Below are positions 1 to 64,000 of a DNA stretch of 64,000 nucleotides, piece after piece (within the stretch, counting starts at the first letter, position 1; each line of letters starts with the position of its first letter). The DNA is taken from assembly GCF_026015985.1 (NCBI RefSeq), contig NZ_CP110389.1, positions 5,240,001-5,304,000 of the forward strand. The letters run 5' to 3'. A program made the translations under genes and the position numbers. Source of the DNA: Rhodopseudomonas sp. P2A-2r. Its GTDB lineage: Bacteria > Pseudomonadota > Alphaproteobacteria > Rhizobiales > Xanthobacteraceae. Under the pieces are notes generated by a model. It had not been told where the DNA came from. It ran no database searches and was given only the letters and a program-made list of their open reading frames with translations.

Positions 1-184
1 GGAACAGCGGCAGGTCGTGTGGCGTCGAGATGATCAGGATCTCGCGGATCCCCGCCAGCATCAGGGTGCTCAGCGGATAGTAGATCATTGGCTTGTCATA
101 GACGGGCAGCAGCTGCTTCGAGGTGACCAGCGTCATCGGATAAAGCCGCGTGCCACTGCCTCCGGCCAGAATGATGCCCTTCAA
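1..184 (-). CDS. rfbA: glucose-1-phosphate thymidylyltransferase, N-terminal part (runs off the window)
   Basis: RmlA/RfbA makes dTDP-glucose from glucose-1-phosphate and dTTP, the first step of dTDP-L-rhamnose synthesis. The visible 61 residues hold the nucleotidyltransferase signature [13 protein letters not shown] followed by [18 protein letters not shown], which is characteristic of the family. The start is a TTG at 184 preceded by GGTAGGATA; no ATG is available upstream in frame before rfbD ends. It is the last visible gene of a minus-strand rfbC-rfbB-rfbD-rfbA run, 14 bases after rfbD. The C-terminal part lies outside the window, so integrity cannot be judged. Confidence 0.93.
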
Positions 185-198
185 TATCCTACCCTCGT

Positions 199-1086
199 CT
201 ACGATTGCAGGAGACGATCCAAGCAATTCGAAAGGGACGTTTCCAACGATTGCAGCCGGATGTCAAACACATCCGCCAGCCGGGCCGTCGCCAGCCGCGA
301 ATTGGCCGGCCGGGCCGCCGGCGTCGGATAATCTGCCGTGGTGATGGGATCGACCGGCACGGAACAGCCGCCCCGCACCGCCGACTGCCGCACGATCTCG
401 CGGGCAAAGCCGCACCAGCTCAGGGCATCAGGACCGGCGAGATGGGTAACCCCGGCATGGTCGGGACGCCATCCTGCCCCGGCAATCTGCGCAGCGATCG
501 CCAGCGTCGCCTCGGCAAGGTCCGGCGCATAGGTGGGGCAACCGATTTGGTCGTCCACCACCCGCAGCCGGCCGCGTTCGGCGGCCAGCCGCAACATGGT
601 GCGGACAAAGTTGGCGCCAAACGGCGCATAAACCCAGGCGGTGCGCAGCACGACGTGCCGCGGATTGGCGGCGGCCACCGCCAGTTCGCCGGCCAGCTTG
701 GACGCGCCGTAGACCCCCTGTGGTGCAACGGGATCGCTCTCCAGATAGGCTTCGGGTTTACGGCCGTCATAGACGTAATCGGTCGAGAAATGGATGATGG
801 GCGCGCCGCACGTCGCAGCTGCAGCGGCCACGGCGCCGGCGCCGTCGCGGTTGATGGCAAAGGCCTGCCCGGGTTCGGACTCGGCCTTGTCGACGGCGGT
901 ATAGGCCGCCGGGTTGACCACCACGTCGGGCCGGAACACGGCCAGCGCTCGCTCGACCGAGGCCGGATCCCGCAAGTCGATATCGGCGCGGCTGCTGCTG
1001 CCGAACACGATGTCGGCGCGGCCGGCCGCCGCCTCGCGCAGCGAGCGGGCGACCTGGCCCTCGCGGCCGATTACATAGAGTCGCAT
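199..1086 (-). CDS. rfbD: dTDP-4-dehydrorhamnose reductase
   Basis: RmlD reduces dTDP-4-keto-L-rhamnose to dTDP-L-rhamnose with NAD(P)H. The 295-residue protein has the normal length and begins [16 protein letters not shown]; the nucleotide loop is a little unusual (GREGQVA where GANGQLG is common). Also visible are [13 protein letters not shown], the STDYVYDG segment and the YGASK catalytic YxxxK. I chose the ATG at 1086 because the reading frame extends upstream only into rfbB, and GAGG sits just before this ATG. It lies 7 bases after the rfbB stop, so the genes are presumably co-transcribed. Confidence 0.93.
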
Positions 1087-1093
1087 GCGGACC

Positions 1094-2143
1094 TCATGCC
1101 TTGACGAGGCCGAGGCGCTCGCCGCCATAGACCTTCTGGCGCAGCGGCTCCCACCAGTGGGCATTGTCGAGATACCAGCGCACCGTCTTCTCGATGCCGG
1201 TCTCAAACGTCTCCTGGGCGCGCCAGCCGAGCTCGTTTTCCAGTTTGCTGGCGTCGATGGCGTAGCGCTGGTCGTGGCCGGGCCGGTCGGTGACGAAGGA
1301 GATCAGATCGTGGTGCGAGGAGTTGGCCGGGCGCAGCTCGTCCATCCAGGTGCAGATTTGCTCGACAACGTCGAGGTTCTTGCGCTCGTTTCGGCCGCCG
1401 ATGTTGTAGGTCTCGCCGGGCACGCCCTTCGAAAGTATGACGCCGAGCGCACGCGCGTGGTCCTCGACATACAGCCAGTCGCGCACGTTGGAGCCGTCGC
1501 CATAGACCGGCAGCGTCTTGCGATCCAGCGCGTTGAGGATCACCAGCGGGATCAGCTTTTCCGGGAAGTGATACGGCCCGTAATTGTTCGAGCAGTTCGA
1601 CACGATCACCGGCATGCCATAGGTGCGGTGCCAGGCCTTGGCGAGGTGGTCGGACGCCGCCTTGGTGGCCGAATAGGGCGAGGAAGGGTCGTAGGGCGTC
1701 GTCTCGGTGAACAGGCCGTCGGCGCCCAGCGAGCCGTATACCTCGTCGGTGGAGACGTGGATGAAGCGGAAGTCGGTGGCGTTGTTCGCGCGCGTCTTGA
1801 GATAGCTGCGCGCGGCTTCCAGCAGGGCGAAGGTGCCCATCACGTTGGTCTGCACGAACACGTCGGAGCCGGAGATCGAGCGATCCACATGGCTCTCGGC
1901 GGCGAGATGCACCACCGCATCGGGCTGGTATTTCGCGAAGATCGCATTGACCGCAACCGCGTCGCAGATGTCGTGCTTCTCGAATACATAGCGCGGGCTG
2001 GAGGCCACCGGCGCCAGCGACGCCAGATTGCCCGCATAGGTCATCTTGTCGAGCACGACCACGTCGTAGCCGAGGTCGGCGATGAAATGACGGCAGACGG
2101 CCGACCCGATAAAGCCGGCGCCACCGGTCACGAGAACCCGCAT
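1094..2143 (-). CDS. rfbB: dTDP-glucose 4,6-dehydratase
   Basis: RmlB converts dTDP-glucose to dTDP-4-keto-6-deoxyglucose using tightly bound NAD+. The 349-residue protein starts [20 protein letters not shown] (Rossmann GxxGxxG) and shows [12 protein letters not shown], the STDEVYG segment, the active-site [12 protein letters not shown] with YxxxK, and [14 protein letters not shown] near residue 225. All are typical of RmlB. It stands between rfbC (3-base gap) and rfbD (7-base gap) in the rhamnose operon. No sign of damage. Confidence 0.96.
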
Positions 2144-2146
2144 CTA

Positions 2147-2714
2147 CTACTCCTGACGCATGTATTCGAAAGCCGGCGGCGCATCCGCCAACTTCGGCTG
2201 TTTCCGATCCTTTTCCGACAGAATGACCTCGGCGGCCGAAATCCGCCAATCGATGCCCAGTGCCGGGTCGTCCCAAGCGATGCCCCGGTCGCATTCCGGC
2301 GCGTAATAGTCAGTCACCTTGTAGATGACTTCGCAGTCATCCTCCAGCGTCAGATAACCGTGGGCGAAGCCCGGCGGCACCCAGAGCTGGCTCCAGTTGT
2401 CCGCCGACAGTTCCGCCGTCACGTGGCGGCCATAGCTGGGCGAGCCCACGCGGATATCCACCGCGACGTCGAGAATGGCGCCGCGGGTGCAGCGTACCAG
2501 CTTGCCTTGGGCATGCGGCGGCGTTTGAAAATGCAGGCCGCGCAGCACGCCTTTTTGCATCGAACGGACATGGTTGTCCTGCACGAACGGCCCGGTCAGG
2601 CCGTGCCCGGCGAACACGTCGGTGCGAAAGGTCTCTGAAAAAAGCCGCGGGCGTCGCCGTGCCTTTTGGCGTGGCCAGCCAGATATCGGGAATTTCGAGC
2701 TTTTCGATCAGCAT
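2147..2714 (-). CDS. rfbC: dTDP-4-dehydrorhamnose 3,5-epimerase, interrupted by two apparent one-base deletions
   Basis: RmlC epimerises C3 and C5 of dTDP-4-keto-6-deoxyglucose. The N-terminal frame starts at the ATG at 2714 (MLIEKLEIPDIWLATPK), a second frame supplies RHGDARGFF, and the main frame continues SETFRTDVFAGHGLTGPFVQ, then VLRGLHFQ and WVPPGFAHGY of the cupin core. Adding one base to the T4 run at 2663-2666 and one to the A6 run at 2638-2643 restores a normal 189-residue RmlC. Both sites are homopolymers, as in 11 other genes here, so I read this as sequence error rather than a pseudogene. As written, the longest intact frame lacks the first ~33 residues. It is the first gene of the rhamnose operon. 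Confidence 0.9.
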
Positions 2715-2896
2715 TCTTCGCTTCCCTGGGCCATCGGCCGGTTGGCCTAGATTTTGTGGAAACCATCGCCGCGCAGCGCTCTGAACCATCAGCCACCGGC
2801 TGCCACATAGCCTTACAAGCCTTTGTCGCGGTCAGTCAATTTGGCAAAGACGCGACACCTTTCAAGTTTCGCACGCCCAGTCCGCGCCGTCGTCCT
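2715..2896. promoter_or_regulatory. intergenic region upstream of rfbC
   Basis: No gene seen. This 182-base gap separates the start of the rhamnose operon (rfbC, reading left) from the stop of the last gene of the polyprenyl-sugar operon, also minus strand. A promoter for rfbC is expected here, but I see no convincing -35/-10 pair. Confidence 0.35.
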
Positions 2897-4420
2897 TCAA
2901 AGGAGCCGCCGCCCGGACAAGCCGGCCGCGAGGGCCAGTGCCATGCCCAGCCCGAGCACGACCGGAGCCAGGTTCATGATGGCCAGTTTGGTCCGCTCAA
3001 CGGCTGCATGCGATCGCCCGCGCAGCACCGTGCGCTCCAGCAGCGCTTTCTCATCGCTGTCCGCCGGGCGGATGGTCCGCGGCAACGCCATGCGGATCGT
3101 GGGATCGGACAGCAGCGAGGCCAAACGGTCAGCACTCGGATACGGGATCGCCAGCATGGTCTTGTTCTGCAGCGCGGCAATATCGCCGGTCCGCAGGTAG
3201 GCCGCGACATTGGCCTCCTGCTCCCGGCTCTGCGCGGCTTTCTCTATAACGTTCGGAAAGGTGGTCCGCGCCATGTCCAGCATGAGGCCGCCAAAGGTCA
3301 TCGCGAGCCAGCCCACTGTGACCAGAAAAACCACCCACTGTTTACCGATGGAGCGCACGCGCGCAGCGAAAAACAGCAAGATAGCGAAGTTTAGCGGCAT
3401 CGCCATGATCGTGATGTCGAGATAGCGCGACGAATTCGGCGCCACAGCGCGACCGTAGGACAGTGAAAGGATCTGCCCGAACCACCAGACGACAATACTG
3501 AGGATCACCCAGTGCTGCGAGGTCCGCGCCGGCCGCGCAGCCAAAACGAAACAAGCATAGGCAACCAACGGCACGTTCGTCAGGAGTGCGATCCATGAGC
3601 CGGCACGCGGATACTGCAGGCAAGCGAGCAATGCCGTCCACAGTTCGCGGATGTCATGGGCCTTCAGGCCGTCGTGACCGACGATGTGAGGAACATAGGC
3701 GATCATCACCGCAGACATCCCGAGCAAGATGGCGGCGCCGGCATATTCCTTGCTGCCCTGACGCACCCGCAGCAGCAACTGCAGCGCCACGATCGCCAGC
3801 GCCGCGGCACCGATGAGCGCGCCCGATGCCATCGAGAAGAAAGCCGCCGACGCGCAGGCAACGCCGAGCCACCAGCGGACGCTGAATGCGGCGGCGACGG
3901 CAAAGCCGGACAGCGCCAGAATAGAGAAAATCAGCAATAGATAGAACTGGCTCTGAAAACCGGCCAGCAGGTTTTCCCAGCCGATCGGCAGGACGAACAG
4001 CACTGCGGTGAACACCACCAAAGCGATCAACTGAGCAGGGCGAAGGATCCGCTGCAGCGCGAACACGACGAGAAGGATAGCCGCCACATGCAACGCGGCG
4101 TTGACCATCATCTGCAGGATCGGGTCCCAACCGCCGTCGAGTTCGAACAACGCCAGCGAGAGCACGCGCGTCAGAAAAATGCGATGCTCGTTGTGAGAGG
4201 CAAACAACGCCGACCACGAGAGGCTGGAGTTGAGATAGGCCTTGTACAGGCTATCGGCTTCCGCATCCCACTGATCCCAGTAAGGCAGCGCCGAACCGAA
4301 ATAACGGATAAACAGCATCTTCGCGCCAAACACGATCAGCGCGAGCGCGACAAGCGCCAGCGCCTTTTCGAACAATGCCTTCAACGCGGCATGCCTCGTC
4401 GCGACCGGCAGCGTATTCAT
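2897..4420 (-). CDS. polytopic membrane protein, GT-C-like, last gene of the polyprenyl-sugar operon
   Basis: A 507-residue protein with about 11-12 hydrophobic segments. After the first membrane span comes an acidic loop, ALPYWDQWDAEADSLY, then SHNEHRIFLTRV. An aspartate/glutamate motif in the first large extracytoplasmic loop is what GT-C glycosyltransferases use, so I suspect a sugar transferase that takes a polyprenyl-phosphate donor on the periplasmic side. That is inference from topology and neighbours; I do not recognise a named family. The C-terminus has one more span and a short basic tail (GRRLL). It follows the other large membrane protein by 61 bases. Confidence 0.6.
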   Translation of the reverse strand: MNTLPVATRHAALKALFEKALALVALALIVFGAKMLFIRYFGSALPYWDQWDAEADSLYKAYLNSSLSWSALFASHNEHRIFLTRVLSLALFELDGGWDPILQMMVNAALHVAAILLVVFALQRILRPAQLIALVVFTAVLFVLPIGWENLLAGFQSQFYLLLIFSILALSGFAVAAAFSVRWWLGVACASAAFFSMASGALIGAAALAIVALQLLLRVRQGSKEYAGAAILLGMSAVMIAYVPHIVGHDGLKAHDIRELWTALLACLQYPRAGSWIALLTNVPLVAYACFVLAARPARTSQHWVILSIVVWWFGQILSLSYGRAVAPNSSRYLDITIMAMPLNFAILLFFAARVRSIGKQWVVFLVTVGWLAMTFGGLMLDMARTTFPNVIEKAAQSREQEANVAAYLRTGDIAALQNKTMLAIPYPSADRLASLLSDPTIRMALPRTIRPADSDEKALLERTVLRGRSHAAVERTKLAIMNLAPVVLGLGMALALAAGLSGRRLL

Positions 4421-4481
4421 TGTATCTCCCAGAGACCGAAACTCGCGCGGTCAGCAGTTCGTCATAGCAAGACGCCGCTCG

Positions 4482-6479
4482 TCATCGAGCCGCATAGCCT
4501 TTCCCGAACGAAGCTTTCCAAGTCGCATTGCCCGGCGCGTTCAGGATATCCGTATCCACTTCAGCGAATGAAATCATCACCTTTGATCTGTATGCCCAGG
4601 ATTGCCGCCAGTTAGCGACAATCTCGAACGCCAGCGGGCGCGTACCGTCTTCAGCCGCCGCCCCCTCGTAAATCTGCAGAAACATGTTTGCGGACTTGAC
4701 CGTCGGAACGAGGATGACCCCATCCCGGGCCATGCCCGGAATCAACCTGTAATTTTCGGCCCGTCCGTCTTTATACAACGCACGCAGCACGATGGAAGGC
4801 GGCTTCAGGACCAGCTCGGCGAACCGACCCAGCGGGCTGTACTGCACGTCGATCCCGACAAATAGCGGCTTTGTCGACGTCGGAACATCGATCCACTCGC
4901 CAAGCGTTGCCTGGCGGACGATCGGTGCGCTCAGGAGATCCGGAAGTGGTTGCGATCGTCTGCGCAGCACAAGCAAATCGTGGCTGCTCCCGAACGGTTC
5001 GTAGCGCTGCAGCAACAGCGGCCATAGCGTACCCTCCGCGGAAGCGGGATGGCGGCCGTCGATCGATCCCGGCGCAAAATAGACGAACTCTGGTGCTTTT
5101 GGCGACAGATAGAAATCGCGGTTTCGCTGAATGAGCGATGGCGTATAGGTCGTGTATTCCTGGATCGTCGGCCGCGGCCGATAGTTGAGTTGCGCTGCGA
5201 TCACCTCGCTCTGCCGCGACGGGATGATGTCCACGCTGCCGCTCACCACCGGCAGCTTCGCGGAAGCATGCAACTGATCGCGGGCCGCCGCGAATTGCCG
5301 TTCCTTGTCGGCCATCCAGCCGCGCGGTCCGCTCGCAAAATCAACGACGCTCTCGAGGGTCGCGATCGAACGCCCGGCAATGGCGACAGGGTTAAGAACG
5401 TTCCACGGCATCTTCAGAACGTACGGCGCATAGAGATATAAAAAGCAGATGAACAGAAGCAATTCAAACGGACGATGCTTCGACTTAACAGGCTCGCTTG
5501 CCAATGCTACGGCCGGAATCGCCAGAAATAGCCCGGTCCACGAAATCAGTGAATGGGCGTCGTGACGAACGAAACCGGCTTTCGTCAAAAGAGAAAGATA
5601 GCCAATCAGCAGCAGCAGGTGCGCGACTGCCGTCGCGCGGGCTGGCCCGCGGACCTTTATGTTGGGCCAGGCCGCCACCGCAGCGACCACGACAACGGCG
5701 AAACTGGAGACACCCCACATCCAGATCGCATCCGGCGCGCCGTCGATGCTCATGCCGGCTGAATAACCTTGCGACACTTCAAGGGAGGCCTGCAAATAGG
5801 CGGGCAAGCCGGTCAGCGGCTGGCCAGCGGCCACAAAAAACGCAGCGGCGCAGATGAGAAACAATACGGTCTTGTAGGGAATCTTACGACGAGTCACGGA
5901 CAGCATGTCGATCAGCACGAACACCGGCAGGGCGAGCACCCCTACCGAGAACTTTGCCATGGCAAAGCCCGCGATGACCACGATCGACGCCACCATCAGC
6001 GGCAGGCTCGACCGGCGCGAGACGTACAGATAACCGGATGCGAACACGAAGAAGAGCATCAGGCCGTCGCGCAGCAGACGCTCCGCCATGAGAATTAGGC
6101 CGAACATAAACATCCCGGCCAGCACACGTCGTCCACCCACCTGAAACAGCGACGCCACAATCTTCCTTAACTGGATGGCGAAGATAACAAGCCAGAGGCA
6201 ATCCAGAGCGATAATCGCCGGAGCAATCCGATGCGGATATAGACGGTGATAGAAACTCGACAGGGGGCCGGAGGTAAAAACGATCTCCGAGCCAAAGGCG
6301 GCGCCCTTCTCGACAGCATTAGAAACTGCATAGATCCAGGAAGCATCCAGGCCGGCGCTCGGAAACCCGAAAGCCGCCGGCCGGATGCACGCAGCGGATA
6401 CCACGCCTATGACGAGCGTGAGTAGCAGTCCGCCCACAGATGATCCGAAATTCGAGAAACGATCGCGCCGCAAGGGCAT
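4482..6479 (-). CDS. large polytopic membrane protein with periplasmic C-terminal region, GT-C-like
   Basis: A 665-residue protein. I use the ATG at 6479 (MPLRRDRFSNFG), with AAGGAAAG about 7 bases upstream, although the frame stays open further. A first span (GGLLLTLVIGVVSAACI) is followed by a loop with LDASWIYAVSNAVEKGAAFG and IVFTSGPLSSFYHRLY. About ten more spans follow to residue ~370, then a ~290-residue soluble part. This layout fits GT-C transferases or related oligosaccharide enzymes, but I do not recognise the family and no reaction can be assigned. It lies 28 bases after the GtrA-like gene and before a second membrane protein in the same operon, so it is a good candidate user of the lipid-linked sugar made by the upstream genes. 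Confidence 0.6.
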   Translation of the reverse strand: MPLRRDRFSNFGSSVGGLLLTLVIGVVSAACIRPAAFGFPSAGLDASWIYAVSNAVEKGAAFGSEIVFTSGPLSSFYHRLYPHRIAPAIIALDCLWLVIFAIQLRKIVASLFQVGGRRVLAGMFMFGLILMAERLLRDGLMLFFVFASGYLYVSRRSSLPLMVASIVVIAGFAMAKFSVGVLALPVFVLIDMLSVTRRKIPYKTVLFLICAAAFFVAAGQPLTGLPAYLQASLEVSQGYSAGMSIDGAPDAIWMWGVSSFAVVVVAAVAAWPNIKVRGPARATAVAHLLLLIGYLSLLTKAGFVRHDAHSLISWTGLFLAIPAVALASEPVKSKHRPFELLLFICFLYLYAPYVLKMPWNVLNPVAIAGRSIATLESVVDFASGPRGWMADKERQFAAARDQLHASAKLPVVSGSVDIIPSRQSEVIAAQLNYRPRPTIQEYTTYTPSLIQRNRDFYLSPKAPEFVYFAPGSIDGRHPASAEGTLWPLLLQRYEPFGSSHDLLVLRRRSQPLPDLLSAPIVRQATLGEWIDVPTSTKPLFVGIDVQYSPLGRFAELVLKPPSIVLRALYKDGRAENYRLIPGMARDGVILVPTVKSANMFLQIYEGAAAEDGTRPLAFEIVANWRQSWAYRSKVMISFAEVDTDILNAPGNATWKASFGKGYAAR

Positions 6480-6507
6480 GGAACTTTCCTTGAAAGTGCA
6501 AAGCGAA

Positions 6508-6894
6508 CTATCGAAACGTAAACTTCTTGTGCCCGAAATAGCTCGTCGCGATCGGGCTGACAACGCCGACGACGTGGGCAATCAGGTCCTTCTGCCAGAC
6601 TATGCCGAGCCACGGCAACACCCACTCGGCGAGCCCGACGCTGACAATCCAGACCTGCGCGAGCGCGAAGAGATTGACCAGCACGAAGCGCATCGCTTCG
6701 CTTTGGAGCTGACGATCCGACCGTGCGAACACAAAGTGTCGCGTGAGACCGAACGCGACGGCCATCCCGATAAGATAGGCGATGACGACCGCGATCTCGA
6801 AACGGATGAACGAGGACAGCAGCCAGCGGGACAGAATGTTGACCGCCGCTGCGACGCCGCCGGCCAGCGCAAAGCGGATGAACTCGCGGTTCAC
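6508..6894 (-). CDS. GtrA-like four-span membrane protein
   Basis: GtrA-family proteins are small membrane proteins thought to move polyprenyl-phosphate sugars across the inner membrane or to assist their transfer. This one has 128 residues, starts MNREFIRFALAGGVAAAVN, has four hydrophobic segments, and ends with YFGHKKFTFR, a typical GtrA ending. The start is GTG at 6894, whose GTGA overlaps the stop of the FAD oxidoreductase gene, so translation is probably coupled. In mycobacteria a GtrA-like protein (Rv3789) lies next to dprE1/dprE2; finding one in this operon supports a flippase or accessory role for a polyprenyl-phospho-pentose. The role is inferred. Confidence 0.88.
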   Translation of the reverse strand: MNREFIRFALAGGVAAAVNILSRWLLSSFIRFEIAVVIAYLIGMAVAFGLTRHFVFARSDRQLQSEAMRFVLVNLFALAQVWIVSVGLAEWVLPWLGIVWQKDLIAHVVGVVSPIATSYFGHKKFTFR

Positions 6895-8204
6895 AAGCGC
6901 GCGCCTTGCGATGCCAATGCGGGCTCACCAGCCTGCTCGGCCATACGCCGCCCCAGCCGGATGCTTTCCGCGACGCCACGGTCTTCCGGGTAGTAATAGC
7001 AGGTATCGGCGATCTGCAGCCCGGCAATCGGCGTCTGCACGGGCGGCAGCTTGTCAGCGAAATGCGGCTCGCAGATCGGCTGGGCGTGTTTGAGACGGCC
7101 CACTTTGGCGTCCAGCAGATCGGCATCAGTGATCGCCGGATTGACGCGCTTGATGTAGCCGAACGCCTCGTCGATGAACTGCTGGTCGGTCCATTGCCAC
7201 TTCGGCTGGGTCACCGGCATGTAATACGGCACGTAGACGATGGTATCGCCGACGCGGCGCAGATTGGAGAACTCGATCAGGCCGGGAATCTCGATGTCGT
7301 CGGCGACGATGTTGAGCCAAAAATGCGGCGTCACGGATTTGCGCAGCTTGAACAGCAGGCAGACCACGCCGATGTTCTTGATATCGGCGTACTTGTCCTG
7401 CCAGTCCTGCGGCAGGTCCGGCACCAGGCGATTGACCAGCGGCACAGGTACGGTGGAGATCACCGCGTCGGCTGCGAACTCGCGGCCGCCGGCGCGCACA
7501 GCGATGACGCGGCCGTCCTGTACGATGACCTGTTCGGCCGGTGTGCCCAAATGGATGCGCCCGCCCTTGCGGCGGATGTCATCGGCGATGGCTTCGACCA
7601 GCGTCTCCGAGCCGCCGTCGATATAGCCGAGTTGTTCCTGGAAGATCGACTTTCGCGAGTTGCCGATGCGCTTAATGCGCGTCGCGATCCACGACGCCGC
7701 GACCTCGTCGGCATATTCGTAGAACTTCAGTTCCTGCAGCCGCTTCCACAACTTGTTATAGACCGACACGCCGGAGCCGCCCTCGATCCATTTTCGCGAG
7801 GTCAGGTGCTCGATGCGATCGAAGTTCTTCGACTTGGTGGTCAGGAACATCTGCAGCCCGGTCTTGATCTTCTCCATCAAAGTGAGGTGCGGGTAGGTCA
7901 GCAGCGAGATGGGATCGCCCCATTTGTGCACGCGGCCATGGGTGTAATACGCCATCGACGTATTCACCCAGCGCATGCGGTCGCCAATGCCGAGGTCCTT
8001 CATCAGCGCGAAGGTCGGCGCATCCGACTTGCAGACGAAGTGGTAGAAGCGCTCGATCGAGACGCCGGAAAAATCGATATGCGCGGCCATGCCGCCGGCC
8101 TTGGTGTCGGCCTCGATCAGGTCGACCTCGTGGCCCAGGGTCACCGCGCGCTGCGCGGCGGCGAGGCCCATGGGGCCTGCTCCCAACACAACGATGCGGC
8201 TCAT
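6891..8204 (-). CDS. FAD-dependent oxidoreductase (amine oxidase / protoporphyrinogen oxidase-like fold)
   Basis: A 437-residue flavoprotein beginning MSRIVVLGAGPMGLAAAQRA, the FAD-binding GxGxxG, with an acidic residue ending the second strand (VDLIEAD) and the GGMA segment. Mid-protein are GYIDGGSETLVEAIADDI and a second strand AADAVISTVPVPLV. The C-terminal FAD-contact region reads LQIADTCYYYPEDRGVAESI. The fold is that of monoamine oxidase, protoporphyrinogen oxidase and UDP-galactopyranose mutase relatives; the substrate cannot be read from sequence. It overlaps the GtrA gene and lies 10 bases after the epimerase-like gene, so a role on a sugar or polyprenyl-sugar is plausible but unproven. 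Confidence 0.85.
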   Translation of the reverse strand: MSRIVVLGAGPMGLAAAQRAVTLGHEVDLIEADTKAGGMAAHIDFSGVSIERFYHFVCKSDAPTFALMKDLGIGDRMRWVNTSMAYYTHGRVHKWGDPISLLTYPHLTLMEKIKTGLQMFLTTKSKNFDRIEHLTSRKWIEGGSGVSVYNKLWKRLQELKFYEYADEVAASWIATRIKRIGNSRKSIFQEQLGYIDGGSETLVEAIADDIRRKGGRIHLGTPAEQVIVQDGRVIAVRAGGREFAADAVISTVPVPLVNRLVPDLPQDWQDKYADIKNIGVVCLLFKLRKSVTPHFWLNIVADDIEIPGLIEFSNLRRVGDTIVYVPYYMPVTQPKWQWTDQQFIDEAFGYIKRVNPAITDADLLDAKVGRLKHAQPICEPHFADKLPPVQTPIAGLQIADTCYYYPEDRGVAESIRLGRRMAEQAGEPALASQGARL

Positions 8205-8214
8205 GGCAAAACTC

Positions 8215-9143
8215 CTAGAAAGACAGGATGATCTTCGAATGGTCGGGATGCAGATAGGTCTCGCTCAGCGCCTGGCGCAAAGGCGTCGAGGCGACGCCGA
8301 ACTCGCCGGGCCAGTCGATCACTGGAAATGTCTCCGGAATCACCAGCGCTTCGAGCTGCCCGGTGGTGAACGGCGGCTTCTTGTCGATGAGGGCATAGAC
8401 CCACAGCAGCGCCCAGAACAGCGCATAGGGAATATGCACGATTTTCGCGCGCGGCTTGACGATGTCGTGAATCATGCCGATCAGGCCGCCGTAGGAAATT
8501 TTTCGAGGCCGGAGATGTCGAAGGTGCCGGTCTTGCGCTGCTCGATGGACGCCACGATGATCGAGACGAGATCGCCGACATACAGCGGCTGCCGCGTGAA
8601 ATTGCCGTCGGCGGGAATGGGAAACACAGGCGCCTTTTCCATGAAGCGACGCAGCCAGCCGAGGTGCTTGCGATCGAACCAGCCGAACATCAGCGTCGGC
8701 CGCAGCGTCACGTGCGAGATGGTGCAGGCGTCGAACAGTTTTTCCTGCGTCGTCTTGGTACGCGTGTAGAAATCATCGGCCGAGGAATTGACCACCGACG
8801 ACGAGATTCCCACCACGTAGGGCACGGCATCCGCGTGTGCCGCAGCCAGAATATGCTCGGTGGCGGTGACGTTGTTGGCAACGAACTCGTCGAGGAACAA
8901 GCCACCGATCTGCGCCTGGTTGACGACCACCGTATCGGCGCCGGCAAAACACTCCGCCCAGGCACCCGGCACCGCGAGATCCGCCTCGATCATCGTCACG
9001 TCGGGATGCGCCTGGCGGAACAGCGCGACGTTGGCCGCGTGCTTGTCGATGCCAACCAGTTCGAAATCCGGCCGCGCCTTCAGCCGCGCCACCAGGTTCT
9101 GCCCGACCAGGCCCGCGGCCCCGGTGATGACGATCTTTCGCAT
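8215..9143 (-). CDS. NAD-dependent epimerase/dehydratase-like protein, one apparent base deletion
   Basis: An extended short-chain dehydrogenase. It begins MRKIVITGAAGLVGQNLVAR (GxxGxxG) and has the catalytic SSSVVNSS and YTRTK (YxxxK) signature plus the LRPTLMFGW and QPLYVGDLV segments seen in sugar epimerases. The frame stops at 8481 after ISGLEKF, but one extra base in the T5 run at 8499-8503 joins it to the remaining ~90 residues (YGGLIGMIHDIVKP to the end at 8215), giving 309 residues. I treat the break as sequence error. It starts 3 bases after the DprE2-like gene and ends 10 bases before the FAD oxidoreductase, inside one operon. The substrate is unknown; a sugar or polyprenyl-linked sugar is likely from context. 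Confidence 0.83.
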
Positions 9144-9146
9144 GAC

Positions 9147-9899
9147 CTAGAAATTCATCTTGTTGAAGATGGCGGCCGGAATGTTGCGGATGATCGCCAT
9201 GATCAGCCACCAGCGGCCGGGCGCATAGACCACCGGGCCGCCGCTGTCGGCGGCCTTGCGCACCACCGCGGCGACCGCCTCGGGCGTCGCCCACATCGGG
9301 CCGCCCTTGGCCATGCCCGCGGTCATGGCGGTATCGGTCGGGCCGGGCTTGACGATGACGACGCGGGGGCCGACGCTGCGGAAGCGGTGGCTGATGCCCT
9401 GCACCAGCACGGCGAGGCCGGCCTTGGCGGCGCCATAGACATAGTTGGAGCGCCGGCCGCGGTCGCCCGCCACAGAGCCCAGCACCACCAGCGAGCCCCT
9501 GCCCTGCACTTCCAAGAGGTTGGCGACGGCCAGCATCCAGGCGGCAGCGGAGCGGAAATTGACGTCGATGATGGCCAGCGCGGCAGCCGCGTCGCGGTCG
9601 GCGAGCGCCTGATCGCCAAGCACGCCATAGGCCAGTAGGACGTGGTCCAGCCCGCCCAGTTTCGCGACCATGCCGGCCAGCGTGGCGGCGGCGTCGGGGT
9701 CGGTGAAGTCGATGTCGAAAATCTCGGTGGCGGCAGCCCCGCGCGCCGTTAGGTCGGCGGCGATAGCGGTCAGCCGTTCGGCGTTCCGGCCGGCAAGCCC
9801 GATCATCGCGCCCTCGGCAGCGTACAATCGCGCAGTCGCCTGAGCAATGCCGGAACCGGCACCCAGGATCAGTACACGGAGCGGATTTGGCGTCATCAT
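9147..9899 (-). CDS. DprE2-like short-chain dehydrogenase (decaprenylphosphoryl-2-keto-ribose reductase family)
   Basis: In mycobacteria DprE2 reduces the 2-keto intermediate made by DprE1, completing epimerisation of polyprenyl-phospho-ribose to arabinose. This 250-residue protein has LILGAGSGIAQATARLYA (NADP-binding), a catalytic Ser in SVAGDRGRRSN, YGAAK (YxxxK) and KPGPTDTAM. It ends RNIPAAIFNKMNF, closely matching the unusual DprE2 tail (RHIPRSIFRKL, from memory). The ATG at 9899 overlaps the stop of the DprE1-like gene (ATGA), as expected for partners. Family placement is confident; the exact sugar is inferred. Confidence 0.88.
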   Translation of the reverse strand: MMTPNPLRVLILGAGSGIAQATARLYAAEGAMIGLAGRNAERLTAIAADLTARGAAATEIFDIDFTDPDAAATLAGMVAKLGGLDHVLLAYGVLGDQALADRDAAAALAIIDVNFRSAAAWMLAVANLLEVQGRGSLVVLGSVAGDRGRRSNYVYGAAKAGLAVLVQGISHRFRSVGPRVVIVKPGPTDTAMTAGMAKGGPMWATPEAVAAVVRKAADSGGPVVYAPGRWWLIMAIIRNIPAAIFNKMNF

Positions 9900-11224
9900 G
9901 GGGTCATCCGCCGCCAGAATGTCGATGACATCCCGGGGTCCAAGTGCGTTGTGAATTGGTCCAGCGCCGGATAGCCAGCCCTGAACATCGCTGGCGGCAA
10001 ACGACCGTCCTTGGCCGGGTAAAGACGGCCACCGGCTTGTCGGACAATCGCGTCGAGTCTGTCAAGCAGCCACAGGGTCGGCCCACCTTTATTGGCAAAA
10101 TCCAGCGCCAGGGTGGTGCCCTGCCGGGGGAACGACAGCAGGCCGGGCGACGCGACGTCGCCGAAGGTCTTCAACACAGCGAGAAAGGAGCCCTGCCCGG
10201 CGTCGGCGATGGTCCGCAACATCTCCGCCGTGGCGTCAGCAGCAACCGATGGCGGCACCACGCTCTGGTACTGGTAAAAGCCGCGTGAGCCATACAGCCG
10301 GTTCCAGCCACCGATGGCGTCGAGCGGGTAGAAGAACGGGTCGTAGGACACGGTGGCCTGCCGGGCGCGGCCGGCGAGACGGAAATAGACCTCGTTGAAA
10401 GCCGCAATTGACAGCCGGTTGAGCAGGAAGCCCGGGGCGTCGATGGGCACGCTGGGGCCGCCGGGCGGCTTAACGCGGAGCTCGCCGTCGCTGGCATGGC
10501 GGGCCCGGGTGAAGATGCCGCGGCCGAGCTTGTCGCCCTGGGCCAGGCAGTCGATCCACGCCACGGTGTAATCGTGGCTGGCGTCGCTTTCCCCAGACAG
10601 GGCGAAGAATTCGCCGAGGTTGCCAAACGGGACGGTCTCCACGGCCATGTTCGAACTGGCAATCGGCGCCAGTTGCAGTGTCGCGCGGGTCATAACTCCG
10701 GTAAGGCCGAGACCGCCCACCGTGGCTGCAAACAGGCCGGTGGCATCGTCATCGGCGACGAAGCACGCGCTGCCGTCGCTGCGCAGCAGGCTCACGCTGC
10801 GGATCCAGCGCCCGAACGAGCCGGCGCGATGGTGGTTCTTGCCGTGCACGTCGTTGGCGATGGCACCACCCAAGGTAACAAATTTGGTGCCGGGGGTGAC
10901 CGGCAGGAAAAAGCCGGCAGGAATAGCCAGCTTCAGGATCGCCGACAGACTGACCCCGGCCTCGGCTTCGAGCAGGCCAGTGGTGCGGTCGAAGCGGACG
11001 AAACGGTCAAGCCCGGTCATCTCGACCAGGGCGCCGCCGTCGTTGATGCAACTGTCGCCGTAAGAACGTCGCAAGCCACCGGCAAGCACGCCGTGAGGCA
11101 GTTCGGCACCCTGCCGCATCAGCGGCGGAAGTTCGTCGGGAAAAGCCGGTTGCGCGACGCGCATCGGCGTCCGCGGGGTTCGCCCCCACGAAACAAGGTC
11201 GGTGCGCGTGATGAAGCCGCTCAC
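9896..11224 (-). CDS. DprE1-like FAD-dependent oxidase (decaprenylphosphoryl-ribose 2-oxidase family)
   Basis: DprE1 oxidises the 2'-hydroxyl of polyprenyl-phospho-ribose. The 442-residue protein matches it along its length: VSWGRT near residue 12, RRSYGDS for FAD, PVTPGTKFVTLGGAIANDVHGKNHH at about 108-132, then GSFG, TVGGLGLTG, FFYPLDAIGGWNR and GGRLYPAKD with the conserved Lys (about residue 405). The residue equivalent to mycobacterial Cys387, the covalent benzothiazinone target, appears to be Ala373 (TLALDF). The start is GTG at 11224, whose GTGA overlaps the UbiA stop; the next in-frame start would remove the SWGRT motif. No damage seen. Confidence 0.9.
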   Translation of the reverse strand: MSGFITRTDLVSWGRTPRTPMRVAQPAFPDELPPLMRQGAELPHGVLAGGLRRSYGDSCINDGGALVEMTGLDRFVRFDRTTGLLEAEAGVSLSAILKLAIPAGFFLPVTPGTKFVTLGGAIANDVHGKNHHRAGSFGRWIRSVSLLRSDGSACFVADDDATGLFAATVGGLGLTGVMTRATLQLAPIASSNMAVETVPFGNLGEFFALSGESDASHDYTVAWIDCLAQGDKLGRGIFTRARHASDGELRVKPPGGPSVPIDAPGFLLNRLSIAAFNEVYFRLAGRARQATVSYDPFFYPLDAIGGWNRLYGSRGFYQYQSVVPPSVAADATAEMLRTIADAGQGSFLAVLKTFGDVASPGLLSFPRQGTTLALDFANKGGPTLWLLDRLDAIVRQAGGRLYPAKDGRLPPAMFRAGYPALDQFTTHLDPGMSSTFWRRMTP

Positions 11225-12651
11225 AGCGCCAACAGGATGGCGACGGCAACGAAAATGCCGAGACCGAGACTGACATTGTCGCGCAGCGCAAAAGCAACCG
11301 GATCGTCGGTCATGCGGCCACGGTGCGACAATACCCAGATGCGGCAACTGAACAGGAAGATCGCGATCGGCGTCACCCAGAGCCACGCCGGGGTGTGATA
11401 GATCTGGCGCGCGAACACCTCCTCGACGAGATAGAGCACGACAATGACGATCGAGGCCATGGAAGCCGCACTGCCGAACGCCAGCGTCAGGCTCTCGTCG
11501 CCGGCCTGGTAGCCGCGGCCTTCCAGCTTCTGCAGGCCATGTTCTGCAGCGCGCAAGATCTCGGTGTGGCGCTTGGCCAGCGCAAGCGAGAAGAAGAAGA
11601 ACATCGAAAACGTCAGCAGCCAGGCCGAAGGCACGAGATCCGCGGCGGCAATGCCGATCAGGATGCGGATGGTGAACAACAGCGCGATGACGAAGGTGTC
11701 GAACAGCGGTATCCTTTTCCACCCGAACGAATAGCCCAGCGTCACGGCCACATAGAACAGGAGGCAAAGCCCCGCCGCGGGGGCGACCAGCAGCGCGGCG
11801 ATACAGGCCAGTGGCAGGATCGTGCCGACCACCATCAGGCCGTCGCGCACCGGGATCGCCCCTGACGCAAGGCCGCGGCGGCGCTTCGACCAATGCTTGC
11901 GGTCCGAGGCGAGGTCCGCCATGTCGTTGACGAGATAGGTCAGCGACGCGACCAGGCAGAGCAGCACGATCATCACGAGGGTTTGCAGCAATTCCTCCGG
12001 CGTGACGTCGCGCCAGCCCAGCGCCACCGGCACCAGCACGATCATGTTCTTGGCCCATTGGTGCGGGCGCAGCGCCTTCAGCCAGGCCGCGTGGCCATGA
12101 GGCTTATCGCCGAACGCGCGCTCGACCGGGGTTCCGCCGGCTTCGACGGCATCGATCAGCCACCGGCTCGACGACACCACCACGGCGGCTTTTGCACTGC
12201 GCCAGACCGGCAGATCAGCGGTGCTGTCGCCGGCATAAACGAAACCGCCGGGAAACTGTTGCAACAGCCGGTCGGCCTTGTTCTGCCCCTTCAGGTTGAC
12301 GTCGCCGTCGGTGCCGTGCACGGACTTGAACAGCGGAAACCGGCTGGCTACCCGGCGGGCTATGATCTGGTCGGCCGCGGTCGCGAGATGAACCTCGCGG
12401 CCCGACTGGGTTTCCTCCTCGAGGTAGGCGAGCAGTTCCTCGCGGACGGGAAAACTGTCAATATCGGGTTGCGCGACGCGCGTCAGCCGCTGCTTGAAGG
12501 CGGAAATACCGTGCCGCAGCTCCAGCAACGCGAACAGGATGCGAAAGGGGCTGGCAAACAGTCCGGCGGCAAACGTCTCGAAAAGACTGTCGACCTTGAG
12601 GAAAGTGCCGTCGAGATCGACGATCAGCGGCAATTTTCGTGTCTCGGTCAT
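11221..12651 (-). CDS. HAD phosphatase - UbiA prenyltransferase fusion (phosphoribosyl-polyprenyl synthase-like)
   Basis: A 476-residue two-domain protein. Residues ~8-200 are a HAD phosphatase: VDLDGTF with nucleophile Asp12 and Asp14, then YAGDSTADLPVW as the acidic motif. Residues ~205-476 are a UbiA-type membrane prenyltransferase: KALRPHQWAKN, the metal-binding NDMADLASDRKH (NDxxDxxxD), and SFGWKRIPLFDTF, with about nine spans. In mycobacteria a UbiA enzyme (Rv3806c) joins phosphoribosyl pyrophosphate to decaprenyl phosphate and a phosphatase removes the 5-phosphate; fusing both steps here fits the DprE1/DprE2 genes downstream. Rhizobial NoeC, linked to arabinosylated Nod factors, is also UbiA-like. 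It is the first gene of the operon, with ATG at 12651. Confidence 0.88.
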   Translation of the reverse strand: MTETRKLPLIVDLDGTFLKVDSLFETFAAGLFASPFRILFALLELRHGISAFKQRLTRVAQPDIDSFPVREELLAYLEEETQSGREVHLATAADQIIARRVASRFPLFKSVHGTDGDVNLKGQNKADRLLQQFPGGFVYAGDSTADLPVWRSAKAAVVVSSSRWLIDAVEAGGTPVERAFGDKPHGHAAWLKALRPHQWAKNMIVLVPVALGWRDVTPEELLQTLVMIVLLCLVASLTYLVNDMADLASDRKHWSKRRRGLASGAIPVRDGLMVVGTILPLACIAALLVAPAAGLCLLFYVAVTLGYSFGWKRIPLFDTFVIALLFTIRILIGIAAADLVPSAWLLTFSMFFFFSLALAKRHTEILRAAEHGLQKLEGRGYQAGDESLTLAFGSAASMASIVIVVLYLVEEVFARQIYHTPAWLWVTPIAIFLFSCRIWVLSHRGRMTDDPVAFALRDNVSLGLGIFVAVAILLAL

Positions 12652-12989
12652 CGCTCAATTGCACTCATTAGCTAGTACGTCTGGCAAAGAGCTAGTACGT
12701 CTGGCAAAGCGTGAGACACGTGGCAACTTTGGAATTTCCAGGAAAACCGACGAAGTCATCCGAAAATCGTCGCCATTACGCCTTAAATCGGTGTACGTGC
12801 AAAAGAGGCCCAGTGCAAACGTTCAACTGTCCCGCCGATGTCGCGGCAGCATCCGTGAACGAGACCAAGGCCACGCGCGGAAATAATCCTGTACAGAAGT
12901 AACCCCTTCGGACAAATTGGTTTTACCTTGTCACCTCTGAGGAAAACATTTGGTGGCGCGAATTTCCATCTCGATGAAGCAAGTAGTTG
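12652..12989. promoter_or_regulatory. divergent intergenic region between the UbiA-fusion operon and the glycosyltransferase gene
   Basis: A 338-base gap without a supportable gene. It must carry the promoter of the eight-gene minus-strand operon and probably that of the plus-strand glycosyltransferase. The only clear structure is a tandem 20-bp duplication next to the UbiA start. Short open frames here have no coding character. Confidence 0.4.
12670..12709. repeat. perfect tandem duplication of a 20-bp unit
   Basis: The unit AGCTAGTACGTCTGGCAAAG occurs twice in immediate succession (12670-12689 and 12690-12709), 19 bases upstream of the UbiA-fusion start. Two identical copies could be a duplicated regulator site or recent slippage. 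Confidence 0.9.
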
Positions 12990-15143
12990 ATGACAACCGA
13001 TCCAGTTTTGGTGACCACGCGCGCAATGAACGAGGCCGGCTACCGGCATGATGCCGGCCGTACGGACGCGCAGTACCACAGTAACGACTACCGGGGCAAT
13101 GTCCGCAACGTGGCAGATGCGTACGATAGCGATCAAAAAGCGATCGAAAACCTGCAGCGGGAATTGATGGAAGCCGAGGCAACAATCGCGCGGCTGCAGG
13201 AAGAAATCGACGCCATCACCCGATCGCCCGCTTGGCGAACGGCCCATTTGCTGCAATCCCTGACGGATAGGCTTCCACCAAACGTTCAACGGGTGTTATT
13301 TCGCATCGCCCAGTCCAGCTTTCGCATGGTGCGCTATCGGATACCCGCGCAAATCCGGGCTATTGCGGGACCCCGGCTGCTTGCAGTTCTCGGGCCGGCA
13401 GGTGCGGGGCATGTCGACCACATCGGCCAACATTACGGCCAGTGGGTCGAAGATTTCGATACGCTGACTGCGATCGACCGTGCAGAGATCGTTGCCCACA
13501 TGGCCGCGTTTCAAACGACGCCGCTGATCTCGGTGGTCGTGCCGGTGTACGAAACCCCGGAGCCGATCCTTCGCGCGACGATCGAAAGCGTGATCGCGCA
13601 AATCTATCCGCATTGGGAATTATGTCTCGCGGATGACGCCTCGAAGGCGCCTCATGTCCGGAAAGTGCTGGAGGCCTACAGCCAGCAGGACAGTCGCATC
13701 AAATGCGCCTATCGCCCTGCCAACGGCCACATCTCCGCGGCAAGCAATTCCGCGCTGGCGCTGGCGACCGGCGAGTACATAGCCCTCCTCGACCACGACG
13801 ACGTGCTTTCTGAGCACGCTCTTTACATGATCGCGGAAGCGATACAGCGACACCCGAATGCCGAGGTCTTTTATTCGGACGAAGACAAGCTGGATGCCCG
13901 CGGCAAAAGATGCGATCCACATTTCAAGCCCGACTGGAGTCCCGAACTGTTCTACGGGCAGAACTACCTCAACCACCTGACCGCCTATAAACGTGCCGCT
14001 GTGGAACGAGCCGGCGGCTTTCGCGAAGGATTTGAAGGCAGCCAAGACTACGATCTGGCACTCCGGGTGATCTCCGCGACCCAGGCGCAGATCGTTCATA
14101 TCCCCTACATTCTCTATCACTGGCGCATCTTCGAAGGGGCCGGAACCATGTCGTCCACAAACCTTCGCAAGGCGACGGCCACCGCGCGGCAGGCGCTCAC
14201 CGAGTATTTTTCAGGCTTCGGCACGAAGGTCACCGTCAAGGACGTGTTGGGAAGCTTCCACCGTATCGTCCGGCCGGACCCGCAGCTATGGCCGAGGGTC
14301 TCGGTGATCGTGCCAACGCGCGATTATCTCGATGTGTTGCGCGTGGCCATCGACGGCCTTGAACACCAGACCGACTATCCCGACCTCGAGATCATCATTG
14401 CCGACAACGAAAGCACCCAGCCTGAGACGTTGGCGTATCTTTCCGCCGTGCAGGCACGGGGCATACGGGTCGTCGCGTGCCACGGCGCATTTAACTATTC
14501 CGATATCAACAACAAGGCAGCTGCATTCTCCACGGGAGAACTGGTGCTGCTTCTAAACAACGACATCTCGATGATCGATGCCGGATGGCTCAAGGAGATG
14601 GTCCGGTATTTTTCCGATCCGGAAATCGGCATCGTCGGACCCAAGCTGCTCTACCCGGACGGAACGTTGCAGCACGCCGGTGTCGTGCTGGGGATCGGAG
14701 GTGTGGCCGGTCATCGCTACGCCAGGACAGCCGGTGACGAATCCGGCAGCTTTGGACGATTGGCCCTCGCGCAGGACGTAAGTGCCGTAACTGGCGCCTG
14801 CCTTCTTATTCGCCGGGCACTGTTTCAGAAGCTGGGCGGCCTCGACGCGGTTAACCTGGCGGTCGCGTTCAACGATATCGATCTCTGTATGAGGGTGCGG
14901 GCGGCGGGCTATCGTATCATCTGGACGCCCTATGCGGTTCTTGCACATCACGAGTCCAAATCGCGCGGCCTCGATATCAGCGGCGAAAAACAGGAACGCT
15001 TCCAGCTTGAGTCGCGATTCATGCGTCGCAAATGGGGTAATCGGCTGATCTACGACCGGTTTTACAATCCCAACCTGTCGCTGAAGTCCATCACGCCCGC
15101 ACTTGCGCGCCCACCACGCTTGCGCAAGCCCTGGAAGGCCTGA
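12990..15143 (+). CDS. two-domain family 2 glycosyltransferase
   Basis: A 717-residue protein. Residues ~50-75 form a short coiled coil (LQRELMEAEATIARLQEEID). A first GT-A/GT2 domain starts near residue 180 (ISVVVPVYETPEP) with the metal-binding acidic motif LDHDDVLS and an EDKLDARG segment. A second starts near 435 (VSVIVPTRDYLDVL) with LLNNDISMID and AFNDIDLCMRVRAAGY. Tandem GT2 proteins of this kind build repeating surface polysaccharides in the cytoplasm. A TTG lies just before the ATG at 12990, which I prefer; the ribosome site is weak. The ABC exporter downstream suggests it makes the exported polymer. Confidence 0.88.
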   Translation: MTTDPVLVTTRAMNEAGYRHDAGRTDAQYHSNDYRGNVRNVADAYDSDQKAIENLQRELMEAEATIARLQEEIDAITRSPAWRTAHLLQSLTDRLPPNVQRVLFRIAQSSFRMVRYRIPAQIRAIAGPRLLAVLGPAGAGHVDHIGQHYGQWVEDFDTLTAIDRAEIVAHMAAFQTTPLISVVVPVYETPEPILRATIESVIAQIYPHWELCLADDASKAPHVRKVLEAYSQQDSRIKCAYRPANGHISAASNSALALATGEYIALLDHDDVLSEHALYMIAEAIQRHPNAEVFYSDEDKLDARGKRCDPHFKPDWSPELFYGQNYLNHLTAYKRAAVERAGGFREGFEGSQDYDLALRVISATQAQIVHIPYILYHWRIFEGAGTMSSTNLRKATATARQALTEYFSGFGTKVTVKDVLGSFHRIVRPDPQLWPRVSVIVPTRDYLDVLRVAIDGLEHQTDYPDLEIIIADNESTQPETLAYLSAVQARGIRVVACHGAFNYSDINNKAAAFSTGELVLLLNNDISMIDAGWLKEMVRYFSDPEIGIVGPKLLYPDGTLQHAGVVLGIGGVAGHRYARTAGDESGSFGRLALAQDVSAVTGACLLIRRALFQKLGGLDAVNLAVAFNDIDLCMRVRAAGYRIIWTPYAVLAHHESKSRGLDISGEKQERFQLESRFMRRKWGNRLIYDRFYNPNLSLKSITPALARPPRLRKPWKA

Positions 15144-15281
15144 CTCCGACGAATGAGCGCCTGCAGCGGACCCCGCTGCGCGGGATCCCGAACGCTTATC
15201 GAGAAGCCTACGGGCGCCAATACGGCGGAATTGTGCGCTCTGCACGGAGGAAACCGCCGTTGACAGGAACGCCGAGATAGG

Positions 15282-16208
15282 GTGTTCCTTTGCTCGAATT
15301 CAAGCACTGTGAACGAAGCCGCGATCGCTGCGGCGGTTATACGTCAATCTTCAGATCGGCCACCGTTGAAAACCAGCCTCGACAGCAACTTTTTCGATCA
15401 GACCAACGCACGCGAACCGCGGAGCGCTGCGGCGGTCGCGTGGGCCGATGCGATCGAGGGTTTTTCGCTGTGGCGGCTGTGGGTTACCCTGGGATGGAAC
15501 GACATCCTACAGCGCTACCGGCGCTCGATCCTTGGACCGTTCTGGCTCACGGCGAGCATGGCGATCATGGTGATAGCGCTCGGCGTGCTTTACGCCGAAC
15601 TGTTCAAAATGCAGATCCGCGAGTTCTTGCCGTTCCTCTGCGTTGGCCTGCTGGTGTGGAATCTGCTGTCGGGATTTTTGGGGGAAGCCGGAGCGCTATT
15701 TACCGGCTCGGAATCATACATAAAGCAGATTCGGCTGCCATATTCGGTCTATGTCTACCGCTCGACTTGGAGCAAGTTCGTCATCTTCGCGCATAACTTT
15801 GTGATCTATTTCGGCGTGCTGCTGTACTTCCAGTTCTGGCCTGGCGCGGTGATGCTGCTGGCGATCCCCGGCATTATCCTGGTGCTGATCAACGGTGCAC
15901 TGGCCAACCTGTGCATCGGCATCATCTCCGCGCGGTTCCGCGACGTGCCGCAGGTGGTGACCTCGGTGGTGCAGATCGTGTTCTTCGTCACGCCGATCTT
16001 CTGGAAGCCGGAGCTGCTACAAAGGCGCGCCTATCTTGCCGATCTCAACCCATTCTACCATCTCATCGAGATCGTCCGCGCACCGCTGCTGGGCCAGATT
16101 CCGACGGGCAAACATTATCTCGCCGTGCTGCTGATCACGCTGGTCAATCTGGTTGTCGCCAGCGTGTTCTTTACGCGTTTCCGCGCCCGCATCGCCTACT
16201 GGGTCTGA
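15282..16208 (+). CDS. wzm: polysaccharide ABC exporter, membrane subunit (Wzm-like)
   Basis: A 308-residue ABC-2 type permease with six predicted spans, containing YRRSILGPFWLTASMAIM, the hallmark of Wzm/KpsM polysaccharide exporters, and NPFYHLIEIVRAPLLG near the C-terminus. With the ATPase beginning 2 bases later it would carry undecaprenyl-linked polysaccharide across the inner membrane. The start is uncertain: GTG at 15282 gives an N-terminal tail of ~65 residues before the conserved part, and GTG at 15309 is an alternative. Confidence 0.88.
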   Translation: MFLCSNSSTVNEAAIAAAVIRQSSDRPPLKTSLDSNFFDQTNAREPRSAAAVAWADAIEGFSLWRLWVTLGWNDILQRYRRSILGPFWLTASMAIMVIALGVLYAELFKMQIREFLPFLCVGLLVWNLLSGFLGEAGALFTGSESYIKQIRLPYSVYVYRSTWSKFVIFAHNFVIYFGVLLYFQFWPGAVMLLAIPGIILVLINGALANLCIGIISARFRDVPQVVTSVVQIVFFVTPIFWKPELLQRRAYLADLNPFYHLIEIVRAPLLGQIPTGKHYLAVLLITLVNLVVASVFFTRFRARIAYWV

Positions 16209-16210
16209 TC

Positions 16211-16996
16211 ATGAACGCGCCCTTGTCCGTTTCCATCCGGAATGCCGAGCTGACGCTTCGCAACGTCAACGTCTCCTTCCCCATCTATCACGGCGGCTCC
16301 CGCTCGCTGAAGAAGAGCCTGCTGTTCCGCGGATCCGGCGGCCACATGGCGGCGGACGCCAGCCACCGCATCATCGTGCAGGCCCTGCGCGACGTCTCGC
16401 TGCAGTTCGTCGCCGGCGACCGCGTCGCGCTGATCGGCTCCAATGGCGCCGGCAAGACGACCCTGCTGCGCGTGATGGCTGGCGTCTACGAGCCCGTCAC
16501 CGGCACCGTGGAAAGTCGCGGCCGGATTTCGCCGATGTTCGATATCGGCCTCGGCATCGACAACGAGATCAGCGGCTACGACAACATCCGCCTGCGCGGC
16601 ATGATCCTCGGCCTGTCGCGCGACGAGATCGAGGAACGGATGGCGGATATCGCCGAGTTCACCGCGCTCGGCGACTATCTCGACGTTCCCGTGCGCACCT
16701 ATTCGTCGGGCATGATGACGCGGCTGACCTTTGCGGTGGCAACCTGCTTCGCGCCGGAAATCCTGTTGATGGATGAATGGATCATGGCCGGCGACGCCAG
16801 CTTCCTGACGAAGGCGCAGCATCGCGTACAATCCTTCGTGGAAAAGGCCAGCATCATGGTGCTGGCGTCGCACAGCATCGAGACCTGCCGCAAATTCTGT
16901 AACCAGGGCATCTGGATGGACCAGGGCCAGATCAGGGCGTCCGGCCCGATTGACCAAGTGCTCGACGCCTACTCTGCCGAAGCGGGCGTGGCTTAA
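16211..16996 (+). CDS. wzt: polysaccharide ABC exporter, ATP-binding subunit (Wzt-like)
   Basis: A 261-residue ATPase with Walker A GSNGAGKTTLL, signature YSSGMMTRLTFA and Walker B EILLMDEWI, plus SHSIETCRKFC at the switch histidine. The N-terminus (VNVSFPIYHGGSRSLKK) is that of the Wzt/KpsT/TagH group, with its insertion before the Walker A. It lacks the long C-terminal carbohydrate-binding domain of O8/O9a-type Wzt, so export is probably not gated by recognition of a capped chain end. I chose the ATG at 16211, directly after the permease stop. Confidence 0.93.
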   Translation: MNAPLSVSIRNAELTLRNVNVSFPIYHGGSRSLKKSLLFRGSGGHMAADASHRIIVQALRDVSLQFVAGDRVALIGSNGAGKTTLLRVMAGVYEPVTGTVESRGRISPMFDIGLGIDNEISGYDNIRLRGMILGLSRDEIEERMADIAEFTALGDYLDVPVRTYSSGMMTRLTFAVATCFAPEILLMDEWIMAGDASFLTKAQHRVQSFVEKASIMVLASHSIETCRKFCNQGIWMDQGQIRASGPIDQVLDAYSAEAGVA

Positions 16997-17014
16997 CTCG
17001 GAGACCGCAGCGCG

Positions 17015-18004
17015 ATGGATCGCCTCAGGGACGTCGTTCGCGCAGGGCGTCGGCTGTACCTGCCGGTCCAGGATTGGGCGATTGGCCTGTTCGGCACATT
17101 CGCCCGGCGCGGCAGCTACGTTCGCGAACGGATCGAAGGCGACGATCCGCTTCGCGACGCACCACGGGCGGCCGTTTACGTGCACTTTGACAAAGTCGGT
17201 ATCGTGCACGATTACGTCGTGCATCAACTATGCGAACTGGTCGGCGCCGGTTACCGGATCACCTTCGTCTCCAACGCCCCCGATCTTCCCGCCGAAAGCC
17301 GCACGCGCGTGCAGCCCCTCTGCAAGGAGCTGATCTGGCGCTTCAATACCGGCTACGACTTCGGCGCCTACAAGGACGGCATCGCGTCCATCGCGGGTCT
17401 CGACCAGTTAGACAGCCTAATCCTGATGAACGACAGCGTCTACGGGCCGTTCTGGAATCTGCGTGACACGCTGGCAAAGATCGACGTCGCGACGACGGAT
17501 TTCTGGGGCATCGCCGACAGCTTCGAGAACCGCTATCATATCCAGACGTTCTTCATGGTGTTCATGCCAAACGCGCTGCGGTCGACAGCCTTCAAGGATT
17601 TCTGGAGCCGCCTGCTTTATATCGATCACCGGATGTGGGTAATTCGCAACGCCGAGGTCAGGCTGACGCAGGTCCTGCAGGAAGCGCAGCTCAGGACCGG
17701 CGTGCTCGCGCCTTACGGCGCTGTCGCGGCGACAGCCAGGGAACGGCTGGCGCGCCAGACGCCTCCAGAATTCAAGCGCGCCGCCTTCGAGCGGTTTTGT
17801 GCGCACGTCATGAAGGACGGCGTCGTCAATCCCACGCAATTTTTCTGGGACGTGCTGATCACCGACTACGCCTGCCCGTTCATCAAGCGCGACCTGCTGA
17901 CCTCGAACCCGAACAACGTGCCGGGTACCTCGCGCTGGCCAGAGATCATCGCCGCGCACAGCAGCTACGACGTTGGCATGATTGCGCGCCACCTGCAGCG
18001 GTGA
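17015..18004 (+). CDS. rhamnan synthesis F (RgpF)-family protein
   Basis: A 329-residue protein with the pattern of the RgpF/rhamnan synthesis F family: AAVYVHFDKVGIVHDYVVHQL, ITFVSNAP, FNTGYDFGAYKDGI and LILMNDSVYGPF. In streptococci RgpF acts in rhamnose-glucose polysaccharide assembly. It follows the ABC exporter by 18 bases, and the dTDP-rhamnose genes are in the same window, so a rhamnose-containing chain is likely. No membrane segments; probably cytoplasmic or peripheral. The exact transferase activity is not certain. Confidence 0.85.
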   Translation: MDRLRDVVRAGRRLYLPVQDWAIGLFGTFARRGSYVRERIEGDDPLRDAPRAAVYVHFDKVGIVHDYVVHQLCELVGAGYRITFVSNAPDLPAESRTRVQPLCKELIWRFNTGYDFGAYKDGIASIAGLDQLDSLILMNDSVYGPFWNLRDTLAKIDVATTDFWGIADSFENRYHIQTFFMVFMPNALRSTAFKDFWSRLLYIDHRMWVIRNAEVRLTQVLQEAQLRTGVLAPYGAVAATARERLARQTPPEFKRAAFERFCAHVMKDGVVNPTQFFWDVLITDYACPFIKRDLLTSNPNNVPGTSRWPEIIAAHSSYDVGMIARHLQR

Positions 18005-18026
18005 CGGCAAGACCTGCTAGACTAGT

Positions 18027-18956
18027 CTAGATCTTCCCGAACAACGCGCCGACCGACAGCCCGATATTCTCCACTATGCTTTGGCGATATACGCCGGACT
18101 TCCAGATCAGCCACAGCCGCATCGGCCACGCTGCACGACGGGCCTTCGCGTAAAGATCGACCACGCCTGCATTTTCCGGAGTCAACACATCGCGCATCCG
18201 GTCGAGAACCTGCAGGTTGACCTCGTTCCACGACACCACGCGGCCATTGGCGAAAGCGGTCAGGCGCAGCATGCGCGCGCGCCAGCCGATATTGGCGCCG
18301 ACAATGTTCTGGCCATGCTGGCGGTACTTCAGGCTTGGCCACGGATCGTAATGCGCGTCTCCGCCGATGCCGGTCACCACCTGATAGGTCCACCAGTCGT
18401 GCGACACCAGCTCGGCATCGACCGGCGTCGCCAGCAATGCCGCGCGCGCGCTGCGGTTGAATACCATGGTGTTGCCGCCGCCGATGTTCTGAACCAGCGC
18501 ATTGCGGAAGGTCGGCGGACGCACGAACAGCGGCGCAAATCCGGCCGCCGTGCCGTCGCCATGAATCAATTCGGTGCGCGAGAAATACAGCGCCGGCGAT
18601 GGCGCGGCGCGCTGCGCGAACCAATCGACGGCCCTGGCAAGTTTCTCGGGAAACCAGATGTCATCCTGATCGCTATAGGCAAACAGCTCGCCCTCGATCG
18701 CCTCGCTGCGCACCAGCGCGACGAAATTCTGCCAGAAGCCCTTTTGCGGGCCGGGCACGATCACCACGCGCTGCGAAACGGTGGCGGCGAAGCGTTCGAC
18801 GATGCCCACGGTGTCATCGCTGGAGCCATCGTCGGACACCAACAGTTCCCAGTTGCCAAAGGTCTGTGCACGAAACGACTCGAGTTGTGGCTGCAGGAAT
18901 TTCGCGCCGTTGCGGGTGGCCAGCAGGATGACGACTGTTGGGTACTGGGAAGACAA
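18027..18956 (-). CDS. family 2 glycosyltransferase, rhamnosyltransferase-like
   Basis: A 309-residue GT2 enzyme with ILLATRNGAKFL, the nucleotide-binding VSDDGSSDDT and the SDQDDIWFPEKL acidic motif typical of RfbF/WbbL-like rhamnosyltransferases. GGGNTMVFNRSAR and HDWWTYQVVTGIGG follow. It reads opposite to the RgpF gene (convergent, 22 bases apart) and after the NAD(P)-binding gene. Rhamnose transfer is suggested by similarity and context only. Confidence 0.85.
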   Translation of the reverse strand: MSSQYPTVVILLATRNGAKFLQPQLESFRAQTFGNWELLVSDDGSSDDTVGIVERFAATVSQRVVIVPGPQKGFWQNFVALVRSEAIEGELFAYSDQDDIWFPEKLARAVDWFAQRAAPSPALYFSRTELIHGDGTAAGFAPLFVRPPTFRNALVQNIGGGNTMVFNRSARAALLATPVDAELVSHDWWTYQVVTGIGGDAHYDPWPSLKYRQHGQNIVGANIGWRARMLRLTAFANGRVVSWNEVNLQVLDRMRDVLTPENAGVVDLYAKARRAAWPMRLWLIWKSGVYRQSIVENIGLSVGALFGKI

Positions 18957-19034
18957 TGCGAAATCATTCCTGATGCGGCAGTGGGTGTCCGTCAGCAGTG
19001 TCTAGACCATTTTCCGGCAGCGGGAAATCGGCCC

Positions 19035-19897
19035 TCAGATGGCCGCGGATGGCTTCCCGGCCCCGAAGTCGGGGCGGAAGCCGCGCGGCGACCAGCCGAA
19101 ATCGGCCACCGCCGGCGCGACGTCGAACAGCATGTCCTTGGCCATGCGGTTACCCATTGCCACATTGGCGTTGGGGAAGAACGGCCGGGCCAAAGCAAAT
19201 GCGATCCGCCACATCCATGGCGGCGCCGAAAGATGCGGCGCGGCCGGCCGAGCGCGTCGAACACCCGCCCCGCCATCTCGCGGTAACTCAGGGTCTCGCC
19301 GCCGGGCAGCGCATAGATCTTGTTGGCGGCCGCAGCACTCGCCGCCGCCCGCAACGCCCCGATCGCCAGGTCCTGCGCATGCACTGGTTGCCGCAGGCCG
19401 GCGCCGCTGCCCATCAGCGGCAGCACGCCGAACCTTCCGATCAGCCGTGCCAGACGCGACACGTTACCGTCTCTGCCTTCGGCATAGATCAACGTGGGCC
19501 GTAAAATTGTCCAGCCGATGCCGAGCCGCTCGCAGGTTGCGATCAGCCGTCGTTCGCCATCGGCAAGTCGCTGCAGCAACTCACGCTCGGCAGGGATTTC
19601 CGACTCGATCTTGGTGACGATGCTGGTGGAAGTGAAAGCGACGACGCGCTTCAAGGAAGCCGACATGAGATACGGCAAGGCATCGGCCAGCAGTCCGATC
19701 TCCGCGGTACAATAGATGACACTTACGTCAGCCGCCGACAAATTCTGCGGCATACTCAGATCACCACGGATCCACCGGACGCCGACACTCTGCCGGGACG
19801 CGCGCGACAGCGCCAGCGGCATATGGCCGGCCCTGACCAGTTGCTCGACGATGTAACCGCCTACGATCCCTGTGCCGCCAACCACCAGATCCTGCAT
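19035..19897 (-). CDS. NAD(P)-binding epimerase-like protein, one apparent base deletion
   Basis: Begins MQDLVVGGTGIVGGYIVEQL (Rossmann GxxGxxG) and contains VVAFTSTSIVTK, ILRPTLIYAEGRDGNVSRLA, QPVHAQDLAIGAL and IYALPGGETLSYREMAGRVF. This is the layout of atypical short-chain dehydrogenases acting on nucleotide sugars or membrane lipids. The frame breaks near 19224-19232 after RRIF. One added base restores PPWMWRIAFALARPFFPN to a natural stop at 19035, 287 residues in all. The site is a short G or T run, so I read the break as sequence error. It precedes the GT2 gene on the minus strand. Confidence 0.78.
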
Positions 19898-20339
19898 TTC
19901 GATTGGCTCGCTCAAACACTGTCCGCCCAGTTGATGCACATCAGGGTGCGGCCGGATGACCGGCCACGACGACCGCGGCCTGCCGCGCAATCGTGACTGC
20001 GTTGAAGACGCCGCCGATGGCCCCCAATTCCAAGTGTTTACCGAAACTTTTCCTCAGAGGGAAATGCCGGCCGACGCCCTTCCTTTGGCCGCGATCGTGA
20101 ATTTTCGGGTGATACCGCGCCCCGGATCAGCACATTCGCATCCTGAAAATATTCAATTTTTCAGATATTTAAACGATTTTGCGACGCGTGCGGTGCGGTG
20201 AAGCCGCGGGCACAGCGAATAATGATTTATGGTTAACCGTCCGTTAACGGCTCGGTGCCATCCTGAACGCCGATTGAGCTGGGGAGCGTCAATAAAAATC
20301 TGCTGATCCGCGATGACGATTGGCTGCAGGAGGCTCGCT
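19898..20339. promoter_or_regulatory. divergent intergenic region with an AT-rich stretch
   Basis: A 442-base gap with no gene. Around 20145-20175 it is strongly AT-rich (TCAATTTTTCAGATATTTAA), unlike the surroundings. Two adjacent small palindromes, GGTTAACC (20231-20238) and CCGTTAACGG (20241-20250), follow. A promoter for the downstream methyltransferase is likely here; the palindromes could be an operator. Confidence 0.4.
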
Positions 20340-21257
20340 ATGAACATGAGGGTGTGTGAATACCCCGCCACCACGGTGCCGGACTTTCTTCTGGAGTCCT
20401 CATTCTGGCTTCCGCAGCACAATGTGCCGTCAGCCTGGATTGGACATGCTCCGTTTGCCTTCTGGCTTGTGAACGTCATGAAACCCCGCAGCATCGTGGA
20501 ACTCGGCGTGCATTGCGGCTTCTCGTACCTCGCCTTCTGCCAGGCCGTGAAGAAGACGGGCATCGACTGCGCATGCAGCGGAATCGATACCTGGCGCGGT
20601 GACGAGCACGCGGGTCTGTACGGCCAGGAAATCTACGACAATCTGCTCGATCTGCACCGCCCCTACGCCAGCACATCGCGACTGATCCGTTCGACCTTCG
20701 ACGAGGCGCAGTGCCAGTTTGCCGATGGGTCCATTGACCTGTTGCACATCGACGGCCGGCATCACTACGAAGACGTGCGCCGCGACTTCGAATTCTGGAA
20801 GCCGAAGCTGTCGAACCGGGCCGTTGTGCTCTTCCACGATACCAACGAACCGGGCTTCGGGGTCGGCCGGTTCTGGGCCGAATTGACTGCGGTCTACCCC
20901 CACTTCGAATTCAAGCATGCGCACGGCCTGGGCGTGCTGGGAGTCGGCTCCGACATGCCCGTGCGGTTGAAGCAGCTGTTCGATCTTTCGGACATCAACG
21001 ATATCGCCCAACCGATTCGCCAGGCCTATGAGCGCCTCGGTCAGTCGGTGATCGACAGGCAGGAAACGCTGCGGCTCGCTGACGTCGTTCGCACCTATCA
21101 GAACAGCCTCTCATGGCGTCTGACAGCTCCGCTCAGAATGGCGAACCGCCTCGCGAAGTCGGTCGTCGCGCGGTTGAGCCATCGCGTGCCGGTGCCGCGC
21201 CAGGCAGGACGGCCTTCGATCTTTGCAAATCCTGCGGTCCGCCACTTACAATCCTGA
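20340..21257 (+). CDS. class I SAM-dependent methyltransferase (Methyltransf_24-like)
   Basis: A 305-residue protein with KPRSIVELGVHCGFSYLAFCQ (SAM-binding E/DxGxxxG), GIDTWRGDEHAG, IDLLHIDGRHHYEDVRRDF and VVLFHDTNEPGFGVGRFW. This is the pattern of methyltransferases found among glycosyltransferases in surface polysaccharide loci. The ATG at 20340 has a strong AGGAGG 8 bases upstream, so I reject the earlier in-frame start. The last ~60 residues are basic and contain a segment (SLSWRLTAPLRM) common at the ends of GT-associated proteins. The likely substrate is a sugar or lipid-linked glycan. Confidence 0.85.
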   Translation: MNMRVCEYPATTVPDFLLESSFWLPQHNVPSAWIGHAPFAFWLVNVMKPRSIVELGVHCGFSYLAFCQAVKKTGIDCACSGIDTWRGDEHAGLYGQEIYDNLLDLHRPYASTSRLIRSTFDEAQCQFADGSIDLLHIDGRHHYEDVRRDFEFWKPKLSNRAVVLFHDTNEPGFGVGRFWAELTAVYPHFEFKHAHGLGVLGVGSDMPVRLKQLFDLSDINDIAQPIRQAYERLGQSVIDRQETLRLADVVRTYQNSLSWRLTAPLRMANRLAKSVVARLSHRVPVPRQAGRPSIFANPAVRHLQS

Positions 21258-21488
21258 TCGGAACCTGCACAGCTGGTTCCTGACGGATTAAGCAGACGAC
21301 ACGCGCCCGAACCTTCGCGCTGCAAAAACAGATAAATCAGCGGTGACGTTGCGTGCCGTCGGGCGATCCTGAATAACGACGCATGACAACGGACCGGGTT
21401 TGCGCGAAGAATTGCACGGCGACTGACCCGCCCCCTCTCTGTCCGTGCATCCTGATTCCTCTCCCAACTCCCAACCCGAGCTTTCCGC

Positions 21489-22681
21489 ATGACATTCCCG
21501 CGCGCTTCTTCGGCCTTGTCCCGCTTCACTGTGCTTGACCTGACCCGCATTCGCTCGGGACCGACGGCCGTCCGTCAGCTGGCCGACTGGGGCGCCAATG
21601 TCATCAAGATCGATGCCCTGACCGACGACGCCGGCGGTGAGCAACCGGGCGGCCCCCGCCAGGGCTCCGATTTCCAGAACCTGCACCGCAACAAGCGGGC
21701 GATGACCCTGAACCTGAAGGACCCCCAGGGCCTCGCGGTGTTCAAGCGGTTGGCTGCCAAGGCCGACGTGGTGGTCGAGAATTTCCGGCCGGATGTCAAA
21801 GCCCGCCTCGGCATCGATTACGAAAGCCTGCGCGACATCAATCCCGGCATCGTCTATGGCAGCATCTCCGGCTTCGGGCAGGATGGGCCCTACCACAAGC
21901 GGCCGGGTTTCGATCAGATCGCCCAGGGCATGGGCGGGCTGATGTCGATCACCGGCGCGCCGGGCGAAGGCCCGATGCGGGTCGGCATTCCCGTCGCCGA
22001 CCTCACCGCCGGCCTGTTCTGCGCCATGGGCATATTGACGGCGCTGCTGGAGCGCGACGTCTCCGGCCAGGGCCAGTGGGTGCAGACCTCGCTGCTGCAG
22101 GCGCAGATCTTCATGCTGGATTTCCAGGCCGCGCGCTGGCTGATGGAAAAGGATGTCCCCAAACAGGCCGGCAACAACCACCCTACCAGCATCCCCACCG
22201 GCGTGTTCAAGACCTCCGACGGCTACATCAACATCGCCACCACCGGCGGCAAGATCTGGGAGCGTTGCGCCCAGGCGATCGGTGCGCCGGAACTGGTGAC
22301 CAATCCGGACTACGCCACCGCCCCGGCGCGCTCCAGGAATCGCGATGCGCTCAGCGCCGAGATCAACGCCCGCACTGAAAAAAGACCACCGACGAATGGG
22401 TCAACGGACTCAATGTCGCCGGCGTGCCCTGCGGACCAATCTATTCTGTCGACCAGATGTTCGCCGACGAACAGGTCAAACACCTCGGCATCGCCCAGGA
22501 CGTGCCCAACGACCAGGGCCGCGACATCCGGCTGGTCGGCCAGCCGTTCACGCTGTCGCGCACACCGAGCAAAATGGCGGCAAGACCGCCGGAAGTCGGC
22601 GAGCAGACCGAGGAGCTCTTGGCGGAGTTCGGTTTCAGTGCCGACGAGATCGCGGCGCTGCGCGACGGCAAGGTCGTGTGA
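21489..22681 (+). CDS. CaiB/BaiF family (class III) CoA transferase, one apparent base deletion
   Basis: Class III CoA transferases move CoA between carboxylic acids. The protein shows VLDLTRIRSGPTAVRQLADWGA, FQNLHRNKRAMTLNLK, VVENFRPDVKARLGIDY, SISGFGQDGPY, the catalytic Asp region GIPVADLTAG and HPTSIPTGVFKTSDGYI. The frame fails at the A6 run 22378-22383; one more A joins it to DEWVNGLNVAGVPCGPIYSV and on to the stop at 22681, giving the usual 397 residues. I read this as sequence error. It converges with tctA, 3 bases apart. The acid substrate is unknown. Confidence 0.88.
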
Positions 22682-22684
22682 GGT

Positions 22685-24202
22685 TCAGCCCGCCACCCGC
22701 ACCGGCCGCATCATGCGGCCGACGCCAACAAATACCCTGTCGATCACCGGCCAGAACAATAGCGCGATCGCCAGCGTGGTGATCGAACCGACAAGACCAT
22801 TCGACCAGAACACGCCGACGCTGCCGCCGGAGCCGATCATGGACAGCCGGAACGCATCCTCGGCGCGGCTGCCCAGCACCAGCGCCAGCGTGAACGGCGC
22901 CAGCGGAATGCCGATCTTCTTGAAGACATAGCCGACCACCCCGAAACCGAGCATCAGCCAGATATCGAACATGGCGTTCTGGATCGCATAGGCACCGATA
23001 GCGCAGGACACCACGATCATCGGCGCCACCGCGGCGAACGGCACCCGTAGGATGGAGGCGAAGATCGGCACCGTGGTCAGCACGATGACGAGGCCGACGA
23101 CATTGCCGAGATACATCGAGGCGATCAGGCCCCAGACAAAATCCTTGTGCTCGACGAACAAAAGCGGCCCGGGATTGAGCCCCCACACCATCAGGCCGCC
23201 CAACAGGATCGCCGCCGTGCCGGAGCCGGGAATGCCGAGCGCCAGCATCGGCAGCAGCGCCGCGGTGCCCGAGGCATGCGCCGCGGTTTCCGGCGCGAAC
23301 ACGCCCTCGATGCGACCCTTGCCAAAACTGTCCGGATCTCTAGAGAAACGTTTGGCCAAGTTGTACCCCATAAAGGAGGCAGCGATCGCGCCGCCCGGTG
23401 TGATGCCGAGCCAGCAGCCGATCACTGACGAGCGCAGCAGCGTCACCCAGTAGCGCGGCAGATCCTTCCAGACGCTGATGACGGTGCGCAGGCTGATCTT
23501 GGCGGCATGGCCGCGCAGCGCCAGGCGCTCTTCCATGGTCAGCAGGATTTCGCTGATGCCGAACAGGCCGATCACGGCGACGAGAAAATTGATGCCGCGC
23601 AACAACTCGTTGGAGCCGAAAGTCATGCGCAACGTGCCGGACACCGTGTCCATGCCGACGCCGGCAATCAGCAGACCCAGCGCCATGGAAATGATGGTCT
23701 TGTGCTTGTCTTCGCGGCCGAGGCCGACGAAGGAGCAGAATGTCAGCAGATACACCGCGAAGAATTCGGGCGGGCCGAACTTCAGCGCGAAGGACGAAAT
23801 CATCGGCGCCAGGAAGGTGATCAGCAGCACCGCCACCAGCGAGCCGATGAACGACGAGGTGAAGGCCGCGGTCAGCGCCTCCGCAGCGCGGCCCTGCTGT
23901 GCCATCGGATAGCCGTCGAAGGTGGTGGCCACCGACCACGCTTCGCCGGGAATGTTGAAGAGAATCGAGGTGATGGCGCCGCCGAAAAGCGCGCCCCAAT
24001 AGATGCAGGACAGCATCACGATGGCCGAGGTCGGGTCCATTGTGAAGGTCAGCGGCAGCAGGATAGCGACACCATTGGGGCCGCCGAGGCCAGGCAGCAC
24101 GCCGACGAAGATACCGAGCACCAGGCCCACCACCATCAGAGCCAGGATCTTCCAGGTCATGAGCACGGCGAAGCCGTGCAGCAGCAGTCCGAAGGCTTCC
24201 AT
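22685..24202 (-). CDS. tctA: tripartite tricarboxylate transporter, large membrane subunit TctA
   Basis: A 505-residue protein with about 12 spans and TctA signatures: GVLPGLGGPNGVAILLPLTF near residue 35, WGALFGGAITSILFNIPGEAWS, GLGREDKHKTI and GITPGGAIAASFMGYNLAKR. TctA is the channel subunit that imports carboxylates with the TctC receptor. It follows tctB by 10 bases in a tctC-tctB-tctA order on the minus strand. The substrate of such Bug-type systems cannot be told from sequence. Confidence 0.95.
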   Translation of the reverse strand: MEAFGLLLHGFAVLMTWKILALMVVGLVLGIFVGVLPGLGGPNGVAILLPLTFTMDPTSAIVMLSCIYWGALFGGAITSILFNIPGEAWSVATTFDGYPMAQQGRAAEALTAAFTSSFIGSLVAVLLITFLAPMISSFALKFGPPEFFAVYLLTFCSFVGLGREDKHKTIISMALGLLIAGVGMDTVSGTLRMTFGSNELLRGINFLVAVIGLFGISEILLTMEERLALRGHAAKISLRTVISVWKDLPRYWVTLLRSSVIGCWLGITPGGAIAASFMGYNLAKRFSRDPDSFGKGRIEGVFAPETAAHASGTAALLPMLALGIPGSGTAAILLGGLMVWGLNPGPLLFVEHKDFVWGLIASMYLGNVVGLVIVLTTVPIFASILRVPFAAVAPMIVVSCAIGAYAIQNAMFDIWLMLGFGVVGYVFKKIGIPLAPFTLALVLGSRAEDAFRLSMIGSGGSVGVFWSNGLVGSITTLAIALLFWPVIDRVFVGVGRMMRPVRVAG

Positions 24203-24212
24203 CAGATCAGTC

Positions 24213-24755
24213 CTAGCGGCCGAAGGCCGCTTCGAGCGGTCCCTTGGGCATGATGACGTCGAAGGCGATGTCGAAGGTGGCGAACATGATCGCGGTGAAG
24301 ACGAAGGCTGTCAGCAACGACTTCCACCACGCGATCTTGCCGACCAGGCGCATGAAGCCGGCTATCAGCAGGAAGCTCGCGACATAGAGACCGAGGTATT
24401 GCATCGCCAGGCAGAAGGCGGTCGTCGGCAGAAACACCAGCATCACGCGGCGCAATTGCGCGCGTGTAACAAAAGCGTCCGACGGCACGGCGCGGGCCAG
24501 CAACGTGGTCACGAGGCCATACAGGCTGGCACCACCGAGGATCACCGAGAGATAGAACGGGAAGTAACCGGGTTGCGGCCCGGTGTCGTCCCAGGAAATG
24601 CCGGTTGCGTAGTTGTCGATGCCGAGCGTGACCGCGAGGGCGAGCAGCAGCAGATAGGCGACGATCTCGACCGTGCGGGTGCTGCAGACCACCGGCGAAT
24701 CCGGCTCAGGTGCGGTGGGATCGTCGACGATGATTTCGAGGTCGGTATTGGACAT
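24213..24755 (-). CDS. tctB: tripartite tricarboxylate transporter, small membrane subunit TctB
   Basis: A 180-residue membrane protein with four spans, including VEIVAYLLLLALAVTLGID and MLVFLPTTAFCLAMQYLGLY. Size, topology and position before tctA are those of TctB. The acidic N-terminal ~25 residues are cytoplasmic. Separated from tctC by a 164-base gap that contains a palindromic repeat, so tctC may be expressed at a different level. Confidence 0.9.
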   Translation of the reverse strand: MSNTDLEIIVDDPTAPEPDSPVVCSTRTVEIVAYLLLLALAVTLGIDNYATGISWDDTGPQPGYFPFYLSVILGGASLYGLVTTLLARAVPSDAFVTRAQLRRVMLVFLPTTAFCLAMQYLGLYVASFLLIAGFMRLVGKIAWWKSLLTAFVFTAIMFATFDIAFDVIMPKGPLEAAFGR

Positions 24756-24781
24756 GGAATTATTTCTGAGGCGTGAGGTAC

Positions 24782-24913
24782 GTTTCCCGGACGCGGTGCG
24801 GCATTCTTATGCCGCTCCGCAGATCCGGGATCCCGGTTGATCGAAGGAAGCTGGGCCCCGGATCTGCGACGCACCACGCCGCTTCGCAGCGTATTGCGTC
24901 GCGTCCGGGGAAC
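24782..24913. repeat. dispersed palindromic repeat element, copy 1 (family A)
   Basis: A 132-bp element with inverted ends GTTTCCCGGACGC (24782-24794) and GCGTCCGGGGAAC (24901-24913), matching at 12 of 13 positions, and inner segments built around CCGCAGATCCGGG and CCCGGATCTGCG. Related copies lie at 28857-29017 and, shortened, at 47338-47387. It fills most of the tctC-tctB gap. Confidence 0.8.
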
Positions 24914-24919
24914 GTGCTC

Positions 24920-25915
24920 CTACTTCGCGACAAACCCCGCTTCGGTCATCAATGACTTGTTCAGCGCGTCGTCCTCTTCGAGGAATTTCAGCATCGCATC
25001 GCCCTTGAGGAAGATCGGCTTCAGCGCCTGCTTCTCCATGTAGTCCTTGTATTCTGCGGTCTTCGTCACCTTCTCGAACAGGTCGACATAGAACGCCTGC
25101 TGCTCCGGCGTCACCTTGCCGGGCAGGAACATGGCGCGCAGCATGAGGTACTGCACGTCAAGGCCTTCCTCCTTGCAGGTCGGGATGTCGTTCCACGACT
25201 GCGTCTCGGTGACCTTGGCGGTGTAGCCGATGCGCTCCTTGTCGAACACGCAGAGCGCGCGGACCTGGCCGGCGCGCCAGACTTCGAGATTTTCCGAGGG
25301 ATTGTTGACGTTGGCTTCGGTGTGGTTGCCGACCAGCTGCGTCGCCGCCTCGCCGCCGGACTTGTACGGCAGGTAGGAGAATTTCGCGCCGGTGCGCTTT
25401 TCCATAAACACCGTAAGCACGTGGTCCTCGCGCTTGGAACCGGTGCCGCCCATCTTGAATGGCGACGGGGCAGTTTTTGCTGCTGCGATAAAATCCTTCA
25501 CGGTCTTGGGGCCGGCAGCATTGTCCCACAGCACGAACTGATCCATCGCCACCACCGACACGGGCGTCAGGTCTCGCCAGTTGAACGGGATTTTGGCGGA
25601 CAGCGGCAGCATGTAGATCAGCGAATAGGCGATCAGCACCTTGTTGGCGTCGCCTTCGCTGGACTTCATGTAGATCAGCGCTTCGGCGCCGGACGCCCCG
25701 CCCTTCAGCGAGACGATCACCGGGGCCTTCATCAGATTGTTCTTCTGGATCGCGGCTTGCATCATGCGCGCCATCTGGTCGGAAGCGCCGCCGGCGCCCG
25801 CCGCCACCACGATCTCCACCGGCTTGGTCGGTTCCCACGCGGCTGACGCCGACATTGCCGGCGCGCTGGCCAGCACCGCCGCAAGCGCGGCTGTAGCCCC
25901 ATTCAACTTGATCAT
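24920..25915 (-). CDS. tctC: tripartite tricarboxylate transporter periplasmic receptor (TctC/Bug family)
   Basis: A 331-residue secreted binding protein. The signal peptide is clear (MIKLNGATAALAAVLASAPAM, cleavage near ASA-AW). The mature part begins with KPVEIVVAAGAGGASDQMARMM, the Bug family N-terminus that contacts the carboxylate ligand, followed by GGASGAEALIYMK. It feeds ligand to TctAB. First gene of the tct operon on the minus strand. Confidence 0.93.
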   Translation of the reverse strand: MIKLNGATAALAAVLASAPAMSASAAWEPTKPVEIVVAAGAGGASDQMARMMQAAIQKNNLMKAPVIVSLKGGASGAEALIYMKSSEGDANKVLIAYSLIYMLPLSAKIPFNWRDLTPVSVVAMDQFVLWDNAAGPKTVKDFIAAAKTAPSPFKMGGTGSKREDHVLTVFMEKRTGAKFSYLPYKSGGEAATQLVGNHTEANVNNPSENLEVWRAGQVRALCVFDKERIGYTAKVTETQSWNDIPTCKEEGLDVQYLMLRAMFLPGKVTPEQQAFYVDLFEKVTKTAEYKDYMEKQALKPIFLKGDAMLKFLEEDDALNKSLMTEAGFVAK

Positions 25916-26046
25916 GCGTTCTTCCCTGGTTCGTTGAGCGCGGACTCGAAACGGCCCGTTTGATAGTCGGTAGTGTGCGGTTTATTCGACGTGACTTCAA
26001 GCATGCGAGGGGCATACACAAGACGACTTTGGTAGGTCGCTCTTCA

Positions 26047-26070
26047 CCTCTCCCCGGTTGCGGGGAGAGG
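26047..26070. repeat. perfect hairpin, dispersed repeat family B
   Basis: CCTCTCCCCG and CGGGGAGAGG form a perfect 10-bp stem with loop GTTG. The same stem, extended to 12 bp, recurs at 48335-48360. It lies between the crotonase stop and the tctC start (both minus strand), so it may also act as a terminator for the crotonase gene; no T run follows. Confidence 0.75.
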
Positions 26071-26081
26071 GAACAAGTCGC

Positions 26082-26879
26082 TTATTTGCCCTGCCAGTTC
26101 GGCTTGCGCTTGTTGAGGAACGCATCCATGCCCTCGCGGAAATCCTCGCTCATATAGGCCTTGAGCACGAGGTCCTGGCCTTCCTCGCGGGTCAGCTTGG
26201 GGCGCAGGCGGCGCACCGCTTCCTTGGTGACTTCCAGGGTGATCGGCGCGTGGCTGGCGACCAGTCGCGCGATCTCCAGCGCGCGGCGCTGCAGCGTCTC
26301 GACGTCGGGCACGATCTCGTTGATCAGGCCGAGCGCCAGCGCCTCATCCGCCTCGATCAGGCGCGCGGTGAAGATCATGTCCTTGGTGCGCGCCGGCCCG
26401 ACCAGCGCCATGACGCGGCTGATGTTGGACATCGACAGGCAGTTGCCGAGGGTGCGGGCGATGGGGAAGCCCATGCGGGTCGCTGATGTGCCGATGCGCA
26501 GGTCGCAGCAGGCGGCAATGCCGGCGCCGCCGCCGGTACAGGCGCCGGCGATCGCGGCGATGGTCGGCACCCGGCAGGTTTCCAGCGCGGTCAGCACGCG
26601 GTCGATGCGCGCTTCATAGTCGAGGGCATCCTGCGCGGTCTTGAAGGCGCGGAACTGGGAGATGTCGGTCCCCGAGGCGAACGCCTTGTCGCCGGCGCCG
26701 GTCAGGATCATCGCCTTGACGGAATGATCGGTGTTGGCGGCCTCGCAGATCTCCGCCATCCGCTCATACATCGAGAACAGCATGGCGTTGCGGGCTTGCG
26801 GACGGTTGAAGGTGATGTGGGCGATGCCGTCGGTGACGGAATAGATCAGGTCTTCGGATGCGGGCGTCGGCGCGTTCAT
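26082..26879 (-). CDS. crotonase superfamily protein (enoyl-CoA hydratase/isomerase-like)
   Basis: A 265-residue crotonase-fold protein: HITFNRPQARNAM, the oxyanion-hole segments GAGDKAFASGTDISQF and GACTGGGAGIAACCDLRIG, and a C-terminal EGMDAFLNKRKPNW. The two catalytic glutamates of classical enoyl-CoA hydratase appear to be absent: GGGAGIA stands where GGGCELA is usual, and the second site reads GFPIAR in place of GQPEI. It is therefore probably not a simple hydratase. It lies between tctC and the aminotransferase, all minus strand. Confidence 0.85.
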   Translation of the reverse strand: MNAPTPASEDLIYSVTDGIAHITFNRPQARNAMLFSMYERMAEICEAANTDHSVKAMILTGAGDKAFASGTDISQFRAFKTAQDALDYEARIDRVLTALETCRVPTIAAIAGACTGGGAGIAACCDLRIGTSATRMGFPIARTLGNCLSMSNISRVMALVGPARTKDMIFTARLIEADEALALGLINEIVPDVETLQRRALEIARLVASHAPITLEVTKEAVRRLRPKLTREEGQDLVLKAYMSEDFREGMDAFLNKRKPNWQGK

Positions 26880-26973
26880 GATGTTCTTTCTCGTGATGCA
26901 GCTCCACGCCGCGAAGCACCGTAACGGCCGGAGCGCAGGCGCTCCAGCCGCGTTTCGGGATAACAGAATTGCC

Positions 26974-28170
26974 TCAGGCGACGGCGGTCTTCAGCTGCAC
27001 CACTTCCCTACCCTTCAGCACTTCCATCGCCGCCATCACGCCGCCGGCGCGGTGCGGGACCTTGGCGAGATCGAGACCCATCTCGACGCCGGACAACGTG
27101 CCCATCAGCATCAGGTCGTTGAAGTGGCCGATATGACCGATGCGGAAGATCTTGCCCTTCCACTTGGCCAGACCCGTTCCCAGCGACATGTCGAAGTTCT
27201 CCAGCACGACCTTGCGGAACGCATCAGCGTCGTGGCCTTCGGGCATCATCACCGCGGTCAGCGCCGGCGAGTGGTCGTGCGCCTCGATGGAGACCGTCTC
27301 GAGGCCCCAGGCCTTCACCGCGGCGCGGGCGGCGGCGCCATGGCGCTTGTGGCGGTTGAACACGTTCTGGAGCCCCTCCTCCTCCAACATGGCGATGGCT
27401 TCCTTGAGCCCGTAGAGCGCGTTGGTGACCGGCGTATAGGGCCAGGAGCCGAGCTTGTTGGCGTTGATGACCTCCTGCCAGTCCCAATAGGCGCGGTACG
27501 AGCTGTTGGCCTTCGAGGCCGCCAGCGCCTTCTCGGAGATCACGTTGAAGCCGAGCCCGGGCGGCAGCATCAGTCCCTTCTGCGAGCCGGCGACGGTGAC
27601 GTCGATGCCCCAGGCGTCGTGCTCGTATTCCAGCGAACCGATGCCGGAGACGGTATCGATCATCAGCAGCGCCGGGTGCCTGGCGCGGTCCATCGCAGCA
27701 CGCACTTCCTGGGGATGCGTGACGCAGCCGGTCGAGGTCTCGTTGTGGACCACCATCACCGCCCTGATGGCGTGTGCCTTGTCGGCCTGCAGTCGGGCCT
27801 CGATCTGGACCAGATCGGCGCCGTGGCGCCAGTCGCCGGGAACGAGTTCGACGTCGAGCTTGAACTTCTCGGCAATGTTGCGCCACAGCGCGGCAAACTG
27901 GCCGGTTTCGGCCATCAGCACCTTGTCGCCCGGCGACAGCGTGTTGACGATGGCGGCTTCCCAGGCGCCGGTCCCCGACGACGGATAGATGATCACCGGC
28001 TGCTTGGTCTTGAAAATGCGCTGCGATCCGGCCAGCACGTTGTGGCCGAGTTCGGCGAATTCCGGACCGCGGTGATCCAGCGTCGGCATGTCCATGGCCC
28101 GCAGCACCCGGTCGGGCACATTGGTCGGACCCGGAATCTGCAGAAAGTGTCTTCCAGTGTGTACGGTCAT
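26974..28170 (-). CDS. sgaA: serine-glyoxylate aminotransferase-like class V PLP enzyme
   Basis: A 398-residue class V aminotransferase. It shows the N-terminal HFLQIPGPTNVPDRVLRAM, PSSGTGAWEAA, VHNETSTGCVTHP, DTVSGIGSLEYEHDAWGID and the lysine SQKGLMLPPGLGF that binds PLP. The C-terminus has FRIGHIGHFNDLMLMGTL. These match serine-glyoxylate/alanine-glyoxylate aminotransferases, which make hydroxypyruvate and glycine in glyoxylate metabolism and the serine cycle. A 14-bp perfect palindrome lies about 72 bases upstream of the start. The large FAD oxidase and GlcG-like gene nearby also point to 2-hydroxyacid/glyoxylate metabolism. Confidence 0.9.
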   Translation of the reverse strand: MTVHTGRHFLQIPGPTNVPDRVLRAMDMPTLDHRGPEFAELGHNVLAGSQRIFKTKQPVIIYPSSGTGAWEAAIVNTLSPGDKVLMAETGQFAALWRNIAEKFKLDVELVPGDWRHGADLVQIEARLQADKAHAIRAVMVVHNETSTGCVTHPQEVRAAMDRARHPALLMIDTVSGIGSLEYEHDAWGIDVTVAGSQKGLMLPPGLGFNVISEKALAASKANSSYRAYWDWQEVINANKLGSWPYTPVTNALYGLKEAIAMLEEEGLQNVFNRHKRHGAAARAAVKAWGLETVSIEAHDHSPALTAVMMPEGHDADAFRKVVLENFDMSLGTGLAKWKGKIFRIGHIGHFNDLMLMGTLSGVEMGLDLAKVPHRAGGVMAAMEVLKGREVVQLKTAVA

Positions 28171-28856
28171 GGTCTGTCCTTCCCAGGGCGTATTTTTTGG
28201 TTCGGCGCCCGGATATCACTTTTCCCGACCCTTGTCCCGCATCTGGTATACCAGAGCGTCCAAGAAAAACGTGGAGCAGCCATGAGGTTTTGTTATCCGT
28301 TTGGGTGCAGTGCAGCGTCGCGCGCAAACGCCGAATGTCCGATTTGAATGTCAAACAGCCAGCCGCTCTTGTTCTCGCGGCGCCGATGGCGTCCGAGGTG
28401 TGAGCAGATCTCCCCTCCAGACATGAGGGGAGCGGCGCGCCGGCAGGCGCGGGGGATGGTGGTTGGGACGCGATCCGCCATGCCGTCGCAACGGCGAAGC
28501 GGGTCGCGGCGCCTGCGGGCGCGCCACCGCGAGGTTTATGGCGAGGGGACCGTACTTCCGGGCTGGCACGTGCACTCCCTGTGGGAGCCACTCCGGCGGG
28601 ATTTCGCCCGCCTTTCGCCATCCGCGTCCAGCCACTCAAGGCAGAGCCCCCGTAGTAGGGCCCGGACGGTGACCCCAGCCTCCCGGGGCGTGGTTGCGAG
28701 GCGCGCGCGCGGGACACCGGATCCTGCTCCACTACCAAGACGCCTCATGACAGCGCCCCTCGCTGAGCAGGACGATGAGACTATAAGTTTGACATAGGAT
28801 TTTTATCAATATCGACGATGAGGAAATTTGCATCGTGTTCTTGCGCCGCCGCTGCC
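28171..28856. other. intergenic stretch with no supportable gene
   Basis: 686 bases between the divergent aminotransferase and FAD oxidase genes. It holds a palindromic operator candidate at 28242 and GC-rich low-complexity sequence, including clusters such as GGGGATGGTGGTTGGG around 28450 and GCGCGCGCGCGGG near 28705. Several short open frames exist in both directions; none has a family signature or ribosome site. Confidence 0.5.
28242..28255. promoter_or_regulatory. perfect palindrome, candidate operator upstream of sgaA
   Basis: TCTGGTATACCAGA is a perfect 14-bp palindrome about 72 bases upstream of the aminotransferase ATG. TGGTATACCA-type sites are bound by several GntR-family regulators. 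No regulator gene is adjacent, so the binder is unknown. Confidence 0.45.
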
Positions 28857-29017
28857 GTTTCCCGGACGCGCTGCGGCATGGCGATGCGCAGCATCGCATG
28901 CTGCTGCGCAGATCCGGATCCAGGTACACCTCATTCAAGCGGGCCGGATCTGCGAAGCACCACGCCGCCCGCGAGGTTACGCATCGCGCGCGGCGCGCCA
29001 CATCGCGTCCGGGGAAC
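28857..29017. repeat. dispersed palindromic repeat element, copy 2 (family A)
   Basis: A 161-bp element with the same inverted ends as the copy at 24782 (GTTTCCCGGACGC at 28857-28869 and GCGTCCGGGGAAC at 29005-29017) and shared inner segments CGCAGATCCGG and CCGGATCTGCG. It is longer than copy 1 because of an extra internal GCGCGCG-rich stretch. It lies just upstream of the FAD oxidase. Confidence 0.8.
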
Positions 29018-29084
29018 GAGACTTACCCGCTTGCCCGCCTTGCCAAGCCAAAACCCGGATGCAAGACAGGGCGCAGGCGCGGGA

Positions 29085-32045
29085 ATGGAATCGATGGCGA
29101 AGACGGCGACAATCCGGAGTGCGGCGGCGGACAGCGCGCTGGCGGCAAGGCTCAGGCGCGAGACCTCGGGCGACGTGTTGTTCGACGCCTTCAGCCGTGG
29201 CCGCTATGCCACCGACGCCTCGATCTACCAGATCGTGCCGTTCGGCGTGGTAGTGCCGCGCACGATCGAGGAAGCGCTGCGGGCGCTGGCGATCTGCGCC
29301 GACGACGGCCGCGTCGTCACCCCGCGCGGCGGCGGCACCTCGCAATGCGGCCAGACCGTCAATGACGGCATCGTCATCGACCTCTCCAAGCATCTCAACA
29401 AGATCATCTCGCTGGATGTCGCGAACCGCACCTGCGTGGTCGAGCCCGGCATCGTGCTCGACGACCTCAACCGCCAGCTCAAGAAGCACGGGCTGTGGTT
29501 TCCAGTCGACGTCTCCACCGCGTCGCGCGCCACCATCGGCGGCATGGCCGGCAACAATTCCTGCGGCGGCCGCTCGCTGCGCTACGGCACCATGCGCGAC
29601 AACACGCTGGCGATGGACGCCGCTTTGACCGATGGATCGCTGCTGCATTTCGGCGAGGTCAATGCCGACGGCGGCGACACCCCTCAATTGTTTCGCGACA
29701 TGCTGGCGTTGGGCCAACGCGAGGCCGGCGAGATCGCCGAACGCTTTCCGCAAGTGCAGCGCCGGGTCGGCGGCTACAATCTCGACGCGCTGGTGCCGAA
29801 GAACAGCGCCAACAACATGGCGCATCTGCTGGTCGGCTCCGAGGGCACGCTGGCCTTCACCACCCAGGTCGAGCTGAAGCTGTGGCCGCTGATCACCAAC
29901 AAGGTGCTCGGCGTCTGCCATTTCGGCAGTTTCTACCAGGCGATGGAATCGACCCAGCGCCTGGTGAAGCTGAAGCCGATCGCCGTCGAACTGGTCGACC
30001 GCACCATGCTGGGGCTCGGCCGCGACATCGACATGTTCAAGTCGATCATATCAACCGCCGTGCGCGGCGACCCGGATGCCGTGCTGATCGTCGAATTCGC
30101 CGAGGAGAGCCAGGCCGACAATCTCGCCAAGCTGAAGCAGCTCGGCGAGCTGATGGGCGACCTCGGCTTTTCCTGGGAGAATGCCAAGCGCAAATGGGGC
30201 GGCGTGGTCGAGATCGTCGAGCCCGCGCTGCAGACCGGCATCGCCGAATTCCGCGCAGCCGGCCTCAACGTCATGATGTCGATGAAGCAGGAGGGCAAGC
30301 CGGTGTCCTTCGTCGAGGACTGCGCGGTGCCGCTGCCCAATCTGGCAGACTACACCGCGCGGCTCAACGGCATCTTCGTCAAGCACGGCACCACCGGCAC
30401 CATGTATGCGCACGCCTCCGAAGGCTGCCTGCATGTGCGCCCGGTGCTCAATCTCAAGCTCGAGCAGGACGTCAAGGCAATGCGCGCCATCGCCGAGGAA
30501 ACCTTCGAGATGGTGCGCGGCTACAAGGGCTCGCATTCCGGCGAGCATGGCGACGGCCTGGTGCGGTCGGAATTCCACGCCGCCATGTTCGGCCCGCGCA
30601 TCGTGCACGATTTCGCCGCCGTGAAGCGGCGCTTCGATCCCGGCAACATTCTCAACCCCGGCAAGATCGTCAATCCGCCGAAAATGGACGATCGCTCGTT
30701 GTTCCGCTTTGCGCCGGATTACCGCGTCGATGAATTCGCGACCGCGCTGGACTGGTCAGCTTGGCCGGGCGCTGGCGGCGGCTTCCAGGGCGCGGTGGAG
30801 ATGTGCAACAACAACGGCGCCTGCCGCAAGCTCGAGGGCGGCGTGATGTGCCCGAGCTACCGCGCCACCCGCGACGAGAAGGATGTGACGCGCGGGCGCG
30901 CCAACACGCTGCGGCTAGCGATCTCCGGCCAGCTCGGCCCGGATGCGCTGACCTCGGACGAAATAGCCGAGACCATGCAGCTGTGCGTGTCCTGCAAGGC
31001 CTGCCGTCACGAATGCCCGACCGGCGTCGACATGGCGAAGATGAAGATCGAGGTGCTGGCCGCGCGCGCGGCGAAATACGGTCTGTCGCTGCGCGACCGG
31101 CTGGTCGGCTATCTCCCGCATTACGCTGCCATCGCCGGAACGCTGGCGCCGCTGGCCAACCTGCGCAACAGAAGTCCGTTGTTGCGCAAGCTGCTGGAGT
31201 GCTACGCCGGCATCAGCGCCAGGCGCGACCTGCCGGCATGGCGCCGCGATGCGTTTCGCAGCGACGCCGAAGCCGTCGGCCCCGCCGATGGCCGCGAGGT
31301 GGTGCTGTTCGCCGACACCTTCAACCGCGCCTATGAGCGCGAGAATATCGATGCTGCAATCCAGGTGCTGGTGGCCGGCGGCTACCGCGTGCATCTGCCT
31401 GTTGCGGCAGACAAGGGCCGCGCCCTGTGTTGCGGCCGCACCTTCCTCTCCGCGGGGCTGGTGGACCAGGCGCGCGCCGAGCTGGACAGGCTGGTTGTCA
31501 CCTATGCGCCCTTCGCGGCGCGCGGCGTGCCCATCGTTGGCCTCGAGCCGAGCTGCCTGTTGACCCTGCGCGACGAGCTGCTGTCGCTGCGCTCCGACGA
31601 TGCCGCCAGAAGCGTCAGCGCCCAGGCGCTGCTGTTCGAGGAATTCCTGGTCCGCGAGGCCGAGGCCGGACGCCTGCAGCTGCCGCTCGGCCCTATCGCC
31701 GAGAAGGCGATGCTGCATGGCCATTGCCACCAGAAATCCTTCGGCGCGTTCAAGCCGGTCGCGCAGATCCTGCGGCTGATCCCGGACCTTGCGGTCGAGA
31801 TCATCGAGTCGAGCTGCTGCGGCATGGCCGGGGCCTTCGGCTATGGCGCCGACACCTATGAAGTGTCGATGCAGATGGCCGAGGCGTCGCTGCTGCCCGC
31901 GGTGCGCAAGGCGGACGCCACCACCCTGATCGTCGCCGACGGCACGTCGTGCCGGCACCAGATCCACGACGGCAGCGCCCGCGACGCGCTGCATGTGGCC
32001 CGGCTGCTGGCCATGAGCCTCGACAGCGCCGCCACCCGCCACTAG
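29085..32045 (+). CDS. FAD-binding and Fe-S-binding oxidoreductase (D-lactate/2-hydroxyacid dehydrogenase-like)
   Basis: A 986-residue fusion. Residues ~50-260 are a PCMH-type FAD domain (VTPRGGGTSQCGQTVNDGIVIDLS, GGMAGNNSCGGRSLRYG). The FAD-oxidase C-terminal domain follows to ~570 with HGDGLVRSE and RFDPGNILNPGKIV. Next is a ferredoxin-like region (CNNNGACRK, CVSCKACRHECPTGVDM) near 590-650, then two CCG cysteine-rich blocks, LCCGRTFLSAG and ESSCCGMAGAFGY. Such proteins oxidise D-2-hydroxyacids such as D-lactate or glycolate and pass electrons to the respiratory chain. I use the ATG at 29085; the frame is open further upstream only through the repeat. A GlcG-like gene follows by 30 bases. 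Confidence 0.9.
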   Translation: MESMAKTATIRSAAADSALAARLRRETSGDVLFDAFSRGRYATDASIYQIVPFGVVVPRTIEEALRALAICADDGRVVTPRGGGTSQCGQTVNDGIVIDLSKHLNKIISLDVANRTCVVEPGIVLDDLNRQLKKHGLWFPVDVSTASRATIGGMAGNNSCGGRSLRYGTMRDNTLAMDAALTDGSLLHFGEVNADGGDTPQLFRDMLALGQREAGEIAERFPQVQRRVGGYNLDALVPKNSANNMAHLLVGSEGTLAFTTQVELKLWPLITNKVLGVCHFGSFYQAMESTQRLVKLKPIAVELVDRTMLGLGRDIDMFKSIISTAVRGDPDAVLIVEFAEESQADNLAKLKQLGELMGDLGFSWENAKRKWGGVVEIVEPALQTGIAEFRAAGLNVMMSMKQEGKPVSFVEDCAVPLPNLADYTARLNGIFVKHGTTGTMYAHASEGCLHVRPVLNLKLEQDVKAMRAIAEETFEMVRGYKGSHSGEHGDGLVRSEFHAAMFGPRIVHDFAAVKRRFDPGNILNPGKIVNPPKMDDRSLFRFAPDYRVDEFATALDWSAWPGAGGGFQGAVEMCNNNGACRKLEGGVMCPSYRATRDEKDVTRGRANTLRLAISGQLGPDALTSDEIAETMQLCVSCKACRHECPTGVDMAKMKIEVLAARAAKYGLSLRDRLVGYLPHYAAIAGTLAPLANLRNRSPLLRKLLECYAGISARRDLPAWRRDAFRSDAEAVGPADGREVVLFADTFNRAYERENIDAAIQVLVAGGYRVHLPVAADKGRALCCGRTFLSAGLVDQARAELDRLVVTYAPFAARGVPIVGLEPSCLLTLRDELLSLRSDDAARSVSAQALLFEEFLVREAEAGRLQLPLGPIAEKAMLHGHCHQKSFGAFKPVAQILRLIPDLAVEIIESSCCGMAGAFGYGADTYEVSMQMAEASLLPAVRKADATTLIVADGTSCRHQIHDGSARDALHVARLLAMSLDSAATRH

Positions 32046-32075
32046 TTTGCCGCCAGATCACAAAGGACAGATTTC

Positions 32076-32507
32076 ATGGCCGACCTCTCCCTCGACACCG
32101 CCCGCAAGATTCTCGACGCCGCGCTCGCGAAGGTGATCGAAAAGAAGATGAAGCCGATGGCCATCACCGTGCTCGACGCGCGCGGCTGCGTGAGGGCGTC
32201 ATTGGCGCAGGACGGCACCAGCCTGATGCGCGGCGAGATCGCCTACGGCAAGGCCTACGGCGCCCTGTCGCTCGGCATCGGCTCGCGCGCTATCTTCCAG
32301 CGCGCCCAGGAGCAGCCCTATTTCGTCGACGCTATCAGCACCATGACCAAGGGAGCGATGATCCCGGTGCCCGGCGGCGTGCTCATCATGGACACATCCG
32401 GCTCCCTGCTCGGCGCCGTCGGCATCTCCGGCGACACCTCGGACAATGACGAGATCGCCGCCGTTGCCGGCATCGAAGCGGCCGGCCTGAAAGCCAATCC
32501 CGGCTAG
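32076..32507 (+). CDS. GlcG/HbpS-like heme-binding family protein
   Basis: A 143-residue protein of the GlcG/HbpS (DUF336) family: LSLDTARKILDAALAKVIEK, MAITVLDARGCVRAS, MRGEIAYGKAYGALSLG, MIPVPGGVLIMD and GAVGISGDTSDNDEIAAVAG. GlcG proteins often lie next to glycolate or 2-hydroxyacid oxidases, as here. The molecular role is not settled; some members bind heme. Probably co-transcribed with the oxidase. Confidence 0.88.
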   Translation: MADLSLDTARKILDAALAKVIEKKMKPMAITVLDARGCVRASLAQDGTSLMRGEIAYGKAYGALSLGIGSRAIFQRAQEQPYFVDAISTMTKGAMIPVPGGVLIMDTSGSLLGAVGISGDTSDNDEIAAVAGIEAAGLKANPG

Positions 32508-32560
32508 GCCGCGGCTGCGGACTGCGAGATCGAGCAAGCGCGCCTGACGGGACGTCCCAC

Positions 32561-33484
32561 ATGACCACACGCGATCGCGTCGCAGTCCTCATCCCGTGCT
32601 TCAACGAGGAAGTCGCCATCGCGACGGTCGTCGCGGACTTCCGCCGCGTGCTGCCCGACGCCCGGATCTATGTCTACGACAACAACTCCACCGACGGCAC
32701 CAGGGCCGTCGCCCTAGCGGCCGGTGCGGAGGTGCGCAGCGAGCGCCGCCAGGGCAAGGGACATGTGGTGCGGCGGATGTTTGCCGATATCGACGCCGAC
32801 ATCTATCTGCTGGTCGACGGCGACGCGACCTATGACGCGGCTTCCGCGCCACGCATGCTCGAGACGCTGACGGGCAATCACCTCGACATGGTCGTGGGAC
32901 GGCGCATCCAGCAGCACAAGGCCGCCTACCGGACCGGGCACCGCACCGGCAACTCCTTGCTGACCGGATTTCTGGCCACCGTCTTCGGGCAGGACTTCAA
33001 GGACATCCTGTCCGGCTACCGGGCATTTTCCCGTCGCTTCGTGAAGTCGTTTCCGGTGCTGTCCGACGGCTTCGAGATCGAGACCGAACTCAGCGTCCAC
33101 GCGCTGCAGCTCGCGCTGCCGATCGCCGAGATCGAAACGCCGTACTTCGCGCGGCCCGAAGGCTCGGTCAGCAAGCTGAGCACCTGGCCGGACGGCCTGC
33201 GCATCCTCGGCACCATCCTGAAGCTCTACCGCACCGAGAAGCCGCTGCGCTTCTTCGGCGCCATCGGACTGTTTCTGGCCATCGTCGCCGTCGGTCTCGC
33301 CGTGCCGGTGGCCGTGACCTATTTCGAAACCGGTCTGGTGCCGCGACTGCCCACCGCCGTGCTGTCGACGGGGATGATGATCCTCGCAATGCTGTCGATC
33401 TCGTCGGGCCTGGTGCTCGACACCGTGACGCGCGGACGCCGCGAAGTGAAACTGCTGGCCTACCTCGCCCAGTCGGCGAACTAG
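32561..33484 (+). CDS. membrane-anchored family 2 glycosyltransferase (dolichol-phosphate mannosyltransferase-like)
   Basis: A 307-residue protein: GT2 domain in residues 1-215 with VLIPCFNEEVAIATVV, YVYDNNSTDGT, the metal-binding VDGDATYD and SGYRAFSRRFVKSFP; two C-terminal spans around 225-285. This is the layout of polyprenyl-phosphate hexose synthases (DPM1/ArnC/GtrB-like). It probably transfers a sugar from a nucleotide donor to polyprenyl phosphate on the cytoplasmic face. It could supply another lipid-linked sugar for the cell envelope. Confidence 0.85.
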   Translation: MTTRDRVAVLIPCFNEEVAIATVVADFRRVLPDARIYVYDNNSTDGTRAVALAAGAEVRSERRQGKGHVVRRMFADIDADIYLLVDGDATYDAASAPRMLETLTGNHLDMVVGRRIQQHKAAYRTGHRTGNSLLTGFLATVFGQDFKDILSGYRAFSRRFVKSFPVLSDGFEIETELSVHALQLALPIAEIETPYFARPEGSVSKLSTWPDGLRILGTILKLYRTEKPLRFFGAIGLFLAIVAVGLAVPVAVTYFETGLVPRLPTAVLSTGMMILAMLSISSGLVLDTVTRGRREVKLLAYLAQSAN

Positions 33485-33543
33485 ATGCTCAATTGCCGGT
33501 TTCGCGAACCTGACAAAGACAGCGCTCCGAGCATCGCGTCTTG

Positions 33544-34344
33544 CTACTTCCCCGGCCACACCGGCTTGCGCTTCTCGGCAAAGGCCTTGAGCCCTTCTTT
33601 GGCGTCCTCGGTCATCGCCAGCAGCGCGATCTGGCTTTCGGTGTAGGCGATGCTCTCGTCGAACGACATCGATGCGATGGCGCGCATGGCGTATTTGCCG
33701 CGGCGGATCGCGGTCGGCGACTTGTCGACGATGCGCGCGATCAGCCAGTCGATCTTGGCGTCGAGTTCGGCAGCCGGCACCACATGGTTCAGCAAGCCCG
33801 CCGCCTGGGCCGCCCGAGCGTCGAACGGCTCGCCGGTGATGCACCATTCGTTGATCAGCCGGCGCGGCGCGGTCGAGTGCAGCAGGCTCAGCACCTGCAT
33901 CGGAAATACCCCGACCTTGACCTCGGGCAGTCCGAACACTGCCTGCTCTGCCGCCACTGCCAAGTCGGTCATGCACAACAGCCCCATGCCGCCGGCCATG
34001 CAGGTGCCGTTGACGCGGGCGATGGCCGGTTTTGTCGACGCCTGCGACAGCCGCAGCAGGTCGGCGAAGTCGGCATTGGGCTTGGAGAAATCCGCGGCGA
34101 AGGCCGCGCCGGTGTTCTGCAGGTCGGCGCCGGCGCAGAACGCCTTGTCGCCGGCCCCGGTCAGCACGATGACCCGCACCTCGGCATCGTCATGGGCGGC
34201 GCGATAGCCGCGCGCGATTCCGGCGATCACCTCGCCGTTCATGGCGTTACGCTTGTCCGGCCGGTTGATGGTGATCCACAGCGCCTGCCCGCGCTTGTCG
34301 AGAAGCACGCTGTCGCCGGAGGTGACGCCGTCAGTCGCTTTCAT
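33544..34344 (-). CDS. crotonase superfamily protein (enoyl-CoA hydratase/isomerase-like)
   Basis: A 266-residue crotonase-fold protein: WITINRPDKRNAMNGEVIAG, GAGDKAFCAGADLQNTG, NGTCMAGGMGLLCMTDLAVA and FGLPEVKVGVFP. The second catalytic glutamate (LPEVKVG) is present, but the first is replaced (AGGMGLL). That pattern is common in isomerase-like or other crotonase reactions. The ATG at 34344 is used. It lies downstream of the glutathione transferase on the same strand, 28 bases away, and may form an operon with it. Substrate unknown. Confidence 0.87.
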   Translation of the reverse strand: MKATDGVTSGDSVLLDKRGQALWITINRPDKRNAMNGEVIAGIARGYRAAHDDAEVRVIVLTGAGDKAFCAGADLQNTGAAFAADFSKPNADFADLLRLSQASTKPAIARVNGTCMAGGMGLLCMTDLAVAAEQAVFGLPEVKVGVFPMQVLSLLHSTAPRRLINEWCITGEPFDARAAQAAGLLNHVVPAAELDAKIDWLIARIVDKSPTAIRRGKYAMRAIASMSFDESIAYTESQIALLAMTEDAKEGLKAFAEKRKPVWPGK

Positions 34345-34372
34345 GGAATCGCTCGCTGCATATGTGGACGAA

Positions 34373-35038
34373 TCAGAAGGAGCTGCCCTGGCTGCGCCGC
34401 GGCACGCCCTGCGCGTCACTCGCTACATTTTCCGCCTCGACCGCGCTGCGATAGCCGTCGCGTGCCTGGAGGCGCTGCCAGTAGGCGGCGACCGACGGGC
34501 CGAAATGTGCCGACAATCCCAGCCGCTGCGCCAGCAGCAGCGCATAGCCGACGGAAATATCCGCGGCGGTGAAGCGCCCGGCGCACATGAATTCGGATGT
34601 TGCGGTGACGGCTTCGATCGCCCGCAACCGGCCGAGGAACCACTTCGAATAATCCTCCACCACCTGCGGATGGCGGCGCTCCTCCGGCTCCAGTTGCGAA
34701 TAGCGCAGCACCAGCGTCTGCGGAAAGGTCAGCGTCGCCTCCCCAAAATGCAGCCAGTTCAGGAATGCGCCGTAGGCCGCTTCGTCGATCCCCACCGCCA
34801 GCGGCGTCGGGCCGTACTTCGTGACGAGATACTGCGCGATCGCGGCCGACTCCGTCATACGCGTGTCACCGTCAAGCAGAAGAGGAATGGTGCCGAGCGG
34901 GTTGATGCCGAGATAATGCTTGGCATGGACGCGCGGCGGGAACGGCAGCATCTTGAGTTCGTAGGGCAGCCCGAGCTCTTCCAGAGTCCACAGCGGCCGG
35001 AACGAACGCGCCGCGGCGCAATGATAGAGCGTCATCAT
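34373..35038 (-). CDS. glutathione S-transferase (intact copy)
   Basis: A 221-residue GST. The N-terminal thioredoxin-like domain reads TLYHCAAARSFRPLWTLEEL and GLPYELKMLPFPPRV, with GTIPLLLDGDTRMTESAAI (the cis-proline and glutathione-binding ES pair) and QYLVTKYGP. The all-helical C-terminal domain follows from ~90 (LNWLHFGEATLTFPQTLVLR, FTAADISVGYALLLA). It conjugates or reduces substrates with glutathione in the cytosol. ATG at 35038, with a second ATG one codon later. A decayed copy of this gene lies about 9.5 kb away at 44575-45116 on the same strand, on the other side of the accessory island. Confidence 0.93.
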   Translation of the reverse strand: MMTLYHCAAARSFRPLWTLEELGLPYELKMLPFPPRVHAKHYLGINPLGTIPLLLDGDTRMTESAAIAQYLVTKYGPTPLAVGIDEAAYGAFLNWLHFGEATLTFPQTLVLRYSQLEPEERRHPQVVEDYSKWFLGRLRAIEAVTATSEFMCAGRFTAADISVGYALLLAQRLGLSAHFGPSVAAYWQRLQARDGYRSAVEAENVASDAQGVPRRSQGSSF

Positions 35039-35561
35039 CCGGCGGATTCCTCTGCTGCGCACAGCCCGAGGCCAGCGTCGTCCCGACGTAGTCTCACCAA
35101 TGAGGCTTCGTCAAGGCCCCCTCAGTGAGGTTCGGCGCATCGAGGCGGTGACTATGACCCTCTAGATATCACCGATCTAAGCAAGATTTTCGACTTCAAG
35201 GGAATACCGGCCGTTGTGCTCGCCATCGTTCCTTGAACTTCTGCCAGCGTGGCTAATCTAAATACTCACTTGGTATTAGACAGCACTCACGAACTAGAGG
35301 GCGCCACATAGCCGCCAACGTAGGAGCGTGCTCCGCCCGTATAGACCACGTCGTGCGGCCAACAACGTCTTCGATGGGGATCGGATGCCCCACCGCATGA
35401 CCACGCTGGAGGTAGCGCAGCTCTGAGCACCCGTCCAACATGGCATGGGGGCGTGTCATTCTATACACTACGCCCCGGCAGGCGATCCAGTTCCAGAGCC
35501 GCTCATCCATCGTCTCGCGTTAGCGTTCGCAACGATTTCCTTCAATTGACTGGAAGCAAGT

Positions 35562-35708
35562 GACGGCATTTCCTTCGCATCCGATTCAACACTTTGAAAC
35601 AGCGATTCAAAGACGTGCAAGTGCGTTGCAAAGTTCGGTAAACCTGATTCATATCGACATAATTCCGATTCAGATCCCATGATTTCCGTTACTTTGATTA
35701 TGTAGGGT
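35562..35708. repeat. degenerate 21-bp tandem repeat, block A (about 7 units)
   Basis: Units start at 35562, 35583, 35604, 35625, 35646, 35667 and 35688, exactly 21 bases apart. Most begin GATTCA or GTTGCA, and consensus-like units contain AAAG followed by TTCG. Because 21 is a multiple of three, every frame reads as a seven-residue repeat; on the minus strand one frame gives FESLFQS, VESDAKE-like heptads. Confidence 0.8.
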
Positions 35709-35875
35709 GACTACCCCTTCCGATCTTGGCGGCGGACGGCGATTTCCGAACATGTGCCGCGCCACCAGCCATTGGTTCAGCAATTGGACGCCATCTCGCT
35801 CTGTCGGCAGCCTTTTCCAATTCCCAGACACATCGAAATCAGTTGCCGCGTACGCGATCGCAGTTGCGCATTTAC

Positions 35876-36095
35876 GATTCAAACTCAGAGAATGACGATT
35901 CAAAACTCGAAATCTTCGTTTCATCGTTCAATAGCCGCGCTGCAGACATGGCAAAATCCACGCAAGTGAGCTCCGCATTTTGAAACATCTGATTCAAAGC
36001 CCGATATTTACGTTGCAAAGTTCGATATCGATGATTCGAGATCAGACAGCGCCGATTCAATGTTAAGTATATGCGTTGCATTCCTTGAATGACGC
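35876..36095. repeat. degenerate 21-bp tandem repeat, block B (about 10 units)
   Basis: Units start at 35876, 35897, 35918, 35939 and 35960, then after a 10-base slip at 35991, 36012, 36033, 36054 and 36075. The clearest pair is GATTCAAAGCCCGATATTTA (35991) and GTTGCAAAGTTCGATATCGA (36012). Minus-strand frames read heptads such as RTLQRKY RALNQMF. The left flank GCAGTTGCGCATTT (35860 onward) is shared with block C. Confidence 0.85.
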
Positions 36096-36273
36096 TTAAG
36101 CTATTGATCTGTAACGGGGCGACCGCAAGATTTCGCCATGCGCAAGCTCACCTACGTTCCCGGAGACTGCTTAGTCAGGCTTTCCCCCGTGTTTGATGTT
36201 CGGGGCAACCCGGGGCAAGTTGCGCAAACAGCAACTAAAGTTGCACCAGACGCAGAAGCAGTTGCGCATTTTT

Positions 36274-36378
36274 GATTCAAAGTTCGAAAATGGCGATTCA
36301 AAGCCAGATATCTTCGTTTCAATCCTCGAGTTCTGCGTTGCAGAGTCCGATATTTCCGATTCAGAAGTGATGTGGGTG
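36274..36378. repeat. degenerate 21-bp tandem repeat, block C (5 units)
   Basis: Units start at 36274, 36295, 36316, 36337 and 36358; the first two are GATTCAAAGTTCGAAAATGG and GATTCAAAGCCAGATATCTT. The left flank GCAGTTGCGCATTT (36258 onward) repeats that of block B. The minus strand reads LNRKYR TLQRRTR GLKRRYL ALNRHFR TLNQK, a basic heptad pattern. Confidence 0.85.
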
Positions 36379-36748
36379 AGGCGCCGCGGGAGCGACGTTC
36401 ACGCGTTGACGGGGGACTAGTCGCTTTCCTCCATCGATTGCGATCTCCGAGACGCGACATGGGTTCGCTAAAACGCCCGGCCTCCGATCGTCTTTCCCGC
36501 CTGGTCAAACGCCCGTAACGACCCCGGTCCTTCCGACGGTCCGTCCGATTTCTCGAAGGTCGCTCGATATCACCTGATTTTCTCTGCATTCAGCCATGGG
36601 TTTGGTTTCGACCAGCATCGAGGCCTGGTCGAAGGAAAGAATCTCTGCCGGCGCAGATTTGTCGCTTGCTTCGACCAGACGCATACTGGAATGGCTGGAA
36701 CGTGTGTCACGGAGGCCAGCGTAACGAACACTATTCGGAGGATTGCTG

Positions 36749-37063
36749 ATGCGCAGACCGATCACGCAACGCCGCGCTGAGCAAGCAGAGCAGCAGCGGG
36801 CGTATCGCTTGCAGCAGACTGCGTTGCGCAAACCGTCGCGTGACGATGTGGCGAGGGTGGCGCTCCACCTGATGATCACTGAAGCTCTGCGCACCCCGGA
36901 TGCTAAATTCGGGTCGTGGTGTGATCACTTCGTTTTGCTCCTGGAAGCCCAGGGTTTCGACCGTGATGCTGCATATCGCCGAATTGACCAACTGGTGGAG
37001 CGCTACGCTGACGGCTGGCTAGCACAGCGCAAGCCTCATCTGGCACGGCCGGGCGCGGGTTGA
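36749..37063 (+). CDS. small hypothetical protein
   Basis: A 104-residue protein starting MRRPITQRRAEQAEQQRAYR at the ATG at 36749, with GGAGG 8-12 bases upstream. It is rich in Arg, Gln and Ala and probably mainly helical. The middle (DDVARVALHLMITEALRT) and the end (FDRDAAYRRIDQLVERYADGW) look like two helical pairs. No membrane segment or signal peptide. It reads the same way as the sigma-factor operon 328 bases downstream. I do not recognise the family; the ribosome site and regular amino acid use argue that it is real. Confidence 0.65.
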   Translation: MRRPITQRRAEQAEQQRAYRLQQTALRKPSRDDVARVALHLMITEALRTPDAKFGSWCDHFVLLLEAQGFDRDAAYRRIDQLVERYADGWLAQRKPHLARPGAG

Positions 37064-37391
37064 CGCCCAGCAGTTGGTGTATTCCCCCGTTACTTCACCC
37101 AACGGCGTTGACGTCTGAATCGCCTTCCAGACTGCCGCTCGCAAGGTGCCTGGACTGTTTTCGGGCGGGCCGTGACGCACCTTCCGGAAGCACTTCCCCA
37201 GCCGCCGGCTTCATTCGGCCAGTATATCGAGTGGCTGTCGGATCTCCGGCCAGGCGTTGGATGCCGCAATGGGACGCTGGCTGGATGGTTGACCAGATGA
37301 GGCCAGCGAGCGGGCGGTCCACAAAATAGGATCTAGATCCTAGACAACCCTTTGGGATCCTGCCAGGTTCGCCCCAGGCAAAGGAGCGCAC
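37064..37391. promoter_or_regulatory. intergenic region upstream of the sigma-factor operon
   Basis: 328 bases without a gene. The main feature is a 16-bp perfect palindrome at 37327-37342. AAGGAG lies 7 bases before the sigma factor ATG. The region probably holds the operon promoter. Confidence 0.45.
37327..37342. promoter_or_regulatory. 16-bp perfect palindrome, candidate operator of the sigma-ParA-AAA operon
   Basis: TAGGATCTAGATCCTA is a perfect palindrome 49 bases upstream of the sigma-factor start, where a repressor or activator site would be expected. No dedicated regulator other than the sigma factor itself is visible in the island. Confidence 0.45.
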
Positions 37392-37967
37392 ATGTCACCG
37401 TCCAGGTTTCCCCCGAAATATATCGAACGCATCATCGCTCTGCGGCCGGCCCTGCGCCGCCAGGCCACGTTTCTGATCGGTAGACGGACCCAGATCGGTG
37501 CCCCTGACGATTACGTACAGGACACGATGATCACTGCGCTGATGAGCGCGGATCGGTATGCCGAGGACAATCTGTCCGGCTGGTTGATGTCCATTCTGAA
37601 CAGCCACATCCGGAATGCGCGCCGCCGCGCTCACGTCCGCACCTCGGTGCCACTGTCGCCGGTGACTACGGATGACGGCGATGCAGTAACGATCGACCTG
37701 CCGGTCGCCGCGCCCCAGGAACTCAGGCTTGACGTCGCCGATGCGTTGGCAGCGCTTTCTACGTTGCGGGTGGTCGATCAAGAGATCATCTATCTCGCGC
37801 GGATCGAAGAACTGTCGCATGACGAGATCGCGGCACGGCTCGGATTGCCGATCGGCACCCTGCATGCGCGGTTGTCCCGCGCAACCGAGCGGTTGCGCGC
37901 TGCATATGACGCAGAACCGGGCGGGCCGGAGACGCTGGGTTGCGCTCGTTCTCGTCGTGCCGCGTGA
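37392..37967 (+). CDS. ECF-like RNA polymerase sigma factor
   Basis: A 191-residue sigma-70 family protein. Region 2 is at residues ~5-75 (LRRQATFLIGRRTQIGAPDDYVQDTMITALMSADRY, NLSGWLMSILNSHIRNARRR). Region 4 is at ~115-170, with LRVVDQEIIYLARIEELSHDEIAARLGLPIGTLHARLSRA forming the helix-turn-helix. Regions 1 and 3 are absent, as in ECF sigma factors. The ATG at 37392 follows AAGGAG. No anti-sigma gene is next to it; the ParA-like gene begins 10 bases after. It may drive its own operon or island genes. Confidence 0.87.
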   Translation: MSPSRFPPKYIERIIALRPALRRQATFLIGRRTQIGAPDDYVQDTMITALMSADRYAEDNLSGWLMSILNSHIRNARRRAHVRTSVPLSPVTTDDGDAVTIDLPVAAPQELRLDVADALAALSTLRVVDQEIIYLARIEELSHDEIAARLGLPIGTLHARLSRATERLRAAYDAEPGGPETLGCARSRRAA

Positions 37968-37977
37968 GAATGCCATC

Positions 37978-38756
37978 ATGACCATGCAGATTTATCTGGT
38001 CGCCGGTCTCAACGGCGGCGGCGGCCGCAGCCTGACCGCTGCGCTGCTCGCGTACGGACTGCACTTACAGGATAGACCGACGATCCTGGTGCGACAGACC
38101 TACCATGGCCTTCTCTCGACGATTGAGCCGCTCGAGGCAACGCTACCGGTAACGTGCTGCGAGCTGATGCTGCCAGCCCCTATGCGCTTCCGTCGGACCT
38201 CAGCGCCGGACTGGCGACCATGATCCACAGCGCCGACGCTCGCTTTGTGACCGCGTTGCGCGAGATGGCCATGGCCGAGGTAGGCAAAGACGGACATGTC
38301 GTAGTGGATCTATGCTGCAACGAGCGCGCCGCGAATGCCGCCACTATGCGCGATGCGTCAATGGTGCTGATACCGGCGCGCGCGTCGGTTCTAGAAATCG
38401 ATTGGGCGGTGCGCACCTTCGCGCGGGCCCGCGACGTCCAGCGTTATCGTGATATCGCCGTGCCGACGCTCATCGCAACCATTGTTCCGGACAGCGGGCG
38501 TACCCACCAGATAGATGTGCTGGGTCGCATGCTGCGCGACTGCGATCCGCATCGCGAACTCCTGCCGGGTGAGCCGCGGGAGGTGGCAATCGAGGTCCCG
38601 TTCCTCGACGAGAGTACCCTGATGACGCTCTTCGACGAACGCTCGATCTGGCAGAATCCGCTTTTGAGCGCTCAATGCCGCGCCTTCGCGACAGCAGCGG
38701 CGGTTCGGGCCGATGCGTTCATGCTCATGCTGGCTGAAGATGACGGTGATCTTTGA
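37978..38756 (+). CDS. ParA/MinD-like protein with degenerate P-loop, one apparent base deletion
   Basis: Starts MTMQIYLVAGLNGGGGRSLTA, the position of the deviant Walker A of ParA/MinD ATPases, but both usual lysines are replaced (N-GGGG-RS instead of K-GGxGK-T/S). Later HVVVDLCCNERAANAATM and MVLIPARASVLEIDWAVR resemble the ParA switch II/Walker B area. The frame breaks at 38148-38149; one extra G there joins it to NVLRADAASPYALPSDLSAG and the rest, 259 residues in all. It lies between the sigma factor and two further genes on the same strand. An ATPase function is doubtful, given the P-loop. Confidence 0.65.
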
Positions 38757-38879
38757 CGTTCAAGCGAACTCCGTCAGCCGCCCGTGGTCTCAACAGCATT
38801 GCTTGCCGGATGGGCGTGCCAACGCAGGCAGCCTTGGTGCCTCCCCCGGTTGACCCGTTCTGACCAACGAAAGACTTCC

Positions 38880-39287
38880 ATGCTGACCAAAATGTTTCCA
38901 TTTCTCGATCCAGTCCACATCACGCGCGCATTATCAGACCGGCTACAAGCGTTGGCCAAGGATTGCCTCATGCTCGAACATGACCTCACGTTCGTGACGG
39001 CGCGTTTGCGCACCGCACCAATGCTCGATTCCTATGTCCCCGTGCTCTCTCCGCTCGGCCTGCATCTCGTCGGCCAGGTCACGCAGCATCCGCTACTAGG
39101 ATCGCGCAGAATCGTCACTTCACAGGTCTGGGTTGCCGATCCGGAAGGACACTGGGCTCGAACTTTATCACGATTCTACCGGCTGGGACGCCCCGCCGAT
39201 CCCGACGATTGCGATCGCATCCTCGCAACCTCGCCGTTTACGTTCGACGGCTGCGACGAAGCCGGCTGGTCCGGAGACGTCAATTGA
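38880..39287 (+). CDS. hypothetical protein of the sigma-AAA operon
   Basis: A 135-residue protein starting MLTKMFPFLDPVHITRALSD. Its first half is helical (LQALAKDCLMLEHDLTFVTARLRT). The second half reads LHLVGQVTQHPLLGSRRIVTSQVW and ends in an acidic, tryptophan-containing tail. No known signature, signal peptide or membrane span. Its stop overlaps the TTG start proposed for the AAA+ gene, which argues for coupled translation and a shared role. It is preceded by a 123-base gap after the ParA-like gene. Confidence 0.65.
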   Translation: MLTKMFPFLDPVHITRALSDRLQALAKDCLMLEHDLTFVTARLRTAPMLDSYVPVLSPLGLHLVGQVTQHPLLGSRRIVTSQVWVADPEGHWARTLSRFYRLGRPADPDDCDRILATSPFTFDGCDEAGWSGDVN

Positions 39288-40867
39288 ACCACGACGACGA
39301 CGACGGCAATGATGCCTTGAGCCCCCGTGAAGTCGATCCGGACACTGTCGCAAACGGCGCTGCGGCAGATTCAGCCGATAGCGAGTTGGAGCGTCTCAAA
39401 GGCCTGCCAAGAATTTTGCGATACGCTATGCTGTCCAGGGAAAACCGCGACGAAGTCGTCGCGCAACGCCTCGTTGCGGAGATCGATGAACTCTACCCTA
39501 ATCTCCCGCAAAACGCCGTATGGGCTGCCACCCAGGACGCCGAAAGCGGTCGCGCTCTCGCTGCCGAACTCGACCGCCTCGCTGTGATAGCGGACCTGCC
39601 GCTTTTGCGCAGCCTGAGTGACTGCGTTCGATTGCTGTCGCTGTCGGTGCCACACGACTTCGAAAGCTTCACAGCCTACCGGCGCGTCACGCGCGCCATG
39701 ATCCACGCCCTGCATCAGGTTGCCGCACATCTCGAGGATCAGCAGTGCGCGGACCTCGAAGAATTAGTCTACGGTTTTGCCGCGCTGCCCGCCGCGAAAG
39801 GGTTGACCGATGGTACTCGCCATTGGCCGGCGATAAGCAGCGCGGTGTACCTGGGCGACCGGTCGGCGCGCCATCGCATCCGCGCCGCAGTCGTCAATGC
39901 GACGAACTATATCCGCCGTGACATGGAGACAAGTCAGACGGTCAGGCCATCGCATCAACCGGCCGCAGATTCCACAATGCGCGATCAGCTAACGATCGAG
40001 CCGATTGCTGAGCACCATGTGACCGTCGGGCGCATGTCTGAGACCGAGATGAAGGCCCTTAAACTTACAGAGCCGCTGAAACACGTTCTGCGAACTTCGT
40101 TGCCGCTCATCCATACACCTCCCCTCGACCGCGTCCGCGCGGCATTGTTCGCCGAATTTCCCTATGCCATCGATGTCATCGATTTCACACTTACAGACCT
40201 CGTCAGCCGTCCCACTGTGCGGTTGCGACCGCTGCTGCTCGTCGGCGAACCGGGCGGTGGAAAATCCCGATTCGCCCGCCGGCTCGGCGAGGTTTTGGGC
40301 TTGACCATCTGGCGCAATGACGCCGCACAATCAGACGGTAACACCTTTGCCGGCACCGATCGGCGATGGAACACGGCCCAACCATGCCATGCCTTCCTCG
40401 CGATTGCCCGGGGCAAAACCGCCAATCCTTTTGTATTGATCGACGAGATCGAAAAGACCAGCACGCGCAATGATTACGGTCGGTTGTGGGATTGTCTGCT
40501 TGGCCTGTTGGAGTCCGAAACAAGCGCTTGTTATCCGGATCCTGCATTGCAGATCCCGCTCGATCTAAGCCACGTGAACTACATTGCGACCGCCAACACA
40601 ATTGATCCACTTCCCCTTCCGCTCCTCGACCGCTTCAGGATCATTGCGTTTCCAAAACCGACAATCCGGGATCTTGATGCGCTGTTGCCTGTGATGATCA
40701 GAGGTCTTGCCGCCGATCGCGGCATTGATAACCGCTGGATCACTCCGCTCGATGCCCATGAACTCGCCAGCGTCACTGCCGCGTGGCCCGGTGGATCCGT
40801 GCGTCATCTGCGACGTATTCTTGAGATTATCATTCAGACCCGCGATCGAATGGCGTCCAAGCATTGA
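39284..40867 (+). CDS. AAA+ ATPase (Lon/ClpX-like ATPase domain)
   Basis: A 527-residue protein using TTG at 39284, which overlaps the upstream stop as TTGA; the next in-frame ATG would be ~48 codons later. The N-terminal ~300 residues are unrecognised and mainly helical, with a very acidic start (NHDDDDGND). The C-terminal ~230 residues are an AAA+ module: Walker A LLLVGEPGGGKSRFARRLG, Walker B NPFVLIDEIEKT, sensor I YIATANTIDPLPLPLLDRFR with the arginine finger, and a sensor II-like GGSVRHLRR. The ATPase part resembles Lon, but no protease domain follows. Likely remodels or loads a protein or DNA target for the operon. Confidence 0.8.
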   Translation: MNHDDDDGNDALSPREVDPDTVANGAAADSADSELERLKGLPRILRYAMLSRENRDEVVAQRLVAEIDELYPNLPQNAVWAATQDAESGRALAAELDRLAVIADLPLLRSLSDCVRLLSLSVPHDFESFTAYRRVTRAMIHALHQVAAHLEDQQCADLEELVYGFAALPAAKGLTDGTRHWPAISSAVYLGDRSARHRIRAAVVNATNYIRRDMETSQTVRPSHQPAADSTMRDQLTIEPIAEHHVTVGRMSETEMKALKLTEPLKHVLRTSLPLIHTPPLDRVRAALFAEFPYAIDVIDFTLTDLVSRPTVRLRPLLLVGEPGGGKSRFARRLGEVLGLTIWRNDAAQSDGNTFAGTDRRWNTAQPCHAFLAIARGKTANPFVLIDEIEKTSTRNDYGRLWDCLLGLLESETSACYPDPALQIPLDLSHVNYIATANTIDPLPLPLLDRFRIIAFPKPTIRDLDALLPVMIRGLAADRGIDNRWITPLDAHELASVTAAWPGGSVRHLRRILEIIIQTRDRMASKH

Positions 40868-41207
40868 AGTCTATTTCGCAACACGTCGACAAGAACTCTG
40901 GCCCGAAGCTGCCACCCAGGGAATTGCCATCCTGGTTAGATACTCGAGATGTTGCATTATCCGATCCGGAGCCCTGCAAACCCTCACGGATCTTCAATAA
41001 TCCTTCAAGGAACGGTCTTTGCTTTGGTGGACGCAAGACGACAAGCGCATGGCCTTTGGTCTACCTGCGCGCAATCGAATACCGACGCCTTTAAATGTGA
41101 GATCCTCGGTGAGGTTAGTCACCAACCGACCGCTACCGGCTGCGCTTTGTAGCCGGGGCGCTGCATGCCCGCACATCTGTCACAAACCGATGTGCGGGCA
41201 TCGTTGT
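40868..41207. other. convergent intergenic region with a terminator-like hairpin
   Basis: 340 bases between the AAA+ gene and the convergent DNA methyltransferase gene. No gene seen apart from short overlapping frames without signatures. A strong hairpin lies at 41165-41201, just beyond the methyltransferase stop. Confidence 0.5.
41165..41201. terminator. perfect 13-bp stem hairpin, likely bidirectional terminator
   Basis: ATGCCCGCACATC (41165-41177) pairs perfectly with GATGTGCGGGCAT (41189-41201) around an 11-base loop. It lies 7 bases past the methyltransferase stop and downstream of the AAA+ gene. No run of T follows on either strand, so termination efficiency is uncertain. Confidence 0.6.
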
Positions 41208-42952
41208 CTAGGCTGACTTTTCCGGAGGCGATTTTGACCTCGACCCTATTTTCAATATTGGAAGCGCACCGCTGTCTTCTTCCTCATCTCTGAGGTTATA
41301 GTCTTCGGTTTCGGCGATCGAAGTACCATAAGGCCGCGGGTCTCCCGCCTCAAAAAATGCAATTATCTGTTGTTGCCACTCTTTCCTTCGTTCCTTTGAA
41401 TGATTGTAGGTTTCGCTGTCGATCTCAGCTGCAGCTAATTCCAATCTCAGGGCTTTAGGATACTTAAGCAGGTGCGGCCTCATTTTTATCACCTTTTTGA
41501 GCATGCCTGATGATGGGAGTGACTTTGAATAGGCTTCCCAATCGGCAAAATTGCAAAGCGCCCGCCGCAGCGAACATTTGTGCCGCTCGTCTAATTCGCC
41601 GTGCGCGACCGCAGCAACCTTATCGAACGCTCGTATCTCAGCGTCGGTGTCCGGAAGGTTATGCCCGCGCACATAGTTTTTTGCTTCACGCAAAACAGCT
41701 TCGTGATGTGGAATAGCGCTCTCTTCTACGACCCGCGTTCGAACAAGCCATTCTGTATATGCTTCCGGCACCTTCCAGTCGGCCCTCACTACAACAGGAA
41801 TGTGTTTCGCTGCATGCGACGACAGAGCCCTCCCGATCGATGCCGCTAGCGGTGGAGCTACAGCATTTGCCAGCATCTGGATTGGTGTCAAAGATTTTCC
41901 CTGGCTATCGCCGGAGGGAGCGTTCTTTTCAGATTCAATTTTCCAATCCCATCCTGCGGGGAATCCCGCAATCTGCGACAGTTGATCGAGCGTTGGGACT
42001 GGCAGCAAGCGCAGATTGATCGCGTCACCTTTAACCGGCCGGTATTTTTTCCGACCCCTCCGCCCGAGCTCTTGATAATCGACGGTGAGGCCTCATCAGT
42101 TCGGCGAATGCCGCCCGACGAACGTCCGCCGGGATAACGCCAATACGCTTTGAAACTATCGCCAGACCTCTCTAGAAGCCGGATGTCTGCGGCCCGGAGC
42201 CGATATCCACCGTCAACGTCCGAGGCAACATCTTTTATAGTCCGTTTAGCTACGCGCTGTTTGCCCGTCGCGACCCATTTGGACCGTTTACGATGCAGCT
42301 CTACCCCAAAATCGGGCAATATACCCGCTACCGAAAATGGTCGTGTCAGTTTGATTTCTGACATATAGTCGTGAAACCATCCATCGGCTTCATTCAGCGC
42401 CCCCACACATAAAAAGCGAGCCCGTTTTTGGGCTGTGCCATAGTCGCCCGCGTTGACCACCATCTCCGTCAGACCGTAGCCAGCCCGACGAACGAGATCC
42501 TTCATCCGCCGAAACACCTTGCTACCGCTAATCTGCGGCACATTTTCCATGACAAAGTATTGCGGTCTCGTTGCCGCAACCATGATTCCGAAGGCTTCGG
42601 TCAGTCTGGCGCGGGGATCATCATCGCCACCTCTCTTTCCAGACTTCGACCATGGCTGACAGGGCGGACCACCTATAATTATATCAGGATTCAGTTCAGC
42701 GATATCAGGCGCAATCGATAGAATATCGGTAATGTCAGCTTGGCGGAGCCGCCTCTTTGAAACGCGGCCAATTCCAACGCGATCATATTTCCCCAAAACG
42801 ATCCTGCTGCTGATCGCCTTTACGTTAGCAGCATGAACGGCAAGAGCAGCCCCTTCATAGTCAATCGCACCTACGACATGGTGGCCCGCCTCCTGCATCC
42901 CCTGTGAAAACCCGCCCGCCCCGCAAAACAAGTCAACAACTCGCATATTCAT
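41208..42952 (-). CDS. C5-cytosine DNA methyltransferase with C-terminal extension, one apparent base deletion
   Basis: Transfers a methyl group from SAM to cytosine C5. Motif I is VVDLFCGAGGFSQGM, motif IV GGPPCQPWSKSG with the catalytic cysteine, motif VI YFVMENVP, and motif VIII AQKRARFLCVG. Motif X is IQMLANAVAPPLAASIG, found only after correcting the T6 run at 42045-42050 by one base. Corrected, the protein has 581 residues. About 180 residues beyond motif X are charged, helical and not part of known methyltransferases. No restriction endonuclease or Vsr gene is adjacent, so it appears to be an orphan. An IS element sits 46 bases upstream of the start. Confidence 0.88.
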
Positions 42953-42994
42953 CTCGAAGCTTCTTTCTGCATTTCATCTATCAGCCACCTCTGC

Positions 42995-44289
42995 TTAGCA
43001 GTCTGCTGAAAAACCAGCTCGCCAAGCGGTTTTCTTGATGATTCACTTTGTCATCTCGAATCGGTGGAGACGAGCATGCGCGGCAATTTTGTGGATCAGG
43101 GCGGGTTGTTTTCGTACATTTCACCAGACAAGCGGGTGCCGACGAACCACCCTCTGAGGAAGATCCGCGAGCTTGTCCGGGATGTGCTGGGTGAGTTGAG
43201 CCGTAGCCTGGCGAAGCTTTACGCCAGCGAGGGACGTCCTTCGATTCCTCCCGAACAATTACTGAGCGCGCTGTTGCTGCAGGTGTTCTACGGCATCCGC
43301 TCGGAACGCCAGCTGATGGAGCAGCTGAACTATAATCTTTTATATCGCTGGTTCGTAGGGCTTTCACCGGACGATCCGGTCTGGGACCCGACCACCTTCA
43401 CCAAGAACCGCGACAGGCTGCAGAACGGCGAGGTGTTTGCGAAGTTCATGGCCAGGCTCCTGAACCATTCCCAGGTCAGGCCGCTATTGTCGAACGAGCA
43501 TTTTTCGGTGGACGGGACGCTGATCGAAGCCTGGGCTTCGCAGAAGAGCTTTCGTCCCAAGGACGGCAGTGGCGACGATGACAACGGCGCCAATTTCCAT
43601 GGCCAGAAGCGCAAGAACGACACCCATGCCAGCACCAGCGATCCCGACAGCAGGCTCTACCGCAAGGCGGCCGGGCGCGAGGCCAGGCTTTGCTATATGG
43701 GCCACGCGACCATGGAGAACCGGCATGGCCTGGCAGTCGCCGGCATGGTTACGCACGCCAATGGCACGGCCGAGCGCCGCGCTTCGGAGACGATGTTGAA
43801 GGCTCGGCGCAAGACGGCCCGCCGCCGCATCACGGCCGGTGAGGACAAGGCCTACGACACCGCCGATCATGTGGCCAAGCTTCGCGCCATCGACGTGACG
43901 CCGCATGTGACGCAAAACAACGCCGTCACCAAAGCCGGCAAGACCCGCACCAGCGCCATCGACGATCGCACCACACGACATCCCGGCTATGGCATGTCGC
44001 AATCACGCCGAGCGATGATCGAGTGCATCTTCGGCTGGGGCAAACAACACGGCACCATGCGCAAGACCAAGCATCGCGGCATCGGTCGCGTCGCCGCCGA
44101 CTTTCTCCTTAACCTGATCGCCTACAATCTGATCCGCATCCCCAAACTGCTCGCAGCATAGGCCACCGGCTTCGGGGACAACCCCGGCACCCCGCCGATA
44201 AGCGCGCTCCCTCACCGCTCCCCACTTCGATAACGACCGCAGAGAGACAAGAAAACTCTCAAATCTAGGGTTTTTCAGCAGACTGTTAG
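42995..44289 (+). mobile_element. complete IS5-type insertion sequence with TTAG target duplication
   Basis: The element spans 42999-44285 (1287 bp). Its ends are perfect 17-bp inverted repeats, CAGTCTGCTGAAAAACC on the left (42999-43015) and its complement on the right (44269-44285). The 4-base target duplication TTAG flanks it at 42995-42998 and 44286-44289. A 4-bp YTAR duplication is typical of the IS5 subgroup. Intact ends, duplication and transposase suggest recent insertion. Confidence 0.95.
43076..44161 (+). CDS. IS5 family transposase
   Basis: A 361-residue DDE transposase. The N-terminal DUF772-type domain reads NFVDQGGLFSYISPDKRVP, LRKIRELVRDVLGEL and GIRSERQLMEQLNYNLLYRWF. The catalytic triad is in HFSVDGTLIEAWASQKSF, TAGEDKAYDTADHV and RAMIECIFGWGKQHG. 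A GTG at 43064 is an alternative start, but the ATG at 43076 begins the conserved MRGNF. The gene is intact, so the element could be active. Confidence 0.95.
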   Translation: MRGNFVDQGGLFSYISPDKRVPTNHPLRKIRELVRDVLGELSRSLAKLYASEGRPSIPPEQLLSALLLQVFYGIRSERQLMEQLNYNLLYRWFVGLSPDDPVWDPTTFTKNRDRLQNGEVFAKFMARLLNHSQVRPLLSNEHFSVDGTLIEAWASQKSFRPKDGSGDDDNGANFHGQKRKNDTHASTSDPDSRLYRKAAGREARLCYMGHATMENRHGLAVAGMVTHANGTAERRASETMLKARRKTARRRITAGEDKAYDTADHVAKLRAIDVTPHVTQNNAVTKAGKTRTSAIDDRTTRHPGYGMSQSRRAMIECIFGWGKQHGTMRKTKHRGIGRVAADFLLNLIAYNLIRIPKLLAA

Positions 44290-44574
44290 AGCTCACACGT
44301 TGCCTTTTGTTGCTTCATGTCACTAAAGTTATCTGTATCATGGTAGGCACTGATCACAGCGGACTTCATCAACTGCAACCACGGGGATGACGTCCGGAAG
44401 CGAACACATGAGCTATCAGTATCAGTCGGAGCCACTTCGGCTCATACCTTCGCAATAGTCATGCTTCTCGCCGATCTGCAGGTAGCTATAGCGACTAGAA
44501 CATGGTCCGAGCCTCTCGCCGAACCCGTTTTCCGCCGGCCCCGGCGCGCGCGGATGTCGTTTACCTAGCGGACC
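44290..44574. other. island right-end stretch, no gene seen
   Basis: 285 bases between the IS and the decayed glutathione transferase copy. Sequence is less GC-rich at first (AAAGTTATCTGTATCATGG) and shows no gene, RNA or clear repeat. Homology to the intact GST gene fades out at its right end. Confidence 0.4.
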
Positions 44575-45116
44575 AAGGTGCAAGTCGGACCGACGAACCA
44601 CTGATCTATCAGCAGTGTAAAGCCGAGGGAGACATCCTCGGCGGTAAAGCGCCTGACGCACATGAATTCGGAGGTTGCGGTGACGGCTTTGATCACCTTC
44701 AGCCGGCCGAGGAACCACTCGAATAGTCCTCCAGCACCTGCGGCTGGCGTCGCCCGTCCGGCTCCAGTTGCGAATAGCGCAGCACCAGCGTCTGCGGAAA
44801 GGTCAGCGTCGCTTCTCTTCGCCAAAATGCAGCCGGTTGAGGAATGCGCCGTAGTCCGCTTCGTCGATTCCCACCGCCAGCGGCGTCGGGACGTATTTCG
44901 TGACGAGATATTGCGCGATCGGCGCCGACTCCGTCATACGCGTGTCACCATTGAACAGCAGAGGAATAGTGCCGAGCGGATTGATGCCGAGATTATGCTT
45001 GGGATGGACGCGCGCGGGAACGGCAGCATCTTGAGTTCGTAGGGCAGTCCTAGCTCTTCCAACGTCCACAGCGGCCGGAACGAACGTGCCGCAGCGCAGT
45101 GATAGAGCGTGTTCAT
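44575..45116 (-). pseudogene. decayed glutathione S-transferase, second copy
   Basis: Clearly derived from the same ancestor as the gene at 34373-35038: starts MNTLYHCAAARSFRPLWTLEEL at 45116 and shares the segments GINPLGTIPLL, GDTRMTES and ATSEFMC. The reading frame is broken by a one-base loss near 45015 (GCGCGCGGG against GCGCGGCGGG) and a 5-base insertion near 44817. A further loss lies near 44724, and the C-terminal ~45 residues are replaced by unrelated sequence. Several substitutions and a non-homopolymer insertion show real decay, unlike the single-base breaks elsewhere in the window. It marks the right boundary of the accessory island. Confidence 0.88.
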
Positions 45117-45537
45117 GGCGCGTGTCGTCCCGATATTGCAGCTGCCGCCTCGCCGCGATGCGGCGTCGGCGGCAGCCGGAAGGATGCAGCGCGTTGCGTC
45201 AAGGCAGTGCGCGGTGCAGATGCGCGCGCGAATCACCTATCTGCAAATTATGCGACAACCCTTTCCTGCTGCGATGCGGCGGTGTTTATGGGACTTATCT
45301 TGCGACGCAGCGAAAGCAGGAGATCACTATGGATGCTTCGGCGTTGACATACCTTCACAGGCTCCGCATTATTTGAGCGGTAATACCGGACGCCATTGAC
45401 CAAGATGCATCGCCCGGTGCGGATCTGACAAAACTTCAGCGACCAGTGGTGCGCTTGCAGGTCCCGCGTCGCGAACGGACGGAACGACCGAACACAACGA
45501 ATCTAACTTCAAGCTTTGGCGACCCGGAGAACGACAG
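45117..45537. promoter_or_regulatory. region upstream of the formaldehyde oxidation genes
   Basis: 421 bases without a gene. Contains a good sigma-70-like promoter at 45344-45372 and a short leader to adhC. No operator palindrome is obvious. Confidence 0.45.
45344..45372 (+). promoter_or_regulatory. candidate sigma-70 promoter for adhC/flhA
   Basis: TTGACA at 45344-45349 matches the -35 consensus fully. Seventeen bases later CATTAT (45367-45372) matches four of six -10 positions. It lies about 165 bases upstream of the adhC ATG, on the same strand. Confidence 0.45.
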
Positions 45538-46647
<1,110 letters not shown>

Positions 46648-46744
46648 GTTTTACTGAGTTTCAAGTTCGGCAGGAGAAACGGCAAGACGCAGCACTTTCA
46701 AATCACAAGCGTCCAGCGAAGACGCAAAACGGAGGATTGATCCC

Positions 46745-47313
46745 ATGACTGTTCACATCCACCCCTCAGTCGACAGTGGCGTAAAGAAAGGCTCCGGCAG
46801 CTTCGCCGGCGGCACGCTGGTTTGCAAATGCAAGGACCGCCCGGTCAAGGTCGGCGTCAAGGGCGACGTCGCCCACAACCACGCCTGCGGCTGCACTAAA
46901 TGCTGGAAGCCGGACGGCGCGACCTTCTCGGTGGTCGCCGTGGTGCCGCGCGACAACGTCACCGTGCTGGAAAACGGCGACAAGCTGCACATCGTTGACG
47001 CCTCGGCGACGATCCAGCGTCACGCCTGCCGGGTCTGCGGCACGCACATGTACGGCCGGATCGAGAACAAGGATCATCCGTTCTACGGGCTCGACTTCAT
47101 CCATCCGGAACTGTTCGAGGAAACTGGTTCGGCAGCGCCGGGCTTTGCCGCTTTCGTGTCGTCGGTGATTGAATCCGGCGTCGATCCCGGCGAGATGGAC
47201 GGCATCCGGGCGCGCCTCAAGGAGCTCGGACTCGAACCCTATGACTGCCTGTCGCCGGGGTTGATGGACGCCATCGCCGCCCACGTCGCAAAATCGAAAA
47301 AAAGGCGGCCTGA
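46745..47313 (+). CDS. gfa: S-(hydroxymethyl)glutathione synthase (glutathione-dependent formaldehyde-activating enzyme), one apparent base deletion
   Basis: Gfa speeds the condensation of formaldehyde with glutathione. The protein shows the zinc cysteines in [25 protein letters not shown] and [13 protein letters not shown], then [11 protein letters not shown]. The frame runs past the expected end because the A7 run at 47297-47303 seems one base short; with eight A it ends KKKAA at 47313, giving 189 residues, the usual size. As written the frame continues to unrelated sequence. It lies 97 bases after adhC and 167 bases before fghA. Confidence 0.93.
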
Positions 47314-47337
47314 CCGCTCACGCTTGATCCGACACGG

Positions 47338-47387
47338 TGTCCCGGACGCGGCGCGGCACGAAGTGCCGCTCCGCAGATCCGGGGAAC
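47338..47387. repeat. dispersed palindromic repeat, shortened copy (family A)
   Basis: About 50 bp: TGTCCCGGACGCGGCGCGGCA at the left and GCAGATCCGGGGAAC at the right, matching both ends of the copies at 24782 and 28857 but lacking the interior. It lies between gfa and fghA. Confidence 0.65.
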
Positions 47388-47480
47388 GAAGCCACCAAGC
47401 CGAAGCCATCCGGATATCCTTCCGGATGGCTTCGCTGCACATGATATAACTCCTGCCGTCCAATCCAGAGATTCCTGCCG

Positions 47481-48326
47481 ATGACCATCGAAACAGTCTC
47501 GCTCAACCGGGCCTATGGCGGCACCCAGGGCGTCTACAAGCACGCCAGCCGCTCCACCGGCACCGACATGACCTTCTCGGTGTTCGTGCCGCCCCAGGGC
47601 GCCAACGCGAAGCTTCCCGTGGTCTGGTATCTGTCCGGCCTGACCTGCACCCATGCCAATGTCACCGAGAAGGGCGAATTTCGAAAGGCCTGCGCCGAGC
47701 TCGGCCTGATCTTTGTCGCCCCCGACACCAGCCCGCGCGGCGCCGACGTGCCCGGCGACCCCGACAAGTCCTACGACTTCGGACTCGGCGCAGGCTTCTA
47801 CGTGGATGCCACGCAGGAGCCCTATGCGCGCAACTATCGCATGTGGAGCTATGTCACCGAGGAATTGCCGGCGCTGGTCGCCGCGCAGTTTCCCGTCGAT
47901 GCCAGCAGGCAGTCGATCCTCGGCCATTCCATGGGCGGCCACGGCGCGCTGACCGTCGCGCTGAACTATCCGCAGCGCTACCGCGCCGCCAGCGCCTTCG
48001 CGCCGATCGTCGCGCCGGCACAGGTGCCGTGGGGCGTCAAGGCGCTGTCCGGCTATCTCGGCGGCGATCGCATGACCTGGCGCAAGCATGACGCGGTGGC
48101 GCTGATCGAAGACGGCGCGCGCTTCCCCGACCTGCTGGTCGATGTCGGCGACGCCGATCCGTTCCTGACCCAGCAGCTGCAGCCGGAGCGGCTGGAACAT
48201 GCCTGCGAAAAGGCCGGCATTCCGCTCACCCTGCGCCGCCAGCCCGGCTACGACCACAGCTACTATTTCATCTCCACCTTCATGGAGGACCATCTGCGCT
48301 GGCATGCGGAGAGATTGAAGGCGTGA
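47481..48326 (+). CDS. fghA: S-formylglutathione hydrolase
   Basis: Hydrolyses S-formylglutathione to formate and glutathione, completing the pathway begun by Gfa and AdhC. The 281-residue serine esterase has the nucleophile elbow LGHSMGGHGALTVAL, the FVAPDTSPRGADVPGD segment, the catalytic Asp near DVGDADPF and the catalytic His in GYDHSYYFISTF. These are the esterase D/FghA hallmarks. Intact, normal length. Confidence 0.96.
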   Translation: MTIETVSLNRAYGGTQGVYKHASRSTGTDMTFSVFVPPQGANAKLPVVWYLSGLTCTHANVTEKGEFRKACAELGLIFVAPDTSPRGADVPGDPDKSYDFGLGAGFYVDATQEPYARNYRMWSYVTEELPALVAAQFPVDASRQSILGHSMGGHGALTVALNYPQRYRAASAFAPIVAPAQVPWGVKALSGYLGGDRMTWRKHDAVALIEDGARFPDLLVDVGDADPFLTQQLQPERLEHACEKAGIPLTLRRQPGYDHSYYFISTFMEDHLRWHAERLKA

Positions 48327-48334
48327 TGCATTTT

Positions 48335-48540
48335 ACCTCTCCCCGCTTGCGGGGAGAGGTCGGAGCCGAGCGTCAGCGAGGTTCCGGGTGAGGGGAGCCA
48401 GCGTTTCACTCGATAGTCCCCTCACCCGTCGCGAAGAACCTGCGGTCCTTCGCGACACCCTCTCCGCTTGGCGAAGCTTCGCTTCGCCGGGCGGGCGAGG
48501 AAGCGCAGCTCGCGCTGCTCCCGCCCGGAATGACAGTCGT
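48335..48540. repeat. palindromic intergenic repeat region (family B hairpin plus second hairpin)
   Basis: ACCTCTCCCCGC (48335-48346) and GCGGGGAGAGGT (48349-48360) form a perfect 12-bp stem, the same sequence as at 26047. Further along, TCGCGAAGAACC and GGTCCTTCGCGA form a second hairpin around 48430-48460, within recurring CCCCTCACCCG and CACCCTCTCCGC blocks. The region fills the gap between the convergent fghA and DUF2380 genes and may act as a terminator for both. Confidence 0.75.
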
Positions 48541-48544
48541 CCCT

Positions 48545-49069
48545 CTACTGCGGCTTGCCGAAATCCGGCGCCAGCAGCCGGTTGCGCAGCAGCCAGCTGG
48601 CGGTGCGGGTCCAGGACTCGTCGTTGTTGCCCCGCAGGTCGGCGCTCATGCTGGCAACGATATGGCCGGTACGGACGTTGCGCATGTAGATGTTCATGTT
48701 GAGGATCAGGTTGGAGACCTTCTGCACCACGCCGGTGACGGCCAGATCGGCGCCGAGCTGCTGGGCCAGTTGCACGTCGCAGCCACCGCAAGCCTGCAGG
48801 TTCTTTTCGTGGGCCGCCGCATTGACCGGCGCGATATCGACGATCGCATAGCGACCTGACTCCGCCAGCCCCTTGCGGATCTGATCGCCGGCGCGCAGCA
48901 GCCGGTCGTGCTCGTCGGAACGCGGTCCGTCGGTCTCGCCCTGCAGGCTGGTGTCGAACAGTTCGAAATCGAACACCGCCACCTTGGGCAGGCTCGCCGC
49001 AGGTGCCTGCGCATGGGCCGGCGCCGCCAGCGCGAGCAGAAGAAATACAGCACGGCAAGAGGGGCGCAT
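48545..49069 (-). CDS. secreted DUF2380-like protein
   Basis: A 174-residue exported protein. The ATG at 49069 begins a clear signal peptide (MRPSCRAVFLLLALAAPAHA, cleavage after AHA-QA). The mature part has KVAVFDFELFDTSLQGE, GRYAIVDIAPV, a CGGC pair, LGADLAVTGVVQKVSNLILN and NDESWTRTASWLLRNRLL. This is the pattern of DUF2380 proteins that sit beside PQQ-dependent dehydrogenase/ABC clusters. The ADLAV-VTG-type core is TolB/lipoprotein-like. It is divergent from the ABC binding protein (140 bases apart). Exact function unknown. Confidence 0.8.
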   Translation of the reverse strand: MRPSCRAVFLLLALAAPAHAQAPAASLPKVAVFDFELFDTSLQGETDGPRSDEHDRLLRAGDQIRKGLAESGRYAIVDIAPVNAAAHEKNLQACGGCDVQLAQQLGADLAVTGVVQKVSNLILNMNIYMRNVRTGHIVASMSADLRGNNDESWTRTASWLLRNRLLAPDFGKPQ

Positions 49070-49209
49070 CAGCGGGTTCCCCGCGCGATCCAAGTGAACG
49101 AACTCAAGCGAACGAATTTGTCACTTGCAACCTAGGCCGGATCAGCCATGTTTCAAGTAGAAAGTCCCTGTGGCCTGGTACCGCAAAAGGGACGCGTCAG
49201 GGAGATTGA

Positions 49210-50391
49210 ATGATCCGCTCGTTGGTCGGCGCGATGGTCCTGGTTGCGCTGGCCTCCGGCGCGCTAGCGGATCCGCTTGAGATCAGGATCGGCTATCTCG
49301 GCCGGGCCGGAGGCAAGTCGACATTGTCGCTGCTGGCGCAGCCGGCGGAGAACGACGGCATTGCCGGCGCACAGCTGGCCATCGAGGACAACAACACCAC
49401 GGGCCGCTTTCTCAACCAGCGTTTTGCGCTCGACGAGATCCGCCTCAAGGACGGCGACGACGTCGCAAAGGCGGCGCTGTCCCTTGCCGACCGCAACGTG
49501 TCCTTCATCATCGCCGACCTGCCCGCCGATGCGCTGCTGAAGGCCGCCGATGCGGTGCGCGACCGCAATGCCGTCATCGTCAATGCCGGTGCCATCGACG
49601 ACCGGCTGCGCGAGCAGGACTGCCGCGGCAATGTCATCCACGTCGCGCCGACGCGATCGATGCTCGCCGACGGCCTCGCGCAATATCTGGTCTGGAAGCA
49701 ATGGAAGCGCTGGCTGCTGGTGGTCGGCTCGCATCCCGAGGACAAACTGTTCGGTGACGCGCTGCAGCGCGCCGCGACACGGTTCGGCGCCAAGGTGGTG
49801 CAGTCCCGCACCTTCGAGGACACCGGCGGGGCGCGGCGCACCGACAGCGGCGTCACGCTGATACAGCGCCAGATGCCGGTGTTCACGCAATCGGCGCCGG
49901 CCTACGACGTGCTCGTCGCTGCCGACGAGAGCGAGGTGTTCGCGTCTTACCTGCCCTATCGCACCTGGGATGCGCGGCCGGTGGCCGGCTCCGCCGGACT
50001 CGTCCCGACGAGTTGGGATCCCGCCCATGATCAATGGGGGGCCGAGCAGTTGCAGAGCCGCTTCACGAAGCTCAACCGGCGGCGCATGACCGCGCTGGAC
50101 ATGCAGGCCTGGACCGCGGCGCGCATCGTCGGCGAGGCGGCCTCACGCACTAACTCCGGCGATGCCAAGGCGCTGCTGGCCTTTCTCAAAGGCCCGGATT
50201 TCTCCATCGCCGCGTTCAAGGGCCAGCGCCTCACCCTGCGCGACTGGAACCTGCAGCTGCGCCAGCCGATCCTGCTGGCCGATGGCCGCATGGTGGTGTC
50301 GGTCTCGCCGCAGGAGGGCTTCCTGCACCAGACATCCGAACTCGACACGCTTGGCATCGATCGCCCGGAGAGCAAATGCAAGTTGAACTGA
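49210..50391 (+). CDS. periplasmic binding protein of the PQQ-dehydrogenase-associated ABC system
   Basis: A 393-residue secreted protein of the branched-chain amino acid receptor fold. It has a signal peptide (MIRSLVGAMVLVALASGALA), then EIRIGYLGRAGGKSTLS, GAQLAIEDNNTTGRFLNQ and LVVGSHPEDKLFGDALQRAA. It matches the substrate-binding family found in PQQ-dependent alcohol dehydrogenase loci (TIGR03863-type). Oddly, the ABC subunits downstream are of the exporter ABC-2 type, not the importer type usual for such receptors. It overlaps the propeller gene by 16 bases. Confidence 0.87.
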   Translation: MIRSLVGAMVLVALASGALADPLEIRIGYLGRAGGKSTLSLLAQPAENDGIAGAQLAIEDNNTTGRFLNQRFALDEIRLKDGDDVAKAALSLADRNVSFIIADLPADALLKAADAVRDRNAVIVNAGAIDDRLREQDCRGNVIHVAPTRSMLADGLAQYLVWKQWKRWLLVVGSHPEDKLFGDALQRAATRFGAKVVQSRTFEDTGGARRTDSGVTLIQRQMPVFTQSAPAYDVLVAADESEVFASYLPYRTWDARPVAGSAGLVPTSWDPAHDQWGAEQLQSRFTKLNRRRMTALDMQAWTAARIVGEAASRTNSGDAKALLAFLKGPDFSIAAFKGQRLTLRDWNLQLRQPILLADGRMVVSVSPQEGFLHQTSELDTLGIDRPESKCKLN

Positions 50392-51374
50392 CAATTGCTG
50401 TCGCACGCATCGGACGCTGGCTGTTGCTTCCGACCTTTATTGCCTGCCTCGCCTCGCCCGCTTACGCCTTCATCGCCTATGTCTCCAACGAGAAAGGCAA
50501 CACCGTTTCGGTGATCGACACCGACACCTGGACGGTGACCGCGACCATCAAGGTCGGCCAGCGGCCCCGCGGCATCGAACTCACCCGCGACGGCAAGTTC
50601 GTGCTGGTGGCGGTCGGCGACGACGATACCATCCAGATGATCGACACCGCCACCCGGCAAATCGTCGACAGCCTGCCCTCCGGGCCCGATCCGGAACTGT
50701 TCGTGCAGGACACCGCCGGCAAGATCCTCTACGTCGCCAACGAGAACGACAACACGGTGACGGTGATCGATATCGAGAAGCGCGCACGGCTTGGCGAGGT
50801 GCCGGTCGGCGTGGAGCCGGAAGGCATGACCATCAGCCCCGACGGCAAGACGCTGATCAATACCTCCGAAACCACCAACATGGCGCATTTCATCGACACC
50901 GCGACGCGCCAGATCGTGGCCAATGTGCTGGTCGACGCGCGGCCGCGCTTCGCCGAGTTCAAGAGCGACAGTTCGGAACTGTGGGTGTCGGCGGAAATCG
51001 GCGGCACCGTGACCATCATCGATCCCGCCAAACGCGCGGTCACCGGCAAGATCACCTTCGACATTCCGGGCCTGCGCCGCGAGGCCATCCAGCCGGTCGG
51101 CATCGGCATGACCCGCGACGGCAAGACCGCCTTTGTCGCTCTGGGCCCGGCCAACCGCGTCGCCGTGGTCGATGCCACCACCCATCAGGTGAAGAAATAT
51201 CTGCTGGTCGGGCAGCGGGTCTGGCACATGGCGTTCACGCCGGACGAGAAATACCTGCTGGTCACCAATGGCGTGTCCAACGACGTCTCGGTGATCAACG
51301 TCGCCGCGCTCAAGGTGATCAAGACCATCCAGGTCGGCGAACTGCCCTGGGGCATTGCCATGGCGCCGCCATGA
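50376..51374 (+). CDS. PQQ-dependent catabolism-associated beta-propeller protein
   Basis: A 332-residue secreted protein with an N-terminal signal (LLLPTFIACLASPAYA). Seven YVTN/NHL-like repeats follow, for example AYVSNEKGNTVSVIDTDT, LYVANENDNTVTVIDIEK and LLVTNGVSNDVSVINVAA, forming a seven-bladed propeller. It belongs to the TIGR03866-type family encoded with PQQ dehydrogenases and their ABC genes. The ATG at 50376 lies inside the end of the binding protein gene; its stop overlaps the ATPase ATG (ATGA). Probably a periplasmic partner of the transporter. Confidence 0.9.
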   Translation: MQVELTIAVARIGRWLLLPTFIACLASPAYAFIAYVSNEKGNTVSVIDTDTWTVTATIKVGQRPRGIELTRDGKFVLVAVGDDDTIQMIDTATRQIVDSLPSGPDPELFVQDTAGKILYVANENDNTVTVIDIEKRARLGEVPVGVEPEGMTISPDGKTLINTSETTNMAHFIDTATRQIVANVLVDARPRFAEFKSDSSELWVSAEIGGTVTIIDPAKRAVTGKITFDIPGLRREAIQPVGIGMTRDGKTAFVALGPANRVAVVDATTHQVKKYLLVGQRVWHMAFTPDEKYLLVTNGVSNDVSVINVAALKVIKTIQVGELPWGIAMAPP

Positions 51375-52189
51375 CGCAGATCGCTGCAGCCCACCCGATC
51401 CGCATGCCGGAGCCGCAACTGCACGACAGCGCGCGCGCAACGCCCGCGCTATCGGTGGAGGGGATCAGCCATGCCTATGGCCCGCGCCGCGCGCTCGAGC
51501 ATGTCGGGTTCGACGTGGCCCCCGGGCGCTTCGTAGCATTGCTCGGCCTCAACGGTGCCGGCAAGAGCACGCTGTTCGCGCTGATCACGCGGCTGTTCGG
51601 CGTGCAGGCCGGGCGCATCAGCATCTTCGGCCATGACATCGTCAGCAATCCCGGCGAGGCGCTGCGGCTGCTCGGCGTCGTGTTCCAGCCGCGAACGCTG
51701 GATCCCGATCTCTCGGTGATGCAGAATCTATTGTATCACGCCGCCCTGCACGGCATCGGCCGGCGCGAGGCGCGACTGCGCGGCGGCGAGGTGCTGGCGC
51801 GCATCGCACTCGGCGATCGCGCCGACAGCAAGGTGCGCGATCTCTCGGGCGGCCAGATGCGCCGCCTCGAGATCGCCCGCGCGCTGCTGCATCGGCCGCG
51901 CCTGCTGCTGCTCGACGAGGCCACGGTCGGTCTCGACGTCAAGGCCCGCGAGAACATTCTCGGCCATGTCCGCCGCCTGGTCGCGGATGAGGGCATCGGC
52001 GTGCTCTGGGCCACGCACCTGCTGGACGAGATCGTCGCCAATGATGATCTCGTGGTGCTGCATCAGGGCCGCGTGCTGGCGAAAGGTGTCGTCGATACAA
52101 TCATATCCGACAGTGGCGCGCACGACCTGCACGGAGCCTTCATGCAGCTGACCGCAGGCGCCGCCGACGCCGGGAGCATCGTGCCATGA
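51371..52189 (+). CDS. ABC transporter ATP-binding protein, PQQ-dehydrogenase-associated
   Basis: A 272-residue ABC ATPase: Walker A LLGLNGAGKSTLFALITRL, Q-loop GVVFQPRTLDPDLS, signature LSGGQMRRLEIARAL, Walker B RLLLLDEATVGLD and switch ATHLLDEI. Closest in pattern to the TIGR03864-type ATPase of PQQ-dependent alcohol dehydrogenase loci. The N-terminal 27 residues before the ABC core are an extension. It overlaps both neighbours by ATGA, so the four genes are coupled. Confidence 0.92.
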   Translation: MTQIAAAHPIRMPEPQLHDSARATPALSVEGISHAYGPRRALEHVGFDVAPGRFVALLGLNGAGKSTLFALITRLFGVQAGRISIFGHDIVSNPGEALRLLGVVFQPRTLDPDLSVMQNLLYHAALHGIGRREARLRGGEVLARIALGDRADSKVRDLSGGQMRRLEIARALLHRPRLLLLDEATVGLDVKARENILGHVRRLVADEGIGVLWATHLLDEIVANDDLVVLHQGRVLAKGVVDTIISDSGAHDLHGAFMQLTAGAADAGSIVP

Positions 52190-53031
52190 CCGTCGTGACC
52201 TCGGACACGCCACGCGGATTTACGTTTGCGCAGTATGTCATCTGCCTCAACGGCATCGTCTGGCGCGAGGGCCTGCGCTTCCTGCATCAGCGCGAGCGCT
52301 TCATTTCCGCGCTGGTGCGGCCGCTGGTCTGGCTGTTCATTTTCGCCGCCGGCTTCCGCCAGGTGCTCGGGATTTCCATCATCCCGCCATACGAGACCTA
52401 CATTCTCTATGAGGTCTACATCACGCCGGGACTGGTGGCGATGATCCAGCTGTTCAACGGCATGCAATCGTCGCTCTCCATGGTCTACGACCGCGAGATG
52501 GGCAACATGCGCACGCTGCTGGTCAGCCCGTTGCCGCGCTGGTATCTCTTGTCCTGCAAGCTGCTGGCCGGCACCGCCGTGTCGCTGCTGCAGGTCTACG
52601 CCTTCCTGGCGATCGCGTGGTTCTGGGATATCGAACCGCCCCATATTGGCTATTTCACCGTGCTGCCGGCGCTGGTGTTGAGCGGGCTGATGCTGGGCTC
52701 GCTGGGCATGCTGATCTCCTCGCGCATCACGCAGCTGGAGAATTTCGCCGGAGTCATGAACTTTGTCATCTTCCCGATGTTCTTCGCTTCATCGGCGTTG
52801 TACCCGCTGTGGCGGGTGCTGGAGGGCAGCCCACTGCTCTACCAGGTCTGCCTGTTCAATCCGTTCACCCATGCGGTCGAACTGATCCGCTTCGCGCTGT
52901 ACGGCAAGATGAACTGGCTATCCTTCGCCGTGGTCGGCGGCTGCACCGCCGTGTTCATGATCGGCGCCGTGCTGGCCTATGACCCGTCGCGCGGCATCGC
53001 GCGATCCAGACCTGCAGGAGGCGAGACATGA
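52186..53031 (+). CDS. ABC-2 type permease, PQQ-dehydrogenase-associated
   Basis: A 281-residue membrane protein with six spans. RERFISALVRPLVWLFIFAAGFR and YDREMGNMRTLLVSPLPRWYLL are typical of ABC-2 permeases of the PedC/NodJ type, and NPFTHAVELIRFALYGK is near the end. With the ATPase it probably exports a compound or acts on the outer side of the membrane; the transported substrate is unknown. It begins in the stop of the ATPase gene. Confidence 0.9.
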   Translation: MTVVTSDTPRGFTFAQYVICLNGIVWREGLRFLHQRERFISALVRPLVWLFIFAAGFRQVLGISIIPPYETYILYEVYITPGLVAMIQLFNGMQSSLSMVYDREMGNMRTLLVSPLPRWYLLSCKLLAGTAVSLLQVYAFLAIAWFWDIEPPHIGYFTVLPALVLSGLMLGSLGMLISSRITQLENFAGVMNFVIFPMFFASSALYPLWRVLEGSPLLYQVCLFNPFTHAVELIRFALYGKMNWLSFAVVGGCTAVFMIGAVLAYDPSRGIARSRPAGGET

Positions 53032-53641
53032 AATGGCTGATGACGCTGGCCGCGTCGCTCGTTGTCGCAGCCATGGCCGCCCCTGCTTCGCGGCCGATCC
53101 GCGCTATCCCGATTGGCCCTGCGTTCAGGCCAAGGTGCCCGAGGTCTCGCTGGCCGCGGTATGGGCCGGGCCGGATCTCGACGATGTCGCCGGCAAGTGG
53201 AAGGACGACGCGAAGATCAGCGCGCTGGTGTCGCGGCTTGTCGCGCGGCGGACGCCGCTCGAGGAAGCCGAGAAAGCCGTCACCGCATTCCTGTCGGAAG
53301 CGGGCGCGGGAAAGGCCGAGGCGGGAAAGCTGCTGTTCTCCGGCCTGTTCGAAACGCTCAATGCACAGCGCGCGTCGGTGATGAACGGGCTGGAGCGGAT
53401 CACCCGCAAGCAGCGCGCGGCGGCGGAGAAGATCCGCGCCGATACGCTGGCGCTGCAGGCCCAGCAAGGCGCAGCCACGCCCGATCCGGCCAAGGTCGAG
53501 GAATTCGGCAACCAGCTGGTCTGGGCAACCCGGATCTTCGACGACCGCCGCCGCGTCATCACCTTCGTCTGCGAGGTCCCGGTCGCTATCGACCAGCGCC
53601 TGTTCGCGCTCGGACGGGTGATCCAGCAGGAGATGGAGTAG
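53028..53641 (+). CDS. secreted conserved hypothetical of the PQQ/ABC operon, one apparent base deletion
   Basis: The ATG at 53028 overlaps the permease stop and begins a signal peptide (MKWLMTLAASLVVAAMAA). The C4 run at 53080-53083 appears one base short; with five C the frame continues CFAADPRYPDWPCVQAKVPEVSLAAVW to the stop, giving 204 residues. Without correction the signal peptide and mature protein are in different frames. The mature protein has two cysteines near the start and long charged helices (TLNAQRASVMNGLERITRKQ). I know no function; position suggests a periplasmic partner of the transporter. Confidence 0.78.
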
Positions 53642-53649
53642 CACCGGTG

Positions 53650-53768
53650 GTCATTCCGGGGCGTGCGCAGCGTCAGCTGCGCGCGAACCCGGAATCTGGA
53701 GATGTTCAGCGCAACACATCCCGGGATTCCGGGTTCGCTCGAGCTGCGCTCTCGCGCCCCGGAATGAC
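53650..53768. repeat. dispersed palindromic repeat element (family C)
   Basis: A 119-bp element with perfect 14-bp inverted ends GTCATTCCGGGGCG (53650-53663) and CGCCCCGGAATGAC (53755-53768). Inner parts GCGCGAACCCGGAATC and GATTCCGGGTTCGC are also complementary, so the whole can fold into a long hairpin. It lies between two convergent genes and may terminate both. Confidence 0.85.
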
Positions 53769-53780
53769 GGTCTAGCAGCT

Positions 53781-54350
53781 TTACCGTGCCGGCGCAGCGT
53801 CCTCCGGCCGCGGTTGCGGCTGCGCGTCGACCAGCGGCAGAAGTGCGCCGTCCCAGCCGTCGGTGCCGTCCGGATACCATGCCACGTTGCTGTAGCCATA
53901 GCTCAGCGCGCGCTTGGCGGCATTCCACGACATCCAGCATTGGGCCTGGCAATAGAACAGCAGCGGCTTTGCCGGGTCGCCGCCGGTGGCCTGTGCCAGG
54001 CCGCGCTTGAAATACGCCTCGGTCGGCGCCGCCAGCGCGCCGTAGCCGGTGTCGACCAGCCAGATGCTGCCGGGAATGTTGGACCGCGGTATGTCGCGCC
54101 AGATGGTGCCGGCCGGCAGGTTGCGCGGCTTTGGCGCGCGCGGCATGACATCGATGAACACCGCCGCTTTGGCGCGCCAGATCGCTTCGGCCTCCGGCGT
54201 CGCGACCACGCGGGCGCCACGCAATGTGGCCGGGACCGGCGTGCGATAATTGTCGCTGCGGTAGCCGTCCGGCTCCGGTACGACCTGCTGGGCATGCGCG
54301 CATGTCGCGAAGGCCAGCAGGACGATGCCGGCCAGCGCTGGTCGCATCAC
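53781..54350 (-). CDS. PQQ-dependent catabolism-associated CXXCW-type rhodanese-like protein
   Basis: A 189-residue secreted protein: signal peptide (MRPALAGIVLLAFATCAHA), then DGYRSDNYRTPVPATLRG, VFIDVMPRAPKPRNLP and LLFYCQAQCWMSWNAAKRA. The last contains the paired cysteines followed by Trp that name this rhodanese-like family (TIGR03865-type) of quinoprotein loci. The ending is acidic and proline-rich. Possibly a sulfur or thiol carrier in the periplasm; the function is not established. Its ATG overlaps the stop of the MoxJ-like gene. Confidence 0.88.
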   Translation of the reverse strand: MMRPALAGIVLLAFATCAHAQQVVPEPDGYRSDNYRTPVPATLRGARVVATPEAEAIWRAKAAVFIDVMPRAPKPRNLPAGTIWRDIPRSNIPGSIWLVDTGYGALAAPTEAYFKRGLAQATGGDPAKPLLFYCQAQCWMSWNAAKRALSYGYSNVAWYPDGTDGWDGALLPLVDAQPQPRPEDAAPAR

Positions 54351-55233
54351 GGCTGCTTGGCCGCGCTGTCTGCGCCGAGCGGGCGATCGTTCTCGTCCAG
54401 CAGCGGCACGCCATAGTCGAGCAGGATCTTGTTGATCGCCGGCTGGTTCTCATGGATCAAGCGGTTTAGCTGGCGTTTCCAGTTCTGATCGGCATGGCGC
54501 ACGCCCATGCCGATGCGGAAGGCCGTCCTGGGTCCGACGGTCTCCTTGACCAGCGGCGCAATGTGCAGCGGCGGATCGGCACGCTTGGCGTAGTAGCCGG
54601 CCATCGGCCCCCACAGCACGGCGGCGTCGATGGTGCCGGCCTTGAGGTCGTCGATCATCGCCTGGCCGGAGGAATCGATCCGTGTGTCGATCATCAGCGG
54701 ATAGGGCTTGGCGTTCACCATCAGTCCATTGGCGGCCATGTTGGTGGCCGGCGGCGTGCCGGCGACGATGCCGATGCGCTTGCCCTTCAGGCGGGGATCG
54801 CCGAGCGTCGCCACATCGTCGAGGCCCCCGCCCTGCTTGACGACAACGGCATAGGCCGTCCGGTAATAGGGATTGGTGAGCTGCACCAGATCGTCACCTT
54901 GCGGGAAGCCCATGATCACGTCGCAGCGATGTGCATTGAGGGTCATGCGGACGAAGCCGGTGGCGTCCGGATAGAACATGTAGTCGAGTTTCTTGTCGAG
55001 TTTCGCAGCAAAAAGCTCGGCAATCTTGTTCTCGAAGCCCTCCCCTTGTCGTTGGAGAACGGCAGGTTGCGCGGGTCGGCGCAGACCCGCAGCACCTTCG
55101 GATCCACCAGCTCGATGGACGGGTCAGCACTATCGGGCGGCGGCGCCTGTGCCGCCGCCGGGACCGCGGTCATGCCGAGCAAGAAAGCAGAGGCGACGAT
55201 ACCTGGCCAATTGCGCAAAGCGGCGTCTGTCAT
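54347..55233 (-). CDS. xoxJ: MoxJ/XoxJ-like periplasmic binding protein, one apparent base deletion
   Basis: A quinoprotein-associated solute-binding-fold protein. The ATG at 55233 starts MTDAALRNWPGIVASAFLLG (signal peptide), then LRVCADPRNLPFSNDKG, which is typical of MoxJ/XoxJ. The frame breaks at the C4 run 55042-55045; one added base joins it to EGFENKIAELFAAK, YMFYPDATGFVRMTLNAHRC and the rest, 295 residues. XoxJ proteins are thought to help XoxF activation or interaction with its cytochrome. It lies between the cytochrome c and CxxxCW genes. Confidence 0.88.
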
Positions 55234-55279
55234 GGCCGTTGTTCCTTCCAGCCGGACTTCGTACGGCGTCCGAACCGCG

Positions 55280-55804
55280 TCACTTCCGGCCCATACAGGA
55301 ATCTTCTGCCTGCTGTGCGGCGGGCGGCTTGTCCTCGTGCTTGGCCGGCCGCACTCGCGCCACCGCGTCGAAGCCGCGCGCCCGCAGATAGACGTAGATG
55401 TCATCGAGATAACAGGCGACGTTGGGGTTGTCGCCGAAGGCCGGCATGACGTTTTCCTGCGAGGAGGTCACATTCTTGCGACCGCTCGCCACCACGCCCA
55501 GGAAATCGCCATAGCTCATCGCTCTGACCGATTCCTTCAGTGCCGGCGCATAGGTCGACCCTTCGCCATCCGGGCCGTGGCAGACGTGGCACTCGGAATG
55601 ATAGCGGCGGTAACCGGAATAGGTGTACCAGTCGACCGTGCCGTCGGGCGCGACCTTGTAGGTCGGATTGCCCTGCTTGTCGTAGTATTTGCCGTCTTCT
55701 GATTTGACGGCGGTGGGATCAAAGAGGTCTTCAGCGACAGCGAGTCCTCCGGATGCCACGACAGCGATCGCAGCAACCACAAAGCAGATTTTACGCAAGA
55801 GCAT
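55280..55804 (-). CDS. xoxG: methanol metabolism-related c-type cytochrome
   Basis: A 174-residue secreted cytochrome: signal peptide ([20 protein letters not shown]), then GDGKYYD-like acidic region and a [11 protein letters not shown] heme-binding site, with [22 protein letters not shown] as the distal part. Two more cysteines (ACYLD, DSCMG) give the four-cysteine type seen in methanol cytochromes. It accepts electrons from XoxF. The ATG at 55804 is used. It lies 78 bases after the xoxF stop, with a strong hairpin in between. Confidence 0.9.
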
Positions 55805-55840
55805 GTCCTCGACGTTCGGGCTTTGATGGGGGTGAGCGAA

Positions 55841-55868
55841 CCGGCGCGTGGAAGGATCCACGCGCCGG
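55841..55868. terminator. perfect 12-bp stem hairpin between xoxF and its cytochrome gene
   Basis: CCGGCGCGTGGA (55841-55852) pairs perfectly with TCCACGCGCCGG (55857-55868) around an AGGA loop. With no T run it may be a partial terminator or an RNA-stabilising hairpin that favours xoxF over the downstream genes. Confidence 0.6.
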
Positions 55869-55882
55869 CCGATGGTTGCCGT

Positions 55883-57687
55883 CTATTGCGGCAGCGCGAA
55901 CACCGTGAGCGCTCCCCGAGCGCGGTGTAGTTGCTGAGTGCCGCATAGCCGCCGACCGCGCCGAGGCCTGCGGTCGGATCGGTCAGGCCAGCTGCCAGAC
56001 CGATGCCTGCCCAGCCACCCACGCCGGACAGCACGGCGATATATTGCCTGCCATCCCGCTCATACGTCGTGACGTTGCCGATGATGCCGGACGGGGTCTT
56101 GAACTTGTACAGTTCCTTGCCCGTCTTGGCGTCAACCGCCTTCAGGTAACCTTCCAGCGTTCCGTAGAACACCACGCCGCCAGCTGTGGCGAGGGCGCCA
56201 GACCAGACCGAGAAGGCCTCCTTGTTCGACCAGGCGATCTTGCCGGTCTTGTTGTCCCACGCAATGAAGTTGCCCATATGCGTGTCACCCGGAGGCGGAT
56301 ACATCGACAGCGTCGCCCCGACATAGGGCTGACCGGCGGTGTAGCTCACCTTGAACGGCTCGTAGTCCATGCAGACATGGTTGGTCGGCACGTAGAACAG
56401 CTGGGTGTCCGGCGAATAAGCGGCCGGCTGCTGGTCCTTGGTACCGAGGGCAGCCGGGCAGATACCCTTGCTGTTGTGGTCCTCGCCGCCCGACTCGGTC
56501 GAGTATTGCGCGACGACCTTCGGACGCCCGTAGGTCGGCGACGACTTGTTCATGTCGACACCGGAGGTCCAGTTCACCTTCGGATCGTACTTCTCGGCCA
56601 CCAGCAATTCGCCGGTAACGCGATCGAGCGTATAGCCGAGACCGTTGCGGTCGAAGTGGGTGAGCAGCTTTCGCGGCGCACCGTTGACCTGCTGGTCGCT
56701 CAGGATCATCTCGTTGACGCCGTCATAGTCCCATTCGTCATGGGGCGTCATCTGATAGACCCACTTGGCCATGCCGGTGTCGGCATCGCGCGCGAAGATG
56801 GTCATCGACCACTTGTTGTCGCCCGGGCGCTGCTTCGGATTCCAAGTCGAGGGATTGCCCGACCCGTAATACACCAAGTTCAGCTCAGGATCGTAGGAGG
56901 TCCAGCCCCATGTGCAGCCGCCGCCGATCTTCCACTGATCGCCCTGCCAGGTCTTGATGCTGGAGTCCTTGCCGACCGGCTTGCCGAGCTCGGTGGTCTT
57001 TACGGGATCGACCATGATCTGGTCATCCGGGCCTTCCGAGAAGGCACGCCAGGCCAGCTTTCCGGTCTTGGTATCGTAGGCCGTCATATGACATTGCACG
57101 CCGAACTCGCCGCCGGAAATGCCGATGAGAACCTTGTCCTTGACCACGAGCGGCGCCGACGTTCCGGTCGCGCCCTTGCCGGGATCGCCGTTCTTGACGG
57201 TCCAGTCCACCTTGCCGGTCTTGGCGTCGAGCGCCACCAGCGTGGTGTCGGCCTGATGCAGGAAGATCTTGCCGTCACCATAGGCGACGCCGCGATTGAC
57301 CGTATCGCAGCACATCACGGGAATGACGTTGGGATCCTGCTTCGGCTCGTACTTCCAGACGATCTGGTTCTCCTTCGACAGGTCCATGGCGTAGACCTTG
57401 TTGGGGAACGGCGTGTGGACGTACATCATGTTGCCGATGATGAGCGGTCCGCCTTCGTGGCCGCGCAACACGCCGGTCGAGAATGTCCAAGCCACCTGCA
57501 GCTTGCCGACATTGTCGGCCGTGATCTGCTTCAGCTTGGAATAACGCTGACTGCCATAGTCGCCAGCCGGGATCACCCAATCCTTTGGATTTTGCGACAT
57601 TTTGATGAGTTCATCATTGGCAAATGCGGCGCCTGAGGCAAACACCGCTGTCGCGCCAAGACAGGTCGCAAGCAGCACCTTGTGCAT
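55883..57687 (-). CDS. xoxF: lanthanide-dependent methanol dehydrogenase XoxF, one apparent base deletion at the 3' end
   Basis: PQQ enzyme oxidising methanol in the periplasm. Signal peptide [19 protein letters not shown]; vicinal disulfide VMCCDTV at residues 126-127; PQQ/metal ligands GGEFG (E194), GSGNPS (N278) and the catalytic Asp320 in [11 protein letters not shown]. The extra Asp322, two residues on, is the XoxF mark for rare-earth binding (MxaF has Ala). Tryptophan-docking blades are intact. The final frame is lost at the C4 run 55914-55917; one added base gives [11 protein letters not shown] and a stop at 55883, 601 residues as usual. Preceded by GGGAGAAG. No small MxaI subunit gene is nearby. 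Confidence 0.95.
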
Positions 57688-58042
57688 TTCGACTTCTCCC
57701 ACATGATATTGTTCATTTTTATTTCAAACGCGACGGACCCGCAGCCCTCGAGCCCGACTTCAACAACAGGGATGCAGTTTAGCGACACTCTCGCGATCAT
57801 GACGCGGCAACGTCATCGATCTCGTTGCAGACCAACTCATCTTCCGTGAACGTCGGCCATCCCAATCAACCGAGGTCCAATTGGAGTTCGAGTACGAAAA
57901 TGGTATTCCCGTGAACTGACGCGCGCAATCGAAATAATTCACTACCCGGTTCGTCGCGCATCGCACAAAATTCCGTTTGCGTCGCCGCAACTTTTATTTG
58001 GTCAGTGCCACTGACGCACATGTCCGATGGAGCAAAACATCA
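57688..58042. promoter_or_regulatory. divergent promoter region between xoxF and the SoxH-like gene
   Basis: 355 bases without a gene. It must hold the xoxF promoter (reading left) and that of the metallohydrolase gene. It is less GC-rich than its surroundings. No clear inverted repeat or consensus promoter stood out by eye. Confidence 0.45.
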
Positions 58043-58972
58043 ATGAAAATGCGGTGGAATGCGCTTGTTGCTGCCGTCGCAATCGCCGCGACTACACTTG
58101 TGCAAGCGCAGCATGACAGCTCGGCGCTTGCGGTCGACGAAGTAGCACCCGGAATTTTTGTTCACATCGGCGCCATTTCCTTGATGACGCCGGGCAATGA
58201 AGGCGACGCGGCCAATGCCGGTTTCATCATCGGCGACGACGCCGTGGCGGTGATTGATAGCGGCGGCAGCGTGCGCGAAGGCCGCCGCCTGCTCGCCGCC
58301 ATTCGTGCACATACGAAAAAACCGATTCGTTATGTGGTGAATACGCACGGGCATCCCGACCATGTCTTCGGGAACGCGGCATTCGTGGCCGATGGAACCG
58401 TATTCGTAGGCCACACGAAGCTCGCGCGCGCTCTGGAGGCACGCGGCGACTTCTATCTCGACACATTCCGCGGCGTCATCGGCGAAGATCTGATGGCCGA
58501 GGTGCGCATCGTCGCGCCGACCCTGCTGGTTGACGACGCGATGGAACTTGACCTGGGCGGCCGCAAACTCACATTGCAGGCATGGCCTGCCGCCCACACC
58601 GATCATGATCTCACAGTGTTCGATCGGAACACGGGAACTCTCTTTGCCGGCGACCTCGCCTTCATTTCGCATATCCCTGTGCTCGACGGCAGCCTGCGCG
58701 GCTGGCTCAAGGTGCTCGACAGGCTCGACGAATTGCCGGTCCAGCGTCTGGTCCCCGGACATGGGCCGGTGACTGCGGGGCGACACGGGCTGGACGATGA
58801 GCGTCGCTACCTGACAACGCTCATCACCGACATCCGGGCGCTCGTCGCCCGAGGGGCGCCAATGGCCGCGGCCAGTTCCGCCGCTGCGTCGGAGCGCACG
58901 CGCTGGCAGCTGTTCGACGACTATAACGGCCGCAATGCAACAACAGCCTTTTCAGAAATTGAGTGGGAATGA
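58043..58972 (+). CDS. SoxH-like metallo-beta-lactamase (quinoprotein relay system zinc metallohydrolase)
   Basis: A 309-residue secreted metallo-hydrolase. The signal peptide is [22 protein letters not shown]. The zinc motif HGHPDH sits in [14 protein letters not shown], followed by [12 protein letters not shown], the bridging Asp in LFAGDLAFI and VPGHGPV. The family occurs with SoxYZ-like carriers in quinoprotein loci, and such a carrier gene follows here after 58 bases. The substrate is unknown; a thioester or sulfur-bound carrier intermediate is a common suggestion. Confidence 0.88.
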
Positions 58973-59030
58973 ACGCGCAGCAGGCCTATTCTGTGGACTG
59001 TTGCGTCAACCATGGACAGGAAGCGCGACC

Positions 59031-59857
59031 ATGTTTCGATCCGGACTCCGCCTCTTTTGCCTGGCCGCCCTGCTTGCCGTCGCGCCCGCGGCGCGCGCTG
59101 CAGCGCCCGATCCCTGGCCCGGTCTCGTACAGGACATCTTCAACAGTCGTGAGATCAAGGACGGTACGGGCATCATCGCGCTGCAGATGCCGGCCCGCGC
59201 CGAGGATGCCGCGATCGTTCCGGTGACACTGCGGGCACTGCTGCCGCCGACCGATCCGCGCCACGTCAAAGCCATCACCCTGGTGATCGACCAGAACCCG
59301 GCGCCGATGGCCGCGCGCTTCGTGCTCGGCGCGGACGCCGCGGTGTCGGAGATCTCGACCCGCGTCCGCGTCAACAACTACACCGATGTGCACGCCGTCG
59401 CCGAGCTCAGCGACGGCAACCTCTATATGGTGAAGACCTATGTGAAGGCGTCCGGCGGCTGCTCGGCGCCCACCGCCAAGAATGCCGACGAGTCCAAGAC
59501 AAGAATCGGCCAGCTCCGGTTCCGGCAATTCTCCGGCGCCAGCGACGCCAAGGCCGGCAACGGCCCCGTCAGCCGCACCCGCGACGCCCAGGTCATGATC
59601 GGTCATCCCAACAATTCCGGATTGCAGATGGACCAGGTGACCCAGCTCTACATTCCGGCATTCTTTATCGACGCCATCAAGATCACGCAGGACGACGCGC
59701 TGGTGCTATCGATGGAGGGGGAATCTCGATCTCCGAAGATCCGAATATCCGCTTCACCTACGCCTCCAACGGCGCCCGGCAGATCCGCGTCGAGGCCAAG
59801 GACACCGAAGGCCACATTTTCCAGGGCGAATGGAAAGCGGAAACGCCGGGGATGTGA
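59031..59857 (+). CDS. quinoprotein-associated SoxYZ-like carrier protein, one apparent base deletion
   Basis: A fused SoxY-SoxZ relative. Signal peptide MFRSGLRLFCLAALLAVAPA; the SoxY-like part has YTDVHAVAELSDGNLYMVKTY and the carrier-type VKASGGCSAP with the conserved Gly-Gly-Cys. The SoxZ-like part follows with MIGHPNNSGLQMD, YIPAFFIDAIKITQ and, after correcting the G5 run at 59717-59721 by one base, ISISEDPNIRFTYASNGA to the stop at 59857 (275 residues). A swinging-cysteine carrier working with the SoxH-like hydrolase. Confidence 0.88.
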
Positions 59858-59922
59858 GCGAACCTTGCGCTTCGCGGAGCGGCGCGCGAGGGAAGGCGCC
59901 AGCTTCTGCCGCAAGACGAATT

Positions 59923-60276
59923 CTAGAAGCAGCGCACTTCGGCTTCGGCTTGGGCGCGGCGTAGGTCGTTGAGCGCCGTGGTGGCCTGCAGGGACGAGCG
60001 GAACTGGCCGCCGAGATTGCCCTGAACCTGCGCCATGCTCAGCACCGTCTCCGCAGTTACATAGCGATCGTAGGGCAACAGCGACGCCACCACATCCACC
60101 GAGCAGGAACACTGGTCGAGAGCCTGGCGGTTCTCGCCATTGGCCTTCATGCAGCCGAACACATATTCCGCCCGCGCCGAGGTGGGATAGTCGTTGACGT
60201 CCTCGGCCGTGGCAGCAGTCACCGCGCCGAACACGACCAACGCCGCGATTGTCATCGATATGAATTTGGCCGCCAT
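59923..60276 (-). CDS. small secreted hypothetical protein with conserved cysteines
   Basis: A 117-residue exported protein: signal peptide (MAAKFISMTIAALVVFGAVT), then EYVFGCMKANGENRQALDQCSCSVDVV with three cysteines, and one more cysteine at the very end (VRCF). Two helices follow. Size, export and cysteines suit a small periplasmic folding or binding factor. It converges with the SoxYZ-like gene. I do not recognise a named family; position suggests a link to the methanol cluster. Confidence 0.75.
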   Translation of the reverse strand: MAAKFISMTIAALVVFGAVTAATAEDVNDYPTSARAEYVFGCMKANGENRQALDQCSCSVDVVASLLPYDRYVTAETVLSMAQVQGNLGGQFRSSLQATTALNDLRRAQAEAEVRCF

Positions 60277-60442
60277 CGTCAGGTCTCCGCCTTTTCACTA
60301 CGCTACTACGGCCAGCGCCGGCAGCAAACAGCACAGTCTCGTGTCCAACGATTTTGCGCTGCACCACGAGTGCGCCGGCTTTCACGATCCCCTCGCAGCA
60401 TGATAGCAAGAGATAACGAACGACAAGTCCGGGAGAAACCTC

Positions 60443-60802
60443 ATGATGCGCGTGCTGCTGCTCTCGTCGGCGATCCTGATCGCCGCCGCCGCCCCTGTCG
60501 CGGCGCAGGTCAAAGGCAAGGGCATCCGGCTCTGGAACTTGACCGCGGAGACCATATCGGGCTTCCAGCTGTCTCCGGCCGGCAAGAGCGAATGGGGCCC
60601 CAACCAGACTCTCAATGACAAGGACAAGGAGGTCGACCACGACGAACGGCTGCGCATCACCGACGTGGTGCCGGGGCGCTATGACGCCCGCGTCAGCTAC
60701 CGCGACAAGCGGCAATGCACAGTGCGCGACATCGAGATCGTCGCCGACGCGGTGTTCTCGATTGCCGACAAGGATCTCAAGGACTGCAGCAAGGGCAACT
60801 AG
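60443..60802 (+). CDS. small secreted hypothetical protein
   Basis: A 119-residue exported protein: signal peptide (MRVLLLSSAILIAAAAPVAA) and a mature beta-rich domain reading GIRLWNLTAETISGFQLSPAG, VVPGRYDARVSYRDKRQCTV and IADKDLKDC, with two cysteines. GGGAGAAA lies a few bases before the start, and a second ATG follows the first. The stop overlaps the end of the opposite-strand gene. The function is unknown; similar small proteins occur near quinoprotein loci. Confidence 0.75.
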   Translation: MMRVLLLSSAILIAAAAPVAAQVKGKGIRLWNLTAETISGFQLSPAGKSEWGPNQTLNDKDKEVDHDERLRITDVVPGRYDARVSYRDKRQCTVRDIEIVADAVFSIADKDLKDCSKGN

Positions 60803-61032
60803 CCGCGTGCCGGCGTCCCGGCCGAGGCCTTGTCGTTGGTGTGGGGATATTCGCAGCGCCAGCGCACCGCGGTCCATTTTGGATGCTCGCCGACCCATTG
60901 GGCGATGTAGGGCTGCGCCCCCATGCTGCATTGCTGCAGCGAGCCGCTCCAGTTGAACGTCAGACGCGTCTCTTCACAGGTCGCCGGCGACAGCACCGCA
61001 CAGACGGTCACGATCAGATTGATGGGATTCAT
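60799..61032 (-). CDS. small hypothetical protein with N-terminal membrane/signal segment
   Basis: 77 residues starting MNPINLIVTVCAVLSPATCE at 61032, with AGAGG 9 bases upstream. The first 18 residues are hydrophobic. The remainder has three more cysteines and several Trp (FNWSGSLQQCSMGAQPYIAQW, AVRWRCEY), suggesting a disulfide-rich exported protein. An ATG nine bases earlier is less likely because it would abut the ribosome site. No known function. Confidence 0.7.
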   Translation of the reverse strand: MNPINLIVTVCAVLSPATCEETRLTFNWSGSLQQCSMGAQPYIAQWVGEHPKWTAVRWRCEYPHTNDKASAGTPARG

Positions 61033-61175
61033 TCCAGGCATCCTCTTCTCAAGGCATTCCTGCTTCGCAGCCACGATACCACGAAAAGCAACGGAACGGC
61101 GCCCGAGAAGTTTCAAGACAACCCACTGCGACGAGCAGCTGACAGCAGTCGCTGGTATCATCGCCCCGGCCTGGC

Positions 61176-62041
61176 TCAGAAATTGACGCCATAGATGATC
61201 CGCGCCTGATGGCGCTCGAAACTGACCAGGTCGAGCGCGGCCCGCGAGCCGCTCTCGCGCCCCCAGACCTGGGAGCTCCAGGCGGCGGTCAGCCGCGACC
61301 GCTCGGACAGTTTCAGATAGGCCGTCGGCCCGACGAACAGCGCCTGCCCTTCCAGCGCGTCGAGGCCAAGGCCGTCGTAGCGACGCAGATAGCGCGCTTC
61401 GCCGCCGATCAGCAGTCCCGGCCGCACCTGGGCCATCACGGCCATCGCCACGCCCAGCGTCGATTCGCGCTCGGTGGATGCGGCCCCGGCCAGCCGCGTC
61501 CATTCCGGCTGGTAGCTGACATTGAGCGCGGCGAGCACCGCGTTCGGCACCAGTTCGCGATCGAAGGCCAATGTCAGCTCGGTGCCGTAAGCGCGGCCCG
61601 GCAGGCCGCTGGTCTCGTCGATCCGCTCGGCGTGAGTTTGCAGCGCCACGGTCATGCCGAACGGCGCCGCCTCGCGACCGAAAAACCGATAGCGCAGATC
61701 GAGCGACACGCCCTGCCAGGCCAGCTGGCGGCGGTCGTCGAGACCGGGGACGTTGCGGATGTCGTGAGCTGCGAAGCTGCTGCCGAGTTCGACGCGGAAA
61801 TCCGGCGCCGGCACGAACTCGACTTCGAATTCCTGCTCGCCGCCGCGGTAGGCGCCGCCGCGCTTGCCGAACCGCCCTGTCGACTGGGTCTGGAACTCAC
61901 GCTCGCCGCGATCGCCGACGTCGGATCCGATCATGAAGCCGAACAGGTGCTCGGTATCGATTCCTCGGCGCGCGCGCCGGCCGGCAGCAGGGCCGCGATG
62001 CACAGCGCCGCAGCGCGAAGGATGTCCGAGCGGACTGGCAT
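61176..62041 (-). CDS. predicted outer-membrane beta-barrel protein, one apparent base deletion
   Basis: The start at 62041 gives a signal peptide (PVRSDILRAAALCIAALLPA, ending GARAEE). The frame then shifts near 61961-61964. One added base continues DTEHLFGFMIGSDVGDRGER and a series of alternating strands: FEVEFVPAPDFRVELGSSFA, VSLDLRYRFFG, TELTLAFDRE, GLLIGGEARYLRRYD. It ends IIYGVNF with a terminal Phe, as outer-membrane barrels do. Corrected length is 288 residues. The family and cargo are unknown. It lies downstream of the quinoprotein cluster, but a link is only positional. Confidence 0.68.
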
Positions 62042-62359
62042 CAGGATCACCGGCAGACGGAGACTGGCCGTGACGGTTGGCCAACCCGATCCTAGCGCAA
62101 GCCGCTGTGTCCTGGATAGCCGCCACCGTTCGCGGTAGCGCCGACGCCGAATGGTTCCGTGCAAGATTTAATTCATTTTCCTCGCCATCTGCCGGGCGGT
62201 GGCGCACTGATGTGTGATGGATGCCGATCTTCCGGCTAATCCTGACTGCGCAATCGCGGTCAGGGCGTCCAATCATCAATTGCATCCTGCCGCCTGGGTC
62301 GAGCACTGCGTCGGACTCGCGCGATATTGTCGGCTCCTTTTGAAAGCGTCAGTCCCTCC

Positions 62360-63547
62360 ATGGCCACCCTTCCGCCGGACTCCCAGACCAACGTCCTCAT
62401 CGTCGAAGACGAGATGGTGCTGCGCATGCGCGCCGTCGACATCGTCGAGGATGCCGGCTACACGCCGGTGGAAGCGGTCAATGCCGACGAAGCGATCGCC
62501 ATCCTCGAGTCGCGCTCCGACATCTCGCTGCTGTTCACCGACATCCAGATGCCCGGCAGCATGGATGGGTTGAAGCTTGCCCATGCAGTGCATGACCGCT
62601 GGCCGGCGATCAAGATCATCCTGGTGTCCGGCCAGATCAAGGTGGCCGACAGCGAAAAGCCGACCGACAGCCGCTTCTTCGGCAAGCCGCTGGAGGTCAA
62701 GCAGATGATCAGCGAGCTGCAGAACATGATTGGCAAGGGCGTCCTGACGGCCGTTTCCAAAGCCACGATTCCGCTCGCCGTCGAAGCGCTCACCAAGACC
62801 AGACCGAGCGGGCCGCCCTCGTCGGCACAGGAGTCGCTGACCGCCGAGAACGACAGCCTGCGGCTGCTGCTGGAGCAGGCGGTCATCGATGCCAAGGTGT
62901 TGCTGGCACAGGCCGGCATCGACGCCGAGGAGCGCGAGGCTGCCGACAAGCTGCAGAAACTGATCCTCGACGAGCTCCATCACCGCATCAAGAATACGCT
63001 GGCCACCGTGGGCGCGATCGCATCGCAGAGCCTGCGCACGGCGACCTCCATCGAACATGCCCAGCACGCCATCGAGGGCCGGCTGATCGCCTTGGGACGT
63101 GCCCACGACCTGCTGATGCAGGTCAGCTGGGCCAATGCCAGCCTCGCCCATACCGTCCGCGGCGCCACCGAGCCCTATGACAGCCAGGGCGCCGGCCGCT
63201 TCTCGATCGAAGGACCGGATATCCGCATCACCTCCGGCGCGGTGATCGCACTGGCCATGACCTTCAACGAGCTGTGCACCAACACCACCAAGTTCGGCGC
63301 GCTGTCCGTGCCCTCCGGCCGCATCGATATCGCCTGGACCATCGACGCCGCCGCGCAACGGCTGCGCCTGACCTGGACCGAAAAGGGCGGCCCCGCGGTT
63401 AAGGAGCCGACCCGCCGCAGCTTCGGCACCAGGATGATGGGATCGCTGGGCCAACAGCTCAGCGGCGAAGTGCATCTGGCCTATGAGCCGGACGGATTCG
63501 TCTATGTGCTCGACGTGCCGCTGGCTTCTCTGGAAGTCAAAGCCTGA
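62360..63547 (+). CDS. response regulator receiver fused to an HWE-type histidine kinase
   Basis: A 395-residue protein. Residues ~10-130 are a receiver domain (VLIVEDEMVLRMRA, phospho-acceptor Asp in LFTDIQMPG, RFFGKPL with the conserved Lys). A linker coiled coil is at ~150-200. The kinase domain has ILDELHHRIKNTLATVGAIAS as the H-box and MTFNELCTNTTKFGAL as the N-box, typical of the HWE/HisKA_2 group of the general stress and light-response systems of Rhizobiales. Cytoplasmic. No partner gene is adjacent. Confidence 0.9.
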   Translation: MATLPPDSQTNVLIVEDEMVLRMRAVDIVEDAGYTPVEAVNADEAIAILESRSDISLLFTDIQMPGSMDGLKLAHAVHDRWPAIKIILVSGQIKVADSEKPTDSRFFGKPLEVKQMISELQNMIGKGVLTAVSKATIPLAVEALTKTRPSGPPSSAQESLTAENDSLRLLLEQAVIDAKVLLAQAGIDAEEREAADKLQKLILDELHHRIKNTLATVGAIASQSLRTATSIEHAQHAIEGRLIALGRAHDLLMQVSWANASLAHTVRGATEPYDSQGAGRFSIEGPDIRITSGAVIALAMTFNELCTNTTKFGALSVPSGRIDIAWTIDAAAQRLRLTWTEKGGPAVKEPTRRSFGTRMMGSLGQQLSGEVHLAYEPDGFVYVLDVPLASLEVKA

Positions 63548-63752
63548 CCGGAGCACCCAACAACGCTCATGCGACCGCAAGCCTGCTGACGGCTATGAGC
63601 GCGTCGCACTGCAGCGACGGCGAGACGTTAACGAATACGAACGCATTCGCTCACATTCAAGCGACGCCGTAACCTTTACTGGTTAGGTTAAGACGTGAGA
63701 AGGTTTGTATTTCGCGGTCGTCTTTGTAGTCTGCCCTGGTGAGGGATCAGAG

Positions 63753-63938
63753 ATGTCCAGCTCCATGCACAATGCCGACAAGAGCACGCATCGAAGGATC
63801 ATGGTCACGGGCCTGCTGTTCTGCCTGGCCTTTGTCCTGATCAGCTTCTTTGCGCGGGAACAGCCGGAAAGCCATTACGTCCTGCAAAAGGCCGATCGGC
63901 TGGTGCGAACCGCCGGGGGACCGACACCGGCGAATTGA
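63753..63938 (+). CDS. small single-span membrane protein
   Basis: 61 residues starting MSSSMHNADKSTHRR at the ATG at 63753 (GAGGGA upstream). One membrane span follows (VTGLLFCLAFVLISFF) and a basic, proline-rich tail. Unknown function. A more AT-rich upstream region (63660-63700) could be its promoter. Confidence 0.6.
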   Translation: MSSSMHNADKSTHRRIMVTGLLFCLAFVLISFFAREQPESHYVLQKADRLVRTAGGPTPAN

Positions 63939-64000
63939 CAACTCATAGACGTTGGCCTGGACCTTGGCCGACGCCGGAGTTTTCCGCTCAGCTGCCGGCG
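63939..64000. other. window end, nothing seen
   Basis: 62 bases with no complete gene or clear signal. Confidence 0.5.

Follow-up and report, generated by a model that had tools for sequence, protein, structure and literature searches.

In the soil bacterium Rhodopseudomonas sp. P2A-2r, whose nearest relatives point to the genus Tardiphaga, an operon of eight genes runs on the minus strand from position 12651 to position 2897 of the window (the whole stretch of 64,000 nucleotides that was analysed). It rather likely directs the synthesis of a polyprenyl-phosphate-linked pentofuranose, which would be transferred onto a surface polysaccharide in the periplasm, with gene 5, usually together with gene 4, adding a step. 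As judged from the sequence, the sugar is probably built on its lipid carrier in much the same way as the cell-wall arabinose of tuberculosis bacteria. What is new here is that the phytoene-desaturase-like flavoprotein encoded by gene 5, usually accompanied by gene 4, is tied to the DprE1/DprE2 route.

In the proposed pathway, the product of gene 1 would place a phosphoribosyl group onto polyprenyl phosphate and then dephosphorylate it, and those of genes 2 and 3 would oxidise C2 and reduce it again in the inverted configuration, yielding polyprenyl-P-D-arabinofuranose. Gene 5, which most relatives combine with the SDR gene 4, would perform an additional step on the lipid-linked arabinofuranose. 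The lipid-linked product would be flipped by the GtrA protein (gene 6), and the sugar transferred in the periplasm by the GT-C protein encoded by gene 8, perhaps also by that of gene 7. The core of this route (transfer, dephosphorylation, DprE1/DprE2 epimerisation, flipping, and periplasmic transfer) had been proposed in an earlier note on this DNA and is backed by homology, motifs, the gene 8 fold, and linkage, except that gene 4 is broken and a GT-C nature of gene 7 is not demonstrated. Homology and linkage also support its placing of the whole route in a single Gram-negative operon, but such a route in Gram-negatives has already been published (PMC11127046, in excerpt).

Operon layout and genomic surroundings

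Genes 1 and 2 share a GTGA overlap at 11224–11221, genes 2 and 3 an ATGA overlap at 9899–9896, and a further overlap, of four bases (6894–6891), joins genes 5 and 6. The domains recognised by Pfam in the gene products are HAD with UbiA, FAD_binding_4, adh_short, Epimerase, Amino_oxidase, and GtrA_DPMS_TM. Thus the gene order, strand, first two overlaps, and domains given in the earlier note are borne out by the coordinates, the overlaps read, and Pfam. A crude gene picker based on base composition selected genes 1 and 5–8 and preferred opposite-strand frames over genes 2–4, which are nevertheless accepted because homology decides there. A promoter scan of positions 2500–13100 found no sigma-70-like site, and terminators showed no excess.

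The location among surface polysaccharide genes, also claimed earlier, holds, since dTDP-rhamnose and ABC exporter genes identified with Pfam flank the operon. On one side, on the minus strand, lie the dTDP-rhamnose genes for RmlD (199–1104), an RmlB-like dehydratase (1094–2143), and RmlC (2147–2698). On the other side, the plus strand carries genes for a two-domain GT2 of surface polysaccharide synthesis (12987–15143), an ABC exporter pair (15282–16996), and an RgpF-like protein (17015–18004), followed on the minus strand by another GT2 gene (18027–18956). This neighbourhood makes the adjacently encoded, rhamnose-containing, ABC-exported polysaccharide the most likely acceptor.

The order of six of the eight genes is conserved in 32 of the 80 named loci, in 9 of the 55 loci that make up the order sample, and on one Agrobacterium and one Burkholderia plasmid, while genes 7 and 8 differ between loci. 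The conserved linkage expected from the earlier note therefore extends to six genes and not to the eight as a unit.

Predicted enzymes of the core route

Genes 1–3 are homologues of a phosphatase–PPPRS fusion, DprE1, and DprE2, and their predicted products carry the catalytic motifs. Gene 1 (11221–12651) codes for a 476-aa protein with Pfam HAD and UbiA domains, a PRP-like HAD phosphatase fused to a polyprenyl-phosphate phosphoribosyltransferase (PPPRS-like) of the UbiA type. It exceeds the cut-off of the UbiA/HAD fusion family NF006088 (PRK08238; 539.9 bits against 351) and matches decaprenyl-phosphate phosphoribosyltransferase in the PDB (8j8j, E=1.1e-22). Its motifs DLDGT, NDMADLASD, and KRHTE fit residues tested in PMC11127046 (in excerpt). 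A pattern search of homologues from loci like this one found NDxxDxxxD and K[RK]xxE each in 56/56, and the HAD motif DxDGT in just 36/56, a count in which cut alignment ends and variants fall together.

Gene 2 (9896–11224, 442 aa) codes for a DprE1-like FAD oxidase, recognised by PDB, NCBIfam, and motif comparisons (DprE1 structure 4aut, E=3e-83; equivalog NF053785, 395.4 bits, below the cut-off of 500). It contains GKNHH and AKD, and in loci like this one a GKNHH-like pattern and AKD were each found in 57 of 61 DprE1 proteins. Unlike mycobacterial DprE1, it has alanine at the position aligned, in the 4aut search, with what we take to be Cys387. Gene 3 (9147–9899, 250 aa) codes for a DprE2-like SDR reductase, identified by the same means. 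Mycobacterial DprE2 (21gq_C, E=3.5e-34) is the top one among its 357 PDB matches, the score against the equivalog NF053786 is 193.3 bits (below the cut-off of 250), and its YGAAK corresponds to the YxxxK pattern present in 61/61 DprE2 proteins of such loci.

The product of gene 6 (6508–6894), a small GtrA-type membrane protein of 128 aa, is the candidate flippase. It scores 61.8 bits with Pfam GtrA_DPMS_TM (cut-off 26.1) and 23.3 bits with NCBIfam gtrA_1, below the cut-off of 50. Gene 8 (2897–4420, 507 aa) is predicted from its fold to code for a GT-C membrane glycosyltransferase; it belongs to no Pfam family, and AftB, AftA, and EmbC are among its fold matches. The GT-C superfamily is characterised by a polytopic fold in which helix 1 is followed by an extracytoplasmic part (PMC11127046, in excerpt), and the model of gene 8 supports both features. 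Its invariant D49, directly following model helix 6–41, is the presumed catalytic residue. Gene 7 (4482–6479) codes for a large membrane protein of about 665 aa whose homologues lie near the module in relatives. It has an invariant Asp in LDxSW and no match in Pfam, NCBIfam, or PDB, and profile comparison with the gene 8 family revealed no relation (hhalign, 5.8%). The product of gene 7 is perhaps a transferase; thus, of the two GT-C-like proteins noted earlier, the fold stands for gene 8 and is not demonstrated for gene 7.

The flavoprotein gene and the broken SDR gene

Gene 4 (8215–9143) resembles extended-SDR epimerases/reductases (Pfam Epimerase, motifs GAAGLVG and YTRTK), as noticed earlier, but it is not one intact frame: a break near 8,490–8,500 had been missed. 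The first frame opens at 9143 and runs for 220 codons until it meets a stop at 8481, and the conserved C-terminal part, which contains a hydrophobic stretch, then continues in another frame to 8215. Among relatives, all 81 loci with both parts have them in a single frame, 80 without an early stop. The site is a short run of A, and an error in sequencing could account for the break. Gene 4 is in any case dispensable and no obligate partner of gene 5, because in 10 of the 13 genomes whose gene 5 has no gene 4 within reach, gene 4 is missing altogether (E 1e-30); a reading of the two as a strict pair was dropped for this reason. Since ten relatives carrying gene 5 thus have no gene 4, gene 5 may still work in this genome.

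Gene 5 (6891–8204) codes for a PRK07233-type flavoprotein of 437 aa (Pfam Amino_oxidase) with the fold of phytoene desaturase, protoporphyrinogen oxidase, and UDP-galactopyranose mutase (UGM). The first two are its closest solved structures, while UGM, looked for in profile and fold searches, matches at the fold level; the predicted flavoprotein fold does not tell the reaction. The earlier note rightly pointed to the extra redox enzymes, the unexplained part here, though the SDR gene is broken in this genome.

The association of gene 5 with DprE1 is more than chance in the order sample: all 13 genomes with a close gene 5 homologue have DprE1, compared with 60 of 397 overall (not corrected for kinship). 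Of the 42 named loci for which both 10-kb flanks are available, 35 also show the two genes tied. Where DprE1 beside gene 5 is out of reach or cut short, it is found in 27 of the 28 genomes concerned, the exception being a record named Nostoc whose contig has DprE2 and looks like a contaminant. On a DprE1 tree of 118 rows this locus type requires at least four changes, so gene 5 occurs with different DprE1 lineages. We read gene 5 as responsible for a putative further step on the lipid-linked pentose.

Some credence, at a level that leaves it doubtful, is due to the view that the product is polyprenyl-P-D-arabinofuranose only and that the role of genes 4 and 5 concerns the lipid carrier and not the sugar, such as a redox change of the polyprenyl chain. 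The enzymes structurally closest to gene 5 act on hydrophobic substrates, a relative's gene 4 is matched best in the PDB by NDUFA9-type SDRs, and gene 4 is broken here and absent from the ten genomes mentioned. Furthermore, 22 of the 33 T1 loci are in order-sample genomes without a close gene 5 homologue (of the other 11, four are in genomes outside the gene 5 search and seven in genomes with gene 5 elsewhere). A carrier modifier would need no tie with DprE1, yet the tie is seen in the 27 of 28 genomes and in 7/7 plasmid records. Distant relatives of gene 5 adjoin GT2 genes (six of seven by BLAST, the seventh by Pfam), as expected of enzymes acting on sugar lipids, although a carrier role is still compatible with this. 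For detached gene 5 copies in acidobacterial loci, a DPMS-type GT2 is within reach in 3 of 19 (L167, L184, and L193), so gene 5 might there act on another lipid-linked sugar.

Under the preferred reading of a further step on the sugar itself, gene 5, usually with gene 4, may convert polyprenyl-P-arabinofuranose into a further pentose, either as a second flavin/SDR redox pair parallel to DprE1/DprE2 or, where gene 4 is missing, by gene 5 alone; we offer this specific form tentatively, as rather unlikely. An example for such a pair would be inversion at C3 to lyxofuranose; lyxofuranose is reported in PMC11127046 (in excerpt) to be absent from all solved carbohydrate structures. It is improbable that gene 5 is instead a UGM-like ring isomerase of polyprenyl-P-sugars, turning the pentofuranose donor into a pyranose on which gene 4, if present, acts afterwards. 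The absence of gene 4 from 10 of 13 genomes slightly lowered our confidence in the further conversion and raised that in the isomerase. L-xylose occurs in some Xanthomonas O-antigens. Its formation by genes 4 and 5 was considered and dropped, the publications listed and PMC4878081, in excerpt, giving no support. Still less probable is that the gene 4 break is the sign of an operon in decay, all of whose genes have lost their function in this strain, since the remaining seven genes are open reading frames, the break itself could be an error, and genes 1, 2, 3, and 5 retain the motifs sought, bar one glycine pattern that fits no relative either.

Known systems and biological meaning

Published biology comes close to this scheme in the synthesis of mycobacterial arabinan, in noeCHO of Azorhizobium, and in the pentofuranose systems that Kelly et al. 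reported in 2024. With the mycobacterial decaprenylphosphoryl-arabinose pathway (Rv3806c, Rv3807c, DprE1, DprE2, Rv3789, Emb/Aft) the operon has in common a GT-C fold, a small membrane protein put forward as the flippase, and the transferase, oxidase, and reductase, which are homologous. It differs in that a HAD-type phosphatase domain is fused to the transferase, and in being a single operon that adjoins surface polysaccharide genes and includes extra redox enzymes.

Kelly et al. described three-component extracytoplasmic pentofuranosylation systems in Citrobacter youngae O1/O2, a precedent for pentofuranose side chains, and assigned DprE1/E2 homologues to Araf-containing glycans (PMC11127046, in excerpt). 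As far as that excerpt goes, common features are an N-terminal HAD phosphatase on a UbiA-type PPPRS whose residue motifs agree, a GT-C enzyme, and an ABC-exporter polysaccharide cluster. Gene 1 has the HAD domain and the NDxxDxxxD and RxxE loops, and DprE1 and DprE2 homologues are present, both below the NCBIfam cut-offs. In contrast, the flippase there is a MATE protein and the operon's candidate is GtrA, the transferase there belongs to GT136 and gene 8 has a predicted GT-C fold, and the flavoprotein, usually with an SDR, is a conserved extra. A PPPRS ortholog has also been proposed to provide lipid-linked arabinofuranose in Gram-negatives for type IV pilin arabinosylation in Pseudomonas (PMC11127046, in excerpt). 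In that system (TfpW), likened here by description, the acceptor is pilin.

In Azorhizobium, noeC, noeH, and noeO of noeCHOP were proposed, by likeness to mycobacterial proteins, as a D-arabinose precursor pathway (PMC2443382, in excerpt; likened by description). A role of the present operon in Nod-factor arabinosylation is very improbable, since it is flanked by rhamnose and ABC exporter genes, not nod genes, has genes 4–8 in addition, and the module or its parts occur in Sphingomonads, Acidobacteria, and on a Burkholderia plasmid.

In a sister locus type, a class III aminotransferase replaces DprE2; the SDR of such a locus shows no significant similarity to a relative's gene 4. Among the matches listed, titles and abstract openings gave no published description of this DprE1–aminotransferase locus and no publication on a role of gene 4 or 5 in this route, and among the papers listed on LPS sugars of Tardiphaga none was of use.

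The findings place mycobacterial arabinose chemistry in a six-gene module that many bacteria associated with plants and soil carry, sometimes on a plasmid, and strong co-occurrence links to this chemistry a flavoprotein family without an assigned reaction. The extra enzymes within the conserved core may change the lipid-linked sugar further. The sugar is directly testable in named hosts with an intact module, i.e., Rhodopseudomonas, Phyllobacterium, and Rhizobium species, among them the culturable Rhodopseudomonas rhenobacensis and Phyllobacterium myrsinacearum. For the sister type with the aminotransferase, the expected product is a lipid-linked aminopentose. If gene 5 indeed makes a further pentose, DprE1-based loci would constitute a toolkit, in which DprE2 leads to arabinose, DprE2 with gene 5 to a further epimer or isomer, and the class III aminotransferase that stands in for DprE2 to an aminopentose.

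The operon and its relation to known systems

The eight genes lie on one strand, from 12651 down to 2897 of the window, itself part of a single 6.74-Mb contig. The operon is genuine: the same-strand layout described in the earlier note was borne out, and the claimed overlaps are present, GTGA between genes 1 and 2 and ATGA between genes 2 and 3, while genes 5 and 6 share four bases. Pfam assigns HAD and UbiA domains to gene 1, FAD_binding_4 to gene 2, adh_short to gene 3, Epimerase to gene 4, Amino_oxidase to gene 5, and GtrA_DPMS_TM to gene 6; genes 7 and 8, coding for large membrane proteins, match no Pfam family. A promoter scan found no sigma-70-like site within 2500–13100. Pfam assigns RmlD, RmlB, and RmlC types to the genes on one side; those on the other code for a GT2 with two domains, a pair of ABC exporter proteins, a protein like RgpF, and a further GT2. 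Together they point to a cluster for a surface polysaccharide that contains rhamnose and is exported by an ABC transporter. A tRNA-Leu (anticodon aag) called by ARAGORN at 32927–33016, inside an open reading frame (32561–33484), is probably false.

In PDB sequence comparisons the matches of genes 1–3 are mycobacterial: decaprenyl-phosphate phosphoribosyltransferase for gene 1 (PDB 8j8j, E=1.1e-22), DprE1 for gene 2 (PDB 4aut, E=3e-83), and DprE2 for gene 3 (PDB 21gq chain C, E=3.5e-34, top of 357 matches). Genes 2 and 3 code for homologues of DprE1 and DprE2 that probably work like them. They fall outside the curated equivalogs, since their NCBIfam scores (395 and 193 bits) are below the respective cut-offs of 500 and 250. 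A glycine pattern tried on DprE2 fits neither the window copy nor any relative. Gene 1 contains the motifs DLDGT, NDMADLASD, and KRHTE, of which the last two agree with residues of loops II and IV that were tested in ORF15 of Citrobacter (PMC11127046).

The pathway reading of the operon is likely. The main idea of the earlier note, a mycobacterial-type polyprenyl-phospho-arabinose route, conforms to known biology, its novelty being limited to the locus, since two papers give precedents. Kelly et al. (2024) described a system of PRP-PPPRS, a MATE flippase, and a GT-C, in which the SDR ORF13 converts Ribf to Xylf, with DprE1/E2 homologues in Araf-containing systems (PMC11127046), and noeC, noeH, and noeO were proposed in the genome paper on Azorhizobium to provide a D-arabinose precursor (PMC2443382).

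Distribution and types of DprE1 loci

DprE1 homologues (E ≤1e-30) are found in 6 of 18 genus and 60 of 397 order genomes, the window's own genome included in both counts; regions of 12–20 kb were fetched from 5 genus and 55 order genomes. Three locus types were found: T1, in which DprE1 and DprE2 are usually joined by gene 1; T2, to which the window belongs, with gene 5 nearby; and T3, with DprE1 and a class III aminotransferase and without DprE2. The loci fetched from relatives in which DprE1 is long and unbroken number 117 and comprise 62 T2, 33 T1, 19 T3, and three unplaced, counts that are not frequencies because many loci were gathered via gene 5. Gene 5 lies elsewhere in the genome for the T1 loci L053, L217, L218, L219, L221, L222, and L224. 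Four genus mates (L038–L041) carry a T1 set whose DprE1 is only 43–46% identical to that of the window, and the genus therefore has two unlike loci.

Among the gene-1 homologues of T2 loci, patterns of the NDMADLASD and KRHTE types each occur in 56/56 and DxDGT in 36/56. At the position of Cys387 of M. tuberculosis DprE1, gene 2 has Ala in the printed PDB alignment; by pattern count, T2 rows have Ala in 57/63 (Ser in 2, 4 unread), T1 rows Ala in 22/33 (Thr in 1, 10 unread), and T3 DprE1 proteins Thr in 16/19.

The window's order of six genes is kept in full in 32 of the best 80 named loci, in 9 of the 55 order-sample loci, and in the closest relative (G007, locus L037). By annotation, it is retained on the conjugative 110-kb plasmid pDG3-1a of Agrobacterium salinitolerans and on a Burkholderia stagnalis plasmid. 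In L142, L149, and L161, all from sphingomonads, gene 4, gene 5, and the GtrA gene precede gene 1, dprE1, and dprE2, and in Acidobacteria gene 5 is detached, often together with gene 4. In Granulicella sp. L46, gene-5 and gene-4 homologues share the locus L184:5149–12292 with two genes for large membrane proteins and one for a GT2-GtrA fusion; DprE1-DprE2 lies on a separate contig.

Genes 5 and 4 as partners of DprE1

Gene 5, 93–94% identical to four proteins named Tardiphaga, which suggests this genus for the window, gave 20 matches at 1e-40 in the 397 order genomes. Thirteen are at least 56% identical, and all 13 genomes encode DprE1, adjoining gene 5 in 12 and 36 kb off in one; the remaining seven are 25–33% identical. 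The chance of 13/13 under random draw is 6e-12, a value uncorrected for kinship and based on an identity line set after seeing the matches. A profile scan of named genomes yielded 387 relatives; in the best 80 of the 387, DprE1 is in reach in 52 and gene 4 in 67, and where both 10-kb flanks are available (n=42), in 35 and 38, respectively. No DprE1 was in reach in 28 loci, and one more had a cut-short DprE1; searches of the genomes concerned found it in 27/28 (20/20 and 7/8), four matches having partial query coverage. The one exception is the genome of L122, a record named Nostoc favosum, whose gene 5 is a 72% match to an alphaproteobacterial protein. In L120, a record named Streptomyces sp. 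AcH 505, the corresponding match is 82%; both contigs are probably contaminants. Gene 4 was found in only 3/13 genomes of the loci lacking it beside gene 5. Thus, gene 5 is the constant partner of DprE1, and gene 4 usually accompanies them but can be dispensed with.

All seven plasmid records with gene 5 also carry DprE1, ca. 3 kb away; DprE1 occurs in 62 plasmid records. In a tree built from 118 DprE1 proteins (quick method, SH-aLRT only), the T2 label requires four changes, all forced by starred branches (mean of 39.5 for shuffled labels), and gene 5 therefore occurs with distinct DprE1 lineages. Distant gene-5 relatives in L226 and L228 adjoin LPG_synthase_TM proteins, possibly another flippase type.

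Gene 4 of the window has 220 codons from 9143 to a stop at 8481, and its conserved C-terminal part resumes in a different frame and runs to 8215. The two parts share one frame in 81/81 fetched loci holding both, and 80/81 have no early stop; 209 codons were counted in L190, whose 3.3-kb contig starts within the gene. Gene 4 is intact in G007, with a DprE1 86% identical to that of the window. The break in the window as sequenced is either a true one or a read error.

Aminotransferase and methyltransferase variants

T3 is represented by L065:4972–9231 and 18 more loci, all 19 with the class III aminotransferase by definition; clustering places an ArnF/EamA-like ORF in 14 loci and an SDR likewise in 14, the domains being verified for L065 and partly for L066. 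The AKD motif of DprE1 is kept in just 1/19. This gene set suggests a lipid-linked aminopentose as the product, formed via transamination of the DprE1 ketone. A methyltransferase-like gene lies between gene 5 and the GtrA gene in five of nine loci inspected (L117, at 11346–12002, the one subjected to Pfam, L118, L119, L125, and L147), and the annotation of both L233 and L234 has a class I methyltransferase directly upstream of gene 1; in such hosts the sugar may be O-methylated.

Among the literature matches listed, taken at the title and the start of the abstract, no description was found that connects gene 5 (and gene 4) with this route, nor one of the DprE1-aminotransferase locus type.
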